Translations under genes and position numbers: made by a program
DNA from: a virus
IMG/VR virus record: IMGVR_UViG_3300031722_000119
Location: 1-31,352 of that record
Strand: one strand, 5' to 3'
DNA length: 31,352 nucleotides
Notes under the pieces: model-generated
The model's database searches: none
What the model was told of the DNA's origin: nothing
What the model saw: only the letters and a program-made list of their open reading frames with translations
In this document: in pieces, positions 1-31,352 of the stretch
How positions within the stretch are numbered: the first letter of the stretch is position 1
Layout of the letters: every line of letters starts with the position of its first letter

Positions 1-2
1 TC

Positions 3-266
3 GTTCGTGGCTATCCGCCCGGATCATTTCACACTGCGATGCTATCGAACGACTTGGTTGGAGCAACCTCCCGGACGCACCCGATGAATAAATGGTCAAA
101 CATCGTAGCCTTTATGAAGTGGCTGATGCTCTCCGCCCCGAAGGAATCTTGGGGGTCGACCGACAAGGTCAAAGCATGGTTGGTTCTGTCTGCAGATGAG
201 CGTCGAAAGATTTGTGAAGATGCTGGTATCTTAGCCAGCGCGTGGGAACTTTTACAGGAGCCGTAA
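3..266 (+). CDS. Conserved phage protein, C-terminal part (start lies before the window)
   Basis: The reading frame is open from the first complete codon at base 3, so the gene begins upstream. An internal ATG at 39 is not the likely start, because the residues before it (PPGSFHTA) join smoothly to a pattern common in small phage proteins: G-S/G-F-x-T-A-x-L-x-N-D-L-x-x-A. A tryptophan-rich helical C-terminus follows (SWGSTDKVKAWL). I recognise the pattern but know no function for it. Its stop codon overlaps the next start as TAATG, which suggests translational coupling within an early operon. Confidence 0.6.
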   Translation, partial: VRGYPPGSFHTAMLSNDLVGATSRTHPMNKWSNIVAFMKWLMLSAPKESWGSTDKVKAWLVLSADERRKICEDAGILASAWELLQEP

Positions 267-430
267 TGAATAAAGACCAAATCAGCAAATTGCAGCAGGC
301 ATTGTGGAAGCTTCGCGATGCCCAACGATTGATCCTGGATTCATCGCAATATATCGATCCTATGGCAGTCGAAATCAACAATATGGCGAATGCGCTTGAA
401 GCCAGACTTGAAAGAGGCGATAATGAATAA
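266..430 (+). CDS. Small hypothetical helical protein, paralog of the next gene
   Basis: This is a 54-residue acidic, helical protein. I chose the ATG at 266 because it overlaps the previous stop (TAATG) and has CAGGAG at 255-260; an earlier in-frame ATG at 242 would lie inside the upstream gene. The protein aligns end to end with its downstream neighbour: both begin MN-x-(E)DQI, have a central W, and share D-P-[MS]-A-x-[EG]-I-x-N, so the pair looks like a tandem duplication. Function unknown. Confidence 0.6.
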   Translation: MNKDQISKLQQALWKLRDAQRLILDSSQYIDPMAVEINNMANALEARLERGDNE

Positions 431-590
431 CGAAGATCAAATCGCCCTGCTCACCAAAGCAATCCATAGCCTCGAATGGGCTAAAGGCTACATCGAAGAA
501 GCCTGCGAAGGCTTTGACCCATCTGCCCGTGGCATTGCAAACATCATCAAGCAGATTCGGGATGACATCGACTCCCTCGAAGGAAAATAA
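423..590 (+). CDS. Small hypothetical helical protein, paralog of the previous gene
   Basis: This 55-residue protein starts at ATG 423, overlapping the previous gene by eight bases, with AAAGAGG just upstream. It shares its N-terminus (MNNEDQI) and the FDPSARGIANI segment with the preceding protein. It is probably a short helical hairpin. Function unknown. It is the last gene before the promoter at 633. Confidence 0.6.
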   Translation: MNNEDQIALLTKAIHSLEWAKGYIEEACEGFDPSARGIANIIKQIRDDIDSLEGK

Positions 591-632
591 CATGTTCGTG
601 GTGACTGATCGAGTAGAACGAGCAACAACCGC

Positions 633-660
633 TTGACTTTTCCTAAAATCCACGTATAAT
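633..660 (+). promoter_or_regulatory. Sigma70-type promoter
   Basis: TTGACT (633-638) and TATAAT (655-660) are separated by 16 bases, a near-consensus vegetative promoter. The predicted start is around A667. It drives the AAA+ ATPase gene at 699. The -10 is preceded by GCG, as at two other promoters in this window. Confidence 0.8.
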
Positions 661-680
661 TGCGTTATTAGATAAACGCA
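661..680. repeat. Inverted repeat over the transcription start (possible operator or 5' hairpin)
   Basis: TGCGTT (661-666) and AACGCA (675-680) form a perfect 6-bp inverted repeat with an 8-base spacer, immediately after the -10 box and spanning the predicted start. It could be an operator. As RNA only the right arm and spacer would be transcribed, so a DNA-level role is more likely than a transcript hairpin. No binding protein is identified. Confidence 0.35.
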
Positions 681-698
681 ACCACAAGGAGCAATAGT

Positions 699-1748
699 TT
701 GACTCAAGCATACATCAAAGTTCGTCGCGGCACCTATCGCAACGAAGAAATCAGCAACGAAGTTTTCCCGATGCTCAAGCAATTCACGCACGGCGCCAAA
801 GGTGGGTTCGTTACTGTTGACGGATCCCATAAGTTTGGTCCAGACAAGAAGAAAATCCGTATCTCCGTTGACAAAATCATGGACTACGAATACAGCGACG
901 AAGATACCTACGCCGCCCAAGCAGGCGTTTCCATCATCGAACGCGAAGTTGGACAGATCGTAAGTGGTGAGACCGACGAAGAAGTGATGGCTCGCATTGC
1001 TGACCGATTCGACATCCTGCATCAAATGACCCGCGCAGCTTGCGAGGGCAATATCAAGGCTATGATCGTAACAGGACCTCCGGGCGTCGGCAAGAGCTTT
1101 GGCGTTGAAGCCGAGCTTGATCGAGCATCGTTGCTTGACATCGTTGCTGGTCGCAAGCTCAAGACCAACGTGATCAAAGGCGCTGCAACTCCGATTGGTC
1201 TGTATAAGGCGTTGTACGAATACAGCGAAAAAGATAACGTGTTGGTGTTTGACGATTGCGACGGCTTGTTTTTTGATGATTTGAGTCTAAATCTGCTGAA
1301 ATCGGCGCTCGATTCAGGCAAACGACGTAAGATTTGTTGGAACAGTGAGTCACGCACGTTGAAACAGGAAGAAATCCCGAATACGTTCGATTTTAAGGGC
1401 TCGATCATCTTCATCACGAATATGAAGTTTGAGAACATTCGTTCCAAGAAACTGCAAGACCACCTGCTTGCCCTTGAATCACGCTGCCACTTTTTGGATC
1501 TCACCCTCGACACAGTGCGCGACAAACTCCTTCGTATCAAGCAGATTGCTGCCACTGGCGAACTGTTTGATGGCTACGAGTTTGAGCCTGTCCAGCAAGC
1601 AGAAATCATCGACTTCTTGTTCGCACACCACAACAAGCTACGCGAAGTTTCGCTCAGAACCGCGCTGAAGATTGGTGACCTGTACAAAAGCTTCCCAAAC
1701 ACCTGGCAGCGTATGGCGAAGACGACGGTTATGAAAAACGCAGACTAA
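699..1748 (+). CDS. AAA+ family ATPase, TTG start
   Basis: This 349-residue protein is probably an ATP-dependent remodeller or DNA-metabolism ATPase. Visible motifs are Walker A GPPGVGKS (126-133), Walker B VLVFDDCD (181-188) with Asp185/Asp186, and a sensor-1-like IIFITN ending at Asn241; a helical lid follows. The first 100 residues match no domain I know. The start is TTG at 699: AAGGAG lies at 686-691 with seven bases between, and no in-frame ATG or GTG lies nearby upstream. It has its own promoter at 633. The protein class is well supported, but the substrate is unknown; the single-domain layout resembles phage AAA+ proteins annotated only as ATPases. Confidence 0.8.
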   Translation: MTQAYIKVRRGTYRNEEISNEVFPMLKQFTHGAKGGFVTVDGSHKFGPDKKKIRISVDKIMDYEYSDEDTYAAQAGVSIIEREVGQIVSGETDEEVMARIADRFDILHQMTRAACEGNIKAMIVTGPPGVGKSFGVEAELDRASLLDIVAGRKLKTNVIKGAATPIGLYKALYEYSEKDNVLVFDDCDGLFFDDLSLNLLKSALDSGKRRKICWNSESRTLKQEEIPNTFDFKGSIIFITNMKFENIRSKKLQDHLLALESRCHFLDLTLDTVRDKLLRIKQIAATGELFDGYEFEPVQQAEIIDFLFAHHNKLREVSLRTALKIGDLYKSFPNTWQRMAKTTVMKNAD

Positions 1749-1759
1749 CAGGAGATATG

Positions 1760-2092
1760 ATGCTCGATACAGCGCAATGCAAACAGGCAATCGCAGACTG
1801 GGTCAAACTGAATCCGACAGCTCTAAAGCCGGACACTGACCCTGCCCGCATCTACTACGTCAACCGCCCTAAGACTGCTGGCACGAATCCCAAAGACTGG
1901 AAGCGGCTCGGGAAAAAGTTGCTCGGCAACTCACTCTACCGGGTGTTCTATAGCGATGCGACTGTGTACCTTATCACTGAATGCGTGATCGTTATCGAAT
2001 CAGAGAGCGGCGCAGTGACGATCGGGGCGATAGACTTCGACGATTGCATGGTGAAATATCCAGAAATCAAGATCAGCCCGTTCCAGAAATAG
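1760..2092 (+). CDS. Conserved hypothetical protein
   Basis: This is a 110-residue protein with an N-terminal helical part and a C-terminal beta-rich part (YRVFYSDATVYLITECVIVI). Two ATGs occur in tandem at 1757 and 1760. AGGAG at 1750-1754 is only two bases from the first but five from the second, so 1760 is preferred. It lies 11 bases after the ATPase gene and is probably in its operon. Function unknown. Confidence 0.6.
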   Translation: MLDTAQCKQAIADWVKLNPTALKPDTDPARIYYVNRPKTAGTNPKDWKRLGKKLLGNSLYRVFYSDATVYLITECVIVIESESGAVTIGAIDFDDCMVKYPEIKISPFQK

Positions 2093-2093
2093 G

Positions 2094-2122
2094 TTGACTT
2101 CCCCTAGGCATCCGCGTATAAT
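2094..2122 (+). promoter_or_regulatory. Sigma70-type promoter
   Basis: TTGACT (2094-2099) and TATAAT (2117-2122) have a 17-base spacer. The -35 overlaps the end of the upstream gene. The predicted start is A2129, giving a transcript that begins ATTGAAA. It drives the genes from 2155. Confidence 0.85.
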
Positions 2123-2154
2123 ATGACTATTGAAACGTGTTACAGGAGATTCGA

Positions 2155-2364
2155 ATGAAACTGACCACAGTCACTGGCTTTGTCCTTACTCGTCCAGATC
2201 AATGGAACGAGAGTAACGAAACCGTCGGCATCGTCGCTACTGAACAGATTGCGAAGGACGCCGTTGCTGCTAAGGTACACGGCAGCACCGGATATTACCC
2301 TATCAACAAGTCGACGGCAATTTTCGAATCGCTCGACGAGCTCAAATACTCTGATGAGGTATAA
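2155..2364 (+). CDS. Small hypothetical protein
   Basis: This 69-residue protein starts at ATG 2155, set by CAGGAG at 2143-2148; a TTG six codons upstream would lack a binding site. It has mixed alpha/beta composition and no recognised motif. It is first in a short operon. Confidence 0.55.
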   Translation: MKLTTVTGFVLTRPDQWNESNETVGIVATEQIAKDAVAAKVHGSTGYYPINKSTAIFESLDELKYSDEV

Positions 2365-2365
2365 C

Positions 2366-2665
2366 ATGTCAACCATCGAGCTCGTCAAGTGGCGCGGTGA
2401 TAACGGGCAGCTGGCAGTATCGTTCTACCCCACGCATAGGAATCGAGCGTCAACCTCAATCATGCGCCAAGCCAAGGCAGCGGCTATCGAAGCTGCATTG
2501 CTGCTGACTATACACTGGTGTGCGACGGTAGCTAAGACGCTTGATCAGCAACCGAATCAGACTATTCAAGAATATCGCACCTACGTGGCGAATCGGCAGA
2601 AACGATTTCACGACCGCGCCCTTCGACGCTACCAGAAATTGTTCAAGGCATGGGGAATGAAGTGA
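2366..2665 (+). CDS. Hypothetical basic protein
   Basis: This is a 99-residue protein, rich in Arg and Lys in its last third (RQKRFHDRALRRYQKLFKAW), so nucleic-acid contact is possible but unproven. The start at ATG 2366 lies one base after the upstream stop, with GATGAGG as a modest binding site. The frame is open further upstream, but that part overlaps the gene at 2155 in another frame. The 3' end overlaps the next gene. Confidence 0.55.
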   Translation: MSTIELVKWRGDNGQLAVSFYPTHRNRASTSIMRQAKAAAIEAALLLTIHWCATVAKTLDQQPNQTIQEYRTYVANRQKRFHDRALRRYQKLFKAWGMK

Positions 2666-2985
2666 TCGAATCATGGGAAGAACTTCGTGAAACCGAATGG
2701 GGCGTCGCCGATGGTCGTAAGATTCCTATCAAGGATCTCGCCATCGACCACCTGGTGAATATTCTAAATTGGGTTAAGGATCGCCCGACTCAATATCCAG
2801 CATCCCTCCTACCGCTTCTCGAGCAGGAGGCGAATTTCCGCAAGATGGCCCAGTTCGCCTCCGGAAAGCCGATGCCTGTTCAGGACCTAACCGGCACTTG
2901 GTTTCTCCAAGACAGCAAGACCGGTAACGTCGTTGTACCGAAGAAGAAATCCAGATACCAGAAGGTTGACAAATCAAAACAATGA
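2662..2985 (+). CDS. Conserved phage protein, probable GTG start
   Basis: This protein has about 107 residues. GTG at 2662 is favoured: it overlaps the previous stop as GTGA and has GGGGAA at 2652-2657. An ATG at 2650 in the same frame has no usable binding site. The sequence resembles a small conserved phage family through the blocks L-R-E-x-E-W, I-K-D-L-A-I-x-H-L-x-N-I-L-N-W-V and L-L-x-x-E-A-x-F-R. The C-terminus is basic (PKKKSRYQK). Function unknown. The promoter at 2966 is embedded in its last codons. Confidence 0.6.
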   Translation: MIESWEELRETEWGVADGRKIPIKDLAIDHLVNILNWVKDRPTQYPASLLPLLEQEANFRKMAQFASGKPMPVQDLTGTWFLQDSKTGNVVVPKKKSRYQKVDKSKQ

Positions 2986-2994
2986 GCGTATAAT
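2966..2994 (+). promoter_or_regulatory. Consensus sigma70 promoter
   Basis: TTGACA (2966-2971) and TATAAT (2989-2994) match consensus at all twelve positions with a 17-base spacer, so this should be one of the strongest promoters in the window. The predicted start is A3001 (transcript begins ATTGAATAA). It drives the membrane-protein operon from 3026. Confidence 0.9.
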
Positions 2995-3025
2995 CACTGT
3001 ATTGAATAACACAACGGAGTAGTAA

Positions 3026-3235
3026 ATGACTGGAATCCAAATTGCAGGGTTGTATGTTGTGCTGTCGTTCGTGCAGGCGTTGGTTATGGCCCGAGCAATG
3101 AACAAACAGAATCCCATCGAATACCCGAAGATAACGGTACTGCTATTCACTTTGCTCGGCCTTGGCGCCACGGTCATTTTCTTAGCTGGCATTATCTCTG
3201 CCTCGATTGAATTGTTTGTGAAAGGACGTGCTTGA
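3026..3235 (+). CDS. Small inner-membrane protein, two transmembrane segments
   Basis: This 69-residue protein has two hydrophobic segments, roughly residues 3-22 and 36-60, separated by a short polar loop (NKQNPIEYPK). The start at ATG 3026 is preceded by CGGAG. It is first after a consensus promoter, and its stop overlaps the next start (TGATG). Its role is unknown; small early membrane proteins of phages can act in host takeover or exclusion, but nothing here specifies that. Confidence 0.65.
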   Translation: MTGIQIAGLYVVLSFVQALVMARAMNKQNPIEYPKITVLLFTLLGLGATVIFLAGIISASIELFVKGRA

Positions 3236-3483
3236 TGAGCAAAACAACGCTGGTCCCAGTGACTGTGATGAAGCTCACAGTTACCCGTAAGGGCCACAAA
3301 TCGTCAAAACGGGTAACGACTGCTGATCAAGCAGCAGAATTCTTTGCGTCGGAGAAAACGTACGACTGGTGGTCTAGTCGAGGGCGTTCCCTGAGCGAAG
3401 CGGGTCGAAATGTTCAATACCATCAATTCTATATTAAACTGCGGCGCCGCACACTGCCAATTTTCAAGAAATACCTGCCTTAG
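3235..3483 (+). CDS. Small basic hypothetical protein
   Basis: This is an 82-residue, Lys/Arg-rich protein. ATG 3235 overlaps the upstream stop and has AAAGGA at 3221-3226; a TTG one codon earlier is less likely. It has no recognised domain. Confidence 0.55.
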   Translation: MSKTTLVPVTVMKLTVTRKGHKSSKRVTTADQAAEFFASEKTYDWWSSRGRSLSEAGRNVQYHQFYIKLRRRTLPIFKKYLP

Positions 3484-3491
3484 GAATTCAA

Positions 3492-3701
3492 ATGTTTGCG
3501 ATTCTGATGTATTGCATTTACGCTCTCGGGCAAGGGTTTGTTATCTCAGCCTGGCTGCACGACAATACGGCTGATCAACGTCAGTCAAAGCAACTGCTGA
3601 TGGTCGGGCTCGCCATTGTTGCCCCGTTCGTCACGATGTATGTCGCCTGGTGTTTGCTTGGCATTGCCCTCGATTACTGTTCAACAAAGGAAACAAAATG
3701 A
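3492..3701 (+). CDS. Small membrane protein
   Basis: This 69-residue protein has an N-terminal hydrophobic segment (about residues 2-21) and a second one (about 35-60, VGLAIVAPFVTMYVAWCLLG), with a charged loop between. It is coupled to the following lipoprotein gene by an ATGA overlap, so the two may act together in the envelope. This could be an accessory lysis or exclusion function, but no spanin-type coiled coil is visible. Confidence 0.55.
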   Translation: MFAILMYCIYALGQGFVISAWLHDNTADQRQSKQLLMVGLAIVAPFVTMYVAWCLLGIALDYCSTKETK

Positions 3702-4018
3702 AAACAAAATATCTTGCTGCATCTATCATTGCCCTTCTTCTCGTCGGTTGCGATCCGGAAGCAACAGACACTACAGCTAAATGGCCTATCCCGGACGGAT
3801 TAAAAGATTGTAAGATTTACCGCCTATTCAATTCCGAAGCGGACGCGATTACTGTTGTTCGCTGTCCGGCAACACCAACTGCTGATGCGTCGACTACTAC
3901 CGCATACAAATCAGGAAAAACGACCAAGACGGTCACTGTTGTAGAAACGACTACGGTCGATTCCGATCCTTCTCCTACCGCCACAGAAGCTCCGGTTGCT
4001 GCTGAGCCAGCAAAATGA
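3698..4018 (+). CDS. Phage lipoprotein
   Basis: This 106-residue protein has a clear lipoprotein signal: MKTK, a hydrophobic stretch, then lipobox LVGC with the modified Cys at 18. The mature part contains the blocks WPIPDGLKDCKIYRL and ITVVRCP, a pattern I associate with small conserved lipoproteins of large phages. The C-terminus is a Thr/Pro/Ala-rich tail. The start at ATG 3698 overlaps the previous stop (ATGA) and has AAAGG at 3686-3690. It is probably anchored to the periplasmic face of a membrane. Function unknown. Confidence 0.7.
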   Translation: MKTKYLAASIIALLLVGCDPEATDTTAKWPIPDGLKDCKIYRLFNSEADAITVVRCPATPTADASTTTAYKSGKTTKTVTVVETTTVDSDPSPTATEAPVAAEPAK

Positions 4019-4374
4019 CCTTTAAGGTAGAGATCAGCAAGATGAACGAGTCCCATCGCGTAACATGGTGGGTCATCTTGACGAATACTGACGTTCGCCC
4101 TGCCGATGCTAACTTTATGGATAGCACCGGTCAGCAAACTCCGTTCTATTCAGAAGAAAAGTGGCAGGCCGAGCAAGAGGCTCAAGAGTGGGCCGACTTT
4201 CTCGGAGTCAAGATCGAAGGCGCCTTCCACGATTACCAAGAACCTACGTACGACAACGGAACTGAGACATTCGTTTGCTCACGATGTAGAAAAACGACCA
4301 CAAAGCCTGACACTGAGTCTGGCCGAGGGCAACTGAATATAAATGACGATACGCCATGCATACCGATCGTTTAG
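4015..4374 (+). CDS. Hypothetical protein
   Basis: This 119-residue acidic protein is coupled to the lipoprotein gene by an ATGA overlap. It contains one CSRC pair and a distant single Cys, so metal binding is possible but not convincing. No family is recognised. Confidence 0.5.
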   Translation: MTFKVEISKMNESHRVTWWVILTNTDVRPADANFMDSTGQQTPFYSEEKWQAEQEAQEWADFLGVKIEGAFHDYQEPTYDNGTETFVCSRCRKTTTKPDTESGRGQLNINDDTPCIPIV

Positions 4375-4604
4375 GTCAAGAAATCGTTGTTGACGACATT
4401 GTTGTTACTGTGCGTTATGGTGGATTAGCGTTGTGTAAGATAATTCGGTTTACTCCGAAGATGGTTAAGCTATGCTCACTTGACAACAGTGGGCATTGGC
4501 GAGTAAAGGCAGAAATCGCAGCCTACGCAACTGATATGTTGAAAGTTGATCAACAGCAAGCAGTAATTTACTTATTGAAGAAGCCAGTAAATGAAACTAA
4601 CTGA
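4356..4604 (+). CDS. Conserved small phage protein, SH3-like
   Basis: This 82-residue protein overlaps the previous gene by 19 bases. The start (M-H-T-D-R-L-G-Q-E-I-V-V-D-D-I-V-V-T) followed by a beta-rich middle (CKIIRFTPKMVKL) resembles small SH3-like beta-barrel proteins common in large phages. Function unknown. Confidence 0.55.
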   Translation: MHTDRLGQEIVVDDIVVTVRYGGLALCKIIRFTPKMVKLCSLDNSGHWRVKAEIAAYATDMLKVDQQQAVIYLLKKPVNETN

Positions 4605-4791
4605 CGAAACAAAAGCCCAAATTGACCGTATGGAGTATGCCGACATGCTCGCTAAGTGGAGATTCTCCGGCATCGGCGATGTGATTTTTCAAGGCGAGTC
4701 CGGCGAGTATTTTAGCAAGAGGATGTTCGCATTGCGAGATGCAGATCCCGAGGCAGCGGTAGCAGCAAGTAAATCGATAGGATGGAAATAA
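4591..4791 (+). CDS. Small hypothetical protein
   Basis: This 66-residue protein overlaps the upstream gene by 14 bases. The pattern L-A-K-W-R-F-S-G-I-G-D-x-x-F-Q-G-E-S-G-E-Y-F recurs in small proteins of many large phages. Function unknown. The stop overlaps the next start (TAATG). Confidence 0.55.
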   Translation: MKLTDETKAQIDRMEYADMLAKWRFSGIGDVIFQGESGEYFSKRMFALRDADPEAAVAASKSIGWK

Positions 4792-4997
4792 TGAACAGAT
4801 TTGAACAATGGTTTGTAAAGCGTATCTTTGCGAAAGCGGTGATTCAAGGCGGGCATCAAGAACGAATCACTGAGATCTATCGATTGCTTCGAGATGTCAC
4901 CGAAGATCAATTTACTGAAGACAATCAACCTACAATTGACGATGCCTTACGCGAATGTTTTGAATCTACGCAGTTTGACAATCAATACAAAGGATAA
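4791..4997 (+). CDS. Small hypothetical protein
   Basis: This 68-residue protein starts at ATG 4791, supported by the TAATG overlap and AGGATGGAA upstream; an ATG at 4782 lies within the previous gene. It is helical and acidic at its C-terminus (TEDNQPTIDDALRECF). No motif is recognised. Confidence 0.55.
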   Translation: MNRFEQWFVKRIFAKAVIQGGHQERITEIYRLLRDVTEDQFTEDNQPTIDDALRECFESTQFDNQYKG

Positions 4998-5000
4998 ATG

Positions 5001-5264
5001 ATGAAAATCGAATATAGCAATTTCGTTCACACAGGTACAACAAGCGTGAAAGACGGAATGTTCACGAAAAAAACGCATCACGCTGACGTCGACGTTACGA
5101 TAACCACCGGCGCCCTGTTCTGGAAGAAGACTAAGATTGAGACAATCGCAGTGTATCGTGCATTCGCTGATTTTTGGCGATATGCTGACACTGGCGATCT
5201 TGCAGATAACAAAGTGAGTAACCTTGCGTCAGCTTACAGCGCAAAACACGGGATTGAACTGTAA
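5001..5264 (+). CDS. Small hypothetical protein
   Basis: This 87-residue protein has a beta-rich N-terminal half. Tandem ATGs at 4998 and 5001 follow AAAGGA (4989-4994); the second has the better six-base spacing. The stop overlaps the next start (TAATG). Function unknown. Confidence 0.5.
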   Translation: MKIEYSNFVHTGTTSVKDGMFTKKTHHADVDVTITTGALFWKKTKIETIAVYRAFADFWRYADTGDLADNKVSNLASAYSAKHGIEL

Positions 5265-5539
5265 TGGAAATTATCACCAAACAAGACCTGCTGACGCCGC
5301 CCGATCTAAAACGATGTCAAGCAGATGTTCCGAACGGCACGAATTTTATGACGCTCGGTGGTGACATTGGCGGGACTGTTCGCTGCAATAATAAGCCATC
5401 GGTTATCGCATACGAGGTTCTTCCCGGCCCAGATGGTCTGCATGGCTCTATGTCACTATGCCCATCCTGCCTCGCAGTGTTTCAAAAGCGCGAGGGTCCG
5501 AAGTTCAATACACATTACCGATTTGAGGAAGTAAAATGA
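5264..5539 (+). CDS. Conserved phage protein with likely zinc-binding cysteines
   Basis: This 91-residue protein contains the blocks RCQADVPNGTNFMTLGG, VRCNNKPS, DGLHGSMSLCPSC and LAVFQ. The four cysteines (two RC, one CPSC) suggest a zinc ribbon. The pattern is familiar from many large myoviruses, where the protein has no assigned function. It is coupled on both sides by start-stop overlaps. Confidence 0.6.
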   Translation: MEIITKQDLLTPPDLKRCQADVPNGTNFMTLGGDIGGTVRCNNKPSVIAYEVLPGPDGLHGSMSLCPSCLAVFQKREGPKFNTHYRFEEVK

Positions 5540-5778
5540 ATATGAAAACAGCAGGGCAAAAGATCGACAACTGCCTCACCGCAATCTCCAATTTTTTCTC
5601 ACTAGTCTGCGATATTCCGAACTGGTGGCATGACAATCTGCCGAAGTGGTTCCGCTTCATCTTCTTCTATGTGACGATGATAGTCTGGCTACCAGTCATT
5701 CTCGTGGTAGGTATCCCTCTCGTCATCATCAGTTGCATCGTCACCTCGGCAGTAGAAACCTGGGACGAATTTCGATGA
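5536..5778 (+). CDS. Small membrane protein
   Basis: This 80-residue protein has a strongly hydrophobic C-terminal half (about residues 41-70), long enough for one or two membrane passes, after an amphipathic Trp-rich N-terminal half. It is coupled by ATGA to both neighbours. Function unknown. Confidence 0.6.
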   Translation: MNMKTAGQKIDNCLTAISNFFSLVCDIPNWWHDNLPKWFRFIFFYVTMIVWLPVILVVGIPLVIISCIVTSAVETWDEFR

Positions 5779-6017
5779 CTAAAAAGTCGATCTGGGTTCT
5801 AACCTCAGTTCTCTGCAACTACGACCAGCCGCCGCATAATCTCGAGGCATGGTGGTCTGAGAAACCTACCGTTGAGCAACTGACGAAGATGATCTACCCG
5901 AACGTTGAGGTGATGGACGGGTTGATCGACGGCCTCGAAGCGTTGATCGCCGGCCACGTCTTGAACATTCCACACTGCGTCGATTACGATCTGTGCCAGT
6001 GGGTGGAGGAAGATTAG
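5775..6017 (+). CDS. Small conserved hypothetical protein
   Basis: This 80-residue acidic protein starts at ATG 5775, set by the ATGA overlap; the frame is open further upstream but that part lies in the previous gene. The W-V-L-T-S-x-x-x-x-Y-D-Q-P start resembles small phage proteins, and a helix-rich Leu/Asp segment follows. It is the last gene before a promoter. Confidence 0.55.
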   Translation: MTKKSIWVLTSVLCNYDQPPHNLEAWWSEKPTVEQLTKMIYPNVEVMDGLIDGLEALIAGHVLNIPHCVDYDLCQWVEED

Positions 6018-6026
6018 CCATACTGG

Positions 6027-6055
6027 TTGACTTACCTCCACTAACCTATTACACT
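6027..6055 (+). promoter_or_regulatory. Sigma70-type promoter for a leaderless transcript
   Basis: TTGACT (6027-6032) and TACACT (6050-6055) have a 17-base spacer. Six bases follow the -10, and the seventh (6062) is the A of the nucleotidase ATG. The predicted transcription start therefore coincides with the start codon, and there is no Shine-Dalgarno sequence. Confidence 0.7.
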
Positions 6056-6061
6056 GTAACT

Positions 6062-6583
6062 ATGAAGATAACTGAAATAGAGCATAAGAAAAGAAAAATT
6101 CATCTCGACTTAGACGGAGTTGTTGTCAACCTCGATAAACTGGTTCGTGAACGAACTGGTACTCACTGGAAGGAACAGCCATCGTCGTCGGCTATGTGGC
6201 GGATCATTCGCGAGAAGGTACCAGACCTGTTTGTTGATCCAGAGCCGATGCCCGATGCTCGACAACTGGTCGATGGTGTTTTAGCATTCGCTAAATTGCA
6301 CAACATGACCGTCGAGATTCTGACTGCGATTCCAAACCTCGCAACATTTCCTGACGCAGTGTTGCAAAAACAAGCTTGGCTCAGAAAACATTTTCCTGAC
6401 CTGGCAGCGTTGAAATTCAAGACTGGCCCGCATTCGAAAGACAAATGGAACCACTGCGAGCCTGGCGATATCTTGATCGACGACAACGAGATGAATATCG
6501 CCCAATGGAGCGCAGCTGGCGGTATCGCTATACACCACACAAGCGCGAGCGCATCACTATCAATTTTGAGAGGAACTGTATGA
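6062..6583 (+). CDS. HAD-superfamily 5'(3')-deoxyribonucleotidase-like phosphatase
   Basis: This 173-residue protein has the HAD motifs in order: motif I LDLDG (15-19, nucleophile Asp16 and acid/base Asp18), motif II Thr88 in VEILTA, a Lys in the HSKDKW segment (124-129), and the acidic motif IDD (139-141). The size and order fit the NT5C-like deoxyribonucleotidases often carried by phages, which dephosphorylate dNMPs and adjust nucleotide pools. The substrate is inferred. ATG 6062 is the first base of the predicted transcript (leaderless). It is coupled to the next gene by ATGA. Confidence 0.8.
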   Translation: MKITEIEHKKRKIHLDLDGVVVNLDKLVRERTGTHWKEQPSSSAMWRIIREKVPDLFVDPEPMPDARQLVDGVLAFAKLHNMTVEILTAIPNLATFPDAVLQKQAWLRKHFPDLAALKFKTGPHSKDKWNHCEPGDILIDDNEMNIAQWSAAGGIAIHHTSASASLSILRGTV

Positions 6584-6894
6584 TCGACTGCGATGAAGAA
6601 GAACGTACCTGGGCTGAGCTGTGCCGAGTAGGCGCTGAGCTTAGGGAATTAACCGCAGAAGTTAAGGCCGAGTTTGCTAAGGCTGATAAGGTAGACGTCA
6701 CCTATGTCTACCCTACGAATTTTAGCGTAGCGTGGAAGAAAGCCAATCTTGGCAAGGGAGAAATCAAGGTTCACGTTGACGAGAATGGCAGCATATCGTG
6801 CGACAACGAATATTTACACCGGTCAATCGTCCGTAAGATCCTACATTCGTTAGCAGATCATATCGCCGATAACGCTACCTTCACGAAAGAATAA
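6580..6894 (+). CDS. Hypothetical protein
   Basis: This 104-residue protein starts at ATG 6580, with GAGAGGA just upstream and an ATGA overlap. It has a charged helical N-terminus (about 1-40) followed by a mixed segment. No family is recognised. Confidence 0.55.
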   Translation: MIDCDEEERTWAELCRVGAELRELTAEVKAEFAKADKVDVTYVYPTNFSVAWKKANLGKGEIKVHVDENGSISCDNEYLHRSIVRKILHSLADHIADNATFTKE

Positions 6895-6911
6895 TATCTG
6901 GCGGTAGCACA

Positions 6912-6919
6912 GATAAATA
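6912..6919 (+). promoter_or_regulatory. Candidate T4-type late promoter (GATAAATA)
   Basis: GATAAATA differs from the T4 late consensus TATAAATA by one base and lies in a 42-base gap before the gene at 6937. The same GATAAATAC string occurs at 25492. There is no -35. It is a motif match only. Confidence 0.4.
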
Positions 6920-6936
6920 CCTATTTGGATATAACA

Positions 6937-7353
6937 ATGACTCCACAAACACCAGCAGTCGGAATATCAAAAAGCCACGAGTTTCCGAACTCAAAATATT
7001 TCAAAGTTCCGTGTGAATGCGGGTGCGATGGAGAAATCACGTTTAGCGTTGATGTTGACGACGACATTATCACAGCGCACATATACTCGAAAACAGAGAC
7101 GAACTATTGGCGGAATCGATTCTCGTATGATTATGTGAACGATTCCTGGTTAGTCTACGCGGTCAAGAGCAGAGTAAATGATTGGTACAATCGTGTTGCG
7201 GTCGCTTGGGTTGCGCTGACTAAGGGGTATGTCGAAACAGAAGCGTATGTGTTGCTGTCAGAGCAGCAGGCAGTCAATTTCTCCGCAGTTTTATCTGATG
7301 CAGTGGCAGAATATCAATCACGCAGAACCACCAACAAGGAAAACAATGTCTAA
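6937..7353 (+). CDS. Conserved phage protein with CECGCD motif
   Basis: This 138-residue protein carries an N-terminal C-E-C-G-C-D segment, an acidic beta-rich region (SVDVDDD, ITAHIYS), a Trp-rich middle and E-T-E-A-Y-V-L-L-S-E-Q-Q-A-V-N-F. This layout matches a widespread uncharacterised family of large-phage proteins. ATG 6937 is chosen with GGA eight bases upstream. The 3' end overlaps mgsA by eight bases. Confidence 0.6.
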   Translation: MTPQTPAVGISKSHEFPNSKYFKVPCECGCDGEITFSVDVDDDIITAHIYSKTETNYWRNRFSYDYVNDSWLVYAVKSRVNDWYNRVAVAWVALTKGYVETEAYVLLSEQQAVNFSAVLSDAVAEYQSRRTTNKENNV

Positions 7354-7978
7354 AGTCATACCAATCAAAACCATCGCTCTTATCGCCCACGACAATAAGA
7401 AGCCCGATATGATGGAGTGGGCGAAATACAACAAGAAGACGCTATCGCATCATCGACTTATCGCTACAGGCACGACGGGCAAGCTGCTCGCCGAGACCTT
7501 AGCGCGTGACGTCCAGTGCCTACGCTCGGGCCCACTCGGTGGTGACCAGCAGATCGGCGCGAAGATCGCAGAAGGCGAGATCGACCTTATCATCTTCTTC
7601 TGGGATCCGTTGGAACCACAACCACACGATCCAGACGTGAAGGCGCTCCTTCGTCTCGCAGTGGCCTGGAACATTCCAACAGCCTGCAATCGTTCGACCG
7701 CGGACTTCATCATCTCTTCACCGTTGATGTCATCCACCTCCTACTCGCCGCAGACGCCGGACTTCGAAGCCCACAACAACCGCGATGTGCCTGGCACCGA
7801 ACCAGTTCTGCTCTACCCGACCGACGAGATTGCAGCGCCAACAGCAGAAGACGACATCCCGTTCTCTGGAGGCTCACGTCCGATGCTAAAATCACCAGGT
7901 ACGAGCATCACCGAAGTCGACCACGCTGAGCCCACGACCTACCCAACCGACAGCAACGGCCACAGGATGGGCGGTTGA
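7346..7978 (+). CDS. mgsA: Methylglyoxal synthase with C-terminal extension
   Basis: This 210-residue protein should convert dihydroxyacetone phosphate to methylglyoxal and phosphate. Residues 9-130 match bacterial MgsA closely, with IALIAHDNKK (10-19), ATGTTG (40-45), SGPLGGDQQ (61-69) and FFWDPL...PHDPDVKALLRL (84-103). The catalytic Asp67 and active-site His94 and Asp97 correspond to Asp71, His98 and Asp101 of the E. coli enzyme. E. coli MgsA has 152 residues; this protein adds about 75 Pro/Thr/Asp-rich, low-complexity residues. The start at ATG 7346 follows AAGGA (7336-7340). It overlaps the upstream gene, so it is truly in the phage operon. An intact active site suggests a working enzyme; the benefit to the phage is unknown. 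Confidence 0.93.
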   Translation: MSKVIPIKTIALIAHDNKKPDMMEWAKYNKKTLSHHRLIATGTTGKLLAETLARDVQCLRSGPLGGDQQIGAKIAEGEIDLIIFFWDPLEPQPHDPDVKALLRLAVAWNIPTACNRSTADFIISSPLMSSTSYSPQTPDFEAHNNRDVPGTEPVLLYPTDEIAAPTAEDDIPFSGGSRPMLKSPGTSITEVDHAEPTTYPTDSNGHRMGG

Positions 7979-7987
7979 CCGTACCGG

Positions 7988-8017
7988 TTGACCTACCCAC
8001 CCCACACCGTGTAAAAT
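7988..8017 (+). promoter_or_regulatory. Probable sigma70-type promoter
   Basis: TTGACC (7988-7993) and TAAAAT (8012-8017) have an 18-base spacer. A second GGTTGACC sits 13 bases upstream at 7973, so the -35 region is partly duplicated. It drives the histone-like gene at 8038. Confidence 0.55.
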
Positions 8018-8037
8018 ATCATTTTTAAGGATCACCT

Positions 8038-8619
8038 ATGGCTAAGGCCGCAGCATCAGCAGTAACAGAAGGACCAGTGAAAGGCGCAGTGAAAGGCAAG
8101 GGGGTGACAGCGAGACCAGCACCTCCACCAGCCCCTAAGTCAAAGAAGGTGACCCCATCGTTGTCGGCGTTGTTTGAAGCCGCCGAACCAGCACCTAAAG
8201 CAAAGAAAGTCACTGCAACACCTTCAGCGCCATTGAAGGCGAAGAAAGTCACTGCTCCACCTCCAGCGCCATTGAAAGCAACGAAGGTCGTCGTACCAAA
8301 GGTCGTCGAGCCAACCCCGGCCAAACCACCAGCTAAGGCAACGAAGAAGGTAGCTCCTGAGCCGGTTCCTGTGACTCCACCAGCAAAGCTCATCAAGCTG
8401 CCGTCGAAAAAGCCCGCTAAACCAGCGATGATTCCCGAAGACGCGACCGCAGCAGAAGCCGGGCTCGTTACTGCTGATGCTATCCCGGCAGCGAAGAGGG
8501 CAGCAATGACGAAGGAAGAGATCGCGATCGAAACGCTGTGGGCTAAGGTGTTCAACTCTTATCTCAAACGTGACCTCAAGCAACTAACCGCTACATCTGC
8601 ATCGTTGAATCAGAAATAA
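8038..8619 (+). CDS. Histone H1-like Lys/Ala/Pro-rich protein
   Basis: This 193-residue protein is built mostly of Lys-, Ala- and Pro-rich repeats. The unit [AS]-P-L-K-A-[KT]-K-V-[TV] recurs (about residues 50-90), with KPPAKATKK and PSKKPAKPA further on, as in eukaryotic H1 tails and bacterial H1-like proteins. The last 50 residues are different and helical (TKEEIAIETLWAKVFNSYL). Probably the basic part binds DNA non-specifically and the helical end makes a specific contact; this is inference. AAGGA precedes the start. The promoter is at 7988. Confidence 0.6.
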   Translation: MAKAAASAVTEGPVKGAVKGKGVTARPAPPPAPKSKKVTPSLSALFEAAEPAPKAKKVTATPSAPLKAKKVTAPPPAPLKATKVVVPKVVEPTPAKPPAKATKKVAPEPVPVTPPAKLIKLPSKKPAKPAMIPEDATAAEAGLVTADAIPAAKRAAMTKEEIAIETLWAKVFNSYLKRDLKQLTATSASLNQK

Positions 8620-8621
8620 CT

Positions 8622-9749
8622 ATGATCGTCTATCCGAACATCGAAGAGTACATAGAAGTGATATCCGGCTATAAGGATGTCATGGGCAAAGCAATCAACT
8701 ATTTTATTGCTCCACAGCGTACCTTGATTAAGATGTCGGATTTTGACCAAAAATTTGCGGAGAGCATTGGTGATCAACTTATGCGAGGCATCGCTCTTAC
8801 TGATCGTCAGGCTGTGACGGTAGATCGGCTCTTGTCGACATACTCAAGCCAGCTTGCAGCGCACAGCATCGGAATGCCAGACCACAAGAATTATCGTGAC
8901 GGCCTTCGAGTCTTGAATCGCCACGAGAGTTTGATCTTAGCTAACAACAAGCTCTACTTTCGATTCCGATATGATGCGTCGATGGTTGAAACGATTAAGT
9001 CTTTCGCTCGCACTTCGCAAGGTCATGTGTCTTGGGACAGTGATGAGAAGGCTTGGGTATTCGCCAACACTGAATATAACCTAAGCTGGGTTGTGGCGTT
9101 AGCACAAGCGCACAACATCGAAGTGACTGCCGACTGTCAGACGTTGTTTGATCAGATCGTCGAGCTAGAACAGATACCATACCGCATCGAGCTCGTGTAT
9201 CAAGATAACAAACTCTCCATCACCAACGCTCCGGACTCGATGATCGAATACATCGAGAACTCTGTTGGCTTCGACGATATTTACGCTCTTGTTGATATGT
9301 CCGGCGCCCTTGGCTACACAGTGAGTGACGAGATTCGAGAAGCAATGTCGTCAGAGTTAGGCGAACCGTTCGTGAAGCTTTGCTCTGATCGCACTATCGG
9401 CATGTCGAACACTGCCGACTTAGGCGAGATCGTAGAGTGGGCCATAGCAGTAGACCGCCTGCCTATCTGTATCTACTCACCAAATTTCACTAAGCCAAGA
9501 TTAGGTTGTCTCCCAACCTACTTCACAGAAGAAGAGATCATGACCGTGTCGATATCTGATCCGGTACCTGACCCATTCGTCGTGCCTAATGGCATCAAGG
9601 TGATCTACACGACGAAAGTGATCCCAACCTGGGCATCACGTCTACCGCTGCTCATCTCCCACGTCAACCTGATGCATGGGACCAGCAAGCGCACCTTCAC
9701 TCAGGTCGCAGAAAAAATCGTCTACAACTGTCCACAGTTACCGCGATAA
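8622..9749 (+). CDS. Conserved phage protein, possibly DNA-metabolism related
   Basis: This 375-residue protein was not identified with confidence. Residues about 105-165 contain N-K-L-Y-F-R-F-R-Y-D followed by HVSWDSDEKAWVF, a beta-rich segment that recalls the HARP/annealing-helicase accessory fold found beside SNF2 and UvsW-type helicases. No Walker motifs are present. It starts three bases after the histone-like gene without a clear binding site and lies directly before the UvsW-like helicase, which supports a role in DNA remodelling. That role is inference only. Confidence 0.5.
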   Translation: MIVYPNIEEYIEVISGYKDVMGKAINYFIAPQRTLIKMSDFDQKFAESIGDQLMRGIALTDRQAVTVDRLLSTYSSQLAAHSIGMPDHKNYRDGLRVLNRHESLILANNKLYFRFRYDASMVETIKSFARTSQGHVSWDSDEKAWVFANTEYNLSWVVALAQAHNIEVTADCQTLFDQIVELEQIPYRIELVYQDNKLSITNAPDSMIEYIENSVGFDDIYALVDMSGALGYTVSDEIREAMSSELGEPFVKLCSDRTIGMSNTADLGEIVEWAIAVDRLPICIYSPNFTKPRLGCLPTYFTEEEIMTVSISDPVPDPFVVPNGIKVIYTTKVIPTWASRLPLLISHVNLMHGTSKRTFTQVAEKIVYNCPQLPR

Positions 9750-9758
9750 CCATTCTGC

Positions 9759-9788
9759 TTGACTTCGCTTCACCCCGTCCGCTACACT
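9759..9788 (+). promoter_or_regulatory. Probable sigma70-type promoter
   Basis: TTGACT (9759-9764) and TACACT (9783-9788) have an 18-base spacer in the 60-base gap before uvsW. The -10 matches the one at 6050. Unlike that site, a leader with AAAGGA (9799-9804) precedes the ATG at 9810. Confidence 0.65.
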
Positions 9789-9809
9789 GTAATATAATAA
9801 AGGAATCGT

Positions 9810-11270
9810 ATGGCCACTTGTAAAATAATCATTGATTCAGAAACAAATTGCAGACTTACAAATCTCGAACTCAGTACACGAAAGAAGCTAGTCAACAAAT
9901 TTAAGTATGAGATTCCTGGCGCAAGATTTACTCCCGCAGTAAAGCTTGGGCGTTGGGATGGGTGCAAATCGTTTTGCCAGCTCGGAGGTAGCACTTACGT
10001 CAACTTACTCGCTGAGATTCTACCTATTCTCGATGCTGAAGGATATTACGTAGAGCTTGAAGATTTACGCGAATACAATAATCAGTTTGAATTTACCGCA
10101 GTTGCTGAAGACAGTTACGCTCACGTGCTATGGCCGAAAGGGCACGTTCACGAAGGTAAGCCAATCATGCTTCGAGATTACCAGGTCGAAGCAATCAACA
10201 CATTCCTCAATGATACGCAAAGTATTCAATGCTTGAGCACAGGATCTGGTAAGACAATATTGACAGCAGTGCTCAGTCACAAATGCGAACCGTATGGACG
10301 AACCGTGGTCGTTGTTCCATCGACTGACCTTGTAAAACAAACAGAAGAAGATTACATCAACATGGGGTTAGACGTTGGCGTTTTCTTCGGTGGTAGAAAA
10401 GAATACACCCGGACCCATACTATCTGCACGTGGCAAAGTCTTAATTCGATGTTCAAGAAAACGAAGGACGGCAGCGCAAATGTTCCGTTCGGCGACTTCA
10501 TTGAGGGGGTAGTCTGTATCATGATTGACGAAGCGCACGGAATCAAAGCCGATGCGTTATTGACAATGCTCACAAGCGTTATGTCGAAGATTCCGATTCG
10601 TTGGGCAGTTACTGGTACGATCCCAAAGGAAGAAGCTGATCGTAGATCGCTGCAGGTCGCCATCGGTAACGTTGTTGGCACAATCAAAGCAAGCGATTTG
10701 CAAGAGGCTGGAGTGTTAGCAAACTGCCACGTTCACGTTAAACAGCTCATCGACCTTAAAGAATTCAAGGCATATCCAGACGAGTTGAAGTATCTGCTTG
10801 GCGACGTAGACCGACTAACGTATATGGCCAAGATGATCTTAGACATTAGCAAAACTGGCAACACGCTGGTTCTTGTTGATCGAGTAGCAGCAGGGCAAGC
10901 AATGGCCGACTCTATCCCTGGTGCAGTGTTCTTGAGTGGGGCATCCAAGTCAACAGCACGAAAAGAACAATATGACAGCCACGCGGTAGTAGATGGTGCC
11001 ATCACAGTTTGCACTTATGGTATTGCAGCAGTTGGACTGAACATTCCACGAATCTTCAACCTAATCTTGATTGAACCAGGTAAGTCGTTTGTGCGTGTCA
11101 TTCAGTCTATTGGTCGGGGCTTGCGTAAGGCGGGTGACAAAGACGCGGTAGAAATTTACGACATCACGTCAACCTGTAAGTTCGCCAAGCGGCATCTTAC
11201 CACCAGGAAAAAATATTACACCGAGGCAGGCTACCAGTTTTCGATCGAGAAAGTTGATTGGAAACCATGA
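9810..11270 (+). CDS. uvsW: UvsW-like superfamily 2 DNA/RNA-DNA helicase
   Basis: This 486-residue protein is close to the length of T4 UvsW (about 500). T4 UvsW unwinds R-loops and branched DNA, remodels stalled forks, and helps the switch from origin- to recombination-dependent replication. Visible SF2 motifs are the Q-motif region RDYQVEA (122-128), Walker A STGSGKT (143-149), motif Ia VVVPSTDL (167-174), DEAH (240-243), motif III VTGT (267-270), and motif VI QSIGRGLRK (432-440) with Arg436 and Arg439. The N-terminal ~100 residues, including the ARFTPAVKLGRWDG segment (38-51), match the UvsW substrate-binding domain. AAAGGA is five bases upstream of ATG. It is coupled by ATGA to the next gene. 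Confidence 0.92.
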   Translation: MATCKIIIDSETNCRLTNLELSTRKKLVNKFKYEIPGARFTPAVKLGRWDGCKSFCQLGGSTYVNLLAEILPILDAEGYYVELEDLREYNNQFEFTAVAEDSYAHVLWPKGHVHEGKPIMLRDYQVEAINTFLNDTQSIQCLSTGSGKTILTAVLSHKCEPYGRTVVVVPSTDLVKQTEEDYINMGLDVGVFFGGRKEYTRTHTICTWQSLNSMFKKTKDGSANVPFGDFIEGVVCIMIDEAHGIKADALLTMLTSVMSKIPIRWAVTGTIPKEEADRRSLQVAIGNVVGTIKASDLQEAGVLANCHVHVKQLIDLKEFKAYPDELKYLLGDVDRLTYMAKMILDISKTGNTLVLVDRVAAGQAMADSIPGAVFLSGASKSTARKEQYDSHAVVDGAITVCTYGIAAVGLNIPRIFNLILIEPGKSFVRVIQSIGRGLRKAGDKDAVEIYDITSTCKFAKRHLTTRKKYYTEAGYQFSIEKVDWKP

Positions 11271-11593
11271 GCAACCAACTAACTGACCGTATTACTGAAT
11301 ACCTAACAATGGGTGGACTGTTTAATCCCGAACTCGCTAACCATACCGCAGTAAGAGACTTACTCGTAGATATTCGGCAACATTTAAGTGAAGTGAAAAT
11401 GAAATACAAACCAGAAGACCGAGTTCAGAAGATAGGCGGTAGCTACCAGGCCGTCGGCACTATTAAAGCAGCGTGGCTCGCAGATGACGGCACACCGCGA
11501 TACGTTTTCAGGTTCGACGTACCCAATGGGATGCTTCACATCTTCAACGAGACCCAGCTTGAGCCGTATGCCGAAGATAACCAAAAGACTTGA
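11267..11593 (+). CDS. Conserved phage protein, apparent two-module fusion
   Basis: This 108-residue protein starts at ATG 11267, overlapping the uvsW stop (ATGA); an earlier in-frame TTG is less likely. The N-terminal half has the block GGLFNPELANHTAVRDLL, often a complete small phage protein. The C-terminal half has RVQKIGGSYQAVGTIKAAW and P-x-G-M-L-H-I-F, usually seen as a separate SH3-like protein. Both modules are recognised only as conserved phage families. No function is known. Confidence 0.6.
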   Translation: MSNQLTDRITEYLTMGGLFNPELANHTAVRDLLVDIRQHLSEVKMKYKPEDRVQKIGGSYQAVGTIKAAWLADDGTPRYVFRFDVPNGMLHIFNETQLEPYAEDNQKT

Positions 11594-11619
11594 CTTTTCA
11601 GCTACGTTCCTGCTAAAAT
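11590..11619 (+). promoter_or_regulatory. Probable sigma70-type promoter
   Basis: TTGACT (11590-11595) and TGCTAAAAT with -10 TAAAAT (11614-11619) are separated by 18 bases. The upstream TG gives an extended -10 character. The -35 overlaps the stop of the previous gene. It drives the GTG-started gene at 11643. Confidence 0.6.
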
Positions 11620-11642
11620 AATAAACTATATAAGGATTACCC

Positions 11643-12146
11643 GTGAGGATATTAACGCTAGACAACACTGCCTTCTCAATGAATTCAATACCAGACGAAG
11701 TAGATGACCTTCGATTCTGCGTGTTTGACAACAGCAACCCTAAAGATCCAGATTACTATTTTGTGCCATTGATTTTTCTTGAATCGTTCAACAGCCCAGC
11801 TCTTGTGCTAAAGATTGGCGAAGACGTTATCCGTATGCCAGTTGATTGGCAGATCCTTATTGGCGAACCAGACCTTGGCGATCTTGAGGTGGTGCCACTG
11901 ACCAGCATCAATGATCGTGGGTTCAACGTATTTACATTCAATCCGATGGCAGGGTTTAGCCCGGTCTTCGAGCCAGTTGAAGTTGTTGACATTTATCAAG
12001 ACGTGAAGTGGTTCTTCCCTAAGCTAAAGCCAGGGCAGATGCTTGCTATTCCGCTCAAGGAAAATGTTGACAAACCTATGTGTGCGTTCTTCGTGAAAGA
12101 TATTAGCAGGCAGAGCGAGGTAGTATCATATGGACTTGCCTGGTAG
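11643..12146 (+). CDS. Conserved T4-type phage protein, GTG start
   Basis: This 167-residue protein starts with GTG at 11643, with AAGGA (11632-11636) six bases upstream. The blocks D-D-L-x-F-C-V-F-D-N-x-N, VPLIFLESFNSPALVL, EVVPLTSINDRGFN, VFTFNPMAGFSP and DIYQDVKWFFPKLKPGQMLA form a well-conserved beta-rich protein that I recognise from several T4-like phage groups without an assigned function. It is followed directly by the array of tiny genes. Confidence 0.65.
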   Translation: MRILTLDNTAFSMNSIPDEVDDLRFCVFDNSNPKDPDYYFVPLIFLESFNSPALVLKIGEDVIRMPVDWQILIGEPDLGDLEVVPLTSINDRGFNVFTFNPMAGFSPVFEPVEVVDIYQDVKWFFPKLKPGQMLAIPLKENVDKPMCAFFVKDISRQSEVVSYGLAW

Positions 12147-12152
12147 GAAATT

Positions 12153-12362
12153 ATGGGATCAAACTGGGGAATAAGGATTTCAGATTTAAGCCATCACAGC
12201 AACGATTGGCGCCCCTGGTTTGCCTGGTATCCAGTAAAATTGAATGGTCAAGGACCTGTAGTCTGGCTCGAGAAAATTTATAGGGCCCGATCAATTGGTT
12301 GGCACGGAATCAAAGTGGACGGATATGAATACACTGACCTATTTGGAGTACTGAAAGGCTAA
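12153..12362 (+). CDS. Small FAWYPV-family protein
   Basis: This 69-residue protein has the signature W-F-A-W-Y-P-V-K-x-N-G, V-W-L-E-K-I-Y-R and a C-terminal [YD]-[GT]-x-x-F-x-V-L-K. The same signature occurs at 12364, 12672 and 14015. It is probably a small beta-sheet protein. Function unknown, although the family is common in large phages. Confidence 0.65.
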   Translation: MGSNWGIRISDLSHHSNDWRPWFAWYPVKLNGQGPVVWLEKIYRARSIGWHGIKVDGYEYTDLFGVLKG

Positions 12363-12363
12363 C

Positions 12364-12681
12364 ATGGGCGGATATCAACCTTATCCACGAACCTCATCCT
12401 CTTGGCAGAAGTATTTCGCTTGGCTTCCAGTGCGAGTCAACGGTAAGACTACCTGGCTCAAGACCGTGTACCGTAAGCGCAGTAAGATTCGTCTAACTCT
12501 CAAAGGTATGCACACGACCTGGATCTATGGTACGATCTTCGATGTTCTTAAAGAGCCAGTGCCAGAAGTCGAAGAGTATGATAGGCACGGCGGACAGATT
12601 TGGCCGGTGGGTCCACGCGGCATTCAAGGCCCCGATCCGATCATCGGCATTAAAGGTGAGCGAGGACCATCGTGCCCGTGA
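12364..12681 (+). CDS. FAWxPV-family protein with collagen-like tail
   Basis: This 105-residue protein consists of residues 1-65 of the family domain (YFAWLPVRVNGKTTWLKTVYR, then WIYGTIFDVLK as the closing block) and an extra tail. The tail holds a run of Gly-x-y triplets (G-P-R, G-I-Q, G-P-D, then G-I-K, G-E-R, G-P-S) broken once. Collagen-like stretches are frequent in phage proteins but rarely attached to so small a domain. Confidence 0.6.
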   Translation: MGGYQPYPRTSSSWQKYFAWLPVRVNGKTTWLKTVYRKRSKIRLTLKGMHTTWIYGTIFDVLKEPVPEVEEYDRHGGQIWPVGPRGIQGPDPIIGIKGERGPSCP

Positions 12682-12932
12682 ATTTTGGACCAGCACCAAT
12701 CTGGGAAGGTATTCGAAACATTGGTGACGCTGTACCGTGGGAGTCTTGGTTCGCTTGGCGCCCAGTCAAGGTCCACGGGCAGTCAGTCTGGCTCAAAACA
12801 GTGTATCGTCGAGCTAACGCGATAGAGTGGCCACACGATTCTCTGTCATCGTATTCTTCTCCGACTTGGCAGTACGGGACCATCTTCGATGTGCTCACCG
12901 CCAAGACCGTCCTTAACCTGTACGACGACTGA
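12672..12932 (+). CDS. FAWxPV-family protein, GTG start
   Basis: This protein of about 86 residues carries SWFAWRPVKVHGQSVWLKTV, YRR and WQYGTIFDVL. GTG at 12672 has AGGA (12663-12666) five bases upstream; GTG 12678, which overlaps the previous stop as GTGA, is an alternative two codons shorter. It is most similar to the 12364 protein and probably a duplicate. Function unknown. Confidence 0.6.
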   Translation: MPVNFGPAPIWEGIRNIGDAVPWESWFAWRPVKVHGQSVWLKTVYRRANAIEWPHDSLSSYSSPTWQYGTIFDVLTAKTVLNLYDD

Positions 12933-12954
12933 CCTCCCCCGATAGCCATTCCGC

Positions 12955-12983
12955 TTGACTTTCAGTCACGATCCTGCTATAAT
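12955..12983 (+). promoter_or_regulatory. Strong sigma70 promoter for a leaderless transcript
   Basis: TTGACT (12955-12960) and TATAAT (12978-12983) have a 17-base spacer, with TGC before the -10. Exactly six bases follow, and then ATG at 12990, so the predicted start nucleotide is the A of ATG. No Shine-Dalgarno sequence is possible. Confidence 0.8.
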
Positions 12984-12989
12984 AGCGGT

Positions 12990-13184
12990 ATGTTCAAGAA
13001 ATCGCGCATCTTACCGAATATTACACCTCCGCCACCTCCTCCGCCATCGAGGTCGACTATGGAGGTGATCAAGGAGGACAAGATGTGGGGCGAGATTCGG
13101 CGGATGGCTAAAACTGATCCTGGAATGTCCGATCTGGTGAATCGGGTCCTTGTCTATTACCAGTTGAAGAAAGAACCGAAATGA
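12990..13184 (+). CDS. DPGM-family small protein, leaderless
   Basis: This 64-residue protein has a polyproline stretch (seven Pro at about 12-18) and then the family motif A-K-T-D-P-G-M-S-D-L-V-N-R-V-x-x-Y-Y-x-L-K. The motif recurs at 13181, 13434, 13609, 13824, 14663 and 14850. It heads the operon from the promoter at 12955 and overlaps the next gene by ATGA. Function unknown. Confidence 0.65.
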   Translation: MFKKSRILPNITPPPPPPPSRSTMEVIKEDKMWGEIRRMAKTDPGMSDLVNRVLVYYQLKKEPK

Positions 13185-13441
13185 GTGCGTATGTATTTCA
13201 AAATCACGAAGGGCACACGCTGTACGACGATGGCCTCGGGAACGTATTCGGATCAATGCACGAAGCTATGGAATCATTTCGCCGAGAAGCAGCGCATTCT
13301 CCCCGCGAGATTCCTCCGACCTTGAGCGATGCAGAAATAGAATGGATCAAGATCATCCGCGCAGCTAAAAACAATCCCGGTCTTACTGACCTTCTTAACC
13401 AAGTCAAAGAATTTTACATCCTGGGGGCGAACAATGGGTAG
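13181..13441 (+). CDS. NPGL/DPGM-family small protein
   Basis: This 86-residue protein has a unique N-terminal half (YVFQNHEGHTLYDDG) followed by the family segment, E-W-I-K-I-I-R-A-A-K-N-N-P-G-L-T-D-L-L and then FYILG. It is coupled by ATGA upstream and overlaps the next gene by eight bases. Function unknown. Confidence 0.6.
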   Translation: MSAYVFQNHEGHTLYDDGLGNVFGSMHEAMESFRREAAHSPREIPPTLSDAEIEWIKIIRAAKNNPGLTDLLNQVKEFYILGANNG

Positions 13442-13616
13442 GTCGCCTATGACAACCTCTGATGCCGCTACTAAGTCGTTCGTTGACCAGATCAACAACA
13501 CTGCAGAATTTATGCTGTGGCGTGACATTGTAACCGCCGCCAAAACCAACCCCGGGCTGGCCGATCTACTTGACCGAGCAAAAGAATTTTACATCTTAGG
13601 GAAAGACAATGGCTGA
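13434..13616 (+). CDS. NPGL/DPGM-family small protein
   Basis: This 60-residue protein has the family segment A-A-K-T-N-P-G-L-A-D-L-L-D-R-A-K-E-F-Y-I-L-G, nearly identical in its last part to the 13181 product. An ATG at 13449 is an alternative start. It overlaps both neighbours by eight bases. Confidence 0.6.
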   Translation: MGRSPMTTSDAATKSFVDQINNTAEFMLWRDIVTAAKTNPGLADLLDRAKEFYILGKDNG

Positions 13617-13824
13617 GTGGAAATGGTCTAAATCTGGCATGCTCAGCTCCCCTGGTGTGAGCATATACGGGGACGATGACGCCGATTATTACGTACCGCC
13701 GAAACCGGATCTAACCGATGAAGAGCAGCAATGGCTTAACCTATTACACAAGTCAAAAGGTGATCCCGGGTTGACAGATCTAGTAGAAAAGTGTAAAGTG
13801 TATTTTGTATTGAGGAAAGATTAA
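13609..13824 (+). CDS. NPGL/DPGM-family small protein
   Basis: This 71-residue protein starts MAEWKWS and ends with the family segment K-S-K-G-D-P-G-L-T-D-L-V and Y-F-V-L-R-K. The acidic linker (DDDADYY) is specific to this copy. Its stop shares one base with the next start (TAATG). Confidence 0.6.
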   Translation: MAEWKWSKSGMLSSPGVSIYGDDDADYYVPPKPDLTDEEQQWLNLLHKSKGDPGLTDLVEKCKVYFVLRKD

Positions 13825-14018
13825 TGGCTGTTAAATGGAGTTGGCGAACCGGCGATTACGAGGACTACGACGATCTGAAGGCTGACCAGGATGCGCCAGT
13901 GCCTGTGACTCCGGAAGAGTTGGATTGGGTCAACCTGTTGCGGGATTCTAAAGGAAACCCTGGCTTGACAGTCCTTGTTGAACAGTGTAAAATGTATCAT
14001 ATATTGGGCAAAGAATGA
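13824..14018 (+). CDS. NPGL/DPGM-family small protein
   Basis: This 64-residue protein begins MAVKWSW, like the previous copy, has an acidic linker, then L-D-W-V-N-L-L-R-D-S-K-G-N-P-G-L-T and Y-H-I-L-G-K. It appears to be the nearest paralog of the 13609 product. It is coupled by ATGA to the next gene. Confidence 0.6.
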   Translation: MAVKWSWRTGDYEDYDDLKADQDAPVPVTPEELDWVNLLRDSKGNPGLTVLVEQCKMYHILGKE

Positions 14019-14200
14019 AGGAACAATGGCAGACATGGTTTGCCTGGTATCCTGTGAGAGTACCTCTATTGTATTCGCCATCTGGTATTGCTGGTAAGTA
14101 TGTATGGGGGCAGAAAATTTATCGACGACCGTTTAGTACCGGCGATACGTTTTACTGGGAGTATGGAACACTTTTGGATGTGATAAAATATGGCAGGTAA
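14015..14200 (+). CDS. FAWYPV-family small protein
   Basis: This 61-residue protein contains T-W-F-A-W-Y-P-V-R-V, a K-I-Y-R-R block and W-E-Y-G-T-L-L-D-V-I-K, the full family signature seen at 12153-12932. It lies among NPGL-family genes, so the two families are interleaved. It overlaps the next gene by 11 bases. Confidence 0.65.
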   Translation: MKEQWQTWFAWYPVRVPLLYSPSGIAGKYVWGQKIYRRPFSTGDTFYWEYGTLLDVIKYGR

Positions 14201-14663
14201 ACTCGAGATAGCAAATGAAATGGCAAAACTTGATCAAAAGGATCGAGAATTCTACGACAGTCTTGACGATGACGAGAAGAAGAAATTCAGTACTTTCTTG
14301 ATGATACGATGGGGATCGTGCGTATCTGGAGATGCCGACCTGCAAACGTATTACTTGCAGATGACGAACAAGCGGTTAAACAAGAACTTCTTCGCAGTCA
14401 ACAAAGGGAAGCACGATAAGCTGAACTGGCTTACTGCTACAACGATTTCACCAGGCGCAGGTAACATGCGACATAACTGGCTTTCGCAAAAGAAGAAAGA
14501 GAATTCAAATCCGAAGGTGCGTAAGTTCTTTGCAGCATTCTACCCGGGTATGAAGGACGCTGACCTTGATCTGTTAGCAGCAATGAACGATGTTAAGGCA
14601 GTGAAGAAGTTTGCTGAAGAGCTCGGCTGGACGAAAGAACAAATCAAGAAGGAGATAGGCTGA
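14190..14663 (+). CDS. Conserved phage protein, possible clamp-loader small subunit (gp62-like)
   Basis: This 157-residue basic, helical protein includes the blocks FSTFLMIRWGSCVSG, YYLQMTNKRLNKNFF, KLNWLTATTISPGAG, RHNW and RKFFAAFYPGMKDADLDLL. The order of elements (a central M-I-R-W block, an M-T-N-x-x-L-N-K block, a K-x-x-x-L-x-W-L block, a C-terminal helix) resembles T4-like cyanophage gp62. T4 gp62 pairs with gp44 to load the sliding clamp, but neither gp44 nor gp45 is in this window. I hold the gp62 reading weakly; conserved phage protein is the safe call. Confidence 0.45.
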   Translation: MAGKLEIANEMAKLDQKDREFYDSLDDDEKKKFSTFLMIRWGSCVSGDADLQTYYLQMTNKRLNKNFFAVNKGKHDKLNWLTATTISPGAGNMRHNWLSQKKKENSNPKVRKFFAAFYPGMKDADLDLLAAMNDVKAVKKFAEELGWTKEQIKKEIG

Positions 14664-14848
14664 TGGATATTCGGCGGATGATAGACTTAACGGTGCTGGC
14701 TAAGACTGATCCAGGCATGAAGGATTTGCTTGATCGAGCTGAGGAATACTTCTTACTGAAACAACCACCTGTAACGAGCTATGAATCACGCGCCACCGCA
14801 GCAGAAATTCTACGGCAGCAAATGAAAGCAGCCTGGGGGAGGGCATAA
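14663..14848 (+). CDS. DPGM-family small protein
   Basis: This 61-residue protein has the family segment at its start, L-A-K-T-D-P-G-M-K-D-L-L-D-R-A-E-E-Y-F-L-L-K, followed by a specific helical tail. The start overlaps the previous stop (TGATG). It is closest to the 12990 and 14850 copies, which also have DPGM. Confidence 0.6.
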   Translation: MDIRRMIDLTVLAKTDPGMKDLLDRAEEYFLLKQPPVTSYESRATAAEILRQQMKAAWGRA

Positions 14849-14849
14849 C

Positions 14850-15152
14850 ATGATAACAACCTACGAGCTCGACGAGATTAATCGCATGTCAGTCGAGGAT
14901 CCCGGCATGGCCGATCTGCTAAATCGGGTGTATGAATATTACTTACTGAAGCGTCCAACACCGCGACCACCTAGCCAGTCTGCTAATGATATACTCGACA
15001 AAATTCGTGCTCGGTCCATAGCCTCTAAAGTTGGTAGACCTTCGACATTTACTCCGACTCCTACACCTACAGTAACCAAGCCGCAGCTAACGCTGAAAGA
15101 ACTAGCTGCACTCCTATCAAGGCAAGTCGACGATTCAGATGAAACCGAATAA
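14850..15152 (+). CDS. DPGM-family protein with Pro/Thr-rich tail
   Basis: This 100-residue protein has the N-terminal segment V-E-D-P-G-M-A-D-L-L-N-R-V-Y-E-Y-Y-L-L-K-R, then an extended Pro/Thr-rich linker (TFTPTPTPTVTKP) and a short helix (LTLKELAALLSRQ). It is the longest member of its family here. It overlaps the next gene by 14 bases. Confidence 0.6.
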   Translation: MITTYELDEINRMSVEDPGMADLLNRVYEYYLLKRPTPRPPSQSANDILDKIRARSIASKVGRPSTFTPTPTPTVTKPQLTLKELAALLSRQVDDSDETE

Positions 15153-15324
15153 AGCAATGAGGCACGCGATTGCCTCAGGGAAAGCAACAGAAGTAAAACA
15201 ACAGCCAGATAAAAAATGTGTAGCATGTAATGGAAGTGGACGATATGACTCAACAGGATCTCCTAAGTGTGGCGCTTGCAATGGCACAGGGTACGAATAT
15301 AAAGATGGAAGACTCACAATGTAA
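15139..15324 (+). CDS. DnaJ-type zinc-finger microprotein
   Basis: This 61-residue protein has two C-x-x-C-x-G-x-G units, CVACNGSG and CGACNGTG, separated by a short loop. This is the motif of the DnaJ cysteine-rich domain, where two such units bind one zinc. There is no J domain, so it is a free zinc finger, as in several small phage and bacterial proteins of unknown role. It overlaps both neighbours. Confidence 0.6.
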   Translation: MKPNKAMRHAIASGKATEVKQQPDKKCVACNGSGRYDSTGSPKCGACNGTGYEYKDGRLTM

Positions 15325-15988
15325 ATGCAAATTCTGTGGTAAGGCATTCCGCCAAGAGAAAACTCTAGCGGTGCATAACTGCGAAAAGAAACGCCGCCAT
15401 ATGCAGCAGAATGAAACTGGCGTGCAGCTTGGTTATCAAGCGTATCTGAAATTCTACGAGATGACGCAAGGTAGTTCGCAAAGCAAGACCTACTCTCACT
15501 TTGCTGAATCGCCCTATTACTCAGCATTCGTGAAGTTTGGCCAGTACCTTGTGTCAATACGCGCAGTCAATACAACAGCATTCATTACCTGGATCATCAA
15601 AGCCAATAAGAAGCTTGACCACTGGACAAAGGATGCAATCTACGATGAATGGCTCTACGAATATTTGCGCAAAGAGCATCCGAATGATGCCTTAGATCGT
15701 ACCTTTGCCGAGATGCAGCGTTGGGCTGACGAGACAGGGAAACCGTTCAACGTGTTTTTCACAGAGGGCGCGCCTAACAAGATTTGTAACATGATTGCCT
15801 ATGGTCGTATTTCACCGTGGATCATATTCAACTCTACTGGCGGGGTCGAATTTCTGTCTAAGCTCAACGAAGAGCAGATCGCGTTGATCTACAAAAATAT
15901 CGATCCCGAATATTGGCAACGCAAGTTCTTAGATTATGTCGCTGACGTTGAGTTCATTAAAGTAGTAACAGCAGAAGCGAACGTATGA
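15305..15988 (+). CDS. Conserved phage protein with N-terminal C2H2-like zinc finger
   Basis: This 227-residue protein opens with the finger CKCKFCGKAFRQEKTLAVH followed by NCEKKRR. The body contains SPYYSAFVKFGQYLVSIRAV, FITWIIKA and ISPWIIFNSTGG, a layout I recognise from other T4-type phages as a conserved protein without a firm function. ATG 15305 is chosen because it lies just before the finger; an in-frame ATG at 15230 would overlap the zinc-finger gene by 95 bases. A nucleic-acid role is inferred from the finger. Confidence 0.6.
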   Translation: MEDSQCKCKFCGKAFRQEKTLAVHNCEKKRRHMQQNETGVQLGYQAYLKFYEMTQGSSQSKTYSHFAESPYYSAFVKFGQYLVSIRAVNTTAFITWIIKANKKLDHWTKDAIYDEWLYEYLRKEHPNDALDRTFAEMQRWADETGKPFNVFFTEGAPNKICNMIAYGRISPWIIFNSTGGVEFLSKLNEEQIALIYKNIDPEYWQRKFLDYVADVEFIKVVTAEANV

Positions 15989-16170
15989 CTACTATAAGCG
16001 TTGATCGGTTTAGTGTTGACAAGATCTGGTATTTAGATTGCCAATGCTGGTGCATCTGCCGATTCGGCGCTTGCAGCGACAAGTGGACCTCTTCTGTTGT
16101 TGCAGATAAGCTCGACTTTGTGTTTAAGAATGATGCCGATGCAACGATGTTTGCGCTGAGGTGGGTATGA
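15985..16170 (+). CDS. DAxxFxLRW-family microprotein
   Basis: This 61-residue protein has a Trp/Cys-rich middle (WYLDCQCWCICRFG) and the family C-terminus F-V-F-K-N-D-A-D-A-T-M-F-A-L-R-W. It is the first of eight tandem genes sharing this ending. It is coupled by ATGA on both sides. Function unknown. Confidence 0.6.
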   Translation: MTTISVDRFSVDKIWYLDCQCWCICRFGACSDKWTSSVVADKLDFVFKNDADATMFALRWV

Positions 16171-16376
16171 TCTCTATTAACATGACCGAAGCAGCGAAGC
16201 ATTGGGGCAAAACAGGATATTTTGATGTGCAGGTTTGGTGCATAGATAACATCGGTGAGATGAATAACGGATGGGACAGTTCGTATTCTTACGATCCCTC
16301 GGGAGATCGCCGATTGATATTCTTGTTTGACAACGACAAAGATGCAACGATGTTTGCATTGCGGTGGATGAAATGA
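16167..16376 (+). CDS. DAxxFxLRW-family microprotein
   Basis: This 69-residue protein ends F-L-F-D-N-D-K-D-A-T-M-F-A-L-R-W-M-K, almost identical at the C-terminus to the preceding copy, while the first 45 residues differ. ATG 16167 is selected by its ATGA overlap; a GTG at 16161 is less likely. Confidence 0.6.
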   Translation: MISINMTEAAKHWGKTGYFDVQVWCIDNIGEMNNGWDSSYSYDPSGDRRLIFLFDNDKDATMFALRWMK

Positions 16377-16588
16377 TACTAGTGAAGATATCAGATGCAG
16401 ACACTGTGTTGAAAGGGATTCACCTAGGTCTCAAGATTAGTACCTGGTGCGAAGAGCAAGGCCTAGAACACCTAAAAGATTTTGAGTGGTGGCTAGTTCA
16501 TACTGATGTAAAAAGCGGAGTATATTTTCGATTCGATGATGAGTTCGAATCTACTGCAACATATTTGACACTGATGTGGGTAAAATGA
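16373..16588 (+). CDS. LRW-array microprotein, recent duplicate of the next gene
   Basis: This 71-residue protein starts MILVKI and shares with the 16585 product the blocks L-G-L-K-I-S-x-W-C, E-Q-G-L-E-H and K-D-F-E-W-W-L, plus an ending E-S-T-A-T-Y-L-x-L-M-W. The DNA is also closely similar, so the duplication looks recent. ATG 16373 is set by ATGA. Confidence 0.65.
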   Translation: MILVKISDADTVLKGIHLGLKISTWCEEQGLEHLKDFEWWLVHTDVKSGVYFRFDDEFESTATYLTLMWVK

Positions 16589-16815
16589 TACTAGTAAGAA
16601 TTGCAGACGCAAACCATGAAGAAAAAGGAACTAATCTTGGACTCAAGATTAGTAACTGGTGTAAAGAGCAAGGATTAGAACACCAAAAAGATTTCGAATG
16701 GTGGCTAGACAGCAACCATTGGACTGGCACGGGTAGGGTAACTGAAGTGCATGTCAGGTTCAGCGACGAGCACGAATCTACTGCAACCTATTTGGCACTG
16801 ATGTGGGCGAAATAA
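16585..16815 (+). CDS. LRW-array microprotein, recent duplicate of the previous gene
   Basis: This 76-residue protein is the partner of the 16373 gene, with a six- to seven-residue insertion around SNHWTGTGRV. The conserved ends and variable middle suggest that the middle is the diversifying part. ATG 16585 overlaps the previous stop. Confidence 0.65.
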   Translation: MILVRIADANHEEKGTNLGLKISNWCKEQGLEHQKDFEWWLDSNHWTGTGRVTEVHVRFSDEHESTATYLALMWAK

Positions 16816-16816
16816 T

Positions 16817-17026
16817 ATGAAGTGGGACAATAAAAATAAAGACGAACGTAGAACGAAATGGTTTGCTGTGATACCTCCTAAAATGGAGAGCATGAGGGCA
16901 GCAAAACACTGGTGTGATAACTATCACTTCTCTACTCGATATTACTATCACTACACAAATACTCGTTGGTGGTTCGAAAGCGAGTTCGACGCAGTATTGT
17001 TTTCATTACACTGGAGTGGGAGATAA
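16817..17026 (+). CDS. LRW-array microprotein
   Basis: This 69-residue protein has a basic N-terminus (WDNKNKDERRTKWF), an aromatic middle (STRYYYHYTNTRWW) and the family-like ending E-F-D-A-V-L-F-S-L-H-W. It lies one base after the previous stop. Function unknown. Confidence 0.55.
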   Translation: MKWDNKNKDERRTKWFAVIPPKMESMRAAKHWCDNYHFSTRYYYHYTNTRWWFESEFDAVLFSLHWSGR

Positions 17027-17027
17027 C

Positions 17028-17216
17028 ATGGCAGATAATAATGAGCTATGGCTTCGTATCACCGAAGATGAATATCCAGGATTGTCTGCCGCAGCTCGAC
17101 ATTCATTGAAGTGGCAAGCAGCTACAGATTATTCGCTCGCTCATAGCAGCAAGTTAGGACAACTGTATGAGCAATATGTGATAATGAGGACGTTGTCAGA
17201 AAGACCGAAAGAATGA
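17028..17216 (+). CDS. Small hypothetical protein
   Basis: This 62-residue helical protein (LSAAARHSLKWQAATDYSLA) lacks the LRW ending and stands apart from its neighbours. ATG 17028 lies one base after the upstream stop, with GGGAGA before it. It is coupled by ATGA to the next gene. Confidence 0.5.
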   Translation: MADNNELWLRITEDEYPGLSAAARHSLKWQAATDYSLAHSSKLGQLYEQYVIMRTLSERPKE

Positions 17217-17572
17217 AAGCATCACGCACCGTTCGCGTCAGTTACGAAATTGACAATACCGGAATTTACGTTAAAGCAGGGACAGACATGAAGAGAAGAA
17301 TCCGCACATTAGTCAGGTCAGGATGGACATTAGTCGAAGTTCCGATATTACCACCGTCTGACGGATACACCGCATTTGGCCATTTCATTGAAGACAAAAA
17401 TCCAGGCCAGTACAAGATGCTGTATAAATGGTGTGAAGAGAATGTGCCGTTGACTGATTGGACTTCGAGTTACCTTCAGAACAGTGCTACGGGAGGCAGA
17501 GGTGGAACCAAACGATTCGTCTTCAAAGACAAGAAATTCGCATCGTGGTTTACATTGATGACTAAGACATGA
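17213..17572 (+). CDS. LRW-array protein, longer member
   Basis: This 119-residue protein ends R-F-V-F-K-D-K-K-F-A-S-W-F-T-L-M, a divergent form of the array ending. The N-terminal half is beta-rich and basic. It is coupled by ATGA on both sides. Function unknown. Confidence 0.55.
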   Translation: MKASRTVRVSYEIDNTGIYVKAGTDMKRRIRTLVRSGWTLVEVPILPPSDGYTAFGHFIEDKNPGQYKMLYKWCEENVPLTDWTSSYLQNSATGGRGGTKRFVFKDKKFASWFTLMTKT

Positions 17573-17814
17573 TAGTAGATCAAGAATATATCACGTCGCT
17601 CCGCATATTCGGATATTCAGACCTTACGAGTTACTTAGGCTGGACTTACGTAAGCTTTCCAATGGAATTAGCGTATCTTGCTGACTCAAACGGGACTTAT
17701 CTTATTTCCTGGATGAACCAAACGTTTAACTCAACTGATTGGGTGTTTATGGTTAAGACAATGTTCTTTCGTAACGAGAAAGATGCAGCGTGCTTCATAC
17801 TAAAGTGGGTGTGA
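17569..17814 (+). CDS. DAxxFxLRW-family microprotein
   Basis: This 81-residue protein ends M-F-F-R-N-E-K-D-A-A-C-F-I-L-K-W, a clear family ending after a variable aromatic-rich body. It is coupled by ATGA upstream and TGATG downstream. Confidence 0.6.
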   Translation: MIVDQEYITSLRIFGYSDLTSYLGWTYVSFPMELAYLADSNGTYLISWMNQTFNSTDWVFMVKTMFFRNEKDAACFILKWV

Positions 17815-18110
17815 TGGGTAAATTTCATTACTGTAGCAGCGAGGATGAGCTACTGTGGCGACTTGATCCCGGATTGTACGATCAGTATATTCGGATGATC
17901 GACGAGCAGTTGATTGCTCAAAGGTTTGACATTCAGCGGTGGGTAGAAAATACCTGTACCGGAGATGTTATTGTGTGGAACGAAGTATCGGTGCCGAACG
18001 CAGGAGATCAGAACTGGCACAAAAAGATATTGCCCGAAGGGAACGCCAGGCTCTATTTTTCTGATGAGAAAGATGTTACAATGTTTATGTTACGCTGGAT
18101 TCGAAATTAA
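17814..18110 (+). CDS. DAxxFxLRW-family microprotein
   Basis: This 98-residue protein ends R-L-Y-F-S-D-E-K-D-V-T-M-F-M-L-R-W. ATG 17814 is selected by the TGATG overlap; the ATG at 17790 lies within the previous gene. It is the last of the first block of array genes. Confidence 0.6.
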   Translation: MGKFHYCSSEDELLWRLDPGLYDQYIRMIDEQLIAQRFDIQRWVENTCTGDVIVWNEVSVPNAGDQNWHKKILPEGNARLYFSDEKDVTMFMLRWIRN

Positions 18111-18118
18111 GGACCACA

Positions 18119-18706
18119 ATGAAAGTAAATAACACAGACATCGACCTTGACTTCGGGTCAAGAGAAGATGCACTAAAGCATCTACAGCATGTTCGCGCAA
18201 GCACGCAACGCAATGATGGCGTCATGACTCGTCACGCGTCTGGAGTATATTTCACCGACATCCCGCATGATATCGACGGGTACGCAACGATTGACTACAA
18301 GAATGCCGAGACTCGCGGATACTTCAAAGTCGACTTCTTGAATGTCTCGGTCTACGAGCAAGTTAAAGACGAAACCCATCTAATCAAATTGATGACAACG
18401 GAGCCACTGTGGGACCGACTGCTCGAGCGTGAGTTTTGTGAGAAGCTAATCCACTTAGGCAATTACTGGTCAATGATATGCAGCTTACCGGAACCGATCA
18501 ACTCTATTCCAAGGTTATCTATGTTCATTGCGATGATTCGTCCGGGTAAGAAACATCTGATCGGTCACCCGTGGTCTATTGTAGCGCAAACTATTTGGGA
18601 TAAGACAGATGACGGGTACACCTTCAAAAAGAGCCATTCACTGGCGTACGCACATCTCATAGTCGTTAATATGAATCTGTTGTCTGAGAATTTACCCAGC
18701 GGTTAA
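18119..18706 (+). CDS. Small protein with PolIII-alpha-like (C-family polymerase) motifs
   Basis: This 195-residue protein shows three short blocks in the order found in the bacterial replicative polymerase DnaE: F-K-V-D-F-L-N-V (69-76, like FDFLGL), F-I-A-M-I-R-P-G-K (136-144, like the ALYRPGP block), and [10 protein letters not shown] (169-178, like FNKSHSAAYA). The palm P-D-[FI]-D-x-D-F motif with the catalytic aspartates is absent, and DnaE itself exceeds 1,100 residues. It therefore cannot be a working polymerase; it may bind DNA or the clamp. Its end overlaps the reverse-strand homing endonuclease by 41 bases. Confidence 0.6.
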
Positions 18707-19418
18707 AAGTGTTTAGGGCCATTTCTTTTCTATCAACTATTCTACTTACTCGTGGCCGTTTTTGCCCGGTATTCGCTGCGGATCTCTTAGAGATAGTATC
18801 TGCTGATTGCTTTATATGCTTACCGTACATGCCGTTCGCTTCACCGAGGTGAACGCATTTAGCTAACGCTTCGGCACTATGTTTTTTGCCAAACATCGGG
18901 TTCTTTTCACCGGTCATTAAGCCAGTCAAACTTTTACTTCTCTTACTAACAGTTTCTTCAGACTGTTTTCGACCTTTGTTCTTTTTGCCACCTTTATACT
19001 TGTCGTCGTTTGGCATCGTGAGTCCTTTGTTCCATGCCGGACGACTATTCCGCGCCATCTTTAGCCGAGTCATGCCTTCTTCTGTCCACTGCTTAGGTTT
19101 CCTGAGTTTCTCTTTATGCTCATCCGAAATAATAACTATCCTACCACTTGTACCATCACCCCCGTCTGTCATATTTTGGAGAATACCAGTGACTAAGTCT
19201 TGTCGTCCGTACCATCGGATTAACCTTCGTTCTAATGCTAATGCTCCGATTTCAGTTAAGTTTGTATCGAGCAATATTATTGGATTTCCGCCAGCCGACA
19301 CGCGATGTTTTGCCCAGGCTCGATTCCCTTTGCCTTTACCGATATAGTATGGCGTTCCTGCTCTTGCTGTTTTGGAGTCTTTACTACGCAGGTATGCGTA
19401 GATGTAATAAATATTCAT
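18666..19418 (-). CDS. GIY-YIG homing endonuclease, reverse orientation
   Basis: This 250-residue protein has the GIY-YIG nuclease domain at the N-terminus: YYIYAYL (4-10), [13 protein letters not shown] (23-35), then [11 protein letters not shown] and [12 protein letters not shown]-binding region with NUMOD3-like repeats follows ([18 protein letters not shown]). Such enzymes cut related phage genomes lacking the gene and spread by repair. It is read against all neighbours, sits between small-gene blocks, and overlaps the previous gene tail to tail by 41 bases. A CATAAATA late-type motif lies upstream. Confidence 0.88.
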
Positions 19419-19443
19419 GCTGACATTGTCCTATAATGTTAGA

Positions 19444-19474
19444 GTGAGCAGATATTTGCAGTATCGTGGCTCAC
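19444..19474. repeat. Inverted repeat in the leader of the reverse-strand endonuclease
   Basis: GTGAGC (19444-19449) and GCTCAC (19469-19474) form a 6-bp stem. Inside it, GATA (19451-19454) and TATC (19462-19465) add a nested 4-bp stem. On the reverse strand this sits right after the predicted late start, upstream of the ATG at 19418. T4 homing genes also carry leader hairpins that limit early translation; a similar role is inferred. Confidence 0.35.
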
Positions 19475-19477
19475 ACT

Positions 19478-19485
19478 TATTTATG
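19478..19485 (-). promoter_or_regulatory. Candidate T4-type late promoter (CATAAATA)
   Basis: On the reverse strand the sequence reads CATAAATA, one mismatch from TATAAATA, about 60 bases before the endonuclease ATG. It is a motif match only. Confidence 0.4.
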
Positions 19486-19494
19486 CCAGGTCGC

Positions 19495-19523
19495 TTGACT
19501 GCGACTGATTTTTACTGTATAGT
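19495..19523 (+). promoter_or_regulatory. Sigma70 promoter for a leaderless transcript
   Basis: TTGACT (19495-19500) and TATAGT (19518-19523) have a 17-base spacer, then six bases, then ATG at 19530. The predicted start is the A of ATG. The promoter lies back to back with the reverse-strand late motif at 19478. Confidence 0.75.
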
Positions 19524-19529
19524 GGTACT

Positions 19530-19835
19530 ATGAAATTAGTCTTTCATCCTGAACCGAGCACGCTATCAAAGCCAATGATTGACTTCCAACTTGAATTCAA
19601 CGGGGAGAACAGACATCTAATCGTGAACTATGTCCCAATCATAGCCTGGCTAGTCGAGCATGTAGGCGAATTAGGTGCTTATGAAGACGATGAATGGCCA
19701 CAAGGTAACGGGTGGGAAGTAGGGTATGACTACCACGATAAAACCGGGCGCCCTTGGGAGAATAATCATTACGTCGTAATACGTAGAGACATAGATGAGA
19801 AGTTGCTAACTGAATTCTACTTGAGGTTCTCATGA
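19530..19835 (+). CDS. Small array protein (IDEKLLTEFxLRF family), leaderless
   Basis: This 101-residue protein ends D-I-D-E-K-L-L-T-E-F-Y-L-R-F-S, shared almost exactly with the next gene. W-L-V-E-H-V-G-E-L and W-x-[VI]-G are also shared with it. The final x-F-x-L-R-F resembles the LRW ending of the 15985-18110 genes. It is leaderless from the promoter at 19495. Function unknown. Confidence 0.6.
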   Translation: MKLVFHPEPSTLSKPMIDFQLEFNGENRHLIVNYVPIIAWLVEHVGELGAYEDDEWPQGNGWEVGYDYHDKTGRPWENNHYVVIRRDIDEKLLTEFYLRFS

Positions 19836-20110
19836 TGTTTAGTATGGTACCAGCCGATAAGCATTTAGATGATGGAATGAATTTTGAGAATATTCAATAC
19901 TGGCGCGATCTACCAATAATCCAATGGTTAGAGACGCACGTGGGAAAATTATCTGCTGACGGTAAATGTGGGAGTGAATGGACGATAGGCTGCTGTCACG
20001 AGCATGATTACCTGTTCAAACCCGGCCACTGGCGCCAGCGGCATTACATTCAGATAACGGCTGACATAGATGAGAAGTTACTTACTGAATTTGCGTTGAG
20101 GTTCTCATGA
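19832..20110 (+). CDS. Small array protein (IDEKLLTEFxLRF family)
   Basis: This 92-residue paralog of the 19530 product shares I-I-x-W-L-E-T-H-V-G-K-L and the ending D-I-D-E-K-L-L-T-E-F-A-L-R-F-S. It is coupled by ATGA at both ends; tandem ATGs at 19832 and 19835 are possible starts. Confidence 0.6.
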   Translation: MMFSMVPADKHLDDGMNFENIQYWRDLPIIQWLETHVGKLSADGKCGSEWTIGCCHEHDYLFKPGHWRQRHYIQITADIDEKLLTEFALRFS

Positions 20111-20355
20111 TAATTGATTTGCGGAGCGCTGGCTACTACCAGATGCGAACCTGGGCTGACTTGATAGATATAATCGTAGAGGAGTGCGGACATCCGTGGG
20201 GGAGTACGGGATTCGCTGAATTTGTTCGAGTTCGGTGGGGCATGGTATTTCACTACAATAATCCGAAAGCATTATCGCAAGCCACAAGCATCGAAATTGA
20301 CGAGTCGGCGTTGCTTATGCTCGAATTGAAATATTACGGACGAGTTGAATTTTGA
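20107..20355 (+). CDS. Small array protein (IDFRS family)
   Basis: This 82-residue protein begins MIIDLRSAG, like the next two genes (VDFRN, IDFRS), and ends E-I-D-E-S-A-L-L-M-L-E-L-K-Y. The middle has F-V-R-V-R-W-G-M-V-F-H, matching W-x-I-T-[SF]-L-H in the neighbours. It overlaps the next gene by TTGA. Confidence 0.6.
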   Translation: MIIDLRSAGYYQMRTWADLIDIIVEECGHPWGSTGFAEFVRVRWGMVFHYNNPKALSQATSIEIDESALLMLELKYYGRVEF

Positions 20356-20639
20356 TAAAGGTTGATTTCAGAAACATCAGCAAGATGAACTTTCGTAACG
20401 ACTACGGAGTGTACCAAACAGTAACAGGGCAAACCTGGTATTGGACTCAGGTTTTACGAGGGCTAAAGAACGATAGCGGCCTGCCTCTGTTTAACGATGA
20501 GTTTGAGGATTGGCTCAAGAAAGAATGGGGCATCACTTCCTTGCATGAGGAACAAGATTTCCGATCACATTTAACTGGACTATCCATGAACGATGAAACA
20601 TTCACTATGATATTACTGAGATTCCAATATGAGGATTGA
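20352..20639 (+). CDS. Small array protein (IDFRS family), TTG start
   Basis: This 95-residue protein starts with TTG at 20352, overlapping the previous stop as TTGA. The start is supported by conservation of the N-terminus (I-K-V-D-F-R-N) with the flanking paralogs. It shares W-x-x-V-L-R-x-L-K-x-[DE]-S-G, E-W-G-I-T and the ending S-M-N-D-E-T-F-T-M-I-L-L-R-F with the 20629 gene. Confidence 0.65.
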   Translation: MIKVDFRNISKMNFRNDYGVYQTVTGQTWYWTQVLRGLKNDSGLPLFNDEFEDWLKKEWGITSLHEEQDFRSHLTGLSMNDETFTMILLRFQYED

Positions 20640-20925
20640 TTTCAGATCATCACACGGAATGGACTTAGATTCGGAATTTACTAGATGCCATGCTGACCAG
20701 GCTCTAATAGGTCAGAAAGCGGGATTCTGGAGCCGAGTCCTCAGAGAGTTAAAAGCAGAGAGCGGCCGCAATTTGTATGATGCCGGATTCGAGGAATGGG
20801 TTAAAGATGAATGGACCATTACCTTCTTACACGAGAACAACGAATATCCAACCCACATCACTGGATTAGATATGAATGATTCGACCTTCACTATGGTGTT
20901 GCTAAAGTTCGGAAATAGTAATTAG
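20629..20925 (+). CDS. Small array protein (IDFRS family)
   Basis: This 98-residue protein is the nearest paralog of the 20352 gene, with M-R-I-D-F-R-S, FWSRVLRELKAESG, E-W-T-I-T-F-L-H and D-M-N-D-S-T-F-T-M-V-L-L-K-F. It overlaps its neighbour by 11 bases upstream. Its stop codon overlaps the stop of the reverse-strand gene (TTAG at 20922-20925). Confidence 0.65.
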   Translation: MRIDFRSSHGMDLDSEFTRCHADQALIGQKAGFWSRVLRELKAESGRNLYDAGFEEWVKDEWTITFLHENNEYPTHITGLDMNDSTFTMVLLKFGNSN

Positions 20926-21299
20926 ACTACCCGGCGGACTAAGGTAATTGAACGACGCTTACCTTTGCGCAGCGCAATTTCTTTCAGACTGATATACGGT
21001 CCGCATTTTATCTCGACATCTTTCGTGTTGAGAGTTTTCAACGTAGTACGGAACACAGCCCACTCTGTTTTGAGGAACAGATTGATCGGCGTGCAACGAT
21101 TCGATTCCCACCACCATTCTTCCGCTAACTGCAAAAACATCAGTTTTTGCTCGTCAGTCTTTAAGACAGTGAAATCATAAATCGTAGTGATAAAGTCGTC
21201 GACGTTCTGGACAATACCGATATACTCGTTCCCACCGTATGAAATGATCGTCAAATAGGGATGCTGGTCTGATAGTTTCTGTTTGTATTGGTCGTCCAT
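20922..21299 (-). CDS. Conserved phage protein, reverse orientation
   Basis: This 125-residue protein has the blocks HPYLTIISYGGNEYIGIVQN, E-E-W-W-W-E-S-N-R, PINLFLK, KDVEIKCGP and a basic C-terminus. I recognise the pattern from other large phages without a known function. The start at 21299 (MDDQYKQ) is preferred; a longer reading to 21386 would run through the divergent promoter region. It converges with the 20629 gene, the stops overlapping by four bases. Confidence 0.6.
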   Translation of the reverse strand: MDDQYKQKLSDQHPYLTIISYGGNEYIGIVQNVDDFITTIYDFTVLKTDEQKLMFLQLAEEWWWESNRCTPINLFLKTEWAVFRTTLKTLNTKDVEIKCGPYISLKEIALRKGKRRSITLVRRVV

Positions 21300-21315
21300 A
21301 ATGTTATTTAGCCAA

Positions 21316-21323
21316 TATAAATT
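21316..21323 (+). promoter_or_regulatory. Candidate T4-type late promoter (TATAAATT)
   Basis: TATAAATT is one mismatch from the T4 late consensus, 13 bases before the ATG of the structural gene. A second motif, GATAAATA at 21327-21334, is nearer. On the reverse strand the gap also reads GCTAAATA, so the 36-base divergent gap may serve both directions. It is a motif match only. Confidence 0.35.
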
Positions 21324-21335
21324 TCTGATAAATAA

Positions 21336-22178
21336 ATGATGCAAACGACGAATTGTTATTTCTACCACAACGAGGTTGATGTTCAACTTAACATTGATCC
21401 TATGCTCAAATTAAGGAACAGAATTGTGTATATGCGAACGATAAAACTATACCACGGGATCGATAACACGATTCGATTCACATTTAAGAACAACGATCAA
21501 CAGCGCGTGAATATTCTAGGCTTTGCGATAACCTTCAATATGATCTCTGGTCCAGAAGGTTCTATTATCGTTAGCAAGCCAGCAACAATCATTGACGCAC
21601 CACAAGGCATAGTTACAGTGGTATTGACTGAGCTTGAGCTTATGGATCTGCCAAATCAGTATTACAGCTACAGCCTCATCGTCACTGATGTTGACACTGG
21701 TGAGCAGCATATCGTTTACTCTGATACCGACTACGATGTTAAGGGAGAACTCATTCTTCTTTCTGGTCACTATCCATCCTTCCATCCGAGTGTGAATGTG
21801 GACCTCCCGGCTCCTACACGTATCGTTATTACGTCAGATCTTGGTCAACTCGTTACTACAACTGGTATCGTCAAGGCTGATACACCAACACGCCAGCAAT
21901 CAGCTCACCATACTGCACAGTTCTACTTCGATAATTTCTCGGGTAAGATTGAAATTCAGGCGACTTTGGATTCATTACCGGCGGTACCATCCTGGGCCAC
22001 TATAGTCACCTTAACCTTCGTAGACCAAAACGCGTCGACCTACTATAATTGGGACGGAGTATTCACAGGGGTGCGATTCGTTATCACTCCTGATCCGGCT
22101 CTACCTGGTTCATTCCCACCTCCTCCAGCAATTCCCCCGTCTTCGGGCGAAGTGACTAAGATTCTCTATCGGTCCTAA
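21336..22178 (+). CDS. Structural protein, baseplate/neck-type with Ig-like N-terminal domain
   Basis: This 280-residue protein is beta-rich throughout. It has an N-terminal block VYMRTIKLYHGIDNTIRF and KNNDQQRVNI, then F-N-M-I-S-G-P-E-G-S, then D-A-P-Q-G-I-V-T-V-V-L-T; this pattern resembles the BppU-like N-terminal domain of phage baseplate and fibre proteins. The middle (QFYFDNFSGKIEIQATLD) and a Pro-rich end also suit a virion component. Its position after a late-type motif agrees. The start is uncertain: ATG 21336 or 21339 has no binding site, and GTG 21426 has AAGGA upstream. Confidence 0.55.
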   Translation: MMQTTNCYFYHNEVDVQLNIDPMLKLRNRIVYMRTIKLYHGIDNTIRFTFKNNDQQRVNILGFAITFNMISGPEGSIIVSKPATIIDAPQGIVTVVLTELELMDLPNQYYSYSLIVTDVDTGEQHIVYSDTDYDVKGELILLSGHYPSFHPSVNVDLPAPTRIVITSDLGQLVTTTGIVKADTPTRQQSAHHTAQFYFDNFSGKIEIQATLDSLPAVPSWATIVTLTFVDQNASTYYNWDGVFTGVRFVITPDPALPGSFPPPPAIPPSSGEVTKILYRS

Positions 22179-22197
22179 ACTTTCGGTTGGATAGGTT

Positions 22198-22226
22198 TTG
22201 CTATCGGCTCTGTAAATCTGTATAAT
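22198..22226 (+). promoter_or_regulatory. Sigma70 promoter for a leaderless transcript
   Basis: TTGCTA (22198-22203) and TATAAT (22221-22226) have a 17-base spacer, followed by six bases and ATG at 22233. The predicted start is again the A of ATG. The -35 is weaker (four of six) than at the other sites. Confidence 0.7.
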
Positions 22227-22232
22227 TACAGT

Positions 22233-23276
22233 ATGAGCTCTATTATCGCCACCGCCACAATGAACGCCTGGCAATCAGGACGAAAGATTCGTACCTCCTC
22301 CAAAGGCTGGATTTCGGGTAATGCCTGCTGTTGTCCTCATAATGGAGAATCCTTAGATAAGCGTGGTCGCGGCGGAGTTATCGCTAACGTAGACGGGGGA
22401 ATATCTTACGCCTGCTTCAACTGTGGATTCAAAACTGGTTACGTTCCGGGTTATCCACTAAGCTATAAATTCCGAAAACTACTGAGCTGGATGGGAGTAG
22501 AGGACTTAGAAGTCCATCGCCTGTCTATCGAAGCATTACGAGAGAAAGAACGCCAAGAATTCTTAGGCTTGGTTAAAGCTCCGGAAGTCAAAGAAGAGCT
22601 GAAAGTAAATTTCAAAAGTTATCCGCTGCCAGACGAAGCTGTAACATTCTTAGGACTAATTGAGTTTTACGAGTTAAAAGGAAATCACGAATATCCAAAC
22701 GGCTTTGTGCAATCAGTTGAATATGTGTCAAAGCGTAGAATTGATATGCAGAAATACGAGTTTTATTGGTCTTCTTCTAACAAGCATCAAATGAACAAGC
22801 GCGTGATTGTACCGTTCACGTGGAAAGACGAGGTAATTGGATATAGTGCCAGAACATTTGTGGATGGCCTCCTGCCCAAGTATCATATGCAAATAGACGA
22901 TGGATACGTCTTCAATATCGATAAGCAGGAACGTGATTGGAAATTCGTAATTGTAGCAGAAGGTGTATTTGATGCGCTGGCGATTGATGGGGTCGCAGTA
23001 TTAAAGTCGGACGTGACTAAGCAGCAAATAGACATAATCGAAAATTTAGATCGTGAGATTATTGTAGTCCCAGACTGGAATAAGGCGGGAAATAAACTCA
23101 TCGACACCGCAATGAATAATAACTGGTCTGTATCGTTCCCGGTATGGTCCGAAACCTGCGAAGACATTAGTCAAGCAGTAGAAAAGTATGGGAAGTTATT
23201 TACTATCAAAACCATAATTGACGCGGTCGAACGTAGCAAATTGAAAATCGCCCTAAAGCGCAAACGATATAAGTGA
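22233..23276 (+). CDS. DNA primase, T4 gp61-like
   Basis: This 347-residue protein makes RNA primers for lagging-strand synthesis together with the replicative helicase. The N-terminal zinc-binding region has CCCPH (32-36) and CFNC (61-64). The TOPRIM domain has VIVAEGVFDALAI (239-251, catalytic Glu243) and VVPDWNKAG (278-286, Asp281). The usual second Asp of the DxD motif reads Asn283. T4 gp61 has 342 residues, so this is full length. ATG 22233 coincides with the predicted transcription start. The helicase gene follows after a homing endonuclease, the natural pairing of gp61 and gp41. Confidence 0.88.
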   Translation: MSSIIATATMNAWQSGRKIRTSSKGWISGNACCCPHNGESLDKRGRGGVIANVDGGISYACFNCGFKTGYVPGYPLSYKFRKLLSWMGVEDLEVHRLSIEALREKERQEFLGLVKAPEVKEELKVNFKSYPLPDEAVTFLGLIEFYELKGNHEYPNGFVQSVEYVSKRRIDMQKYEFYWSSSNKHQMNKRVIVPFTWKDEVIGYSARTFVDGLLPKYHMQIDDGYVFNIDKQERDWKFVIVAEGVFDALAIDGVAVLKSDVTKQQIDIIENLDREIIVVPDWNKAGNKLIDTAMNNNWSVSFPVWSETCEDISQAVEKYGKLFTIKTIIDAVERSKLKIALKRKRYK

Positions 23277-23314
23277 CAGCACGTAGACAAATTTAACTCG
23301 TAGATGCGTTTGCG

Positions 23315-23322
23315 TATAAATA
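23315..23322 (+). promoter_or_regulatory. T4-type late promoter, exact consensus TATAAATA
   Basis: TATAAATA matches the T4 late consensus at all eight positions in the 64-base gap between primase and the endonuclease gene. The predicted start is about 23328, and AAGGTG (23330-23335) precedes the ATG at 23341. This would give the endonuclease its own late expression, separate from the early replication genes. Confidence 0.6.
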
Positions 23323-23340
23323 CTTATTTAAGGTGATGGT

Positions 23341-24060
23341 ATGTATGAATCTACAAAAGCTATGCCGTATGTCTATTTTGGCATCAATAGAATAACAGGC
23401 GAACTATATATCGGATATAGAGAAGCAAATAAATTACCGTCTACGGTAGACTTATTTATTTATAGAACATCGTCAAAAATAGTCCGACCTAAATTCGATG
23501 AATATGATTGGCAAGTGGCGGCGGAATTTTTCTTAGGTAATGATGCATATGATTTCGAGCAATATCTTATTTGTGAAAATTGGGGTAATCCGTTATTGTT
23601 AAACAGGCAGTATAGGCTCCCGTCGGGAGAAAGGAGATTTAAAAGTATAAAGGGATTAAAGCGAGGTCCGCAATCAGATGAACGGAAGGCAGTTACCTCG
23701 AAAGCTCTTAAAGGATTAAAGCGAGGTCCGCAATCAGCTGAACACATAGCAAAACTCGTCAAAGCAAGAAAAGGCAAGCTAAATCGCGGTACAAATACAA
23801 AAGAGCATAATGCAAAAATTTCCGCCGCCAAAAAAGGAGTTAGCATAGGGCCATCAAAGAAAAGTGTTTGTCCGCATTGCGGGTTGCTATGCGGCCCCGG
23901 TGTAATGAAACAATACCATTCGGACAACTGCTTAAAAGCGCCGAATTCAATTCCTCGCCAAACTGTAACATGTCCTCATTGTAATAAAGAAGGTAATCCA
24001 GGGCAAATGAAAAGATATCATTTCAGCAATTGCAAATTAAATAAAGGTATAGATAAATGA
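23341..24060 (+). CDS. GIY-YIG homing endonuclease with two CCHC zinc fingers
   Basis: This 239-residue protein has an N-terminal GIY-YIG nuclease domain: PYVYFGINRITGELYIGYR (9-27), with a conserved Arg at 27, F-E-Q-Y-L-I around 71-76, and N-P-L-L-L-N (82-87). The middle has tandem KGLKRGPQS repeats of NUMOD type (103-131). The C-terminus has two zinc fingers of form C-P-H-C-x(12)-Y-H-x(3)-C at about 176-196 and 210-230. It lies between the primase and helicase genes, overlapping the helicase start by ATGA, and probably targets this conserved replication locus. Confidence 0.88.
   Translation: MYESTKAMPYVYFGINRITGELYIGYREANKLPSTVDLFIYRTSSKIVRPKFDEYDWQVAAEFFLGNDAYDFEQYLICENWGNPLLLNRQYRLPSGERRFKSIKGLKRGPQSDERKAVTSKALKGLKRGPQSAEHIAKLVKARKGKLNRGTNTKEHNAKISAAKKGVSIGPSKKSVCPHCGLLCGPGVMKQYHSDNCLKAPNSIPRQTVTCPHCNKEGNPGQMKRYHFSNCKLNKGIDK
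23653..23737 (+). repeat. Direct repeat inside the endonuclease gene
   Basis: A 25-base sequence at 23653-23677 is repeated identically at 23713-23737, exactly 60 bases (20 codons) later. It encodes the GLKRGPQS unit of the DNA-binding region. The exact identity suggests a recent internal duplication. Confidence 0.75.
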
Positions 24061-25475
24061 CTACAGATTATAATTCAGCAACTCAGAAGTTGTTCTTAGA
24101 GATGATGATTGGCAATCCTGAATCGTATGTACGAGTTCAGAATATATTCAATCCGGAAAATTTTGATCGATCACTTCGAGAGCCCGCAGCATTTATAAAA
24201 ACACATGTTGATGCGTTTAAAGTGATGCCGACCATAGATCAGATCAACGCAACATGCGGCACAGAATTTAAGTTACTCACTGGATTAGAAGCAGACCACT
24301 ATGACTGGTTCTTAGTCGAGTTTGAAAGTTTCAACAAGCGTAAAGAATTAGAGCGTGCAATTCTACTGTCGGCAGACCTGCTTGAGAAAGGGAATTACGA
24401 CCCGGTAGAAGGACTGATTAAGGCAGCAGTGCAGATCGGGCTAGTCAAGAACATTGGTACTGATTACTTTGCTGATCCGAGGGCAAGGTTGTTAGCAATC
24501 AAAGCAGGCAACGGGCAGGTTAGCACAGGGTGGCCAGGTCTTGATCGCGCATTGTTTGGCGGTATGAATCGCGGCGAGTTGAATATTTTTGCAGGGTGTT
24601 CTGGATCAGGTAAATCACTGTTCATGCAGAATATCAGCGTCAATTGGGTTACTGCTGGACTGAACGGAATCTACCTTACATTAGAACTTAGTGAGGGATT
24701 GTGCGCAATGCGTATCGACTCAATGATCGCAAACTGTAGCACAAAGGAAGTGTTCAAGAACCTCGACGATGTTGAGCTGAAGATTAAGATGGCAAGTAAG
24801 AAGTCTGGCAAGTTCCAGATCAAATACCTCCCAGCGCAAAGCACAGTCAACGATATTCGTGCGTTCGTAAAAGAATTCCAGGTCCAAACTAAAGCAAAAG
24901 TCGACTTCATGATGGTCGATTACTTAGACCTGCTTATGCCTGTAACAGCTAAAGTAAGCCCTAACGACCTGTTCATTAAAGACAAATACGTATCAGAAGA
25001 ATTGCGCAACTTAGCGAAAGAATTGAACATCCTGTTTATCACAGCATCGCAGTTGAATCGTTCGGCAGTTGATGAAGTAGAATTTGACCACAGCAATATC
25101 TCGGGTGGTATTTCTAAGATCAATACAGCAGATAACGTGTTTGGTATTTTCACATCGAGGCAAATGCGGGAACGAGGTAAGTATCAGCTTCAATTATTGA
25201 AGACACGGTCGTCAAGCGGAGTAGGATCTAAGGTCGATCTCGACTTCAATATTGAAAGCCTGCGTATTGTTGACTGTGGCGAAGAGCCGCAGACAGGGCC
25301 AACGCCAAATGCTATCCTAGGCAAAATTAAACCTAAGTCAACAGTAACATCGAATCCGACAGAAATTATCGATAAGACAACGGGTGAGATAACTAAGGTG
25401 CCACAAGCTGAAATACAAGCATCGAAATTAAAGAATATGATTGCGAACCTTAGTAAGCCTCAACCAGCAGCGTAA
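24057..25475 (+). CDS. Replicative DnaB-family helicase, T4 gp41-like
   Basis: This 472-residue protein is nearly the length of T4 gp41 (475). It should form a hexamer moving 5'-3' on the lagging strand and join the primase in the primosome. The RecA-like core shows Walker A FAGCSGSGKS (178-187, Lys186), catalytic Glu210 in LTLEL, and Walker B DFMMVDYLD (283-291, Asp288). ITASQLNRSAV and the conserved ISGGISK segment follow. An N-terminal DnaB-like helical domain (about 1-130) precedes the core. The start overlaps the endonuclease stop (ATGA). It is the original downstream partner of the primase gene. Confidence 0.92.
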   Translation: MTTDYNSATQKLFLEMMIGNPESYVRVQNIFNPENFDRSLREPAAFIKTHVDAFKVMPTIDQINATCGTEFKLLTGLEADHYDWFLVEFESFNKRKELERAILLSADLLEKGNYDPVEGLIKAAVQIGLVKNIGTDYFADPRARLLAIKAGNGQVSTGWPGLDRALFGGMNRGELNIFAGCSGSGKSLFMQNISVNWVTAGLNGIYLTLELSEGLCAMRIDSMIANCSTKEVFKNLDDVELKIKMASKKSGKFQIKYLPAQSTVNDIRAFVKEFQVQTKAKVDFMMVDYLDLLMPVTAKVSPNDLFIKDKYVSEELRNLAKELNILFITASQLNRSAVDEVEFDHSNISGGISKINTADNVFGIFTSRQMRERGKYQLQLLKTRSSSGVGSKVDLDFNIESLRIVDCGEEPQTGPTPNAILGKIKPKSTVTSNPTEIIDKTTGEITKVPQAEIQASKLKNMIANLSKPQPAA

Positions 25476-25491
25476 CTAATATTCTGATTTG

Positions 25492-25499
25492 GATAAATA
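25492..25499 (+). promoter_or_regulatory. Candidate T4-type late promoter (GATAAATA)
   Basis: GATAAATAC lies in the 50-base gap after the helicase gene and matches the 6912 site over nine bases. It precedes the conserved gene at 25526 and the whole cluster with the putative capsid-targeting peptides, which would be expected to be expressed late. Confidence 0.45.
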
Positions 25500-25525
25500 C
25501 TGTAACAAACACGCGGGGTAATATT

Positions 25526-25783
25526 TTGCAAAAACGGATCAGATCAACGCTCGACGAATTAGATAACTTGTTATCTCATAGGGACAGAGAAAGTCTCTTA
25601 GAAAGTCGAGCTACTAACATCATCACTGGAGCAATCAACATTATCAATGCGATTCGGGAGAGTTATTCTCCCGATATTGCTGCCGACTTAGAACGTCGTC
25701 TTATTAACAGCATACGTGGCCAAGACACTGCTAAGTTTATCCGTGGGGTAAGAAAACTCAAGGAAAATAGGCATGAAGATTAA
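25526..25783 (+). CDS. Conserved T4-type small helical protein, TTG start
   Basis: This 85-residue protein has the pattern K-R-[IV]-R-S-T-L-D-E-L-D-x-L-L, E-S-R-A-x-N-I-I-x-G-A-I-N-I-I, L-E-R-R-L-[IL]-N-S-I-[RK]-G and F-x-R-G-[VI]-R-K. I recognise it as a conserved helical protein of T4-like phages without a function. No ATG precedes the conserved region; TTG at 25526 with GGGG seven bases upstream is the best start. It overlaps the next gene by 11 bases. Confidence 0.65.
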   Translation: MQKRIRSTLDELDNLLSHRDRESLLESRATNIITGAINIINAIRESYSPDIAADLERRLINSIRGQDTAKFIRGVRKLKENRHED

Positions 25784-26477
25784 TGAGATCATTGTTGAAT
25801 CAGAAGAGTTAGAGGAGGCCGGATGGCGCGATGTAGTTAGCAAGATAAATCCGCTGTCACAACAGAATCGGACTGCTCGAGCAGATAAACAGGCAGCAGC
25901 AGATTACGCAACCCTCAGCAAAGATTCAGCACGTCGAAATCAAGAGGTAGTAAAGAATTGGATTTATAACTGGAACAGAATCTCGGCCGGCATGCCTGAA
26001 GAACGGTTAAACTCTCCAGAAAAATACGCTGCTGAACTAACCGCATTTGCTCAACGAGCATTACACAATAACGCATTCACTGTAGGATCAGCGCCAGCAA
26101 TTACTTTCAACGGAGTCCCGTCTAAATCTACGGTTACACCACAATCTGTAACGGCATTTATGACCGCAGCGGTGGCTCAAAAAGATGTCCCGCCACCTGC
26201 AAATTCACAGCAAGCACAACCTGCAGCACCAGAACAATCACCTGCTCAAGCAGCAACCACAGCAAGAGATAACGGGCCAGTTCCGGACCCAGGGCATTGG
26301 ATCCAGATAATTACACCTAAAGAAAAGCATGTCTATTATAAGACGGATAAGGGTTGGATAACTTCGGACCGCCAGCCTGTTCCTTCTGAGACAAGTATTA
26401 AGTTTTTAAATGATATAGCTGATTCTAGTGGCAGACAAATTCTCCCTAAAAATCAGTTCAATGCCAAACGGAGATGA
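25773..26477 (+). CDS. Putative packaged protein with capsid-targeting-like N-terminus, unknown body
   Basis: This 234-residue protein begins MKINEIIVE|S, where the bar marks the T4-type prohead protease site [IL]-x-E. An alpha-helical region follows to about residue 95, then a long Pro/Ala/Gln-rich linker (about 145-175), then a small C-terminal domain H-W-I-Q-I-I-T-P-x-E-K-H-V-Y-Y-K-T-D-K-G-W. No enzymatic motif is recognised. It is the first of nine genes sharing the N-terminal peptide. Confidence 0.55.
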   Translation: MKINEIIVESEELEEAGWRDVVSKINPLSQQNRTARADKQAAADYATLSKDSARRNQEVVKNWIYNWNRISAGMPEERLNSPEKYAAELTAFAQRALHNNAFTVGSAPAITFNGVPSKSTVTPQSVTAFMTAAVAQKDVPPPANSQQAQPAAPEQSPAQAATTARDNGPVPDPGHWIQIITPKEKHVYYKTDKGWITSDRQPVPSETSIKFLNDIADSSGRQILPKNQFNAKRR

Positions 26478-26480
26478 TAC

Positions 26481-27245
26481 ATGAGATTAACAGAAGGTGG
26501 CAACGTATTTCCAGACGTAACAGCGATTAAGAAAGAATATGTCCCGGGACTAATCAACGATATTCAAAAGATTGTCCCTGCCGGCATTTCTATCATCCCA
26601 CATATTGGCTCAGCAGGATTCAAAGTTGAGTCTGGCGATATGGACGTATTCATCGATGCTAACGCAGTGTCAGAATATTTCGGCGGGCTTGATGAGAAGA
26701 AATCTAAGATTGCGTTGAAGAAATATATCGAGGATCAAGGGTTCCAATGTGCGCTATCTGGTCGTAACGTGCATGTCAGAATGCCGGTGCCAGACGGAAC
26801 ATTCGTGCAGTGCGATCTCATGATCATACCAAACGCAGCCAAGGTAGCGCCATTCCACACGCACGGGCCATCAGGTCAATACGATGACCCAGAATTTAAA
26901 GGCGGTCAGTTGTTTATACTCTATTCAAGCCTAGCTAAAGCGTTGAACCTAAAGTTTAGCCCATTCGAAGGTAAGCTAATCGACCGCAACACCAACGAGG
27001 TAATAGCCGACGACAAAGATACAGTAGCAAAGATTCTGCTCAACAAGAATGCAACAGCAGCAGATTTAGCGTCAGTTAAGTCGATCATCCGGGCATTAGC
27101 TAATGACCCTCGTAAAGAAGAAAAATTAGCGCAAGCAAGAGCTGATGCTACTAAAGGACTGATTACGTTGCCAGAATCAATTCAACCTGGCAGTTCGATG
27201 TGGTTTAGAACTATGGCAAATTTATTTGGGACTTCTAACGTATGA
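26481..27245 (+). CDS. Pol-beta-type nucleotidyltransferase-like protein, putatively packaged
   Basis: This 254-residue protein has the nucleotidyltransferase signature HIGSAG (41-46) followed by G-D-M-D-V-F-I-D (52-59). Gly43/Ser44 are the GS motif, Asp53 and Asp55 the first two metal ligands, and F-V-Q-C-D-L-M (108-114) supplies the third carboxylate, Asp112. These are all the catalytic elements of the fold. The family transfers nucleotides to RNA, protein or small molecules; the substrate here is unknown. The start MRLTE|G contains an L-x-E site near the N-terminus, a short form of the cluster's peptide. It is coupled by ATGA to the next gene. Confidence 0.7.
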   Translation: MRLTEGGNVFPDVTAIKKEYVPGLINDIQKIVPAGISIIPHIGSAGFKVESGDMDVFIDANAVSEYFGGLDEKKSKIALKKYIEDQGFQCALSGRNVHVRMPVPDGTFVQCDLMIIPNAAKVAPFHTHGPSGQYDDPEFKGGQLFILYSSLAKALNLKFSPFEGKLIDRNTNEVIADDKDTVAKILLNKNATAADLASVKSIIRALANDPRKEEKLAQARADATKGLITLPESIQPGSSMWFRTMANLFGTSNV

Positions 27246-27664
27246 AATCAACCGAATTTATAACTGAAGATGATGCACAATTTGCACCAGAAAACAAAAC
27301 GATACGTGGCTTTTTGTCTGCTATCGTTACTTGGTGGAATAAGACAGCGGCTAGAGATATGAGAATCTATACTCAAGATGTTGGCATGAAGGTATGGACT
27401 CGTGGTGACGGGGTACGTATGCGTGACCCAGCAAAAATTCTATCTGCTGGCCCGGGCAATGCATTAGATTCTGTATGGGACGCATTGTCAAAGCTCAAAG
27501 GTGCTAGGGTAGTTGGTAACGTATCTCATGAATTCCCGTCGTTGGGAAATAGTCCAGCAATTCAATATAAGGGATTGGTCTTAGTTAAACGAAATACTAG
27601 CATTGATGTGATGTCGAAGAGCCGTATTACTAATCCGAGATCGGTTTGGAAACAACAGCAGTGA
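27242..27664 (+). CDS. Putative packaged protein, unknown body
   Basis: This 140-residue protein starts MKSTEFITE|D, a strong match to the T4 capsid-targeting peptide (MKTYQEFIAE). The basic body has no recognised motif (SAGPGNALDSVWDALSKLKG, then VSHEFPSLGNSPAIQYKG). At DNA level the first 28 bases differ from the start of the 28425 gene at only one position. It overlaps both neighbours by four bases. Confidence 0.6.
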   Translation: MKSTEFITEDDAQFAPENKTIRGFLSAIVTWWNKTAARDMRIYTQDVGMKVWTRGDGVRMRDPAKILSAGPGNALDSVWDALSKLKGARVVGNVSHEFPSLGNSPAIQYKGLVLVKRNTSIDVMSKSRITNPRSVWKQQQ

Positions 27665-28428
27665 AATCGTCTGAATTCATAACTGAAGTTAAAGACTACC
27701 AGCACGAATCGATATCGATAGAAAAAGCAGTAGCATTGCTGAACGAACATTGTCGTGAATCACTAGCAACAATTCATGCTCCACTATGGCGCGGAATGAG
27801 AGATCATTTTGGGGAAGTCGTAACGATTGACCCGACGACTGGCTTACGCAAATCAGCAAACACCTCTAACTATTACACGTTGTTGATAGACAATAGTCCA
27901 TATTTTGAGGGCTGGCCAAAGCGCAGTAAAAGTTTGATTTGTTCTACTTGGCATAGATATGCATCTGACTATGGCAGACTATACGCTATCTTTCCATTCG
28001 ACGGCGTGAAGATTGCAGTCTGCCATAGTAAAGATATTTGGGAGACACAGGTTAATATTCCGGAATTAGGTATTCATACCTCAGGACCTGATTCTATGCG
28101 TCGATTTAACCAATATTTATACAGGATTGGGTTCCCCCAATCTTGGCATGGAATAGTTAAGGCAGCAAAATCGGAAGCTACACAAAAATCATTACGGCTC
28201 AATGTTCTAATTGCTCTGCAGGATCGTATTCCTTCTCCAGACAACGTATTGCCGACATTATTAGCAGGAATGGCACCAGAATTAACTAAGTTCAAATTAA
28301 TGTCTATTGCTGAGTTTGCAGCTGAGCCACCGCAGAATAAAGAATGTTGGGTCGGAGGTCCAGTTGTAGCAATTCGAAAAGACATATATGAAAAGTTTCT
28401 AGACGCCGTCCAACAAGGAGCAGTATGA
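27661..28428 (+). CDS. ADP-ribosyltransferase-like protein, putatively packaged, GTG start
   Basis: This 255-residue protein starts with GTG at 27661, giving (M)KSSEFITE|V. An ATG five codons earlier would spoil the conserved peptide, and the GTGA overlap supports GTG. The body has P-L-W-R-G-M, then R-K-S-A-N-T-S-N, then R-S-K-S-L-I-C-S-T followed by A-S-D-Y-G and I-F-P-F-D-G. This order recalls the R and S-T-S motifs of ADP-ribosyltransferases; a final E-x-E motif is not clear. T4 Alt is a packaged ADP-ribosyltransferase, so the analogy is attractive but tentative. Confidence 0.6.
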   Translation: MKSSEFITEVKDYQHESISIEKAVALLNEHCRESLATIHAPLWRGMRDHFGEVVTIDPTTGLRKSANTSNYYTLLIDNSPYFEGWPKRSKSLICSTWHRYASDYGRLYAIFPFDGVKIAVCHSKDIWETQVNIPELGIHTSGPDSMRRFNQYLYRIGFPQSWHGIVKAAKSEATQKSLRLNVLIALQDRIPSPDNVLPTLLAGMAPELTKFKLMSIAEFAAEPPQNKECWVGGPVVAIRKDIYEKFLDAVQQGAV

Positions 28429-29096
28429 AATCAACTGAATTTATAACTGAAGCTCCGTTGCCAGACGATTGGGATACAAAGGCGTTCTCGTCTTTCAATC
28501 CTATTAAAAAACAGGTTGCATATGCACTAGAAAGATCTAAGAAAATTGGATCGGGCTCGAGTAGAATTGTGACCAGCATTATGTATCAAGGTCGCCCTAC
28601 CGCGTTAAAAATCGCTAAGAACAAAAAAGGTTTAGCACAGAATGAAGCAGAGTTAGCGATAGTCAATGACGGGTATGCAAAAGGTATGGCTATCATTATC
28701 CCGTTGATCGACTATGATAAAGAGAGTGTCATACCGCGCTGGATTCAATTTGAGATGGCCGAGAAAGCAAACGAGAAACAGTTGTGCGCTATTATGAAAT
28801 GCGCCCGTCTAACTGATGTATTATTGATTGCTGGGATTATATCAGGAAAGAATAGAGATGGAGGTGACAGAATCGCCTCGTCAGTTAATGTTCAACGAGC
28901 AGCCGCAGGATACTCTAGTCAAGAAGATGAAGATACGTTCTATGAATACGTGAATGAGCTAGCAGAGTTAGCTAACAGCTTTGACATTGAGTTAGTCGAC
29001 TTTCAGACTGCTAGTAACTGGGGAATATATAAAGGTCGGGCTGTCATTATCGACGTTGGGTTTACTAGCGGTGTGGCATCGTCCCATTATTCGTGA
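28425..29096 (+). CDS. Protein-kinase-like protein, putatively packaged
   Basis: This 223-residue protein starts MKSTEFITE|A. It then shows kinase elements: glycine loop IGSGSSRIV (41-49), A-L-K-I with Lys62 (VAIK-type), E74 in NEAEL (helix C), a catalytic-loop-like V-D-F-Q-T-A-S-N-W-G (191-200, Asp192 and Asn198), and I-I-D-V-G-F (208-213, Asp210, the DFG position). All core positions are present in order, in a small protein. The target is unknown. It is coupled to the upstream gene by ATGA. It is distinct from the next three genes, which share a different kinase-like layout. Confidence 0.65.
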   Translation: MKSTEFITEAPLPDDWDTKAFSSFNPIKKQVAYALERSKKIGSGSSRIVTSIMYQGRPTALKIAKNKKGLAQNEAELAIVNDGYAKGMAIIIPLIDYDKESVIPRWIQFEMAEKANEKQLCAIMKCARLTDVLLIAGIISGKNRDGGDRIASSVNVQRAAAGYSSQEDEDTFYEYVNELAELANSFDIELVDFQTASNWGIYKGRAVIIDVGFTSGVASSHYS

Positions 29097-29104
29097 GATA
29101 ATAG

Positions 29105-29710
29105 ATGAAAGCAAACGAATTCATCACTGAGTACATCGACCCGAAATTTGTCAATTCCGAGATCAAGAAAACAGACTGGCAGAAAGTAGGTGCTGGAGCG
29201 ACCGCATCAGTATGGCATCACTTAGAGGATCCTAATACTGTAGTTAAAGTTATCGGCGGTGGTCGAGATCGTATTACAAAACAGTTCCGTAATACGGCAA
29301 TTGCTTTCGTTCACTTTTGTGTAGATCACGGGCACGAGAGTCCGCACTTCCCGATCATCCACGGCATTAACATAGACGACGAAGATATCGTGCAGATTAG
29401 GATCGAACGACTAGTAGAGTTGCCAAATTTAGCAGTCAATCGACGGTTAGAGAGTGTAGCAGAAACGGTTGACTACTATTCAGTGACGCGTGCTAGGGAC
29501 GAGATAGAAGTATTAGATGAAGCTATCGCGAAATATCCGATTCTTCAAAACAATTCAGGAATAGAAATCGCGAAAGCCGTTAAGTTGCTGTCTAAGTATG
29601 TTGAGTCTTACACAAGGAAACATAAAACAGTAGCGGGGTTAGATCTCCATTATGGCAATTGGCTAATGCGTCCAAATGGCATTATCGTAGCAGCGGATCC
29701 TTGGTACTAA
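29105..29710 (+). CDS. Kinase/APH-like protein, putatively packaged (paralog 1 of 3)
   Basis: This 201-residue protein starts MKANEFITE|Y. Features are glycine loop V-G-A-G-A-T-A-S-V-W (28-37), V-V-K-V with Lys48, the paralog-specific block FVHFCVDHGHESPHFPIIHG, catalytic loop L-D-L-H-Y-G-N-W (179-186, Asp180, Asn185), and a terminal A-A-D-P-W-Y with Asp198 in the metal position. The DLHxxN...D layout is typical of aminoglycoside-phosphotransferase-like kinases. The substrate is unknown. It lies one base before its paralog at 29712. Confidence 0.65.
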   Translation: MKANEFITEYIDPKFVNSEIKKTDWQKVGAGATASVWHHLEDPNTVVKVIGGGRDRITKQFRNTAIAFVHFCVDHGHESPHFPIIHGINIDDEDIVQIRIERLVELPNLAVNRRLESVAETVDYYSVTRARDEIEVLDEAIAKYPILQNNSGIEIAKAVKLLSKYVESYTRKHKTVAGLDLHYGNWLMRPNGIIVAADPWY

Positions 29711-29711
29711 T

Positions 29712-30341
29712 ATGAAAATAAATGAGATCATAGCCGAAGATGTTCCATCCGCCTTCATCAATTCGGAAATCAAGAAGGACAAGCAATGGAAGAAGATGGG
29801 GTCCGGTGTTACTGCATCGGTGTGGAGGCACATGGAAGATCCGACTACCGTAGTGAAGGTTGTTGGGGGCGGGATGATGAATAGTCGACCGAGTTACCGG
29901 TCCGGAGCAATCGCTTTTGTTCACTTCTGCGTGGATCATGGCCACGAGAGTCCACATTTCCCAATCATTCACGGCATTAATGTTGATGACGATGATGTTG
30001 TGCAAATACGATTAGAGACATTGTTGCCTATCGTAAATTATGATATCGCAACCGGTTGTGCTAACATAGCAAGCGATGTTAAAGAGTACGGAGTCAAGGA
30101 CTATCGATGTGTCGATAGTATGAATTCACTCGACCGACTCCTCCACCATGAAAATACACAAATGAGGGGACACAATTCCGCCGCAAGTATTGCTGAAGCA
30201 TGTGATATACTAGTAAAAAATGCGCCGCATTATGCGAAGGCGTACAAACTAGAAGTATTGAGATTAGATTTGCATTTCGGTAATTGGATGATGCGTGGAG
30301 ACAATACGATTGTAGCAGCGGATCCGTGGTATGCTATATAA
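29712..30341 (+). CDS. Kinase/APH-like protein, putatively packaged (paralog 2 of 3)
   Basis: This 209-residue protein starts MKINEIIAE|D. It has glycine loop G-S-G-V-T-A-S-V-W (30-38), Lys49 in V-V-K-V-V, the HF-C-V-D-H-G-H-E-S-P-H-F-P block, R-L-D-L-H-F-G-N-W (Asp186, Asn191) and A-A-D-P-W-Y (Asp204). It aligns over its full length with the 29105 and 30351 products; the middle third differs most. All catalytic positions are intact. Confidence 0.65.
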   Translation: MKINEIIAEDVPSAFINSEIKKDKQWKKMGSGVTASVWRHMEDPTTVVKVVGGGMMNSRPSYRSGAIAFVHFCVDHGHESPHFPIIHGINVDDDDVVQIRLETLLPIVNYDIATGCANIASDVKEYGVKDYRCVDSMNSLDRLLHHENTQMRGHNSAASIAEACDILVKNAPHYAKAYKLEVLRLDLHFGNWMMRGDNTIVAADPWYAI

Positions 30342-30350
30342 AGAGATAAT

Positions 30351-30968
30351 ATGAGAATAAATGAGGTAATCACAACAGACGAAGATGTCGACCCTAGGTT
30401 TGTCAATTCTGAAATTAAGAAAACGGCCTGGCAGGAAGTAGGACAAGGTGCAACCGCATCAGTATGGCAACATATGGATGAGCCAACCACTGTAGTCAAA
30501 GTAGTTGGCGGAGGAGAGGAGGAGATGACAGAAGAGACTCGTAACACAGCAATTGCTTTTGTTCACTTTTGTGTAGATCATGGCCACGAGAGCTCACACT
30601 TTCCTATCATTCACGGCATTAACGTAGACGACGAAGATGTCGTGCAGATCAGAATCGAACGGTTATCTAGCTTGCCGGGCGGCACTGTAGGATCTATGTT
30701 AGCAGATTTAGCGGATGCTGTGGAATATCACGGAATAACAAACAGGATAATTCCGTATATTACCAGACTAGACAAATGCTTGCAGCAACACGAAAATCTA
30801 AAACTCAATTCGGCGCAAGACATAGCGTATGCAATCGCTATACTATTGTAACATGAAAAATTCTATTCGAAATTGCATAAGACTGAAGTGACATTGGATT
30901 TACACTACGCGAATTGGCTAATGCGACAGGATGGCACTATAGTCGCCGCAGATCCTTGGTACGGATAA
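30351..30968 (+). pseudogene. Kinase/APH-like paralog 3 of 3, interrupted by an in-frame TAA
   Basis: The open frame from ATG 30351 stops at TAA 30849-30851 after 166 residues. The same frame then continues without shift to TAA 30966-30968, reading L-D-L-H-Y-A-N-W-L-M-R and A-A-D-P-W-Y, the catalytic end of its two paralogs. One nonsense codon therefore splits an otherwise full-length 205-codon gene. Stopping there removes the catalytic loop and metal-binding Asp while keeping the glycine loop and Lys. The N-terminus is M-R-I-N-E-V-I-T-T-D-E, a degenerate form of the targeting peptide. The loop also reads A where the paralogs have G. It may be decaying, read through, or a sequencing error. 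Confidence 0.7.
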
Positions 30969-30971
30969 GAC

Positions 30972-31352
30972 ATGAAAATAAATGAAATCACTACTAACAC
31001 GACCCAGAAGGATTTAGATTGGATAGAGCGACACTGCGGCCCATATCTCCAAGAAATAGGCGGGATAGATAACGCTCTTATCCATTACCCGATGTACCGC
31101 GGCAGTGACGATGTCTTCCATCCACATTCTTCTATCCTTCGTGTGACGGTGAGGCAAAATCGCCGCCCGCGATCTACCGGCGTTGACGATCACGAACAGG
31201 CCGACGGATGGTTTATCGAGACCTTTGGAATCCCATACCGAAGCGCGTCATTGTTCTGTACCGGCAACGTTGACACTGCCGCTGCCTACGCCCGGTACTA
31301 CAGTGTAGGCAACACGGCGATTGTTTTGCCTATAGGAGAATATCACTACTGC
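30972..31352 (+). CDS. ADP-ribosyltransferase-like protein, putatively packaged, 3' end outside window
   Basis: The frame from ATG 30972 is open to the last base (127 codons shown). It starts MKINEIT, the cluster's N-terminal peptide without a clear cleavage Glu. The body has M-Y-R-G-S-D-D, then R-Q-N-R-R-P-R-S-T-G, then F-G-I-P-Y-R-S-A-S-L-F-C-T-G followed by A-A-A-Y-A, then V-L-P-I-G-E-Y. The [YW]-R-G ... S-L-[FI]-C-[ST] ... A-x-Y order is the same as in the 27661 product and is compatible with the ADP-ribosyltransferase fold. This is tentative, since the catalytic end is missing. Confidence 0.6.
   Translation, partial: MKINEITTNTTQKDLDWIERHCGPYLQEIGGIDNALIHYPMYRGSDDVFHPHSSILRVTVRQNRRPRSTGVDDHEQADGWFIETFGIPYRSASLFCTGNVDTAAAYARYYSVGNTAIVLPIGEYHYC

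Follow-up and report, generated by a model that had tools for sequence, protein, structure and literature searches.

Two blocks of very short genes in this phage sequence raise the question of whether their similarly ending products form one protein family and what such a family could do. The window analysed, a stretch of 31,352 nt, is part of the genome of a jumbo myovirus that has PA5oct, Atu_ph07 and Phosso as relatives. The first block (slot 1) is bounded on the left by a plus-strand gene (15230..15988) with a zinc-finger-like N-terminus, which matched phrog_11058 (E 5.7e-60; PHROG 11058, no function assigned) and shows conserved synteny across PA5oct, Atu_ph07, Phosso and numerous IMG/VR loci. 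The right anchor, which is also the left anchor of the second block (slot 2), is a plus-strand gene for a DnaE-like DNA polymerase (18119..18706; phrog_11778, E 1.8e-59), 39-75% identical to the copies in the relatives. The plus-strand genes between the anchors that were assigned to one family, designated family A, were 15985..16170 (61 aa; profile E 7e-12), 16167..16376 (69 aa; E 1e-14; fold predicted), 16373..16588 (71 aa; E 3e-4; a paralogue of the 16585 gene), 16585..16815 (76 aa; E 8e-5), 16817..17026 (69 aa; E 9e-7; reciprocal best hit L019:4031-4240, 44% identity), 17213..17572 (119 aa; E 6e-9; with an N-terminal extension and a degenerate terminal motif), 17569..17814 (81 aa; E 1e-8) and 17814..18110 (98 aa; E 2e-10; the last in slot 1). 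The array also contains a plus-strand gene of 62 aa (17028..17216), which had no PHROG match and was missed by the family A profile; this unrelated gene was absent from the original prediction.

An iterated profile search recovered approximately 985-995 family A members at 189 loci. The eight slot 1 genes scored between E 3e-4 and 1e-14 (profile of about 985 members, about 45,000 ORFs), and the reversed-ORF control of the profile gave no match below E 0.2. A strict regular expression for the motif was found in three ORFs of the window and in none of 100 Markov-simulated windows; a loose version was found in 12 window ORFs, compared with a mean of 1.5 in the simulated windows. The simulated windows and the clean reversed control ruled out a chance origin of the shared motif. 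This profile check had been proposed together with the original prediction, and it confirmed that the family is real. By profile, the eight genes at 15985-18110 constitute one genuine protein family. They had been predicted to share one terminal motif, and the C-terminal half was indeed common to all eight, but the 17213 product ends in FTLMTKT, without the final L-x-W.

Family A proteins are single-domain and small (typically about 60-120 aa, median 77 aa), with a median net charge of -1 (close to neutral, no basic bias) and 5.7% tryptophan. The domain was C-terminal in 976 of the 995 members, and practically no domain fusions hinting at function were found among them. Conserved positions in the profile were limited to W(C), W, F-x-F and D-A-x-x-F-x-L-R-W, the remaining positions being variable. 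This pattern of profile conservation suggests a constant core with a variable surface. The variable bodies and diversified pool proposed earlier were supported in the form of one scaffold with few fixed positions, present in zero to at least 19 copies per array. The AlphaFold2 model of the 16167 product was a compact beta-alpha-beta-beta-alpha arrangement (pLDDT 92.8, pTM 0.78) ending with a helix (57-67) and two further residues; the fourth strand of a complete ferredoxin-like fold (beta-alpha-beta-beta-alpha-beta) was absent. The conserved D-A-x-x-F-x-L-R-W ending corresponds to the helix closing the protein of each gene.

The two blocks are separated by the DnaE-like gene (18119-18706) and a minus-strand homing endonuclease gene (18666..19418) with a GIY-YIG-like N-terminus and NUMOD3 (E 5e-9; phrog_314, E 1.2e-10), inserted in slot 2; a 62% identical copy lies at the same place in the locus L012. 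Slot 2 is closed by a conserved minus-strand gene (20922..21299; phrog_11637, E 2e-32; syntenic in relatives). The genes at 19530-20925 had been said to end similarly to those of the first block. This block proved to be of two kinds. Two plus-strand genes are probably distant family A members according to their profile scores, namely 19530..19835 (101 aa, ending in L-R-F with an AGG codon; E 0.0011 in the window alone against 0.1 in the full set, with the alignment in register) and 19832..20110 (92 aa; E 0.002 and 0.18, respectively), which are paralogues of each other (51% identity). The others are 20107..20355 (82 aa), 20352..20639 (95 aa, TTG start) and 20629..20925 (98 aa), all on the plus strand; the family A profile found no significant match in these three genes, which belong to a separate family B of 15 members (family B profile E 1e-23, 5e-28 and 5e-29, respectively). 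Comparison of the two families with hhalign gave a weak link in register (probability 51%, P 1.6e-4). Structure prediction, also proposed earlier, was performed for the 16167 and 20629 products: the last four elements of the 20629 model (beta-alpha-alpha-beta-beta-alpha, pLDDT 79) followed the same order as those of the 16167 model, but homology of the families was not established. A single family covering both blocks was not established by the profile, by hhalign or by the predicted topologies.

The genes of slot 1 are closely packed. The ten junctions between 15988 and 18119 comprised six 4-nt overlaps (ATGA), one 1-nt overlap, two 1-nt gaps and one 8-nt gap, so that the description of nearly all genes as ATGA-coupled was mostly right, with four of the ten junctions departing from it. 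The L-R-W codons of the 15985 gene hold GAGGTGG (16158-16164), whose GAGG lies 5 nt from the next ATG (16167). When loci picked by an AGG-containing pattern were left out, the arginine of L-R-W was encoded by AGG in 82% of the tightly coupled genes and 30% of the uncoupled genes, against 7% for arginine elsewhere, and the identity of the residue at the arginine position, as well as AGG use, varied with coupling. The L-R-W codons thus appear to have a second role, as the Shine-Dalgarno site from which the following, overlapping gene is translated, and members would be translationally coupled, in agreement with the matched expression suggested by the original prediction. The 17814 gene retains L-R-W despite its 8-nt gap, and the next gene has its own AAGGA site. 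If the motif codons serve as the ribosome-binding site of the following gene, the array would be a chain of self-contained cassettes, and the duplication or insertion of one cassette would leave the chain translated. An alternative reading takes the shared ending chiefly for an RNA signal rather than the mark of a protein family; this could account for the dependence of AGG use and arginine identity on coupling. We regard it as highly improbable, as the motif (F-x-F, D-A) extends upstream of the signal by over 30 nt, the W-C helix lies half a protein away, and the profile alignment covers a whole domain with a confidently predicted fold. The final tryptophan was moreover retained in 77 of 93 family A genes without a close downstream start, which makes it a protein-level feature as well. 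A pure RNA-signal origin was rejected on this count; the signal is retained as an additional constraint on the final codons.

The 16373 and 16585 genes had been described as recent duplicates differing mainly by an insertion. This was not borne out: they share 66% identity over 71 codons, with pS 0.61, dS 1.28 and dN/dS 0.17, in addition to a 5-aa insertion. The dN/dS of the measurable pairs ranged from 0.17 to 0.22 (whole-gene values, with dS near saturation), and by this measure the genes tested are under purifying selection. Close paralogues were adjacent in 29 of 73 cases versus 14 expected, i.e., twice as often, and across all 703 genes the best paralogue was adjacent in 172 cases versus 171 by chance. 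The idea that tandem duplication produced all the diversity was rejected, since adjacency was at the chance level over the 703 genes and the excess was limited to a few close pairs. On these adjacency counts, most family A members diverged anciently; for some of them, other phages contain a reciprocal best hit.

The arrays sit in one conserved slot, with a phage-core gene on one side and the DnaE-like polymerase gene on the other. In PA5oct-like jumbo phages, gene order places this fixed accessory-gene slot within the replication module. Slot 1 was exactly empty in several relatives, including PA5oct (anchor adjacency -7 to +1 bp), held other accessory cargo at some loci, and carried at least 19 family A genes (about twenty) in the fullest case. 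As the slot is empty in many relatives, the array is dispensable in those phages. Whole-genome counts of family A were about 43 in Phosso, 5 in Atu_ph07 and 3 in PA5oct, and most members in these three phages lie away from the replication module.

No family A match was found in Pfam, PHROGs, NCBIfam, PADLOC or the PDB, where scattered weak single-member matches were at the chance level; none of 55 members scanned matched Pfam, and the best single-member value among 89 scanned against PADLOC (E 0.0015) was that expected by chance for 89 tests. No neighbouring gene had an identity that names the function of the array. Among the PDB matches listed, the resemblance was generic ferredoxin-like for family A and almost absent for family B. 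Among these matches, the highest DALI-scale Z of the 16167 model was 6.2, for a designed protein (rmsd 2.5 across 60 residues); its matches to RRM (Z 5.5) and KH (Z 4.9) domains were generic. Family A shares the beta-alpha-beta-beta-alpha order with ferredoxin-like and RRM-like domains; however, its model lacks the last strand, Z stays below 8 and there is no sequence link.

As to anatomy, the locus is very probably a lineage-expanded array of tiny, tryptophan-rich, single-domain proteins on one scaffold, organised as a cassette chain in a fixed slot. What these proteins do is more tentative. We suggest, as a step more doubtful than not, that they may be small binding proteins, probably with different host or competitor targets for each member. 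The members would be produced in the early or middle phase of infection, together with the products of the replication genes; the constant core would carry a variable surface, and different members would bind different targets, with host enzymes or defence proteins as candidates. Different targets per member would explain the turnover in number and sequence while each gene is still kept under purifying selection. A host-binding or anti-defence role, as raised by the original prediction, would be plausible. Taken as a whole, the cassette array with a repertoire of small binding proteins is our best explanation, held at somewhat less than even confidence. Counting against it, the whole-gene dN/dS of about 0.2 shows no positive selection such as an arms race might leave, and no known defence family was matched by any of the 89 members in the PADLOC scan. 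The cultured relatives PA5oct and Atu_ph07 also carry just 3 and 5 members, respectively, and the slot of many relatives is empty. A wider and rather speculative principle would be that the C-terminal codons, being at once scaffold part and next ribosome-binding site, make paralogues pluggable anywhere at one slot, giving a standing, diversified anti-host or anti-defence repertoire common in environmental jumbo phages.

If the members were instead accessory replication or nucleic-acid proteins, ferredoxin-like or RRM-like domains binding phage DNA, RNA or replisome proteins, their position among the uvsW, DnaE-like, primase and DnaB genes of a conserved replication module would follow, and the generic ferredoxin-like, RRM and KH domains as best PDB resemblances would fit. 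We consider this unlikely, given that a Z of at most 6.2 is too low to indicate more than a shared arrangement of elements, that the near-neutral charge shows no basic bias, that the Phosso, PA5oct and Atu_ph07 members are mostly outside this module, and that a replisome part should hardly vary in copy number between zero and at least 19. Mainly non-adaptive tandem duplication, filling the genome of a large capsid while the chain keeps genes without individual functions translated, seems more improbable still: the low dN/dS of the measurable pairs, the ancient divergence of most members, the chance-level adjacency of best paralogues over 703 genes and the reciprocal best hits in other phages all speak against it. 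In its favour are the preferred adjacency of close paralogues, the empty sites, which indicate that some phages dispense with the array, and a precedent in phages G and 121Q, where over 30 similar genes arranged in tandem have been read as products of duplication (Hua et al. 2017, PMC5646251). It is very unlikely that the members are virion or injected internal proteins. The phage probably packages proteins, as the 25773-30851 proteins of the window have capsid-targeting-like N-termini, but family A members have no such N-terminus; the three PA5oct members (gp237, gp210 and gp209) also lack the ESI-MS/MS note given for many of their neighbours, a weak point for proteins so small.

The G and 121Q arrays resemble the family A array as long paralogous tandem arrays in jumbo phages, but a fixed slot and a Shine-Dalgarno site within the motif are not described in the available part of that report (PMC5646251). 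With a cut-off of E 1, the complete phage G and 121Q genomes yielded no family A match, and RaK2, SCTP-2, XaC1 and Vibrio phage 2.275.O yielded none that was significant. By profile search, the phage G and 121Q arrays are analogous, and not detectably homologous, to the family A array. Bacillus phage G also has a lineage-specific expansion of a zinc ribbon of about 35 copies (PMC7824862). There too, one small domain was expanded within one jumbo phage, but the domain is a different one; a zinc-ribbon pattern is absent from family A, which is also unmatched in phage G. The majority of jumbo-phage genes are unnamed, and about a thousand of them can now be assigned to a single scaffold. Their address is fixed, their copies can be counted and empty sites exist, which makes these 'hypothetical proteins' a testable system, and a protein motif overlapping the next ribosome-binding site offers a concrete reason why arrays could grow without loss of expression. 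If members are directed at the host or its defences, the slot would be a place to mine new inhibitors. In PA5oct, Atu_ph07 and Sinorhizobium phage Phosso, the proteins that belong to family A are uncharacterised and annotated only as hypothetical; our literature search found no description of them as one family. The relatives Phosso, Atu_ph07 and PA5oct are culturable carriers for testing, and uncultured Caudovirales proteins in BFVD matched the family A model with a Foldseek probability of up to 1.00.

Relatedness of the DnaB-like helicase (24057-25475) was used to place the window, a 31-kb IMG/VR virus record in which no tRNA genes were found and which had no near match in an annotated phage collection. 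The helicase shared 49% identity with DnaB of Pseudomonas phage PA5oct and 45% with that of Agrobacterium phage Atu_ph07, and relatives at 53-78% were common in IMG/VR. On these identities, the window is a piece of a jumbo myovirus of the PA5oct/Atu_ph07/Phosso group, cut through the replication module.

The profile of the small-protein family A, built from the gene endings, extended across the whole domain and iterated on the fetched loci, matched 985 to 995 ORFs spread over 189 loci, with nothing below E 0.2 in the reversed-ORF control. All eight genes of the array (15985-18110, named here by their starts) were matched, which bears out the common ending proposed in the original prediction. 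The bodies were indeed variable: apart from a few conserved positions, namely W-C (first helix), W (second strand), F-x-F (third strand) and D-A-x-x-F-x-L-R-W (last helix), most columns lay near background. The proteins consisted of a single domain (median 77 aa; C-terminal in 976 of 995), in which 5.7% of residues were tryptophan and the net charge had a median of -1. No match to family A was found among curated, phage or defence families or solved structures. Only one of 38 pattern matches in bacterial and archaeal genomes was a true array, a long series of family A genes on a 6.4-kb contig of a Bacteroidetes MAG (DLXM01000070.1), which we took as viral, probably a jumbo-phage contig binned with its host. 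Family A looks virus-specific.

From an alignment with 54 relatives, the protein encoded at 16167 was predicted with high confidence (pLDDT 92.8) to fold as beta-alpha-beta-beta-alpha. Its resemblance to solved structures was ferredoxin-like and generic only (best Z 6.2), and its many probability-1.00 matches among predicted viral proteins were all uncharacterised; PA5oct and Atu_ph07 proteins stood further down the same list. The second block (19530-20925) had been described as ending similarly. Besides the probable divergent family A members 19530 and 19832, it holds family B (20107, 20352 and 20629), whose representative 20629 was predicted as beta-alpha-alpha-beta-beta-alpha (pLDDT 79). 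The last four elements follow the same order in both folds and were in register in the profile comparison, at a probability of only 51%; family B was therefore treated as separate, and may be a distant relative. A further small array family (L012:3559-3987, L037:1007-1402) ends in D-A-L/M-M-I-A-L-K-Y and is possibly a third family related to A and B.

Synteny was strict, running from a uvsW-like helicase through two conserved genes, the anchor gene (15230-15988), slot 1, a DnaE-like gene (18119-18706), slot 2, a minus-strand gene (20922-21299) and a BppU-like gene to primase and DnaB. Among relatives retrieved via DnaB, family A lay nearly always in slot 1 and family B in slot 2. Slot 1 ranged from empty in many relatives, including PA5oct (anchors -7 to +1 bp apart), through 8 family A genes (the window) and 9 (L012) to at least 19 (L037). 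Of 158 array loci retrieved independently by a short DNA pattern, 49 contained the anchor and 31 the DnaE-like gene; where coordinates of both were listed, family A lay between them. Slot 1 also accepts other cargo, including what we read from the sequences as radical-SAM, exonuclease-like or nucleotidyltransferase-like genes. The radical-SAM-like genes (L041:1127-2317, L037:4198-5145) lie inside or beside the arrays. The apparent exonuclease-like genes (L041:5394, L037:6578), whose relatives occur in 24 array loci, lie at the array end, directly before the DnaE-like gene. Other carriers had family A elsewhere: Phosso had 43 copies, Atu_ph07 had 5 and PA5oct had 3, and a 344-kb contig carried up to 22. 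A homing endonuclease gene (18666-19418) adjoins the DnaE-like gene, with a 62% identical copy at the same place in L012, and a probable second, GIY-YIG endonuclease gene (23341-24060) lies between primase and DnaB, where PA5oct has none.

Measurable pairs were under purifying selection (dN/dS 0.17-0.22). The pair 16373/16585, originally regarded as recent duplicates, proved old by synonymous change. For some members, reciprocal best matches crossed phages (e.g., 16817 with L019:4031; L012:2410 with L041:2582 and L037:1399), and close paralogues, only a tenth of the genes, were adjacent at twice the expected frequency. The best-fitting history is one in which the arrays grew by tandem duplication and the copies were then kept for a long time and diverged.

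The proposed ATGA coupling was found in most family A genes. In the first (15985), the L-R-W codons read CTGAGGTGG, placing GAGG 5 nt ahead of the next ATG. For codon statistics, relatives were picked regardless of codon use and pattern-selected genes were left out. AGG encoded the arginine of L-R-W in 175 of the 213 genes with tight coupling, versus 16 of 53 without a close downstream start (Fisher 1e-12) and 162 of 2304 other family A arginine codons (Fisher 4e-134). Arginine itself occupied this position in 81% of coupled versus 58% of uncoupled genes (p 2e-5), and 56% of family A versus 27% of other genes were followed by an overlapping start that had a Shine-Dalgarno core 4-13 nt upstream. 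The terminal tryptophan, retained in 77 of 93 uncoupled genes, is thus also a protein feature. Because the AGG and arginine bias tracks coupling and tryptophan persists without it, the last codons appear to act both as protein motif and as Shine-Dalgarno sequence of the next gene. Such dual use would account for the sharp ending and would let a cassette be added at any position in the chain. Within the window, the AGG form occurs only at some junctions (15985, 19530, 19832).

The constant core, variable remaining positions, large copy-number variation, accessory slot and matched expression led us to favour, tentatively, a repertoire of small proteins that would bind variable partners, e.g., host or defence proteins. 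The main alternative, a role in replication or with nucleic acids, seems rather unlikely.

Phages G and 121Q are described as carrying tandem arrays with over 30 similar genes (PMC5646251; a review, PMC13282480, has a like statement), and phage G has a zinc-ribbon expansion (PMC7824862). The likeness to the G and 121Q arrays, as described there, lies in the tandem arrangement; they differ in that family A was not found in either genome at the sensitivity used. Neither the family nor the junction design was found described in the open-access PMC papers searched. The type of arrangement is therefore on record, whereas family A is new and the junction design apparently so.

Downstream, a row of genes (25773, 27242, the 27646 region, 28425, 29105, 29712 and 30351; 25773-30851) encodes N-termini that are variants of M-K-x-x-E-F/I-I-x-E, which we take to resemble the capsid-targeting sequence of T4 internal head proteins; several of the products may be packaged. 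Three tandem paralogues among them (29105-30851) carry a kinase-like pattern, GxGxTASVWxH ... LDLHxGNW, and 29712 matched phrog_15752 (protein kinase, inhibitor of host transcription; E 5e-6). Given this match and pattern together with the N-terminal sequence, the paralogues could be injected kinases.
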